NCBI GenBank assembly: GCA_902625325.1
Contig: CACOAW010000013.1
Coordinates: 1-33,083, forward strand
Reading direction: 5' to 3'
DNA: 33,083 bases
From: an uncultured Candidatus Poseidoniales archaeon
Lineage (GTDB): Archaea; Thermoplasmatota; Poseidoniia; Poseidoniales; Thalassarchaeaceae
Below the pieces are notes generated by a model. That model did not search any database. It had not been told where the DNA came from and worked only from the letters and a program-made list of their open reading frames with translations. Numbering within the stretch: the stretch's first letter is position 1; each line of letters opens with the position of its first letter. Shown one piece after another: positions 1-33,083 of the stretch. The position numbers and the translations under genes are program-made.

Positions 1-2
1 GT

Positions 3-1835
3 ATCGATGATACTCTATCCGGGACTCCTTTGGATCCAAATGACTGCGTGGACAGAAGAGGCGAGGTTTGGATCAAGTCCTGGGTCCAGGGGGATGATCT
101 AGAGATCGAGAGTCATAACTTGGAACCTACTACGGCATTCGGTATTCTTGTTGCGGTCTGGAACGAGTCTTCTGTTGAGTCAGATGGAGGTGTGGGAGAT
201 CCAACATTGACGATGGGGAAATCGGGAACTGGCGACTTATCGATAGAATTGAACAGCGACGGTTTGGAGGATGGTCATTACATTGTTAGAATCGGGATTT
301 TGGCTTCAGATAATGACTCAAGAGAATGGTCCGAAGAAGAAATAGTCGAGGGGATTGCAAGTTCCATGAGTCTAATTTCGTTCAAGGAACTGGAAATAGA
401 ATTGCATACCACTTCCTCATCCTCCTTGTTCGGGTCCGGGGAGACTCACAGGGAGATGGAGAAGTCAGACGAAGAAACTAGAGCCTGTATGACTATTCAG
501 GATATGGGGGTTTGGGGGTGGATCCTCATGGGAGCCGAGTGGGTCGGTGGCAGAGAAACGGCAATGTTAACTGGCGGTAACGCAGAGGTTCCTCCTTGGT
601 ACATGGCAACGATATCTCTTGGGATGTCGGTATTCTTCCTATGCGTACAGTACCCTTTGATGCACAGATTGTATCACAGGGAAACAGACGATCTTCTAAC
701 AAGCGAGCAAATGAACAGGCTTCTTGTTCGGACTATAGATAAAGCATCGAAGAGACTTCATATCAAGCCAAATCTATCATCAATAAGGGTCCAGGATCGC
801 GCTATTTCGGTAGATGTTTTCCTGCCCTACAATACCTCTAGGAGGACCATTGCCAGTCCCATCGATGTAAAGGGAACGATCATCAAGGACATCCTGAATG
901 AGTTTCGAATATTCGGAGAAATGAGGCCCCTCCAAATCAAGACAGTATGCACGGACTCTGACATGGAATCAGAAGGAACGATAGATTTCAGTGAATTGGG
1001 CGAAATCAGACTATCTGACGATTACAGTTCTTTCTTCTCCTCAATGGGGCAGTTCGGTAAACTCGAAGAGGCATTCAGAGAGAGCATGTCCAGATGGTTC
1101 CGCAAGCACGACGTCGCTGACTACGGCTCAGCAATTTTGGCCGATGAGGATGCAGTATTCGTCAGAGTGATTTACAGGCCTGTGACTAGGTTTGCATACT
1201 TCCTGTTCAAGCCGACCTATCAGCACCTTCAAGGAGATCTCAGGAAGCATCTAGGAAATGACCTAGAGTCTCTACTGCAAGGTCGGACACTTGTTGTTAG
1301 CGCAAGGAACGAAAAATCAACCCTGGGAGATAGAGCCGTTGCAGGCAGAGTCGAGCAGGGGACCGAAGAACACGAAGGAGAGGCAATGGTGGCAAAGAGA
1401 GGAGGGATCCCGGGGGCTCTTCTCCAGAATCCATTCATGGGAGACATCCTTTCTTCCGTGGAGTATGTTGCTCATAAGAACAGGAAGAGGATCGACAAGT
1501 ACGGGTTCTGGGGGCTAATCGTTTTCGTGTGGATCCCATTCATGGCGAGCGGGGTATTAGTAGGCGCAATGCTGGGCTTGGTTGCAAGGATGAGATTTCA
1601 GAGGGTTCTGGCTGCGTGTTTCATCGGCGGAACAGCAGCCTCTATCACATGGGCATATACGGCTAGGGGGATAATCGAGGTAATGCACAAGTACCATGCT
1701 GAGGCATTCATACCTTTCATCCTCTTGCTAGCAGTTGGTTTCACGTGGCTCAAGATCAGGGATAACAAGAGGTTCCGGAGGGAGGAACTATTCAAGGACT
1801 CAATGGCCTTTTTCGCCGGCGCTTCGGATACATAG
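3..1835 (+). CDS. Membrane protein with C-terminal small multidrug export-like domain (5' truncated)
   Basis: The reading frame is open from base 3 with no stop, so the gene probably begins left of the window; the first possible start inside it is a TTG at 30, which I do not trust. Numbering from that TTG, residues 1-125 look like an extracellular Ig-like beta domain (alternating hydrophobics, a GHYIVRIGI-type strand). Hydrophobic stretches lie at about 155-175 and 190-213. A mixed soluble domain follows (about 214-480). The C-terminus has about three membrane helices beginning YGFWGLIVFVWIPF and continuing to about residue 585. Its KYGFWGL...P...GAMLGL pattern resembles the small multidrug export family (COG2426/PF06695), but that fit is moderate. 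I do not recognise the central domain. Function is unknown; transport is only a suggestion from the C-terminal domain. Confidence 0.6.
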   Translation: MDDTLSGTPLDPNDCVDRRGEVWIKSWVQGDDLEIESHNLEPTTAFGILVAVWNESSVESDGGVGDPTLTMGKSGTGDLSIELNSDGLEDGHYIVRIGILASDNDSREWSEEEIVEGIASSMSLISFKELEIELHTTSSSSLFGSGETHREMEKSDEETRACMTIQDMGVWGWILMGAEWVGGRETAMLTGGNAEVPPWYMATISLGMSVFFLCVQYPLMHRLYHRETDDLLTSEQMNRLLVRTIDKASKRLHIKPNLSSIRVQDRAISVDVFLPYNTSRRTIASPIDVKGTIIKDILNEFRIFGEMRPLQIKTVCTDSDMESEGTIDFSELGEIRLSDDYSSFFSSMGQFGKLEEAFRESMSRWFRKHDVADYGSAILADEDAVFVRVIYRPVTRFAYFLFKPTYQHLQGDLRKHLGNDLESLLQGRTLVVSARNEKSTLGDRAVAGRVEQGTEEHEGEAMVAKRGGIPGALLQNPFMGDILSSVEYVAHKNRKRIDKYGFWGLIVFVWIPFMASGVLVGAMLGLVARMRFQRVLAACFIGGTAASITWAYTARGIIEVMHKYHAEAFIPFILLLAVGFTWLKIRDNKRFRREELFKDSMAFFAGASDT

Positions 1836-1882
1836 TCCAGAAGTCATTTTGAATGTTCTCCGATTCGGATAACTGGTAAAAC

Positions 1883-2596
1883 ATGGCACTTGTGAAAATC
1901 AGTGGATTGGAGAGGCATTACAAAATGGCTTCAGAGACAGTCAGAGCTCTGGATGGGGTTGATCTGGAGATAAATGAAGGTGAAAGAATCATACTTCTGG
2001 GGCCATCTGGTTCTGGAAAGACCACGCTTCTCAACTGCTTATCTGCATTGGATAGCCCCACATCCGGTGAATACCAATTCTCGGGCAACCGGGTCCCAAA
2101 GAACGAATCAGAGGCCATGACTACATTCAGAAGAGAGAACATTGGATACGTTTTCCAATTCTTCAATCTACTACAGGACCTTACTGTTCTGGAGAACCTA
2201 TTGCTAATTCAGGAGTTGGCAGGAAGCAGGGACGAAGATAGGGCTCGTAATCTACTAGCACTTGTAGGGCTCGAGGGCGAGGTCGACCGCTTTCCAGCAG
2301 AGATTAGTGGTGGCCAGCAGCAGAGAGTAGCCATTGCTAGGAGCCTGGCAAAGAGGCCCAAGCTCCTTCTTGGGGACGAGTTGACGGGGAATCTTGACTC
2401 ATGGACATCATCTGTTGTGATGGAAGTCCTAGTGAAGGCGTGCGACTCAGAGGGAATCACGTGTGTATTCGTCACTCATGACGAGTCTCTTGTGCAATAT
2501 GCTACAAGGGTCATTAGGATCGACAGTGGCAAAATCATCTCCGATGAAACCGGCGGAGGGCATGCCTCCTCAACCCCAGTTCACATTGCAGGGTAG
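1883..2596 (+). CDS. ABC transporter ATP-binding protein, MacB/LolD type
   Basis: A 237-residue ABC ATPase with every core motif: Walker A GPSGSGKT at 40-47, Q-loop Gln92, signature ISGGQQQRVAIARSL from 141, Walker B LLLGDE at 161-166 and switch His199. The Pro usually following the catalytic Glu in this subfamily (ADEPTGNLD) is Leu here (GDELTGNLD). Sequence and size fit the MacB/LolD/FtsE group, which powers mechanotransmission permeases rather than classical pore transporters. The next gene begins 2 bases after the stop and encodes exactly such a permease, so the two form one complex. The substrate is not deducible; lipoprotein or lipid extraction, peptide export and cell-envelope remodelling are all seen in the family. 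Confidence 0.93.
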   Translation: MALVKISGLERHYKMASETVRALDGVDLEINEGERIILLGPSGSGKTTLLNCLSALDSPTSGEYQFSGNRVPKNESEAMTTFRRENIGYVFQFFNLLQDLTVLENLLLIQELAGSRDEDRARNLLALVGLEGEVDRFPAEISGGQQQRVAIARSLAKRPKLLLGDELTGNLDSWTSSVVMEVLVKACDSEGITCVFVTHDESLVQYATRVIRIDSGKIISDETGGGHASSTPVHIAG

Positions 2597-2598
2597 GT

Positions 2599-5061
2599 GT
2601 GAGTATGCTCGTCCTACTCAACAAGCGTCTGGCAAGGAGTATGATGAGGTCAAAGATCAGACTCGTTGCCGTAGTAGCGATGGTAGTAGTGGCAGTATTT
2701 GCCGGGGTATCGTTCGCAGCTTACGCGCATACCGTTTCTGGGATGTATGACGAAATCTACGAGGACTCCGAGAATGCAGTTAATCTTCCAGATTTATGGG
2801 TAGAGAACCCAAGCGGCACTTGGGATGGAGAAACATCAGCCTCTCTTTGTGAGGATATCGCCAGTAATTGGCCAGAATCCGATTTAACTCTCAACGAATG
2901 CGAGCCTAGATTGAGGCTAGATGGAACAATGTTCTACGAAACGACAGAGGCGGGAGAACCGACAGAGACACTTGTCCCAGCCGTCTGGCACGGAATCGAC
3001 GAGGGATCCATAGACCGCGTATGGATGCCTAGCCACCATTGCTGTTCCGGGAGGTTGGCCACGGAGGAATCCGAGATAGTCATCGATGCCCGCGTCGCAA
3101 CCGGGATGGAGATATCCTTGGGCGATTCCGTGACCATAGGTGCGGGAAACGGTAGAATGAACTTCACAGTCGTGGGAATAGGACTCCACTCAAATCATCT
3201 TTACTACGCACAAGACGGAGATCTATTCCCGGCTGAGCCAGGTAACTTTGCTACAGGGTACCTCTCATCAGAGGGTCTGGAGATATTGGCTAACATGAGC
3301 AGCGGCTCTTCGAATCTCCTCCTAATAGACATCTTGGGCACCCCTGACTACAATCTCCCGTCCACAGACGAGGACGATGGCCCTGAACTCACCCGAATCA
3401 TTCAACATATGGATGAGATGATTTCAAACTCAGTTGACTCTCCTTCTCTAATTTACGACCGCTCACAAGTTTTCTCAGTAGAAATATTGCGCGCCGATGC
3501 CGAAGGAGCCATGTTGTTTTACATCCCGATTACAGGGATGATAGCTGCTATCGCTGGAATCACCCTATTCCTCAGCCTTCAGAGGCTAGTCCAGTCCCAG
3601 TCCCGGGAGATAGCGATTTTGAGAACACTCGGCGTTCCAAGATGGGCAATCATGCCATCCTATGTCATCATGCCTCTAGGAATTGGAATCGCTGGATCTT
3701 TGCTCGGAGCGATTTTGGGTGTTTATGTGGGCACACCAGCTATGTTGACATTCTATGAGGACTTCATGGGAATTCCCATTCTCCGACCAGCGGAACTCGG
3801 ACAAATTGTAATTCAGATCGTAGTGGTTACAACAGCCGTCGTACTTTTTTCGGGGATAATCCCAGCCATTCAAGCATCTAGGCTCCAGCCTCTAGAGGTA
3901 ATGAGGGGGGAGCATGAGATTAGAATTTCCTCCAGGAAGATACAGAAAATCACTTCCAGACTTCCCGCAACTGCGGGCCTGACCATCAGATCTAGCATCA
4001 GGAAACCAGCGAGATTGGCCTTCACATTCCTAGCAGTAGGACTCTCAATGTTGCTTTTCGGAAGCACGACTCTAATGATGTCATCAATGGAAGAAATGAC
4101 CGTGGGATCGGTCGAAGATAATCAGAACTGGGACATCCAGGCCAATGTGTTGTTCGGAGGTGAGCATGAAGTAATACAATGGGTGGACGACAAGGATGGC
4201 TATCACGAGAGAATCATTACCTTCCCAGCAAATCCAGCCAATGACTCACGAGTAATTTCGGCCAATGGAATGGAAGTCTTATCCACAGGAAGCAGCGCAC
4301 TAATCCAACTAGATTTAATGGAAGGCAAGCTCCCCGAAGCAGGTCTTCAGACTAATCAGATTCTAATTGACGAAGGTCTGAACCATTTCCTAGGATGGGA
4401 GACAGGAGAAATCCAGATTCTCATGTTCGGGTCTACTCCCGCATCCGTTGAGATTGTTGGAATTACTCAGGGGGAAATGAGCAGAACCGTCTACTTCCAC
4501 AGATCAGACCTTGCAGAGATAGTGGGGGTGGAGGCAACAGCCGTTTTGATAGACCTTCCAGAGGGAGTAGCTGCGGATAGTGACCTTGGCAATCTTTCAC
4601 TAGTAGTAATAGAAAAGGAGGACCTGATATCTTCGTACGAGTCAGTACTAGAGCAGCAGCAGGGCTTCTTGGGCTCCATTCTGTTTCTCGGAATCCTAAT
4701 TGCAATAGTGGTGCTATTCAATACCCTGATAATCAACCTCTCAGAAAGAGATAGGGAAATTGCAACCCTAAGGGTTCTGGGAGCCCCAATGAGCAGACTT
4801 GGCTGGATGATGTTCGGCGAGCACTTGGCGATAGGCCTGATTGGAGGGGTTCTGGCATTTGTTTTCACCTTGATCGGTACTCAAGCAATGGTCTCGTCTT
4901 TCGTACAGTGGTCATTTTACATGACCGTATCAGCAGATCCGTTAGTAGCAATGCAACTAATCGGGATTGTCGTGTTCATCTCTGTAATCCTGACTCCCTA
5001 TGGTATGAGGAGGGTCAGAAAGATGGATCTAGTCGAGAAGGTCAAAGACCTATCACAGTAG
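2599..5061 (+). CDS. ABC transporter permease with two FtsX-type halves
   Basis: An 820-residue integral membrane protein. The pattern is an internal duplication: TM helix (about 18-42), a roughly 250-residue external domain, three TM helices (about 300-430), then TM helix (about 472-497), another external domain and three TM helices (about 690-812). Each half has the FtsX/MacB signature next to its first C-terminal helix: SREIAILRTLGVPRWAI in half one and DREIATLRVLGAPMSRL in half two. This is the 10-TM-like duplicated layout of the DUF214/YtrF type rather than a 4-TM MacB. A GTG at 2599 or an ATG at 2605 can start it; the gene sits directly behind its ATPase. Partner of the upstream ATPase; substrate unknown. 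Confidence 0.9.
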   Translation: MSMLVLLNKRLARSMMRSKIRLVAVVAMVVVAVFAGVSFAAYAHTVSGMYDEIYEDSENAVNLPDLWVENPSGTWDGETSASLCEDIASNWPESDLTLNECEPRLRLDGTMFYETTEAGEPTETLVPAVWHGIDEGSIDRVWMPSHHCCSGRLATEESEIVIDARVATGMEISLGDSVTIGAGNGRMNFTVVGIGLHSNHLYYAQDGDLFPAEPGNFATGYLSSEGLEILANMSSGSSNLLLIDILGTPDYNLPSTDEDDGPELTRIIQHMDEMISNSVDSPSLIYDRSQVFSVEILRADAEGAMLFYIPITGMIAAIAGITLFLSLQRLVQSQSREIAILRTLGVPRWAIMPSYVIMPLGIGIAGSLLGAILGVYVGTPAMLTFYEDFMGIPILRPAELGQIVIQIVVVTTAVVLFSGIIPAIQASRLQPLEVMRGEHEIRISSRKIQKITSRLPATAGLTIRSSIRKPARLAFTFLAVGLSMLLFGSTTLMMSSMEEMTVGSVEDNQNWDIQANVLFGGEHEVIQWVDDKDGYHERIITFPANPANDSRVISANGMEVLSTGSSALIQLDLMEGKLPEAGLQTNQILIDEGLNHFLGWETGEIQILMFGSTPASVEIVGITQGEMSRTVYFHRSDLAEIVGVEATAVLIDLPEGVAADSDLGNLSLVVIEKEDLISSYESVLEQQQGFLGSILFLGILIAIVVLFNTLIINLSERDREIATLRVLGAPMSRLGWMMFGEHLAIGLIGGVLAFVFTLIGTQAMVSSFVQWSFYMTVSADPLVAMQLIGIVVFISVILTPYGMRRVRKMDLVEKVKDLSQ

Positions 5062-5064
5062 CGC

Positions 5065-5853
5065 ATGGACATGCGAGTCGTAACTTGGAATCTGAATGGT
5101 ATCAGAGCAGCCCATAGAAAGGGGCTTGATGATTTCATCGAGAGGATCGATGCCGACGTAATGCTGTTCCAAGAAGTTAGGGCTCTACCCGAGCAGATGC
5201 CTAAAGAATGGTCCGAGCCGGAGGGATATGAGGTGATTTGGCATCCAGCCCAGAAGAAGGGTTACTCTGGCGTAATGTCATGCTCAAGAGTCGGGATGAT
5301 TGAGATTGGGAGGGGCATAGATACGGATCTTGATGAGACTAGAGATCCCGAAGGCAGGGTACTAGTGACGAAACATGGCAATCTGAGATGCATCAACATG
5401 TATCTTCCAAATGGATCAGCAAGACAAGAGCGCCAGGACTACAAGGATCAATGGCTCGAAGACATGCTAGTCTGGAGTCAGCAGTTCCTAGACTCCGATG
5501 AACCGGCTCTTCTCTGCGGTGATTTGAATATCGCGCACACGGAGGATGATATTTGGGATCCAGTAGGAAATAAGCGCACCTCGGGTTTCTTGGAGCATGA
5601 GAGGGAGTGGTTCGACAGAATGCTTGCATCTGGTTGGTCGGACCTACTACGTATTCACGTGGGAGAGGTCAAGGGCCCCTATTCGTGGTGGTCTAACTTC
5701 CGCCGGGCAAGGGAGAGGGATAGGGGTTGGAGGATTGACTACATCCTAGCAAACAAGGCCGCAAGGTCCCTGATGAAATCTGCAGAGATAATGAGGGAGG
5801 GCGGCCTTGTCGTTTCCGACCATGCCCCTGTTATAGTGGACTTAGAGATATGA
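5065..5853 (+). CDS. xthA: Exodeoxyribonuclease III / AP endonuclease
   Basis: A 262-residue member of the EEP exonuclease III family, which cuts DNA 5' of abasic sites and removes 3' blocking groups in base excision repair. Visible motifs in order: TWNLNGIRAA (Asn9, Asn11), the metal-binding Glu37 in FQEVRA, GYSGV, CGDLNIAHTEDD (catalytic Asp and Asn), YSWWSNF, RGWRIDYIL and the terminal SDHAPV (catalytic Asp-His). Length matches the family. It starts 3 bases after the permease stop, so it is probably co-transcribed, though no functional link is apparent. A T6 run at 5865-5870 follows and could be a weak archaeal terminator. Confidence 0.95.
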   Translation: MDMRVVTWNLNGIRAAHRKGLDDFIERIDADVMLFQEVRALPEQMPKEWSEPEGYEVIWHPAQKKGYSGVMSCSRVGMIEIGRGIDTDLDETRDPEGRVLVTKHGNLRCINMYLPNGSARQERQDYKDQWLEDMLVWSQQFLDSDEPALLCGDLNIAHTEDDIWDPVGNKRTSGFLEHEREWFDRMLASGWSDLLRIHVGEVKGPYSWWSNFRRARERDRGWRIDYILANKAARSLMKSAEIMREGGLVVSDHAPVIVDLEI

Positions 5854-5887
5854 GTCCGATTCGATTTTTTGTCTAGGAAAGAGGCAA

Positions 5888-6721
5888 ATGGTATCCTTCA
5901 AGAGAGGGGAACATAGGCGATTAATCATGACAGAGGTCCTCGAAAGTCGCTTGGAAACGATTCTGCCGAACGGAAGAGGGGTTTGGATTCCAATGGACCA
6001 CAGTGCATCTTCCTTCCCGGAACAAGGTTTGTTAGACTCGGATAAAGCTGTAGACGCAGTCATTGAAGGCGGGGCAGATGCGATAGTAATGCAGAAGGGA
6101 CCTATCTCCCACCACTTCAACAGGACGTCATGGGGGCGATTCGTCTGCCACGCTTCCTTGTCCACAATCCACGGGGGCGAGCGTTCTCAAGACAAGGTCC
6201 TGGTTGCTACACCTTCCGAGGGCCTTGATAGAGGGGCAATTGCAATGTCGGCACAAGTCAATCTCGGAGATCCGGCAGAGCCGGAGATGATACAGAGGAT
6301 GGCTAGGATAACCACGGATTCTCATGAAAAATCAATTCCGGTATTGGGGATGTTCTATCCAAGGGGTGGAAACCTGATTTTGGATGATTCAGACTCGACT
6401 TCAGGGGTCGCTCATGCGGCTAGACTTGCTTGGGAGTTGGGGTGCAACGTCGTCAAGGTTCCTTGGACTGGATCCGAGGAGTCATTCGAGATAGTAACCT
6501 CCTCGGTCCCGATTCCGGTACTGGTTTCTGGAGGTCCCAAGGACGATGACTTCTGTAAAATCCTGGAATTAGTCGAGAAGTCAATCAATGCGGGGGGCTC
6601 CGGGGTTTGTATGGGGAGAAACGTATTCTCCTCTGAGGATCCAGCTTCCCGAATCAGAGCATTGAGGGCAATTGTTCATGACGGAGTCAATGGTGAAGAG
6701 GCTTCCAGGCATCTGAGGTGA
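5888..6721 (+). CDS. aroA': 2-amino-3,7-dideoxy-D-threo-hept-6-ulosonate synthase (archaeal shikimate pathway step 1)
   Basis: A 277-residue DeoC/FbaB-type class I aldolase. The catalytic set of the archaeal ADH synthase is in place: Asp37 in IPMDH, Tyr157 in GMFYPRG and Schiff-base Lys190 in VVKVPWTG, followed by a phosphate-binding SGGP and GGSGVCMGRN. In Methanocaldococcus-type archaea this enzyme condenses a 6-deoxy-5-ketofructose phosphate with aspartate semialdehyde, opening the alternative route to dehydroquinate. An AGGAAAGAGG purine run just before the ATG at 5888 supports that start; Met14 (5927) is the alternative. The next gene is the dedicated second enzyme, which separates this call from fructose-bisphosphate aldolase. 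Confidence 0.88.
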   Translation: MVSFKRGEHRRLIMTEVLESRLETILPNGRGVWIPMDHSASSFPEQGLLDSDKAVDAVIEGGADAIVMQKGPISHHFNRTSWGRFVCHASLSTIHGGERSQDKVLVATPSEGLDRGAIAMSAQVNLGDPAEPEMIQRMARITTDSHEKSIPVLGMFYPRGGNLILDDSDSTSGVAHAARLAWELGCNVVKVPWTGSEESFEIVTSSVPIPVLVSGGPKDDDFCKILELVEKSINAGGSGVCMGRNVFSSEDPASRIRALRAIVHDGVNGEEASRHLR

Positions 6722-6725
6722 GGGG

Positions 6726-7661
6726 ATGCAGATATGGGTAGAGAATGACGAGAACTTGGAATCGAATCAAAATCTCATCTCCCGCGTGTGGACTGGTTCT
6801 TCCCATGATGTGGTAGAAGTTTCAATTGACGTTCCCTCTGATCAGGATGAGGCAATTTCTCTCATTGGACTTGTGCCGTGGATATTGGTTAGATGCTCGG
6901 ATTGGACGATGATCCCCCTCGAGAATCTAATTGCATGTTCCAGAGGAACTCAGACAAGAATCGCTGCTGCAATAGATAGGGAAATAGAAATTTCCGGAGC
7001 AGCATTTGCACTTGGAGGGGGTGTCGATGCTATCCTTATCCCAGGGGGTTTGGTAGACGACGCGATCAAGTTTTTGGGAGACAGATGGACGAAGGAACAC
7101 CCTCCCGAGAAAACGGAAATTAACCCCATCGAGGGAATAATAGTATCTACGGAGAGTGCAGGAGTTGGTGAGAGAGTATGTATAGATCTGACAAGAAGGA
7201 TAAACGAAGGACAAGGGGCAGCTACTGGATCTATCTCAGGAAAATTATGCCTAATACATGGTGAAACTATTTCCTCAGAATATGTTCCTAGCAGGCCATT
7301 TAGGATAAATGCCGGTGCGATTCACTCTTACATCCTAATGGCAGATGGAAGAACCAAGTACATGAGTGAATTGGAGGCTGGTGACGAAATAGCAATCCTG
7401 TCATCCTCCGGAGATATCGAAACTGCCGTTATAGGTCGGTTGAAGATTGAAATGCGCCCCCTTCTGGTTGTTAGATTCGAGATTTCTGGAGAAGAGGGTC
7501 AGACAGTAATCCAGCAAGCAGAGACAGTCAGATTTGTTTCCCCAACGGGGACGGCCGTTTCAGTGACAGATGCAAAGGCTGGAGACAAAATAATGGTATT
7601 CACAGACGATAGAGTCAGGCACATTGGAATCGCACTTGATGGGGGGATGGTGGAGAAGTGA
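6726..7661 (+). CDS. aroB': 3-dehydroquinate synthase II
   Basis: A 311-residue archaeal DHQ synthase II (MJ1249 family, NAD-dependent). It oxidatively deaminates ADH and cyclises it to 3-dehydroquinate, bypassing classical AroB. Recognisable blocks are MIPLENLIA near 60, the VGERVCIDL segment, GKLCLIHGET, the very characteristic SRPFRINAGAIHSYILMADG and YMSELEAGDEI, then IGRLKIEMRPLLVVRFE. It is somewhat shorter than many homologues, mainly at the N-terminus. It starts 4 bases after the aldolase stop and overlaps the shikimate kinase start (GTGA), so translation of the block is coupled. Confidence 0.92.
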   Translation: MQIWVENDENLESNQNLISRVWTGSSHDVVEVSIDVPSDQDEAISLIGLVPWILVRCSDWTMIPLENLIACSRGTQTRIAAAIDREIEISGAAFALGGGVDAILIPGGLVDDAIKFLGDRWTKEHPPEKTEINPIEGIIVSTESAGVGERVCIDLTRRINEGQGAATGSISGKLCLIHGETISSEYVPSRPFRINAGAIHSYILMADGRTKYMSELEAGDEIAILSSSGDIETAVIGRLKIEMRPLLVVRFEISGEEGQTVIQQAETVRFVSPTGTAVSVTDAKAGDKIMVFTDDRVRHIGIALDGGMVEK

Positions 7662-8512
7662 AGGTGCTAGGGGAGGGCGAATCGAACGGCGCGATATCCA
7701 TCCTTCACGCTCTGGGATTGGGCCGGGGATGCTCTATCGGCATCCAACTAACAACCAAGGTTCAGATAGTAGAAGATGCGGTTGAAATTGAAGATGACAG
7801 AAACGGGCTTCTCGCTGCAGTAGAGAAGTGCTGGAGGGATGGGGGCCTCCCAATCCCAAATCAATTCGGATGGAAGGTGGAGAGCTCAATCCCTATTGGC
7901 CAAGGGCTCAAGTCGAGTTCAGCATTGTCCTGTGCAGCTCTCAGAGCCCTTAATTCATGTGCTTGGGCCGGCCTTTCTAACTCTGAGATTGCGGATATCG
8001 CAGCCAACTCACAACTCATTTCAAACTGTGCTAAGACTGGTAGCATGGACGATAATTGGGCGTCATTGGAACCAGGCTGGAAGCTAGTTGACCCCGCTCT
8101 ATCTGCATCTGAATCAATAATCATCCAAGGGGACATTGATCCTAGCCTTTCGGTACTTATACTTCTAAGGGGGAAAAGAACAGTGGAGATTTCAGCCGAG
8201 GCCTTTTCGCAGCATGAGCAGATATTCGAGAGATCACTGGCTTCCGTTATGAGAGGATCAATTCTAGACGCATTGTCATCAAATGGAATGGCTGTTGCAG
8301 CAGCAACCGATGATCAAGAAGCCTTGAGAATTTGCAATTTGAGCATCGCATCCGGAGCCATTGCAGCCGGTATTAGTGGATCCGGCCCATCAATTGCAAT
8401 CGTATGTTTCCAAGAAGATTCGACATCACTTTCCAAGCTATTTTCCGAATCTGGATTGGAGGTTATTTCAACAGGCATTTATGTGAAAGACGAGATTTCA
8501 GAGGTGCAATGA
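7658..8512 (+). CDS. aroK: Shikimate kinase, archaeal GHMP type
   Basis: A 284-residue GHMP-superfamily kinase that phosphorylates shikimate at the 3-hydroxyl using ATP; it is not related to bacterial P-loop AroK. The phosphate-binding motif PIGQGLKSSSALSCAAL lies at about 79-95, and the GHMP motif 3 GAIAAGISGSGPSIAIV is near the C-terminus. The GTG start at 7658 overlaps the preceding stop, and the N-terminal GEGESNGAISILHA stretch matches the family start, so the start is well supported. Its stop overlaps the start of chorismate synthase. Dehydroquinate dehydratase, shikimate dehydrogenase and EPSP synthase are not in this window. Confidence 0.92.
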   Translation: MKVLGEGESNGAISILHALGLGRGCSIGIQLTTKVQIVEDAVEIEDDRNGLLAAVEKCWRDGGLPIPNQFGWKVESSIPIGQGLKSSSALSCAALRALNSCAWAGLSNSEIADIAANSQLISNCAKTGSMDDNWASLEPGWKLVDPALSASESIIIQGDIDPSLSVLILLRGKRTVEISAEAFSQHEQIFERSLASVMRGSILDALSSNGMAVAAATDDQEALRICNLSIASGAIAAGISGSGPSIAIVCFQEDSTSLSKLFSESGLEVISTGIYVKDEISEVQ

Positions 8513-9606
8513 TGGGGATGGGACTTGGTGAGCATCTGAAAGTTACGTTATTTGGGGAAAGTCACGGCAAATGTGTAGGTGCGCTATTCGAGGGAATTCC
8601 TCCAGGAACAGAAATTGACTTGGATGCTCTTGTGAACGACTTATCTCTCAGAAAACCCGGAAGAAGAGGAATGTCAGCCAGATTGGAGACTGACGAATGC
8701 GAGATTCTCTCAGGAGTGCATCAGGGAAAGGCAACAGGTTGGCCGTTGCTAATGCTTGCTAGAAACTCAGATGCGCGTTCATCTGACTATAGTTTCCTTC
8801 CCGATCACCCACGCCCAGGTCATGCTGACATGGTTGAGGAAATAAGATCGAGTGGATCCAATGATCCTCGAGGAGGAGGGTCGCAGTCTGCCAGGCTCAC
8901 TCTTGGATTAGTGGCAGCTGGAAGCCAAGTCAGGAAGATGCTGGACGAAGCAGGTTGGTCCTGTCATGCCCATCTAAGCAGGGTAGGGGACATCTCCGCC
9001 AGGCCATTGATTCATCTCGATATTACCAAGGCACTCGAGGATGGAACAGAGATGTCCAGGCTTAACTGCAGAGATCCCGACGCAGCGGTAAGAATGGGAG
9101 AATCGATAAGAAAAATCCGAAGGGAGAAAGACTCAATTGGTTCGGTGGTAGAGTTATTGATTTGCGGACTTCCCATTGGTGTAGGAGAACCATGGTTCGA
9201 CGGACTGGAGCCATCTCTTGCCAGGGCACTCATGGCAATTCCTGGAGCTAGGGCAATAGAGTTCTCTAATGGAACCGAAGCATCAAGGATGAGAGGTTCA
9301 GAGAATAATGACATGTGGGGGCCAGGTGATGACGTGCCCGAGCTGGAAGGGGCCAAGACTGGAGATGCGGACGGAGCTCTAGGAGGCAGATCTACAGGGG
9401 CACCGTTGCGGGTTTTGGTGCATTTCAAACCACCAAGCAGCCTACCCAGGGAGCAATTCACTTTGCATCTTCCGAGTAACAAGAAACAGTCACTGAAGGT
9501 CGGCGGAAGGCACGATCCAGTGATTGGCCCGAGAGCAGCACCTGTTGTCGAGGCTGTGGCAATGCTGGTCGTCGCGGATCTGGGAATTGCCGGCGGATTC
9601 CTCTAG
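8509..9606 (+). CDS. aroC: Chorismate synthase
   Basis: A 365-residue chorismate synthase, which converts EPSP to chorismate using reduced FMN. Visible signatures are LFGESHG near the N-terminus, the RKPGRRG block, RPGHADM, the GGGSQSARLT stretch (family GGRSSARET), GARAIEFSNG and the C-terminal KQSLKVGGRHDPVIGPRA. The frame stays open upstream to 8404, but the ATG at 8509 overlaps the shikimate kinase stop as ATGA and places LGEHLKVTLFGESHG at the family's normal N-terminus. The common GGRSSARE block is divergent here (GGGSQSARLT). Last gene of the rightward block; its end overlaps the convergent membrane-protein gene by 4 bases. Confidence 0.95.
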   Translation: MMGMGLGEHLKVTLFGESHGKCVGALFEGIPPGTEIDLDALVNDLSLRKPGRRGMSARLETDECEILSGVHQGKATGWPLLMLARNSDARSSDYSFLPDHPRPGHADMVEEIRSSGSNDPRGGGSQSARLTLGLVAAGSQVRKMLDEAGWSCHAHLSRVGDISARPLIHLDITKALEDGTEMSRLNCRDPDAAVRMGESIRKIRREKDSIGSVVELLICGLPIGVGEPWFDGLEPSLARALMAIPGARAIEFSNGTEASRMRGSENNDMWGPGDDVPELEGAKTGDADGALGGRSTGAPLRVLVHFKPPSSLPREQFTLHLPSNKKQSLKVGGRHDPVIGPRAAPVVEAVAMLVVADLGIAGGFL

Positions 9607-10529
9607 CCGGATTGATTTTCTAGATACTGCTGAATCCTGAGAGGTAGGTTGATTGCGAACATTCCTGCTATAACGATGAATACCAATATAGTTCCCAATG
9701 CGACGCCGTAAACACTAGTCAACTCCACGCTCTCCTCGAGGCGATTTGCAGCAACTGAGTCGAAAATTCCGACGAATAGGGGAACGAAGAAATTGATGAA
9801 TAGAGTCAGTGTTGCCACCAATGCTGCAACGACTGGGGTGTAGCCAAGTGCCCTGTTGTATCTGTCCGTGATGCTCTTGACGTTCATCACGTAGACCTCT
9901 CCGGTTCTTATCGAGGTATCAAGCATAGAGAAACGGATTACTGCGCTTGAGACCTCGATGTATACGACTAGGAAGACTGCGTACAATATCAGTAGCAATT
10001 TCTGCATTATTTCGTTCTCTGGCAAAAAGCTCAGTCCAAACTCAACCTTGCTTCCGGCGAACCTGATAGTGACCAGAATTAGCATGACGTAAGACATCAG
10101 TATCGCCCTTTGGTCTCTCTGCCAAACCCCCCAGAAACCAGATATCAGTCCAATTATAATCATCAGTAGATGGAGCCATAGGCCCAGGAAGCCGAATCCG
10201 ATCATGTTTGATATTGCGAACCATGCAGTTCCAGATACTGGCGTGAGCATGAAAGTAAGGAACCCGAGGACTAAGAGCGAGCCTATTGCCCCCATCTGAA
10301 GGTTCAGAACCATTTTGTTTGGCGATACGAATTCTCTATTGACAAGGATTGGGCCTCCAAAGATCGCATCTATCCAACTTGGTATGGCGACATCTGGAAC
10401 CGCATCATCGGGTATGCCGCTGTCTGCCTTCAGTGTTCCAGCTGCCCTTTTCCTGCTAGGGGCCGATGAGCGAACTACCTTGCCCTCATACAGATGAGAC
10501 GTGTCTACTGGACCCTTGCCTTCTTCCAT
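9603..10529 (-). CDS. Multi-pass membrane protein of the MoxR/DUF58 operon, unrecognised
   Basis: A 308-residue protein with a charged, Pro-rich cytoplasmic N-terminus (about 1-75) followed by about six membrane helices (roughly 80-100, 105-130, 140-157, 170-192, 230-255 and 272-297). A conserved-looking loop with SPNKMVLNLQ precedes the first helix. I cannot name its family. It is the last gene of the operon DUF4350-like / MoxR / DUF58 / this gene, starting 9 bases after the DUF58 stop, so it probably belongs to the same membrane-associated assembly. In bacterial MoxR-DUF58 operons this position is often taken by transglutaminase or DUF4129 membrane proteins, but no such motif is visible here. 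Confidence 0.75.
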   Translation of the reverse strand: MEEGKGPVDTSHLYEGKVVRSSAPSRKRAAGTLKADSGIPDDAVPDVAIPSWIDAIFGGPILVNREFVSPNKMVLNLQMGAIGSLLVLGFLTFMLTPVSGTAWFAISNMIGFGFLGLWLHLLMIIIGLISGFWGVWQRDQRAILMSYVMLILVTIRFAGSKVEFGLSFLPENEIMQKLLLILYAVFLVVYIEVSSAVIRFSMLDTSIRTGEVYVMNVKSITDRYNRALGYTPVVAALVATLTLFINFFVPLFVGIFDSVAANRLEESVELTSVYGVALGTILVFIVIAGMFAINLPLRIQQYLENQSG

Positions 10530-10538
10530 AATTACACC

Positions 10539-11858
10539 TCAGAATCCCCTTGCCCCGGCTAGGGCTGTGAATAGTAGCATATCTGGCTCCCAGTCCATCA
10601 CATATGCCCCAAGACCTCTAAGCTCGGTCATCAGAATGTCTCTCTCTGTTTTCAGCACCTCGTAACCCGTTCTGTCTATTCTTCTCGCATCGAATTCGAA
10701 CTCCAAGCTGCTCGGTGAAAGAACTGTGACCTCGAAGTTTCTAGCCCTGAGGTCCCTAACAGCATCGACTATTGTCGGATCGTCCTCCAACGGTGACAGG
10801 ATGATGATAGGACTACCTCTGTGAATGTGAGGCATGATTCGGGTAGTCACAATCTTCAGCGGAGTGTTCCCTTTCGCCATAGCACCCGCAAGTTTTGTCA
10901 GTATCACGTACAACTGCTTCTTCCCTGTATCCCTGTCCACGGAAACAATTTCATCCCCATAAACCACTAGCCCTACGGAGTCACGCCTGGATAGGAAGTG
11001 CTGGGTGAGGCTCGCTGCTGCTCTAGTGCTGTAAACCAGAGAGTTTCTACTCACTGGTCCAGTTTCACTCACTGCCCTACTGTCAACTAGGATGATGACA
11101 TCGCTTACAGCGTCCCTCTCAAATTCGTTAACCATCATCTTGCCATCCTGTCTGGCAGTCGCTTTCCAGTTTACTTTTCTTATCGGGTCGCCCGGCAAGT
11201 ACTCTCTAAGGTTGTAGAAGTTAGAACCCTCACCGGGGTTTCTGATATTCACTGCTCCAGTGAAAATCTTTGGAACCCTACTCTTGATCATCGCATCTTT
11301 GATATCCTCCATCTTCGGGAAAACTAGGAAATCGTCGTAGAGTTGCACCTCTTTCTCATTGTGAAATAGTCCTAACTCATCCTGAACCCTAATGCAAACC
11401 GGGCCTATGGTGTAGAAACCTCTCAATGGGGTCTCTATCGTGTAGGAGATCTCAGTCTCTCTTTTTGGCCCTATTTCCATCAGCACGTAATTCGCACCTT
11501 TCTTGATTCTCATGACCTCAGGAACTCTATCCCTGACCTCCAAGACCTTTGCAATTGCAGATCTATTCTGAATCCTGAGGGTGACGTCTATCTCGCCATC
11601 CTCGAAAACTCTGGATGTGGAGGTCTTCCTCATAGCCACAATACTCTGAAGTTGTATTCCCTCGTCCAGAATTGCTTCCTCGAGCCTCCTGCCCGAGGAG
11701 GCTACATCCCCGTGCGCTGTCCTAAGAGCGGCCCAAGTTAGGAATGAAAGAAGAACTACTGCTACAGTTACTAGCTGTTGGTTTCGAAGCACTAGTCCTA
11801 GCAGATACATAGCAACCGAAAGAGATGCGAACATCGCAGACTTCCGGCTCCAGGCCAC
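10539..11858 (-). CDS. DUF58 domain protein (vWA-like), MoxR partner
   Basis: A 439-residue protein with two adjacent hydrophobic segments at about 8-44, a beta-rich middle (about 70-150, CARDB/Ig-like, describing forces such as LEVRDRVPEVMR) and a DUF58 core. The DUF58 signature is at about 205-245: NPGEGSNFYNLREYLPGD, then RKVNWKATAR. A vWA-like fold follows, with VIILVDSRAVS where a MIDAS DxSxS would lie; the match is incomplete. Proteins of this type work with MoxR AAA+ ATPases in membrane-proximal maturation or metal-insertion-like remodelling. It lies 16 bases downstream of the MoxR gene. Confidence 0.88.
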   Translation of the reverse strand: MAWSRKSAMFASLSVAMYLLGLVLRNQQLVTVAVVLLSFLTWAALRTAHGDVASSGRRLEEAILDEGIQLQSIVAMRKTSTSRVFEDGEIDVTLRIQNRSAIAKVLEVRDRVPEVMRIKKGANYVLMEIGPKRETEISYTIETPLRGFYTIGPVCIRVQDELGLFHNEKEVQLYDDFLVFPKMEDIKDAMIKSRVPKIFTGAVNIRNPGEGSNFYNLREYLPGDPIRKVNWKATARQDGKMMVNEFERDAVSDVIILVDSRAVSETGPVSRNSLVYSTRAAASLTQHFLSRRDSVGLVVYGDEIVSVDRDTGKKQLYVILTKLAGAMAKGNTPLKIVTTRIMPHIHRGSPIIILSPLEDDPTIVDAVRDLRARNFEVTVLSPSSLEFEFDARRIDRTGYEVLKTERDILMTELRGLGAYVMDWEPDMLLFTALAGARGF

Positions 11859-11874
11859 CTTTACACCTCAAAAA

Positions 11875-12939
11875 TCAGACTGTGGGGACATTCGCGGCAT
11901 TCTTACCATGTAGAATATCTCGAATGACCTCGCCGGTCTCGAGTCCCTTAATCTGGTGCTCTGGCTTCAGAATAATCCTGTGAGCCACTGCTAATTCTGC
12001 AATCGCCTTCACGTCGTCTGGTGTCACGAAGTCCCTTCCTCGCATGGCCGCAACCGCCCTACTGGTCTTAAGGAGGGCTTGAGAACCTCTCGGGGAAGAA
12101 CCCACGAGAACTCTCGGATCTTCCCTCGTCCTAGCTACGATATCCACCATATACTCTCTGACTGACCTGTCTACATAGACTTCCTCGCATGACTTCTGCA
12201 TCTTGACCACAATACTTGGGTCGGTGATACTGTTCACCTCGACCTCGTCAGTCTTCCTATCAATCCTCCTCTGTAGGATTTCGTTCTCATCTGCTCTGTC
12301 CGGGTATCCGACCATCATCTTCATCATGAAACGGTCAAGTTGTGCCTCTGGAAGCGGGTAAGTTCCCTCCTGCTCAACTGGGTTCTGGGTTGCCATGGTT
12401 AGGAAAGGAGAGGGTAGCTTGTGTGTAACTACGCCGATGGTGACTTGCTTCTCCTGCATTGCCTCTAGAAGAGCAGCCTGTGTTTTCGGGGGCGCTCTGT
12501 TTATTTCGTCAGACAGGAGGAGATTACAGAAAATGGGACCAGGCTTGAAGGTGAACTCTCCCTTCTTAGCATCGTAAATGTTAGTCCCGGTTATGTCCGC
12601 TGGAAGAAGATCTGGAGTGAATTGAACTCTCTTGAAGTCGCACCCAAGGGCATCCGCGAACGTATTTGTCATCAATGTCTTTGCCAATCCGGGAAAATCC
12701 TCGAACAGTAGGTTTCCATTCGAAAGAATATCCACCATTACGTTGTCAATAACGTGTGACTTTCCTATGATTACCTTCTGTACCTCAGTACTGATTGCCT
12801 GTCCCATGGCACCTGTTGCAGCCAAAACCTCGTCTACCTTGCTCGATCCACGGGCTTCCTGCGCTTTCTTCGCTAAAGCCGCGTCTTGTGTGCCAGTATT
12901 CGGCGCTTGCATCCCTTTTGGTGGTCCTGTTTCACTCAT
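11875..12939 (-). CDS. MoxR-family AAA+ ATPase
   Basis: A 354-residue MoxR ATPase. After a poorly conserved, Ala/Lys-rich N-terminus (about 1-45) come Walker A EDFPGLAKT at 80-88, Walker B LLLSDEINRAPPKTQAALLEAMQE from about 140, sensor-1 ATQNPVEQEGTYPLPEAQLDRF and the C-terminal GSSPRG / DFVTPDDVK lid. Relative to the common family sequence, EGVPG is EDFPG and LLADE is LLSDE; both keep the catalytic residues. MoxR proteins act as chaperone-like motors for vWA proteins, here the adjacent DUF58 gene. It begins 17 bases after the upstream gene's stop. Confidence 0.95.
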   Translation of the reverse strand: MSETGPPKGMQAPNTGTQDAALAKKAQEARGSSKVDEVLAATGAMGQAISTEVQKVIIGKSHVIDNVMVDILSNGNLLFEDFPGLAKTLMTNTFADALGCDFKRVQFTPDLLPADITGTNIYDAKKGEFTFKPGPIFCNLLLSDEINRAPPKTQAALLEAMQEKQVTIGVVTHKLPSPFLTMATQNPVEQEGTYPLPEAQLDRFMMKMMVGYPDRADENEILQRRIDRKTDEVEVNSITDPSIVVKMQKSCEEVYVDRSVREYMVDIVARTREDPRVLVGSSPRGSQALLKTSRAVAAMRGRDFVTPDDVKAIAELAVAHRIILKPEHQIKGLETGEVIRDILHGKNAANVPTV

Positions 12940-12956
12940 TTTTTCACTCCATTTTA

Positions 12957-14576
12957 TTAGTTATTTTTTCCCCATCGGCGAATAGCTTGCATCAACTTGC
13001 GCAACTCTTGTGGTGTGTACGTCCGGCTTTGGCTATAAGCCAATTCCACGAGACGAGGATCCCCGATCATCGCCTGAACTTCAGGCGGGGGAGTCATCGC
13101 CATCTCATCTCTGGTAAGGTCATGGTGTATCCTAACCTTCGTTAGCAGCGATTTCCTGACCCTATCTCTATATGTGGCAGGGTCGAGCTTCTCCGGACGC
13201 TGGTTGAATTTGGTCAAATCAAAGACGTGCCTCCAGTTCTCCTTTTCAGGTACTACCATCATAGCAACGAGGAGGAGAAGGGTGACATTCAGAACCACAA
13301 GCCACTTCAGGAACTGGTTTGAAGTAAGTAGGACGACAGTCCCCATGGTCTGAACGAATGGTTCGGAGACGACTCCAGTCACGTGCCTGCTCTCGTCGAA
13401 AACGACTTGGAAGTTCGAAGGTTCGCTTCTTATAGGGGCATTCAAATCTACATTATCGAACTCCATCATATCATACACAAGTAGTCTGAAGTATCTCTCA
13501 TTCCCGTCCCATTCGTTGTTGTTGAGGATCTCTTGCGTCCAACAATTATTTCGCGTGTAATCGCCAATCGCGGAGCAGTCTTGGCTGAGCCCTTGATCCT
13601 TTGCGACTGCTAGCTCCCAAAGCATGTTCGAGAAAGCTTCGTCGTCTGCTACGAACACAATACTTCCGGTGACTTCCAACTCCCCAACACCAGCTGAAAA
13701 GGCCCCTCTTCCTTCCTCCGCCACTTTGTCCAGGACCTTTATTCCAGGGTAATCGAACCTCATCATTAGCCTCAGATCACCAGTGGCAGGGTTAGTCGGA
13801 TTGGTAGGATCACCATCTCCGGCCCTATCAATGAATGCAGACGGAGAAGCGGCACCCAGTGTCATTATATTCCTATGATTTGGATTTTCGATATCTTCGT
13901 CCGTTGGTTCGAACATCATTCCTGTCGGGCCCCTGTACATTACTGGAAGTCTGCAGTCGTTCAGACCGTCCGGATTCTGAATTTGGAATGCAGTACAACC
14001 TTGCATCAGTGCTCCGGGGGACATATCTCCAATGTCCTGATTTACTGGTGATGCGCTCCATACATTGCCCCAGTCAATTTTCTGTTGACCCTGTTGCGTG
14101 TATACCCAATGCTGCTTATCGTCCAGCAGGGGTGCGTCCATGTATCTGACTCCGAATAGTATTGCCAAGTTATGTGCCTGGGTATTGTCAGCTGCAACAA
14201 TTACCTTGCCGCCTTTCTCAGTGACGAATCTAAAAATTTCGTCTGCCTCGGTCTGGTCGATCGGTTTTTCAGGTGCAATGATGGCCAGCAGTGTTCTATG
14301 AGGGTCCTTCCAATCATTAACGAGCATTGGTGTGGACATGGTATTCGCAACGTAGTAACCAGAGTCCCTATTCTCAACGTACTCTCCTTCGAAACTATCT
14401 CTCATATCAGATAACTGGCCTAAGCCATCTGTATCGTAGGCAGAGTAGTTTGACGATTTTCCGACGACGAAGAACATAGGCATTACGAGGAGTAATATTG
14501 ACGTTATTACCAAGGAATACAAAACGTTCCTGTTGAATCTCGCTTCACTATCCATGTCAATTGCCATGGTTTCCAA
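12957..14576 (-). CDS. DUF4350-like membrane-anchored protein
   Basis: A 539-residue protein, first gene of the MoxR operon. One membrane helix sits at about 18-39 and a second at about 420-446, leaving a roughly 380-residue external domain and a 90-residue cytoplasmic tail. The external domain opens with a segment of the DUF4350/GATase-like type: LAIIAPEKPIDQTEADEI followed by FVTEKGGKVIVAADN. Such proteins commonly accompany MoxR and DUF58. The cytoplasmic tail contains a YRDRVRKSLLTKVR helix and could dock the ATPase; that is inference. ATG at 14576 is used here; Met4 (14567) is equally possible. A TATA-like ATATAA lies about 60 bases upstream and a hairpin occupies the leader. Confidence 0.75.
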   Translation of the reverse strand: METMAIDMDSEARFNRNVLYSLVITSILLLVMPMFFVVGKSSNYSAYDTDGLGQLSDMRDSFEGEYVENRDSGYYVANTMSTPMLVNDWKDPHRTLLAIIAPEKPIDQTEADEIFRFVTEKGGKVIVAADNTQAHNLAILFGVRYMDAPLLDDKQHWVYTQQGQQKIDWGNVWSASPVNQDIGDMSPGALMQGCTAFQIQNPDGLNDCRLPVMYRGPTGMMFEPTDEDIENPNHRNIMTLGAASPSAFIDRAGDGDPTNPTNPATGDLRLMMRFDYPGIKVLDKVAEEGRGAFSAGVGELEVTGSIVFVADDEAFSNMLWELAVAKDQGLSQDCSAIGDYTRNNCWTQEILNNNEWDGNERYFRLLVYDMMEFDNVDLNAPIRSEPSNFQVVFDESRHVTGVVSEPFVQTMGTVVLLTSNQFLKWLVVLNVTLLLLVAMMVVPEKENWRHVFDLTKFNQRPEKLDPATYRDRVRKSLLTKVRIHHDLTRDEMAMTPPPEVQAMIGDPRLVELAYSQSRTYTPQELRKLMQAIRRWGKNN

Positions 14577-14587
14577 ACCCCTTTTTG

Positions 14588-14604
14588 TTGGGCCGTAGGC
14601 CCAA
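14588..14604 (-). promoter_or_regulatory. Perfect hairpin in the leader of the MoxR operon
   Basis: A perfect 7-bp inverted repeat TTGGGCC / GGCCCAA with a 3-base loop ends 11 bases before the first codon of the DUF4350-like gene. No T-run follows it in the leftward direction (the next bases read CAAAAAGG), so it does not look like a terminator. If transcription starts downstream of the TATA-like box at 14634-14639, this hairpin would fold in the short leader and could influence translation start. Function is inferred only from position. Confidence 0.4.
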
Positions 14605-14633
14605 GCAACATCCGTCCGACAATTAATTCACGG

Positions 14634-14639
14634 TTATAT
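14634..14639 (-). promoter_or_regulatory. Possible TATA box for the MoxR operon
   Basis: Read leftward the bases are ATATAA, about 60 bases before the ATG at 14576. With the usual archaeal spacing of about 26 bases from TATA to transcription start this would give a leader of about 35 bases containing the hairpin at 14588-14604. The whole 112-base gap (14577-14688) is otherwise AT-rich and holds no gene. No clear BRE is visible, so this is a weak call. Confidence 0.3.
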
Positions 14640-14688
14640 GTTGCTGAGCATAGTTCGTTAATCCTGTTTTAAGTGAAGAATGCAGTTT

Positions 14689-15627
14689 TTAATCTTCAAT
14701 CCTGTTGCTGTAGGACAATGCCGCGAGCAATCCAATAGATAACACACCCAAACCCGGTGCAGAGAGGTTAGACTCTATCGAATCATCCACTTCGCTGACA
14801 TCGTTATCCTGCCCTCCAGAGACCTGATCTCCAGTTGGAGGCGGTTCCACTGTAACCCTGACTTCGTCTTCCGATGCGCCTGATGCTCCATTTCTTTTCG
14901 AAGTCACAGATACCGTGATGTCACAGTGCCTCTTTGGGTGGCTTTCTGATGCAGTAACCTTCAGATCCGCATCCTTGGCCCTTCCAGATTCTATATTGCC
15001 GCTTAGAAGGGCATCTAGTCCACTATCGGTCGTCAAGAGTGGGCAATCGTCCCTGACGTCCACTTCGGCCACTCCATCCTGTGCGTTTCCGTTGTTTCTC
15101 ACTGTCACGGTTAGTATGGTTTCAGTGCCTGCGTTCATCGGCCCGAATGGCTCAGAAATATCCACGACTAAATCAAATATCGAGGGTATCTCCAAGTCTC
15201 CCTCTCTGTTCTGAGAGGAGGATAAAGGATCAGGAATACCTTGCCTAGAGGCTATCGTCGCAGTGATTGAAAATTTCTCTTTCTTTTCCGCGTCTTGGGA
15301 TAGTACATCTATTCCGCTAATCTTCAGTTCAAACGTCTCGTTTGAACCGGAAGAAACGGACTCTTCCTCAGGCCCGTCATGACTTCCTCCAAATGGAATA
15401 TTGTACTCAAACTGTACCGTTATCTCCGTCAGTCCTGAATTTTCAATGAAGAACTCAACTCTGGCCGAACCATCATCAGACAAGACGAAGGAATTTGTTG
15501 AATCCTCTCCGGGATATTTTATTCCTAACTCCCAGGACTCTAAGTCCTGTCCCGATGCAGGGGGAACCGCCACTAGAGATGCAGCTAAAATGGTCCCAAT
15601 AATCAAACAACGAACTCTCGAGCCCAT
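14689..15627 (-). CDS. Secreted, C-terminally anchored protein with Ig/CARDB-like domains
   Basis: From the ATG at 15627 the protein is 312 residues. It starts with a textbook signal peptide (MGSRVRC, hydrophobic LIIGTILAASLVAV, cleavage near PPASGQ). Two beta domains follow; the second has the CARDB-like pattern AGTETILTVTVRNNGNAQDG. A low-complexity acidic linker (about 255-288) precedes one C-terminal hydrophobic stretch, APGLGVLSIGLLAAL, and a short tail with an Arg. That tail resembles PGF-CTERM-type archaeosortase signals, though it is not an exact match. The start is fixed by the TGATG overlap with the FAD-subunit stop; an in-frame start at 15651 would only add residues before the signal peptide. 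The protein is exported, and its role is unknown. It is the last gene of the molybdenum-hydroxylase operon. Confidence 0.8.
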   Translation of the reverse strand: MGSRVRCLIIGTILAASLVAVPPASGQDLESWELGIKYPGEDSTNSFVLSDDGSARVEFFIENSGLTEITVQFEYNIPFGGSHDGPEEESVSSGSNETFELKISGIDVLSQDAEKKEKFSITATIASRQGIPDPLSSSQNREGDLEIPSIFDLVVDISEPFGPMNAGTETILTVTVRNNGNAQDGVAEVDVRDDCPLLTTDSGLDALLSGNIESGRAKDADLKVTASESHPKRHCDITVSVTSKRNGASGASEDEVRVTVEPPPTGDQVSGGQDNDVSEVDDSIESNLSAPGLGVLSIGLLAALSYSNRIED

Positions 15628-16610
15628 CAACTCACCAGTAACTCCCTGCACGCCCTTTTCGTTAAGACCTTCACCATCTTTCTTCTATAAGAGGGGGAGA
15701 ACCAGGTGTTCTGTACAGGCTTAACTGCCTTTCTAATCGACTCTGATAGAATTTCGACGGTTTCAACTCCGCTCCAATTCTCAAGTGCGCCCTCCGCTTC
15801 TTCTGAATGCAAGCTAGGAATAGACTCTAGGCCAGTGGTTGCTACTCTAAGACTTGACGGGCCATATCCCTCATCTCCTTTCCAGAGAACAGCTACCCCC
15901 GCTTCAGGGAAGTCCCAGGACTCACGCTGCCTCAACTTCTGATAGTCTCCGCTCCAATCTGATGCGTCTTCAGGGAGAGTGATATGGGTGACCATTTCTC
16001 CAAGTTCGAGTACATTCCTGGTCATTCCGTCTAACTTGAAGAAATCACATAGTGGCATGGAGCGCTTTCCTTTGGGCGATGCCAGGTGGATTGTGGCACC
16101 AAGGCACATCAGTACAGGAGCCAAATCAGCTTGATAGGTTGCAACGCATAGCGTGTTTTGGTTTGGAATTACTCGACAATCGGCCCCAGTGCCACAATCA
16201 CATTTGTGACACCAGTCAATTGACTCCCTCCATGTTTCCGACTGATTGATCCAGTAGCACCTAGTATCCAGGCATATATTCCCTCCAACTGTCCCGGACC
16301 TTCTGATCATTACACTCGCAATTGAGTCTGCTGCCTTGGCCAACACAGGGTGGGTCGACTCGTGCTCGGCTAACTCATTGATACTGACCATAGCGCCAAT
16401 ACTTTCCTCGCTTATTTCTCGCAACTCGGCTATACAAGAAAGCGAGATAACGTGCCCCTTCACATTGATGTGCCACTTGTAATTTGGCAGCAAATCGGTC
16501 CCTCCAGCGACCCAGTCGAACTCCTCTCCAGATTCTGAAAGTTCTCTAGACATTGTTAGTGCCTCATCCAAACTCTTCGGTGAAAGAACACGGAAGGGGG
16601 GCATCCTCAT
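15627..16610 (-). CDS. FAD subunit of a molybdenum hydroxylase, 4-hydroxybenzoyl-CoA reductase beta type with extra Fe-S insertion
   Basis: A 327-residue FAD-binding subunit of the xanthine-oxidase family. Flavin motifs are AGGTDLLP at about 35-42 and SGTVGGNICLDTR at about 105-117. Unlike CoxM or XdhB, it has a cysteine-rich insertion right after the second motif, with Cys118, 134, 137, 139, 145 and 155. The spacing of 118/134/145/155 is close to the four ligands I recall for the [4Fe-4S] cluster of Thauera HcrB (16, then about 8, then about 9 residues). Electrons in HBCR pass from ferredoxin through this cluster to FAD, the 2Fe clusters and Mo. The ATG at 16610 overlaps the large-subunit stop as ATGA; an in-frame ATG at 16649 is possible but lies inside that gene. 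Confidence 0.88.
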   Translation of the reverse strand: MRMPPFRVLSPKSLDEALTMSRELSESGEEFDWVAGGTDLLPNYKWHINVKGHVISLSCIAELREISEESIGAMVSINELAEHESTHPVLAKAADSIASVMIRRSGTVGGNICLDTRCYWINQSETWRESIDWCHKCDCGTGADCRVIPNQNTLCVATYQADLAPVLMCLGATIHLASPKGKRSMPLCDFFKLDGMTRNVLELGEMVTHITLPEDASDWSGDYQKLRQRESWDFPEAGVAVLWKGDEGYGPSSLRVATTGLESIPSLHSEEAEGALENWSGVETVEILSESIRKAVKPVQNTWFSPSYRRKMVKVLTKRACRELLVS

Positions 16611-19396
16611 TCTTGCCCCTCCGCATGCCTTCTTTCTGTGTGCTTCCAAGCACTACCTGCGAGCCTAGGGGACTCTAGATATTCCTCCTCGGGAGTTACT
16701 CTCACTGACCACCTGGGGTCAACTTCGTCCGGAGGGATTGTGGGGTCCAGGCCGAATAATGCACCATTATGATAATCCGATCTCCCCTCATCCAGTCTCC
16801 TATCCTTGTCCCTTTTCCCATGTTCCTTAGCTCTGTTTTCTAGAACTCCTTGGAGAGATGAATGTTGAAGCGATGGGCTAGTCAGATTATTCGGATCCGA
16901 TACCCCTTCCATTCTGCAACGCTTCTCGATCATTTTGTGCACCTTCTCTGGAGACATTGGTAACTCGGAGGTCCTAATCCCTATTGCATCGTAGACGGCG
17001 TTGCAAACAGAAGGCAGAATCGGAAGAAGAGGGCCCTCCCCCGCCTCTTTGGCTCCAAATGGGCCCTCTGGGTCGTTCGACTCCACTATTATGGGAATTA
17101 CTTCCGGCATTTCATGAATGCTCGGGATCTTGTAATCTAGGAGATCGGGATTCATCAGATTGCCACTTCTTCCATATCTCATTTCTTCCGATAGAACTTG
17201 TCCCATTCCCATGTGGCAAGATCCGATTATCTGCCCCTTTACAGCCAACGGGTTCAGAGCCTTTCCACAGTCGTGAGCTGCCCATACCTTGTCTACTTTG
17301 ATTTGACCAGTCTCCACATCGACAGAAACTTCTGTCACATAAGCAGAGAAAGAGTATGCTGGAGCCAGTCCAGCCGCTGCTCCCTTGTGCATCTTCCCCA
17401 TAGGGGGGGTCCTGTATGCGCCAGAGGCAACTAAGGCTCCCCTGTCTTCTTGTGATTTGTGAAGAGCTTCGAGGTATGATACCCCAACCGCTGGATCCTC
17501 TTTTAGGAAGATTCTCCTATCCCCAATAACCAATCCGCTTCTTTCCGCTCCTGTGATTTCAACCGTAGCATCTAGTAACTCCTCCCTGATTTGCATGGCT
17601 GCCGAGATAGCAGCGTTGGCGTTCATGAAGGTCACTCTGGAGGAGTAAGAGCCCAGGTCTACCGGAGAAGTATCAGAATCCCTCGATTTCACTCTGATCA
17701 TATCTAGCGGGAGCCCGAGAACCTCTGCTACGGATTGGGCTACGACTGTATCAGAACCTTGCCCAATGTCTGCGGCTCCCGTGTGTATCGTAACCCCGCC
17801 ATCCATATCTATCTTCAAATGAACGGTTGCATGTGGGAACTTATTCGGATCCCAGTGTATGGGTAGGCCACTTCCTGAAATGAAGAAACCACATCCAATG
17901 CCGATTCCCTTCCCAAGAGGAAGTTTCCGGAATTTTTTATTCCAGCCACTTTCCTCTCTGACCCTCTCTAGACATTCCCTCATCCCTATGCTTGTTACTC
18001 TGAATCCGGTAATTGTCGCCGAGTGTGGAGGGAGGAGATTCGCTAAACGCAATGATATCGGGTCTACGCTCAACTTCTCCGCCAAGTCATCCAGACCTAC
18101 TTCTACTGCGCATCTAGAATTCACCGCTCCATGGCCGCGCATAGCTCCACTGGCAGGTTTGTTCGTCCAAACCCTAGCTCCCGTGTAGTGGAAAGCACCA
18201 ATTTCGTAGGGAGCAGTATGGAGGACCCCGTTGTAATAGGTTGTCACGTGTCCAAAGGAGGCGAACGCCCCTCCATCTATCAGAGCATCAGTCTCGATTC
18301 CACATATTCTCCCTTCGTCATCAGCATGTAGGTTCATCTCAATCCGCGAAGGATGTCGACCTCTGTTCACCCAGTAAACCTCTTCCCTATCGAAAGTTAT
18401 CCGAACAGGTTTTCCAGACTTTCTTGCTAGAATCGCAGCACACATTTCGTGTGGGAATGGGTCCGACTTTCCACCGAAACCTCCTCCGACGAAGGTCCGA
18501 TGCACATTGATTTGATGCATTGGAATCTCCAATACATCAGCTAGCGCCCTGTGTACGTAGTGTGGAACCTGCTGCGGAGTATACAGCGTGAGCCTTCCAG
18601 TTGGGTCCCAGTGTGCCACTACTGCGTGTGGCTCAGTGAATGCGTGGTTTACTCCGGCGAAAATCCAATTCTTTTTGTGGCTAGCAACAGAGTTTTCTAT
18701 CATTCCTTCTATGTCTCCGAATTCTTGGAAAACCCTCTTCTGGACGTTTGACTCTCCTATGTGGTAGTCACCTCTGTCATGTATGGGTTCTTCACTGTCT
18801 TCGAGCCCTTTCCTCATGTCATGAATTGGATCAATCAATTCGTACTCCACTTGGATCAGCCTCTCCGCCTCCCTAGCCGTAGCCTCGTCAATCGCTGCAA
18901 CGCATGCAACAAGATCGCCTGCATGCCGAACCTTCTCTACAGCCATCGCGTGCTCGTCCTTTGTCACAGGTAGAACTCCGAACTTATTCTTCGCATCATC
19001 GCCAGTTGCAATAGCAACTACACCGGGCAACTCTAGAGCCTTAGTGCAATCAATGGATAGAACTCTGGCATAGTGATGGGGTGAACGAACAATCCGTCCA
19101 ATCAACTCTCCAGGTAGCCTGACATCGTCTCCGTAATGCGCTTGCCCCGTTACCTTCCAAGAACTGTCCACAAGCGAAGTAGATTTACCAATCACTCTGC
19201 CGCTAATGAGTTCATCGTGCCTATGTGGACCCCATTCCTGAGCGAGTTTTCCTCCTTGGGATTCAGGAATCATTTCTTGATCCGTAGCCTCTGAGAATTT
19301 TCCTTTCCCTCCAGACCCAGGTCTGGAAAAGGGGAGTTTTCCTGGTTGTTGCCTATATCCCACTATCTCCTTGGGAGCATCCTCTTTTTCAGACAT
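16607..19396 (-). CDS. Molybdopterin-binding large subunit of the molybdenum hydroxylase, HBCR alpha-like, with N- and C-terminal extensions
   Basis: A 929-residue Mo-cofactor subunit. Visible features: KVTGQAHYGDDVRLPGEL at about 81-98 where homologues normally begin; FVGGGFGGKSDPFPHE at about 302-317; SGAMRGHG near 416-423; the IGQGSDTVVAQ Moco contact near 544-554; GSYSSRVTFM near 582-591; and catalytic Glu787 in KEAGEGP. The GGGFGGKSDPFPHE and YSSRVTFM blocks look most like 4-hydroxybenzoyl-CoA reductase alpha. HcrA is about 770 residues; the extra length here is about 75 charged residues at the N-terminus and about 110 at the C-terminus, neither recognised. The ATG at 19396, 1 base after the small-subunit stop and behind GGGGGAG, is preferred over the GTG at 19429. 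Substrate is unproven. Confidence 0.92.
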   Translation of the reverse strand: MSEKEDAPKEIVGYRQQPGKLPFSRPGSGGKGKFSEATDQEMIPESQGGKLAQEWGPHRHDELISGRVIGKSTSLVDSSWKVTGQAHYGDDVRLPGELIGRIVRSPHHYARVLSIDCTKALELPGVVAIATGDDAKNKFGVLPVTKDEHAMAVEKVRHAGDLVACVAAIDEATAREAERLIQVEYELIDPIHDMRKGLEDSEEPIHDRGDYHIGESNVQKRVFQEFGDIEGMIENSVASHKKNWIFAGVNHAFTEPHAVVAHWDPTGRLTLYTPQQVPHYVHRALADVLEIPMHQINVHRTFVGGGFGGKSDPFPHEMCAAILARKSGKPVRITFDREEVYWVNRGRHPSRIEMNLHADDEGRICGIETDALIDGGAFASFGHVTTYYNGVLHTAPYEIGAFHYTGARVWTNKPASGAMRGHGAVNSRCAVEVGLDDLAEKLSVDPISLRLANLLPPHSATITGFRVTSIGMRECLERVREESGWNKKFRKLPLGKGIGIGCGFFISGSGLPIHWDPNKFPHATVHLKIDMDGGVTIHTGAADIGQGSDTVVAQSVAEVLGLPLDMIRVKSRDSDTSPVDLGSYSSRVTFMNANAAISAAMQIREELLDATVEITGAERSGLVIGDRRIFLKEDPAVGVSYLEALHKSQEDRGALVASGAYRTPPMGKMHKGAAAGLAPAYSFSAYVTEVSVDVETGQIKVDKVWAAHDCGKALNPLAVKGQIIGSCHMGMGQVLSEEMRYGRSGNLMNPDLLDYKIPSIHEMPEVIPIIVESNDPEGPFGAKEAGEGPLLPILPSVCNAVYDAIGIRTSELPMSPEKVHKMIEKRCRMEGVSDPNNLTSPSLQHSSLQGVLENRAKEHGKRDKDRRLDEGRSDYHNGALFGLDPTIPPDEVDPRWSVRVTPEEEYLESPRLAGSAWKHTERRHAEGQE

Positions 19397-19397
19397 A

Positions 19398-20030
19398 CTA
19401 ATCTCCCCCGAATCCTGGATGAGGGTCACTCTTTGATTGGGTCGAGTCGATCACTGCTTGGTCCGAGACTAGGATATCCGAAGCGGCTTTGACTGAGTCA
19501 ACTATCTGCTGGAATCCAGTACAACGACATAGATTCCCCTCTATTGCTTGCTTTATATCTTGGTCGTTAGGTTTGCTATTTTCGGACAGTAATGCCGAAA
19601 TTACCACTAAGAAACCGGGTGTGCAGAACCCGCATTGACTGCCCCCACACTCCGCGAATGTCTGCTGTATCGGATGCAGATGATGACCATCAGCTAATCC
19701 TTCTACTGTTATGATATCGGCTTGCTCAGTATCTACAGCTAGAGTAAGACAAGACAACCTCGGCTCCCCGTCGATTAATACAGAACAGCATCCACAGGTC
19801 CCCATATCGCATCCACGCTTGGTCCCCAGGCTCCCAACACGGTCCCTTAGCACGTCAAGAAGAATCGCATTGCTCTCAATTAATACGGTTACTTCTTCGT
19901 CATTTACTTTGGCGTTCCACTCAACCCCATCGGAAGGGGGTAGCATAGGTAGCCGGAACTGCACCACACTACGACCAATCAAGCTCATCCTTTGAGCATT
20001 CGGTTCCCCGTGATGTCTATTGGAAATCAT
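19398..20030 (-). CDS. [2Fe-2S] subunit of the molybdenum hydroxylase
   Basis: A 210-residue small subunit with both expected domains: a plant-type [2Fe-2S] ferredoxin fold with Cys74, 79, 82 and 94 (KRGCDMGTCGCCSV), then the helical all-alpha [2Fe-2S] domain with Cys133, 136, 168 and 170 (CGGSQCGFCTPGF and GNLCRCTG). It passes electrons between the Mo centre and FAD. The N-terminus is about 35 residues longer than typical HcrC/CoxS; starts at 20030 (inside the regulator's end, 14-base overlap) and Met15 (19988) are both possible. A tail of about 25 residues beyond the last cluster is also unusual but not informative. Confidence 0.95.
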   Translation of the reverse strand: MISNRHHGEPNAQRMSLIGRSVVQFRLPMLPPSDGVEWNAKVNDEEVTVLIESNAILLDVLRDRVGSLGTKRGCDMGTCGCCSVLIDGEPRLSCLTLAVDTEQADIITVEGLADGHHLHPIQQTFAECGGSQCGFCTPGFLVVISALLSENSKPNDQDIKQAIEGNLCRCTGFQQIVDSVKAASDILVSDQAVIDSTQSKSDPHPGFGGD

Positions 20031-20661
20031 TAACCGCTCTTTTTAGAACTTCAGATTCGGCCCTCTTCAGATGCTCTCCTGTGGTGCTTCTTGCTATTCC
20101 GAGCTCATCAGCGAGTTGCTTCAATGTTACCTCCGCTCCATCTTCGTAGTATCCTCTGTTCACAGCTAGTTCTAGCACTTCTCTCTGCTTTTCAGTTAGG
20201 AAATCGAGATCCTTCGAAGTTCCGTTCTTTACTGTCTGTACACTAATTGTGTCTGGTGGCATTACTTCTCTGACGAATTCCAAGAAACTTCGTATAGAGC
20301 TTGAAATCCCAAAGATTCTGAACTCCAGACCGCTCTTAGAATCGATTCCGTATGGGGGGTAGACATAGATGTTCGACAACTCCAACGCAGAAAGTGCTAG
20401 AGGGTGTGTGCAACGAATGCTAACTAACACGCCGCTTTCATCCTCTTCATGCGTTTCAATAACATCAAAACTCTCCAAATCCGAGATTTCAGATAGATAC
20501 CGTCCTTTGTTAATCCCCAATTCTACCAGTTGGGTAACTCCTCCCTTATCGGTAGAAAGGTGACCAAGAACCTCTATCCTGTGACAAATCTCCATCAGTT
20601 TGTCGATCTCATCTATCCCGGAAAGAGAGGAAACCTTCCACCTAAGGAGAACCTTCCTCAT
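20017..20661 (-). CDS. Bat-type HTH_10 transcriptional regulator
   Basis: A 214-residue archaeal regulator. The C-terminal 50 residues are the bacterio-opsin-activator HTH: LTEKQREVLELAVNRGYYE, then VTLKQLADELGIARST and GEHLKRAESEVLK. The N-terminal 150 residues form an unrecognised sensory region with no clear cofactor motif. It is the first gene of the molybdenum-hydroxylase operon (overlapping the [2Fe-2S] subunit by 14 bases), so it probably controls that operon and itself. A good TATA box 20-29 bases before the ATG indicates a leaderless transcript. Confidence 0.9.
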   Translation of the reverse strand: MRKVLLRWKVSSLSGIDEIDKLMEICHRIEVLGHLSTDKGGVTQLVELGINKGRYLSEISDLESFDVIETHEEDESGVLVSIRCTHPLALSALELSNIYVYPPYGIDSKSGLEFRIFGISSSIRSFLEFVREVMPPDTISVQTVKNGTSKDLDFLTEKQREVLELAVNRGYYEDGAEVTLKQLADELGIARSTTGEHLKRAESEVLKRAVNDFQ

Positions 20662-20680
20662 GATATGGGAATCTCTTCTT

Positions 20681-20690
20681 GATATTTAGA
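20681..20690 (-). promoter_or_regulatory. TATA box of the regulator and molybdenum-hydroxylase operon, leaderless
   Basis: Read leftward the bases are TCTAAATATC, an archaeal TATA-like box, centred about 25 bases before the A of the ATG at 20661. With the usual spacing this puts transcription start at or next to the start codon, so the mRNA would be leaderless. There is no Shine-Dalgarno sequence before this ATG, which agrees. Confidence 0.5.
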
Positions 20691-20697
20691 GAACACC

Positions 20698-21912
20698 CTA
20701 GTTCCAGTATGCTTCCCTAATCTCTTGATTGGACTCCATACAGAGTTCCACATCGAAGGGCCTCTGGGACATTGAACTGCTCCCATTCAGGTGCTCGATG
20801 ATTGGGAGGACATTGCTTTCGTTCACTACTCCCCATCCCACTTGTGTGCATGGCGCCACAGGCGAAATTGGAGTTGTTCCCGAAAGTGGGTCCCAACTGG
20901 AAAATGATGGATACCATGCTGAGAGATTCAAAGCATCCCTGATGTCATCGTTGGTGAGCGTGAAATTCGATCCGTTCACCATTAGCCCCATCCTATCTAA
21001 CGGGTCGGCACCTGAGGAAAAATCCTCGAATTCCGATCTTAGAGAGACGAGTACTTTGGAGAGCAGTCCAGCGGTCCTTGGCGTTGCAAACGAGGTTCCT
21101 GAAGTCTGATGATAACCGTCTATATCGTCATGGTTAGGAAGCATTTGAGTCCAGTCTGCAGCTATATCGGGGTAAGAACCGCTCATGGTCTCTTTCTGAT
21201 CGTCATCCTCTTCAGCATAACCCGAAACCCCAATACTCCATGGAGGTCCGGCCGTTGAGTCTTGAATAGCGGGAGAAGGAGAGTTATCCGCAGCACCAGT
21301 GTGAATCTTCTTTTCTTCCACAACTGCGACTTTGGTGGCATCCTCAATTCCAGGGACTGGCACTGAAAGTATGGGTCCAAAGCTAGTTGTGATTAAATCC
21401 ACCAGAGGTTGGTTCGCAGCAGCAAGAACAGCTGCATTACTGAAACCTTCGACGAAGAAAATCACCGCTTCCGGGTTCGCGTCAATAACCGCACCTGTTA
21501 CTGCGGTACCATGCCCATCGCTAGGATCGTCGAGGATTGGTATATCCGTATTATCATCGGGAGTAGTGCCAATTATTCTCGAACCCTTGAACCAAACAAT
21601 GTCTTCGGAACTAATCACGTCCCAGCAATCTTCTCTATCCGCTTCGTAACGCTCTTCCCAGGTTCCGTTTTTGCTAATTTCACAAACCTTGTTTACTCCA
21701 AGTTGATCGAGGAGCCATTTAGGGTAAGACTCGTTCATTGAGAAGTGATTATGGTATACGTTAATCCCAGTATCGATTGGAGCTACGACACTGAAAGCCC
21801 CGAAAGAGTCGTCTACTACTGCGATGTCTTCTTTCTCCTCACTCTCTTCCATACATCCGACTAAGCTTGCAGAAATGACCAGTATGGAGGTCAGGGCCGA
21901 CAGAACCTTCAT
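20698..21912 (-). CDS. Subtilisin-like serine protease, lipoprotein
   Basis: A 404-residue S8 peptidase. The N-terminus is a lipoprotein signal with lipobox SASLVGC, Cys20 being the lipidation site. The catalytic set is complete: Asp47 (PIDTGIN), His134 (SDGHGTAVTG), oxyanion Asn210 (AADNSPSP) and Ser274 (SGTSFATP). Unusually the Asp lies only 27 residues after the lipidated Cys, so there is no room for the classical inhibitory propeptide. Cys77, 96, 355 and 393 could form disulfides. It would act outside the membrane, anchored by lipid. It lies between xdhC (31-base gap) and the regulator (36-base gap) on the same strand, without obvious functional connection. Confidence 0.88.
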   Translation of the reverse strand: MKVLSALTSILVISASLVGCMEESEEKEDIAVVDDSFGAFSVVAPIDTGINVYHNHFSMNESYPKWLLDQLGVNKVCEISKNGTWEERYEADREDCWDVISSEDIVWFKGSRIIGTTPDDNTDIPILDDPSDGHGTAVTGAVIDANPEAVIFFVEGFSNAAVLAAANQPLVDLITTSFGPILSVPVPGIEDATKVAVVEEKKIHTGAADNSPSPAIQDSTAGPPWSIGVSGYAEEDDDQKETMSGSYPDIAADWTQMLPNHDDIDGYHQTSGTSFATPRTAGLLSKVLVSLRSEFEDFSSGADPLDRMGLMVNGSNFTLTNDDIRDALNLSAWYPSFSSWDPLSGTTPISPVAPCTQVGWGVVNESNVLPIIEHLNGSSSMSQRPFDVELCMESNQEIREAYWN

Positions 21913-21943
21913 GGCACCCGGAATTTAACAACCAATTTGATAC

Positions 21944-22783
21944 TTAGGTAGCCCTGTTCTTCCTTTCGAGAGATAGAACTTCTGCGCAAACCGCAATTGC
22001 AATTTCTTCCGGAGTATCCGCCCCTATGTCGAGGCCAATAGGGCACCTTACTGAGTCTATCAGCCACTTCTCCACCCCACTTTCAACAGCCTTCTTCTCG
22101 AAAGCTGACCATTTCTTCTTCGATCCGATAGCTCCAATCCGAGGCCTACTTCCTGTTCTGCATAATTGTAGTAATCCGACCAGCATCTCTTCATCAACCG
22201 ACCAATCATGACTCAACAGTAGAATATCTGAAAAACGAGCCAAAGAATCCTCACTTTCGCTCTTGAGAAAATCCTCGACAGATGAACAGAAACTCGCCTC
22301 AGCGTTCGGATAACGCTTTTCGTTACAATATTCCTCTCTGATATCGAATACGCTATACGACCATTCCAGAGAATCACACACCCTTGAAATCGAGAGACCA
22401 ACGTGCCCCCCGCCCGCAATCAAGATGTGAGGCAGTGGATTAATCACTTCCATAGCTACTGTCACCCGCCCCCCGCATAGACTGTCGAGGGCAGATGCCT
22501 CTTTTCCTTTGCCATCTCTATTTAGAAGGAATTCCTCAACTTTTCCTCCTTTTTTTCTTAGGTCAGACAAATCCCGGGACAGAATTTCTTGAAGCTCCTT
22601 TTCAACCGTTAATTCCAACCCTGCTCCACCGATAGTTCCAAACTTTTCACCCGAGGAGCTAATCGCAAGCCTTGCTCCTGGTTTCCCAGGAACGCTCCCA
22701 CTGGCCCGGATCACCGATGCAATAGCGACTCTTTCTCCAGCTTCTACTTTTTCGATGGCCCAGTGTAGGACTGCGACGGTCAC
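21944..22783 (-). CDS. xdhC: XdhC/CoxI family Mo-cofactor maturation protein
   Basis: A 279-residue XdhC-family protein. The N-terminal XdhC domain has VIRASGSVPGKPGARL and the LCGGRVTV block with its Cys; the C-terminal Rossmann domain has ILIAGGGHVG, a LLSHD strand end, the IGAIGSKKKW loop and the diagnostic RCPIGLDIGADTPEEIAIAV. XdhC proteins bind molybdenum cofactor, help its sulfuration and deliver it to xanthine-oxidase-family enzymes. Its obvious client is the enzyme at 15627-20030, a few genes downstream. The start is GTG at 22783 with no strong ribosome site. A 69-base gap separates it from the metal exporter upstream. Confidence 0.93.
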   Translation of the reverse strand: MTVAVLHWAIEKVEAGERVAIASVIRASGSVPGKPGARLAISSSGEKFGTIGGAGLELTVEKELQEILSRDLSDLRKKGGKVEEFLLNRDGKGKEASALDSLCGGRVTVAMEVINPLPHILIAGGGHVGLSISRVCDSLEWSYSVFDIREEYCNEKRYPNAEASFCSSVEDFLKSESEDSLARFSDILLLSHDWSVDEEMLVGLLQLCRTGSRPRIGAIGSKKKWSAFEKKAVESGVEKWLIDSVRCPIGLDIGADTPEEIAIAVCAEVLSLERKNRAT

Positions 22784-22852
22784 AGGTATCCGTCGGGGTA
22801 CCGACCTTTGGAGTTGTGTGGATCTTCAGATACGTCTGAGTGTCCCTCGGAA

Positions 22853-24100
22853 TTAGAAAGATACGTCCAGAATCATAAGCCCTATTCCCAAAATTAGGGC
22901 AGGAATAGTTGTGTGTAGCGTTGCCCAGAGGCTAGCTAGCCTGTGTCTAACCAAAAGTGGAAAAAGAGCATCTCCGTCTTGGCTAACCGCATTCGCAGCC
23001 AAAGCCGGGAATGAAATCAGATCCTTAGTGTAGGCGGTAATGGCAATAATCTGAGGTCCGCAACCGGGTACTAATCCAATGAAAGAAGCGACTACAACCG
23101 CAAAAATCCCATCACCATACTTGGCTAAGTCTGCTTCGTTGGTCCCCGAGAATAACATGGTGAACTCGAAAATCAGGTAAGCAGCCATGACCCAGAACGT
23201 GACAAATGCAGTTTCACTTGCAGAGTGTATTAATGTCTCTCTCATCGAATAGAGTTTGTCCCCAATAGAAGCTTCTGTGTCGTCACGAATCCAGGTTTTC
23301 TGAGACAGGTACAGTATTATTGACAAAGTTGTACCTATCAAACCTATCCAAGTTATGAAACCATCCAACGTAAATGGATTATATTCTATCGAAAGCACAA
23401 AATCAGGGTCTTGAGAGCTCCAAAAAAGTAACATTACTGCGAATACCAATCCAATTGAGGTAACTATCCACCACAAGGTGTAACCTTGGTGAAGAAGGAA
23501 ATAACCCGGGCCGCTCTCTTCTTCTCTTCCAAGATCATCAAAGACTGTTTGCGTATCTTCCGAATCCCCTAATTTGATAATTTCCTGTCCATTCGTCGAC
23601 TCTGATCTATGTAATAATCCGCCCAAAGGGCTCTGTGGAGTGATACTCATTCCATCTATTAGGTAGCCCCATGTAACTCCTGTCAAGAATGAGATGACAT
23701 GTACCGCAACTGCGGGGGCCACGAAAGAGGGGTCAGTGAGAGCAGCACCAATCAAGACGAACGCAGCATCCCCGAGGGTTGCGATCAGAGTGGCTATTAC
23801 GGTTCCATAGCTGACGAAACCCCTAGTGTACATTGGCATTATTACAATGGCTCCGCCACAACCAGGAGTGATGCCCATAATGGCACCAATCAGAGGCTGC
23901 CATCGCCTTTTCGTTCGAATCACGTCTACAAACCTTCCAGCGGTAATGTACTGTAACCAACTGAACAGCAGAACCATCGAAGCAACAAATACGGTCACGG
24001 CTAGAAAGGCATCTCGCATACTCACAACTACCACCTCGATTACTTCAGCAGAGGTTGGCATTACACATTCCACTCCAAGTTTGTATAAATCATTTGACAT
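22853..24100 (-). CDS. 10-TM putative manganese/heavy-metal exporter (ArsP_2 / PF11449 type)
   Basis: A 415-residue multi-pass protein built as two inverted halves. Each half has a helix-breaking PGCG motif: GITPGCGGAIVIMPMYTRG near 75-93 and GLVPGCGPQIIAITAYT near 338-354. Each PGCG is followed by a conserved GDA motif (LGDAAF and QDGDALFPLL). These are hallmarks of the putative manganese transporter / 10-TM heavy-metal exporter family. A hydrophilic loop of about 45 residues separates the halves. Substrate is a guess from the family: Mn2+ or another divalent ion. It sits among Mo-cofactor genes, between the MocA-like gene and xdhC. The ATG at 24100 is used; Met14 (24061) is an alternative. 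The 103-base gap upstream (24101-24203) is AT-rich and holds no gene. Confidence 0.82.
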   Translation of the reverse strand: MSNDLYKLGVECVMPTSAEVIEVVVVSMRDAFLAVTVFVASMVLLFSWLQYITAGRFVDVIRTKRRWQPLIGAIMGITPGCGGAIVIMPMYTRGFVSYGTVIATLIATLGDAAFVLIGAALTDPSFVAPAVAVHVISFLTGVTWGYLIDGMSITPQSPLGGLLHRSESTNGQEIIKLGDSEDTQTVFDDLGREEESGPGYFLLHQGYTLWWIVTSIGLVFAVMLLFWSSQDPDFVLSIEYNPFTLDGFITWIGLIGTTLSIILYLSQKTWIRDDTEASIGDKLYSMRETLIHSASETAFVTFWVMAAYLIFEFTMLFSGTNEADLAKYGDGIFAVVVASFIGLVPGCGPQIIAITAYTKDLISFPALAANAVSQDGDALFPLLVRHRLASLWATLHTTIPALILGIGLMILDVSF

Positions 24101-24203
24101 CTAAACATGGAGGAATGAGATACTCCATTTTCCCGATTTTGAAATAGGACTCATCAAACTCAATTAGTTCAGAACCCAGGTTTAGAAATGAGTAATCCCT
24201 ATT

Positions 24204-24800
24204 CTATTCATTAACCAATTGTAGTTTCTCTTGAAGATTAATTATATCCTCTGGGGTATCTATGTTCAGTTCTAGAAATCTGTCTAAAACCTCGAATCTA
24301 CTTGCCTCGATTACTTCTCTCAATGGTAAATTTGCTGAACTTTTCCTTACCTTGTCGACATCTTCGAAAGCCAGCACTAGAGGGTGCCCTCCCCTGCCTT
24401 CCTTCATAGGACAGGAGGTCTCTTCTGAACAGATTAGACGATCCAGAGTTGAATCTGAGAATCCTGGTCGATCTACTGGAACAACAAGCAATCTGTAATC
24501 CTTTAACCCCGAGGAATCAATACTGTCAATCCCCACTTTCAGAGAACCAGTTCTACCTTCATGAGGATTATGGTTTAGGATTACATTAACACCACTCATA
24601 ATTTTGGAAATTCTCGCAAAATTTGACTCATTTGCAACTATGGTGATATTTGCCACACGACTCGATAATCTTCTTGAAATCCAACTGATAAGTGTCTGAG
24701 AGCCGACATCAACTAATGCCTTATCCATGCCGAGCCTACTGCTTGAACCAGCCGCAAGAATGATGCACTCCACACTATCGCTCCTTAAACTCATTAGCAT
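24204..24800 (-). CDS. MocA/MobA-like molybdenum cofactor nucleotidyltransferase
   Basis: A 198-residue nucleotidyltransferase of the NTP_transf_3 family. Motifs are CIILAAGSSSRLGMDKALVD at about 12-31 (nucleotide loop, consensus LAAGxSxRMGxxK), the PVDRPGFS metal-binding loop, GGHPLVL and NIDTPED near the end. The PVDRPGFS loop with a following Leu-rich helix is closer to MocA (CTP, making the cytosine dinucleotide cofactor used by xanthine-oxidase-family enzymes) than to MobA (GTP). Genomic context supports that. Other NTP_transf_3 roles such as sugar-nucleotide synthesis cannot be excluded. It starts 6 bases after the Na+/Ca2+ exchanger stop. Confidence 0.75.
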   Translation of the reverse strand: MLMSLRSDSVECIILAAGSSSRLGMDKALVDVGSQTLISWISRRLSSRVANITIVANESNFARISKIMSGVNVILNHNPHEGRTGSLKVGIDSIDSSGLKDYRLLVVPVDRPGFSDSTLDRLICSEETSCPMKEGRGGHPLVLAFEDVDKVRKSSANLPLREVIEASRFEVLDRFLELNIDTPEDIINLQEKLQLVNE

Positions 24801-24806
24801 ATCTCG

Positions 24807-25766
24807 CTAAAATAATCCGTCTAGGAAACCACCGAGATAGATCATGTAGAATAGGTAAGTTGTGATCATCATAGTTCCAATATTTTTGGTGAATTCCTTT
24901 CCAGATATGAGCATCCATACTACGAATCCCGATGTTGCCATTACCACTAAAATGTCTCTCTGAAACTCTACATCGACAGTAATCCCACTCCCAACAATAC
25001 TCGCTATCCCAATTATCCCCATGATGTTCATAACATTGGAACCTAGTACGTTACCTACGGCAACCCCTCCTTGCCCCCTTATCCCAGCTACTAGCGTAAC
25101 AGCAAGTTCAGGCAACGAGGTCCCCAGTGCTACCACGGTCAGACCAATAACGGCCTCCGAGACCCCGAAGGTCTCAGCAATACCAGTTGATCCAATTACA
25201 AGTAATTCAGCACCATACCATATCATCCCACCACCAATGACACAGAAAGGGATAGCAAGTGACATTTTGTTTGGTAGCCACGAGTCTTCGAACTCATACT
25301 CATCTTCCGCCGATATTGCAACTGTGTAGGTGTAGTAGTAGTAAACTATCAGACATGTCAACATTACTACGCCACCCAGAAGGGGAACTTCTCCAAAATA
25401 AACGAATATTGCCATGAATAGAGTGGCTACCACTACTGCCATCGCATCCCTTTTTACCCCTTTTTCTACGTCAGATTTTGCCCCTAAGACGGCTGCCGCT
25501 CCCAAGACCAACATCACGTTTGCGACGTTAGAACCTAGGACTCCTCCAACTGCAATGTTTGGTACCCCGCTATCTATAGCCTCAATCGCAACAGCCAGTT
25601 CGGGTAGTGATGTTCCAATTGCTACGACTGTGAATCCCACTACAAGGGGGGATATGCTTAGTATCTGGGATATCCTAGTAGCTCCTTGAACAAGAGCCTC
25701 CCCTCCGAACATTAGCAAAGCAAAACCGATCAGGACGAAAGCAACGTCAACAACGGTCCCATCCAT
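24807..25766 (-). CDS. Na+/Ca2+ exchanger family antiporter
   Basis: A 319-residue CaCA-family transporter of the bacterial/archaeal YrbG type. Both ion-binding alpha repeats are intact: VVGFTVVAIGTSLPELAVAI followed by GVLGSNVANVMLVLG in the first half, and VIGLTVVALGTSLPELAVTL followed by NVLGSNVMNIMGIIG in the second. About ten membrane helices are predicted. It exchanges Na+ for Ca2+ (or K+/H+ variants). The ATG at 25766 is preceded by an AGTAAATTG stretch centred about 26 bases upstream that could be a weak TATA box. It heads a leftward run with the MocA-like gene. Confidence 0.93.
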   Translation of the reverse strand: MDGTVVDVAFVLIGFALLMFGGEALVQGATRISQILSISPLVVGFTVVAIGTSLPELAVAIEAIDSGVPNIAVGGVLGSNVANVMLVLGAAAVLGAKSDVEKGVKRDAMAVVVATLFMAIFVYFGEVPLLGGVVMLTCLIVYYYYTYTVAISAEDEYEFEDSWLPNKMSLAIPFCVIGGGMIWYGAELLVIGSTGIAETFGVSEAVIGLTVVALGTSLPELAVTLVAGIRGQGGVAVGNVLGSNVMNIMGIIGIASIVGSGITVDVEFQRDILVVMATSGFVVWMLISGKEFTKNIGTMMITTYLFYMIYLGGFLDGLF

Positions 25767-25821
25767 ATTCTAGTCCCGAGACATTTCACAATTTACTCTT
25801 TTCCAGACATTTTGTTAGATT

Positions 25822-28686
25822 TCATTTTGGACATGCTCTCTCGATATGCCTGGAAACCACCTCGACACTTGGTATAGTGTGGTCCTCAAGTGTTGGTGAG
25901 AAAGGGACAGGAGTATCCAATGCTCCTATAACTACGGGGGGGGTTTCCAACCTCCAGAACGACTCTTCGATAATTCTGCTCGAGACTGTATGGCCAAAAC
26001 CACCAGTCCACTGGGACTCTTGCAGAACGATCAGTCTGCCAGTCTTGAGAACCGAGTTGATACATGTCCCGGAGTCTAAGGGAAAGAGAGTTCTCAAATC
26101 CACAACTTCGACTTCAATCCCCCTATTCGACACATTCTCTGCTGCATCAAGAGCAACATGTACCATGGCACCCCAGGTGACAATTGTGAGATCAGCGCCT
26201 CCCCTGACTATTCTTGCCTTGCCAATCGAACTATCTCCATTTTCTAGCCTATTCATTACAGCCTCTGTATCAACTATTTGATTGATAGATTTGCCCCAGC
26301 CAGTTATGCCCCCTCTAAGTCCGTACAGCCCAATATGCTCGAGATAGACAACAGGATCTGGCAGATGGTGTGACTCAATAAGCAGGTCATAAGCATCCTG
26401 CGGATTACTTGGAGTCACGATGATCAATCCAGGATCATTTGTAAGCCATGATTCAATCATGTTAGCGTGAAATGGCCCACTCCTAGTCTTCGCTCCTAGG
26501 GGAATTCGCACTGTCATAGGTACCTCTGCGCCCCATCTCCATCTCAATTGGGCCGCATTGTTGACTAGAGGGTTCATTGCTAGTGCTGCAAACCCCCCGA
26601 ACTGTATCTCTGCAAGTGGCCTCATCCCTCCCAGGGCTGCACCTGTCGCTGAGTGGATAATTATGGCCTCGGATAATGGCATATCGAGAAGTTTTGATTG
26701 GTGACCCTTAGCCTTGAGTCCCAAATTCATTCCGAATGCACCTGCTACTTCCATATCCTCGCCCATGAACACCATTTGATCGCCGAATTGGTCTGCAAGT
26801 GCTGCCATACCATTCTGAATTGCTCTACTGTAACTCCAAGAATTGGGGGCATCGGAGAACTCTATTGAGAGGCCCCCAGAATATATACTGGTACTCGAAA
26901 CAGTTCCTGACCCGTCAATCCTCCGTAGTTGCTTCTCGTGACTCGGTGCGTCCGAGATTGATGTAACTCCTTTGACAACCGAATTTCCCTCCGGCCACTC
27001 CATTTTTTCCAATTCTCTCCTGGCTAACTCCACTTTGCCTTCTTCTTCCATCTGAATGCGGTTGAGTTTTTGTTCTCCCACCCCGAGTTTTATCAATAAC
27101 TCCCTATGGTTTGGGAGCGGATCTTTCTCGGACCAGTATCGCAGTAACTCCCTGTCAACATAACCTGGGGGGTTGCCGCTTGATGCTCCAAGATACAAGT
27201 CATCATGGTGATGAGCGTGCCCACAACCTCTCATTGTTTCCACGTGGATCAGCGTTGCTCCGCATCCATCCTTGGCGAACTCCTTGGCAACTGCAGTAGA
27301 TGCGTAGAATAGCGCTGGATCAGATCCATCAATAGTCCAGGCGGGGATTCCCATTGCATGCCCCTTGTCACCGAATGTCTCTGCTCCTGATTGAGCAGAA
27401 TTGACTGTATCAAGTGCTATCTGATTATTCTGAATCATGAAGCAAATTGGCAAACCACGAACTCCAGCGAAATTCATTGCCTCCCAGAACTCTCCGCTAC
27501 TGCTACAACCCTCTCCTACAGGGGCTAAGTGAAATCTACTAACTCCCAGCCTACTTGCAGCCAGTGCCACTCCCGTAGTCGTTGCACTTGCAATAGGCAA
27601 TGGTGCGGTAGGAGGCAGGATCCCTTTCTCCCAGTTCCCAATATGCAGGTCTCTACCGCCGCTTCCTTGAATTCCACCGTCCATGTAGGACTCTGCCTTT
27701 CCCATTTGGGCAGAAAAGACCTCGATCGGGGTCTGTCCCATTGCAAGTGCCAGGCCCATATCTCTGATCATTGGGGCTACAATGTCTGCGTTGTGACGGT
27801 TTTCTTCCGGCAGATCAACTGCACGCGTCATAGCTGTTGCACAAGCCACTACTCCTTCCTGCCAGGTTGATCTGAAACCCTTTCCACCAAAACTACCTCC
27901 ATCTGGGGTGGGCAAACCATTGGTAAAGAGGTCCTTCAACTCCTCATCCACTAATCTAGTCTGAATCATTCGCCTCTGCCATTCGATTCTATTTTCCACA
28001 GTAATCGAAGCATAATGTGCAATTCTTCTCAAGCAAAGTGTCAGATCAATTAGTAGTCTGTCCAACCTCCTCTTTAGGAATACTTCACCCTGCCTCATCG
28101 GTATGATTTCTGATTTCACAAGCCCAGATAGATCGGGCTCTAACGTCCTTTCCAGATATCTTTCCTCGACAACTCTAATGAATCCCTGAGAGAATTCATG
28201 AAACTCTTCCCCCGTCATTCTCTCTTTACATTTCATTGAATCCCAACATTCTGAAACAGAATTTAGATGTCCATCGTGTCTCTCAGCTACAAATTCTAGC
28301 AAACTTTTCTTGGCTCTTTTTGACTTCAGCTTTGATGGAAAAGTCAATGCATTTTCAGGAATCCACCCTATGCCCCAAATTTTCGGTATATTAGACCGCA
28401 GTTCCTCATTTTCATCTTCATTAACGGCTGCGATGGAATCTCCAATAGCCCCCTCATTCCTTCTCCGAGCCTCTTCTTCTAGAGCTGCCCAATCCCCATG
28501 ATTCCTTTCCCAAATTTCGACGTTTCGTAGTCTGCCCTTCCCTGAGGCAGACCTATCGAGGGTCGTTCGAACCCTTTTTCCGCATCCCGTACATTTACGA
28601 TCCAATTTGTTTGACTTGTGTGACCTAGTCTTCCAGGTTTGGTGAAGTTGGCATTCTGGACACTTCCAAACTCCTCTCCTCGCCAT
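25822..28686 (-). CDS. Fused E1 alpha-beta 2-oxoacid dehydrogenase with N-terminal zinc ribbon
   Basis: A 954-residue protein. Residues 9-35 are a zinc ribbon (Cys9, Cys12, Cys32, Cys35); residues about 36-240 are a charged helical region I do not recognise. The E1 alpha domain follows (about 240-540): MIQTRLVDEELKDLF, RDMGLALAMGQ, and the thiamine-diphosphate site GEGCSSSGEFWEAMNFA at about 391-407 ending in IQNN. The usual GDG is GEG here. The E1 beta domain (about 615-954) has MGEDMEVAGAFG, the GPFHANMIESW His and VVDLRTLFPLD. Best fit is branched-chain 2-oxoacid dehydrogenase E1; no E2 or E3 is nearby. The frame extends to a TTG at 28740, but the ATG at 28686 opens directly into the zinc ribbon and is preferred. 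Confidence 0.88.
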   Translation of the reverse strand: MARRGVWKCPECQLHQTWKTRSHKSNKLDRKCTGCGKRVRTTLDRSASGKGRLRNVEIWERNHGDWAALEEEARRRNEGAIGDSIAAVNEDENEELRSNIPKIWGIGWIPENALTFPSKLKSKRAKKSLLEFVAERHDGHLNSVSECWDSMKCKERMTGEEFHEFSQGFIRVVEERYLERTLEPDLSGLVKSEIIPMRQGEVFLKRRLDRLLIDLTLCLRRIAHYASITVENRIEWQRRMIQTRLVDEELKDLFTNGLPTPDGGSFGGKGFRSTWQEGVVACATAMTRAVDLPEENRHNADIVAPMIRDMGLALAMGQTPIEVFSAQMGKAESYMDGGIQGSGGRDLHIGNWEKGILPPTAPLPIASATTTGVALAASRLGVSRFHLAPVGEGCSSSGEFWEAMNFAGVRGLPICFMIQNNQIALDTVNSAQSGAETFGDKGHAMGIPAWTIDGSDPALFYASTAVAKEFAKDGCGATLIHVETMRGCGHAHHHDDLYLGASSGNPPGYVDRELLRYWSEKDPLPNHRELLIKLGVGEQKLNRIQMEEEGKVELARRELEKMEWPEGNSVVKGVTSISDAPSHEKQLRRIDGSGTVSSTSIYSGGLSIEFSDAPNSWSYSRAIQNGMAALADQFGDQMVFMGEDMEVAGAFGMNLGLKAKGHQSKLLDMPLSEAIIIHSATGAALGGMRPLAEIQFGGFAALAMNPLVNNAAQLRWRWGAEVPMTVRIPLGAKTRSGPFHANMIESWLTNDPGLIIVTPSNPQDAYDLLIESHHLPDPVVYLEHIGLYGLRGGITGWGKSINQIVDTEAVMNRLENGDSSIGKARIVRGGADLTIVTWGAMVHVALDAAENVSNRGIEVEVVDLRTLFPLDSGTCINSVLKTGRLIVLQESQWTGGFGHTVSSRIIEESFWRLETPPVVIGALDTPVPFSPTLEDHTIPSVEVVSRHIERACPK

Positions 28687-28745
28687 ATTGTTTTGAGTTA
28701 CGAATGAGCCTAGTACAACAATATTGGCCTGGATTTTCAAACTTT

Positions 28746-28770
28746 ACCACAATTATTGATATTATGTGGT
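28746..28770. repeat. Inverted repeat ACCACA / TGTGGT
   Basis: Six-base arms at 28746-28751 and 28765-28770 separated by 13 AT-only or nearly AT-only bases. The same ACCACA word recurs in both copies of the 47-base repeat, suggesting a protein-binding site rather than an RNA hairpin. No function is demonstrable from the sequence. Confidence 0.4.
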
Positions 28771-28793
28771 TTTAGATTATTATAAATTGAATT

Positions 28794-28840
28794 ATTACCA
28801 TTATTAAAAAGGATACTGTATATATTTTTACCACATATAT
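28794..28840. repeat. 47-base direct repeat, copy 1
   Basis: Aligned without gaps to 28874-28920, 36 of 47 bases agree. Fully conserved cores are ATTACCAT at the left end, GGATACTGT in the middle and ACCACAT near the right end. Read leftward it offers a TATA-like stretch and a CCTTTTTA run. Confidence 0.65.
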
Positions 28841-28873
28841 TGAAAAAAATAAAATAAAACATATTTATCTATA

Positions 28874-28920
28874 ATTACCATAATAAAAAGGGATACTGTG
28901 ATAATATATACCACATTAAT
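28874..28920. repeat. 47-base direct repeat, copy 2
   Basis: Second copy, starting exactly 80 bases after the first. Its last five bases enter the stop codon and final codon of the MoeB-like gene, so it is close to the transcript end of that gene. Read leftward it contains CCCTTTTTATT, which could act as a T-rich archaeal terminator. Confidence 0.65.
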
Positions 28921-30025
28921 ATTTGACTACGGTAGAATCTACCTCATCCGACCAGGCGTTAATCCCTCCCAATAGGTTGTAGATTATGCCGCCGCACAAT
29001 CCGGAATCCACGATGAACCTGGCTACGGCATCAGACCTCTGTCCACTTCGACAATAGACTACAATATCGCCTTGCGAGGGCAACTCTTCCAATCTGGAAG
29101 GTATTTCTAGATGCATTATTCTAGAATCAGTGCCCACAATTGACGAGATTTGTTCTTCTTGGGACCTTCTAACATCTAGGAGGAATGGGGTCCAACCATT
29201 ATTTCTTCTTTCGGCGAATTCCTTAGCAGTTATCTCAGAAAACCCCTTCTCTTGCTTTTTTGGGAGAGATGTTACCTTTTCTCGCTCGGTGTTCAAGGAA
29301 AACTCAAGTTTCCTGAAATCCATGGTCAAGGCATCGATTACTAGCAACTCTCCTGACAGACAGTTTCCAATACCAAGAATGATTTTGATTGCCTCGGTAG
29401 CTTGGATGGTTCCGACAATTCCGGGGAGAATTCCGAGAACTCCTGCCTCCGAGCAATTAGGCGCTAATTCTGGTGGTGGAGGCGATGGAAACAAATCCCG
29501 GTAGTTGGGGCCGTCTTTGAAATTAAATGATGAAACCTGCCCCTCAAATCTGTGAATACTACCAAAAATCCACGGTTTACCCAGAATCTCACATGAGTCA
29601 CCAATCAGATATCGTGACTCGAAATTATCTGTACCATCAATGACTACGTCATATTTGGAAATTATCTGAATCGAATTTTCACTAGTTAGTTTCTCTTCAA
29701 TTTCCTCTATTAGTACATCTGGATTTAATTCAGAGATCCGATACGATGCAGACTTAACTTTCGCACTCCCGATAGAAGAAGTACTGTGAATTATCTGCCT
29801 CTGCAAATTCGATGAACTTACATTATCATTGTCAACAATCCCGATTCTGCCCACTCCAGCAGCGGCCAAATACATCAATGCTGGAGATCCGAGACCCCCT
29901 GCTCCTACAACGAGAACTGATGATTTCAGCAATTTCTCCTGTCCCTCAGAACCAACATCCGGAAGGACCAGGTGCCGGGCATATCTCTCTCTCTGCTCCG
30001 GACTGAGATGGCGCGACATTGTCAT
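28916..30025 (-). CDS. moeB: MoeB/ThiF/Uba4-like E1 enzyme with C-terminal rhodanese domain
   Basis: A 369-residue protein (from Met at 30025). The adenylation domain has LVVGAGGLGSPALMYLAAAG, IVDNDNVSSSNLQRQ, VVIDGTDNFESRY and the catalytic Cys191 in APNCSEAGVLG. The rhodanese domain occupies about 265-360 with active Cys325 in VYCRSGQRS and a DVR motif. Such E1-like proteins adenylate the C-terminal Gly of MoaD/ThiS/SAMP-type proteins and transfer sulfur for molybdopterin, thiamine or tRNA thiolation. The two CxxC pairs of the usual structural zinc are missing (YRDLFPS where YRCLFP is usual). An upstream ATG at 30082 lies within trxB and would add 19 residues before the normal family start. 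Confidence 0.88.
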   Translation of the reverse strand: MTMSRHLSPEQRERYARHLVLPDVGSEGQEKLLKSSVLVVGAGGLGSPALMYLAAAGVGRIGIVDNDNVSSSNLQRQIIHSTSSIGSAKVKSASYRISELNPDVLIEEIEEKLTSENSIQIISKYDVVIDGTDNFESRYLIGDSCEILGKPWIFGSIHRFEGQVSSFNFKDGPNYRDLFPSPPPPELAPNCSEAGVLGILPGIVGTIQATEAIKIILGIGNCLSGELLVIDALTMDFRKLEFSLNTEREKVTSLPKKQEKGFSEITAKEFAERRNNGWTPFLLDVRRSQEEQISSIVGTDSRIMHLEIPSRLEELPSQGDIVVYCRSGQRSDAVARFIVDSGLCGGIIYNLLGGINAWSDEVDSTVVKY

Positions 30026-30060
30026 CGTGAATGGGAGTCCAATCAAGGTACCTTCGGTCC

Positions 30061-30990
30061 TCAATTCTGCTCTTCCAACCATTTTTCTGCATCAATCGCA
30101 GCTTGACACCCCATGCCAGCAGCTGTAATTGCTTGACGATACCTCTTGTCGACGACATCCCCTGCAGCAAAAACTCCAGGAACCTCAGTCATTGTATTCT
30201 CCTTGTGGACTATGTATCCCTCGGAGTCAGTCTCAATCTGTTCTTCGAGGAATTCAGTAATTGGTTTGTGACCTATGGCGATGAATGCACCAGCGCAACT
30301 AATCTCCTCCTCCGATCCATCTCGTGGATCCTCCAGTAACGCTCCAGTAAGACCTCGTTCGCCTGCAATCCATTTTTTCACTTGCCTAAATGTCTTGATT
30401 TCAATTTTAGGATGCTTCTCTGCTCTTTCATACATGACCTTTGAAGCCTTGAAAACATCTCTCCGGTGGATGACAGTAACCTTACTCGCAAACCTAGTCA
30501 GGAAAGTAGCCTCTTCCATCGCTGAATCTCCTCCTCCAACAACAATGATCTCCTCATCTCGGAAGAAAGCTCCATCACATGTGGCACATGTGGAAATCCC
30601 ACGTCCTTTCTGCTCCTCCTCACCCTCTGCTCCTAGCCAAATTGCTTCCGCACCCGTGCAAATAATCAGTGAATGAGCCCTGAACTCCTCTCCTTCGACC
30701 CAGACTCGAAAGGGCCGATCGGAAAGATCGACCCTTTCGACGTTCTTGTCATGAACCTCCAAACCGAATCTTTCGGCTTGCTCTCTCATATCGATCATCA
30801 TTTCGGGCCCGCCTATTCCCTTGGGGTATCCGGGGAAATTCTCAACATCTGATGTTAGCATTAGTTGACCCCCGGACATGTAACCTGCGAACATCAATGG
30901 ATTCAGCAGGGCTCTAGCCGTGTATAGGCCTGCAGTGTATCCCGCAGGGCCAGAACCAACAATTATTACACTTCTGACATCCTCTCCCAT
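30061..30990 (-). CDS. trxB: Thioredoxin reductase
   Basis: A 309-residue low-molecular-weight flavoprotein. FAD motif VGSGPAGYTAGLYTAR at about 11-26, redox pair Cys135/Cys138 (CATC), NAD(P)H motif VGGGDSAMEEA near 150, and the C-terminal FAD motif GVFAAGDV. It reduces thioredoxin at the expense of NADPH or, in some archaea, another donor; the HRRD sequence after the second Rossmann motif suggests NADPH-type recognition. It is divergent from the GYD gene (111-base gap) and probably co-transcribed with the MoeB-like gene downstream, which could use a thiol reductant. Confidence 0.96.
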   Translation of the reverse strand: MGEDVRSVIIVGSGPAGYTAGLYTARALLNPLMFAGYMSGGQLMLTSDVENFPGYPKGIGGPEMMIDMREQAERFGLEVHDKNVERVDLSDRPFRVWVEGEEFRAHSLIICTGAEAIWLGAEGEEEQKGRGISTCATCDGAFFRDEEIIVVGGGDSAMEEATFLTRFASKVTVIHRRDVFKASKVMYERAEKHPKIEIKTFRQVKKWIAGERGLTGALLEDPRDGSEEEISCAGAFIAIGHKPITEFLEEQIETDSEGYIVHKENTMTEVPGVFAAGDVVDKRYRQAITAAGMGCQAAIDAEKWLEEQN

Positions 30991-31072
30991 AATGGACCGA
31001 GGCGTAAGGCATCCTTTGAATCTTGACAGTCAGAAATCCCACTAGGTTTAGATAAAACAGAGAAAGAAATTG

Positions 31073-31079
31073 TAATATA
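31073..31079 (+). promoter_or_regulatory. TATA box for the GYD gene, leaderless
   Basis: TAATATA centred about 26 bases before the ATG at 31102, in a stretch otherwise without a Shine-Dalgarno sequence. The spacing implies transcription begins at the start codon. A second AT-rich stretch (TTTAGATAAAA, about 31047-31057) lies further upstream and could be an upstream element or serve the divergent trxB gene. Confidence 0.45.
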
Positions 31080-31101
31080 GCAACCACAAAGCGGTAACTA
31101 C

Positions 31102-31422
31102 ATGCCAAAATACATGTATTCTGGAAACTACACTAAGAAGGGTGCCGCTGGCCTACTAAAAGACGGGGGCAAGGCAAGGAAAGAAGAAGCGATGAGGATA
31201 GTTGAAGCTATGGGAGGGTCACTAGAGGCCTATTACTGGTCGTTCGGCGAGATGGATTTCATGATGATTGCTGATGTCCCCCAGGCAATGGCCGTGAAGT
31301 TCTCTCTCCACGTCGGAGCATCTGGAGTCTTCAATGGAAAGCTGACACCTCTAATCACCGTAGAGGATATGGACGAAGCCACTTCGACTGAATTGCCTTC
31401 TATGAGCCTTCCCGGCGAGTGA
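31102..31422 (+). CDS. GYD domain protein
   Basis: A 106-residue GYD-domain protein (PF08734): YMYSGNYTKKGAAGLLKDGG at the start, the central GGSLEAYYWSFGEMDFMMI with its GxxD-like turn, and a final LTPLITVEDMDEA. This is a small alpha-beta dimeric fold of unknown biochemical function, related in shape to ferredoxin-like ligand-binding domains. It is the only rightward gene in the right-hand two thirds of the window, divergent from trxB and convergent with ribH (9-base gap). Confidence 0.85.
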   Translation: MPKYMYSGNYTKKGAAGLLKDGGKARKEEAMRIVEAMGGSLEAYYWSFGEMDFMMIADVPQAMAVKFSLHVGASGVFNGKLTPLITVEDMDEATSTELPSMSLPGE

Positions 31423-31431
31423 AACCTTTTC

Positions 31432-31827
31432 TCACTCAGACATTGCTGCTACTGCGCCAACCGCTGATCTGGCATGAGGCTCAAGTCGTGGCTCGATATG
31501 CTCCGGCTCCGCCCCTGGACCTATGATTCCCAACCCTATTGGCTTGTTATGCTTGATTTGAAGTTCGATCACGGACTTAGTGACCGACTGCCCAATAACT
31601 AGGCCATGGTCAGTCTCCCCCCTCTCAATAATTCCCAACACTACTGCTCCTTGTACTTCGGTTTTCTGGAGCATCCTATCTATTGCCAGGGGCGCTTCCA
31701 TCGATCCAGGTACCCAAACGACTTCAGAAACTTCCCAATTTTTCGAACAAGCCTCATCAATAGCATATTTCAGCATCTTCTCAACTTGTTCCCTGTGGAA
31801 AGACCCGCAGACAATACCTAGATTCAA
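31432..31827 (-). CDS. ribH: 6,7-dimethyl-8-ribityllumazine synthase
   Basis: A 131-residue RibH, which joins 5-amino-6-ribitylaminouracil and dihydroxybutanone phosphate to form lumazine. Key segments are VVWVPGSMEAPLAIDRML (substrate loop), IERGETDHGLVIGQSVTKSV and the C-terminal GPGAEPEHIEPRLEPHA, all in the archaeal-type form. Its ATG overlaps the riboflavin synthase stop as ATGA, so the two are translated together. It is the last gene of the flavin cluster. Confidence 0.95.
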   Translation of the reverse strand: MNLGIVCGSFHREQVEKMLKYAIDEACSKNWEVSEVVWVPGSMEAPLAIDRMLQKTEVQGAVVLGIIERGETDHGLVIGQSVTKSVIELQIKHNKPIGLGIIGPGAEPEHIEPRLEPHARSAVGAVAAMSE

Positions 31828-32426
31828 GATTCAACACCCATCCTCATCATTGCCTCTACCACTGCCTGTGTCCTAGAGTCTATCTCTATGTTCACCAAAT
31901 CTCCCTCAGATTTATCACCAATGCTCGTTATCCTGAGCGTCTCAGGGATTATGTGTAGGAAGAACCCACCTTCATCGCATTTTCCTACCGTCAGAGACAT
32001 CCCATCAACTGCGATGTAACCCTTCTCTAGAACGAATTGGTCACACCCATCTGGAATGGAGATTAGGAAATCAACTCCATCCCCTGCCTCTTCTCTTTTC
32101 AAAATCTCTGCTGTACCCATAATATGTCCTGAGAGGATGTGGCCGCCCAACTCATCTCCAAAACGTAGCGATCTTTCCACATTTAGCAAGTCTCCAACCC
32201 GCCTTTTGGAAAGCGTAGTTCTGCTCAATGTCTCAGAAATCGCATCAAATGAGACTATCCCGTTATCTAAACTGACCACCGTCATACAAACCCCGTCTAA
32301 AGACACGCTTGCACCTATTTCCAGACCAATATCGAATCCGTTTAGATCCACAGAAAATGTACGTACTGAATCGTCACCACTAATTCCCACTATGGGAGCA
32401 GTTCCTGCTACAATACCGGTAAACAT
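31824..32426 (-). CDS. ribE: Riboflavin synthase, bacterial two-domain (alpha subunit) type
   Basis: A 200-residue riboflavin synthase that dismutates two lumazines to riboflavin. It begins MFTGIV and contains two lumazine-binding repeats: GASVSLDGVCMTVVS with DELGGHILSGHIMGTA, and KGYIAVDGMSLTVGK with the FFLHIIPETL block. This is the trimeric bacterial and eukaryotic type; many archaea instead use an unrelated RibC of the lumazine-synthase fold. One base separates it from the ribL stop. Confidence 0.95.
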   Translation of the reverse strand: MFTGIVAGTAPIVGISGDDSVRTFSVDLNGFDIGLEIGASVSLDGVCMTVVSLDNGIVSFDAISETLSRTTLSKRRVGDLLNVERSLRFGDELGGHILSGHIMGTAEILKREEAGDGVDFLISIPDGCDQFVLEKGYIAVDGMSLTVGKCDEGGFFLHIIPETLRITSIGDKSEGDLVNIEIDSRTQAVVEAMMRMGVES

Positions 32427-32427
32427 C

Positions 32428-32871
32428 CTAATCTTCCTCGTAAGGTCCGCCCTCTGTTCCGGGCCACAAATCCAGGATTCTTGCGATAATCTTCCTAGTC
32501 CCGTCCAAATCGTCAGATAGTCCTTTTACCCGTGTCACTTCTACGTGTTCGAAACCATGTTGATCCAATCCTTCCCTTATTGCATCGATAGAGTGCTTCT
32601 GGTCATACCCTAGTGCGATTAAATCCGGATCTATCTGCTTGAGAATCTCGAAAATAGGAACCCCAGGGGGGTTTCCAATTATTGCCTTGTCCACCGGTTT
32701 CAGGCCTTCTACCATCCTCCTCCTCAAGTCCTCGTGCTTCTGTTTTCTCACCGTTTCATCATGTGCGATTACGACAACTAGCTCCTCTCCAAGCGATTTC
32801 GCTTGCTCTACATAGTGCAGATGGCCTGCATGCAGTAAATCGAAGATACCAACTGCCATCACCCTAGTCAT
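32428..32871 (-). CDS. ribL: FAD synthetase, archaeal RibL type
   Basis: A 147-residue cytidylyltransferase-like protein. The nucleotide motif is GIFDLLHAGHLHYVEQAK (HxGH) near the start; later come LRRRMVEGLKPVDKAIIGN and the DLIALGYDQKH strand. Archaeal RibL adenylates FMN to FAD, with no link to bacterial RibF. The frame is open up to 32910, inside the preceding gene, but an AGGAGG at 32879-32884 sits 7 bases before the ATG at 32871 (4 before the ATG at 32874), which fixes the start here. Glycerol-3-phosphate cytidylyltransferase is the main alternative; the rib neighbours settle it. Confidence 0.9.
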   Translation of the reverse strand: MTRVMAVGIFDLLHAGHLHYVEQAKSLGEELVVVIAHDETVRKQKHEDLRRRMVEGLKPVDKAIIGNPPGVPIFEILKQIDPDLIALGYDQKHSIDAIREGLDQHGFEHVEVTRVKGLSDDLDGTRKIIARILDLWPGTEGGPYEED

Positions 32872-32896
32872 CATACATCCTCCTCTGATGCCTCGC

Positions 32897-33083
32897 CTAA
32901 TCTTTTTCATTGAAAATTGTAGAAATTTGCTCTCCGGTTATCATTGGAATCCCATGCCTTTTCGCATATGTTCTAGCACCTTCCAACGACAAAGCGCCGT
33001 CTCCATCAGGTTCGAGCATCTCTGCTCCGATCGTGCAAGCTGTCAAACCAGCTAATCTTGCAATTGAAACGGCAAGCTCTGTA
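32897..33083 (-). CDS. ribB: 3,4-dihydroxy-2-butanone 4-phosphate synthase, C-terminal part (window edge)
   Basis: The last 61 codons of a gene running off the right edge; stop TAG at 32897-32899. The translation reads TELAVSIARLAGLTACTIGA, then EMLEPDGDGA, an EGARTYAKRHGIPMITGEQI segment and a short tail. This matches the RibB C-terminus (E-A-x-LAGL then a CE-(I/M)-x-x-x-DG block and FAxxHxxPxxT). RibB makes the four-carbon precursor used by RibH. The ribL ribosome site begins 13 bases beyond its stop, so it heads the cluster ribB-ribL-ribE-ribH. Confidence 0.85.
   Translation of the reverse strand, partial: TELAVSIARLAGLTACTIGAEMLEPDGDGALSLEGARTYAKRHGIPMITGEQISTIFNEKD

Follow-up and report, generated by a model that had tools for sequence, protein, structure and literature searches.

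Among the described systems, the alpha2beta2-type E1 enzymes are among the closest to the gene reported here. They include the G. stearothermophilus PDH E1p (1w85), the T. thermophilus E1 (1umb), and the P. putida BCKDH E1 (1qs0). An account of the G. stearothermophilus enzyme (PMC2663715) describes an outer loop of E1p which acquires an ordered form and engages the lipoyl domain. In the same account H128beta and H271alpha are tied to acyl transfer to lipoate, and Y102alpha contacts the thiazole sulfur and phosphate. The roles assigned to catalytic residues below, including that of E59beta as the activating Glu, are from this source. The homodimeric PDH E1, AceE, is a single-chain E1. A bacterial fused "dehydrogenase E1 component subunit alpha/beta" from Fuscovulum blasticum (WP_228156887.1) carries alpha and beta in one chain, so the alpha-beta fusion as such is already known.

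According to the abstract of PMC6461757, no other planktonic archaea of surface waters are as abundant as Marine Group II (Poseidoniales), which are without cultured representatives. The window analyzed here is the whole stretch of 33,083 nucleotides from one uncultured member of this order. It encodes a single-chain E1 which shares with the alpha2beta2-type E1s the alpha-then-beta order, the fold, the ThDP/Mg motif and the equivalents of E59beta, H128beta, and H271alpha. In contrast to them it has one chain, an extra helical domain, a longer HHH outer loop, Ile in place of Y102alpha, no adjoining E2 gene in the window and, in some forms, a zinc ribbon. The Fuscovulum protein was 31.5% identical to it and differs in having an E2 gene directly after it and no outer-loop insertion. 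Identity to E1s found on plasmids was about 30%. AceE occurs in the same genome, but its family, TIGR00759, was not among the 17 matches of the fused E1 at E values up to 1. Neither a ribbon fusion nor this single-chain E1 was found in the open-access literature consulted, which included passages of PMC9723583, PMC6461757, PMC6336850, and PMC3904984; this is no proof of absence.

Gene and Domain Structure

The single-chain E1 gene is encoded on the minus strand at 25,822 to 28,686, a span which includes the stop codon, and has homologs in the order Poseidoniales. The complete ORF is 25,822 to 28,740 on the minus strand and encodes 972 aa from a TTG start. The ATG at 28,686 gives a protein of 954 aa and residues are numbered from this ATG. 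The order of domains is a four-Cys ribbon, a linker, a helical domain of about 113 aa, E1alpha, and E1beta, all on the minus strand. The zinc ribbon (residues 1–62; 28,501 to 28,686) contains C9, C12, C32, and C35. It is followed by a variable acidic linker (residues 63–97; 28,396 to 28,500), which was mostly modeled at lower pLDDT. The helical domain (residues ~98–210; 28,057 to 28,395) was found in both ribbon and ribbon-less forms. The E1alpha (ThDP/Mg) domain (residues ~211–590; 26,917 to 28,056) was placed by Pfam match and structure alignment. An alpha-beta junction of mostly low model confidence (residues 591–614; 26,845 to 26,916) leads to the E1beta domain (residues 615–950; 25,837 to 26,844), which holds E673 and H740.

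E1_dh (PF00676), Transket_pyr (PF02779), and Transketolase_C (PF02780) scored 120.6, 68, and 116.2 bits against Pfam cut-offs of 22, 27, and 25.9, respectively. The fused E1 was below the cut-offs of the NCBIfam PDH E1 alpha and beta equivalogs (195.8 against 321 and 134.6 against 411.35, respectively). A full-length model was predicted from 47 rows with a mean pLDDT of 74 and a pTM of 0.77; pLDDT was below 50 in part of the outer loop (487–507). This model superposed on the E1beta chain 1um9_B (Z 36.0, 2.3 A, 309 residues) and on the E1alpha chain 1umb_C (Z 31.7, 3.8 A, 325 residues), the latter from residue 216.

The original prediction, a zinc ribbon with two CxxC pairs joined to a complete E1alpha-E1beta, was correct in the positions of the four Cys, and the complete E1 was confirmed by all three Pfam domains. 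It also placed about 200 unrecognized residues between ribbon and E1. Such a stretch exists but is probably shorter, since E1alpha began at residue 212–222 in several structure alignments, leaving the linker and the helical domain. Other structure rows, mainly human BCKDH E1alpha, had a first aligned residue of 94–135, and the border of the helical domain with E1alpha is therefore approximate. The N-terminal part had been put forward for domain search and structure prediction. In a separate model of residues 1–261 (30 rows, mean pLDDT 77) the ribbon formed a small beta domain and residues 122–256 were mostly helical, and no significant match was obtained in Pfam or among solved structures. For the helical domain this means no Pfam hit for residues 117–240 and no clear relative among solved structures. 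The lack of a match does not show that the ribbon or the helical domain is a new fold or family.

Distribution of the Fused E1

The window's own family (f1) was taken as Thalassarchaeaceae and the sister family (f2) as Poseidoniaceae. Genus counts are hand tallies of search rows. Of the 148 f1 genomes, 136 contained the fused gene, whole or in part. In eleven others the best match reached no more than E 1e-44 to 1e-57, the level that split E1 would give, and one (G003) had no match. Seven of the 11 genera of the family (g1, g3, g5–g8, and g11) carried the ribbon, and its profile matched in 103 of their 109 genomes. Nothing better than E 0.0099 was found in the 39 genomes of g2, g4, g9, and g10. 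The six ribbon-genus genomes without a ribbon (G054, G069, G071, G114, G134, and G147) also lacked the fused E1, so these misses look like incomplete assemblies.

The ribbon-E1alpha-E1beta fusion is real. Ribbon and all or most of E1alpha were in one frame of at least 582 aa in 100 of the 103 ribbon-bearing genomes, with shortened forms in G136, G080, and G122. The exceptions were G065 and G123, with ribbon and E1 in different frames, and G025, at a contig end. An assembly fusion or a pseudogene could be read from the separate frames in G065 and G123 and from G122, where E1alpha and E1beta were in two frames. This artefact is refuted by the frame counts and by dN/dS values far below 1 in every region, and its likelihood is negligible. 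A ribbon in its own reading frame in relatives, named beforehand as evidence against the fusion, was thus confined to these three genomes, and the expectation of a genuine fusion shared by related marine archaea was borne out.

In the sister family E1 was found in 71 of 71 listed genomes, some as fragments, with matches beginning at residue 112 or later of the 972-aa query. Another 44 genomes in this search had no match and none was taken as f2, the list being ordered by kinship. Most ribbon-less forms had a Met right at the start of the helical domain. Only split-type E1 was seen in a third family of the class, where the best match (E 8e-76, 33% identity) had an internal stop. The single-chain E1 spans both Poseidoniales families examined, and in each of them the helical domain belongs to the core enzyme. 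The ribbon as an integral part of the enzyme is not supported, as it is absent from four f1 genera and from f2, where E1 is kept. One f2 genome, G419, carried a ribbon copy in addition to a ribbon-less copy. The ribbon copy falls inside genus g8 on the tree, and a ribbon in the sister family was rejected as probable contamination.

When the ribbon profile was run on other proteins of the 148 genomes there was one strong match, a second copy in G013 (E 5e-24, a 264-aa frame near the contig start). Next came a stop-containing frame of 34 aa at E 3.6e-4, and all remaining matches were E 0.007 or worse.

The Zinc Ribbon

There were 56 distinct ribbon forms, of which three with X in the ribbon were set aside. 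The strict pattern W.C..C...Q.W..DR.C..C was present in all 53 forms without ambiguous residues, and so the ribbon is not due to chance. Strands were predicted at residues 4–8, 15–19, 27–31, 38–42, and 58–61. With its two CxxC knuckles and small beta sheet, the domain fits a zinc ribbon and would presumably bind zinc.

A quick tree was built from 42 of the 71 extracted rows, with at most five per genus and state. L014 and L147, which have broken or cut frames, were left out, and L161, with ambiguous residues in the ribbon, was scored by hand as a ribbon form from its sequence. Ribbon presence was one change of state on this tree. With f2 as the outgroup the simplest reading is a single later gain, the place of g3 being ambiguous. 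Over 30 close pairs the pooled dN/dS of the ribbon was 0.068, compared with 0.370 in the linker, 0.132 in the helical domain, and about 0.04 in E1; the pairs share sequences and are non-independent, and saturated pairs were dropped (two for the ribbon, four for the linker, and one for the helical domain). Judged from these sequence pairs, the ribbon is under purifying selection.

The net charge of the ribbon was +12 in the window. Across 37 forms, all of them basic, the mean was +9.7 with a range of +7 to +14. Many Arg in the ribbon are invariant. The linker and E1 were acidic on average. When 24 other proteins encoded in the window were cut into 62-residue stretches, none of the 7,357 reached +12, although these stretches overlap and are non-independent.

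For the window's ribbon no sequence family reached its cut-off and Pfam S27e was sub-threshold (E 0.22). Some single ribbon rows other than that of the window matched small zinc-domain Pfam models at E 0.002–0.005. In structure the ribbon weakly resembled the zinc ribbons of ribosomal chains and aRF1 (Z 3.2–3.6 over 43–52 residues), a likeness which was at noise level in Foldseek (E > 1). We take the ribosomal chains to be eS27, with which the sub-threshold S27e match is in line. The archaeal eS27 and aRF1 zinc ribbons are of similar size and weakly alike in structure, but have no significant sequence match to this ribbon. Its strong basicity fits nucleic acid or E2 binding better than metal or redox sensing.

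Active Site and Outer Loop

The catalytic residues were invariant in a 47-row alignment. These are E392 (the Mg/ThDP acid), Q419, N420, N421, E673 (E59beta), H740 (H128beta), and H490 (H271alpha). The fused-E1 alignment excluded L050, L066, L076, and rows with X, and the 47-row version also excluded L100. A set of 86 distinct cores was chosen by the motifs IRD.G and GED[ML]E, which are no evidence since the cores were selected by them. GEG, QNNQIALDT, and HAHHHD were each present in 86 of 86 cores. GPFHAN, the context of H740, was present in 77, and a looser pattern not requiring the His in all 86.

GEG in place of GDG in the thiamine motif had been highlighted at the outset. It is present at residues 391–393 (27,508 to 27,516, minus strand) but carries no functional weight. 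It is a family trait and no defect, because it is found in every core and E392 is invariant. Human BCKDH E1alpha also has GEG. A thiamine site that failed to model had been foreseen as a point against the prediction. The site is plausible, with the Mg site and catalytic residues kept.

The outer loop is remodeled (residues 490–517, HAHHHDDLYLG...; 27,136 to 27,219, minus strand). Compared with the aligned canonical E1alphas, it has 9–11 additional residues. There were 10–11 extra residues relative to the genome's own split E1 and the Fuscovulum, Sinorhizobium, Thermus, and Pseudoroseomonas E1alphas, and 9–10 relative to 1w85 and 1um9. The loop contains an invariant GHAHHHD with three consecutive His and is without the canonical RYR-type sequence. 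The equivalent of Y102alpha was Ile (I307), invariant in 47 rows. Both the canonical lipoyl-engaging outer loop and Y102alpha are therefore absent from the fused E1. Homologs of the fused E1 were sought in named genomes, where the scan reached close relatives only, and in other phyla through plasmid records. The remodeled outer loop, which the original prediction does not mention and which is present in both families, is more likely to bear on function than GEG.

Genomic Neighborhood and Partner Enzymes

Neighbors of the E1 gene were conserved over 63 loci. Upstream is a gene for a ThiF/rhodanese-domain protein (28,916 to 30,082, minus strand; 57 loci), and a thioredoxin-reductase-like gene (30,061 to 30,990, minus strand) was kept in 50. 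Downstream is a Na/Ca exchanger family gene (24,807 to 25,766, minus strand), also in 50. A gene for a receiver-domain (REC) protein, about 336 aa in L070, was upstream of E1 in 27 of the 63 loci, directly or with one gene between. These loci belong to ribbon-less genera and f2. At E 1e-15 the REC gene was found in 32 of the 148 f1 genomes, all within g2, g4, g9, and g10 (32 of 39 there), and in none of the 109 genomes of ribbon genera.

An acyl-CoA dehydrogenase gene was held by 22 of the 63 loci and was not adjacent to E1 in most loci. It lay directly downstream in 11 of the 61 loci showing a downstream neighbor, with 10–19 bases between the stop-to-stop frames in 10 of these 11. Such an adjacent gene would fit acyl-CoA production. 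The nearest relative in the window's genome is on another contig (64% identity).

Partners were surveyed in 15 selected genomes, the window's own and 14 with a completeness of 90% or more, including one that consists of a single contig. Each contained one E2, a split E1, a fused alpha-beta-type E1, and a match to POR_N, of the 2-oxoacid:ferredoxin oxidoreductase family. AceE was above its cut-off in 11, the window's genome included, with a weak match in two and no match in two. The 11 genomes consequently have three E1s and one E2. Several E1s may share one E2.

The original prediction called for the E2 and E3 partners to be located. Both were found in the window's genome, but on another contig and in the operon of the split E1. 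This operon-like row holds the genome's only E2 (L153:8453–9730) with a lipoyl-synthase-like gene, the split E1alpha and E1beta, E3, and a lipoyl-ligase-type gene. The split E1alpha is of the BCKDH type (P. putida BCKDH E1alpha, E 2e-121 or better). The lipoyl domain of the E2 has a charge of -11 and the following linker -9. No E2, E3, or lipoylation gene was found among the 20 other frames of the window scanned with Pfam.

Assignment of a substrate by annotation was considered and rejected. With a BCKDH-type split E1 and AceE present, the fused E1 cannot simply be given branched-chain acids or pyruvate as its substrate. The nearest solved relative of the fused enzyme is PDH E1p, which is distant.

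Discussion

The fused E1 is filed here as an E1-superfamily enzyme, with membership in a lipoyl-dependent complex unproven. It is filed only so far because the steps after decarboxylation are more weakly inferred and the remodeled loop speaks against ordinary lipoyl docking. The reading we prefer, tentatively and at somewhat less than an even chance, is an order-specific, catalytically competent E1-type ThDP enzyme that probably shares the genome's only E2 and uses the ribbon as a basic docking module. The residues that are kept suggest that it would decarboxylate a 2-oxoacid on ThDP. The acyl group would then probably pass to the lipoyl domain of the genome's single E2, and this E2 would be used as well by the BCKDH-type split E1 and by AceE in the genomes that have it. 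In one branch the zinc ribbon was added in front of the core enzyme, most likely as a small basic docking module, presumably stabilized by zinc, on a flexible acidic tether. There it could recruit a partner of acidic character, for example the shared E2 with its negatively charged lipoyl domain and linker, or nucleic acid. The E1 domains above Pfam cut-offs, the superposition on E1alpha and E1beta, and the invariant catalytic residues are in favor of this reading, together with the one E2 per genome beside several E1s, the purifying selection and basic charge of the ribbon, the acidic lipoyl domain, and the acyl-CoA dehydrogenase gene adjacent in some loci. The outer loop, 9–11 residues longer and without RYR, the Ile at Y102alpha, the E2 on another contig, the scores below the NCBIfam cut-offs, the lack of E2, E3, and lipoylation genes among the scanned window frames, the many loci where the acyl-CoA dehydrogenase gene is not adjacent, and the persistence of E1 without the ribbon are against it.

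A less probable alternative is that this is a lipoyl-independent ThDP enzyme on an E1 scaffold. It might act as a 2-oxoacid decarboxylase or an acyloin-forming ligase, or as an oxidase that uses a different acceptor, and the GHAHHHD loop would hold a second substrate or metal. The invariant insertion with three consecutive His in all 86 cores and the replacement of Y102alpha by Ile point this way, as do the lack of a dedicated E2, the coverage of pyruvate (AceE) and branched-chain acids by other E1s of the genome, and the identity of about 30% to plasmid-borne E1s. However, both His residues tied to acyl transfer to lipoate in PMC2663715, H128beta and H271alpha, are kept, and the C-terminal E1beta region is well conserved. 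A still bolder version appears improbable. It would make this a new ThDP enzyme class in both families, having left the lipoyl cycle, with the His-rich loop as a second-substrate or metal site and a helical domain for which no relative was found, and with control passed in one lineage from the adjacent receiver-domain protein to the fused ribbon.

The ribbon has its own alternatives. It is unneeded for the basic reaction, because E1 persists without it in four genera and the sister family. That it is an RNA-binding domain giving the enzyme a second, regulatory role is rather unlikely. The net charge of +12, the many invariant Arg, and the weak structural resemblance to ribosomal and aRF1 zinc ribbons would suit nucleic acid, but that resemblance is at noise level, the window's ribbon reaches no sequence-family cut-off, and a basic surface suits an acidic protein partner as well. 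It is doubtful, too, that the REC gene and the ribbon are alternative regulatory inputs, the one lost and the other gained in the same branch. The two are distributed as such a replacement would have it, with the REC gene in 32 of 39 genomes of ribbon-less genera and 0 of 109 in ribbon genera, against a ribbon in 103 of these 109 and none better than E 0.0099 in the other 39. Since the ribbon arose about once, as one event on the tree, the two exclude each other in what amounts to a single historical coincidence, which cannot count as independent evidence that one replaced the other. In some REC rows, moreover, the presumed phospho-acceptor position is Glu.

Because this conserved E1-type enzyme has no E2 of its own, it points to a step in the 2-oxoacid metabolism of Poseidoniales that is yet to be assigned. 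Its His-rich outer loop offers a direct way to ask whether departure from the lipoyl cycle is possible for an E1. The ribbon is an example of a domain that a metabolic enzyme gained once and that was then fixed and strongly conserved.

Unusual Copies of the Zinc Ribbon

One ribbon-bearing copy of the single-chain E1 gene (L150; G419:C27:2687-5560) was found in a genome assigned to the sister family. This copy was placed within genus g8 in the tree and is probably contamination. The ribbon profile search matched genome G013 twice, once in the E1 copy and once in a separate frame of 264 aa close to the start of a contig (L158; G013:C11:512-748). In G077 the ribbon and E1 were encoded in a single frame of 1075 aa (G077:C17:27215-30391), with approximately 90 residues more than its relatives located between the ribbon and E1alpha.

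AceE and Other Genes

The window's own archaeal genome (G000) also encoded an AceE-type homodimeric PDH E1 at G000:C4:108958-111570 (L155:2923-5586). The profile match of 1207.3 bits was far above the cut-off of 859.9.

A gene encoding a receiver-domain protein adjoined the E1 gene in ribbon-less Poseidoniales (L070:2143-3138 and L082:2068-3192). The C-terminal part of this protein and its relatives is long and uncharacterised, and some aligned rows carry Glu at the putative phospho-acceptor position.

On the minus strand of the window, the 308-aa open frame at 9603-10529 had no Pfam matches at E 0.001. A molybdenum-hydroxylase-like gene set at window 16607-24800, also on the minus strand, encoded a MoCoBD subunit, an XdhC-like protein and a MobA-like transferase. 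A gene for an ArsP_2-type exporter lay among these genes.
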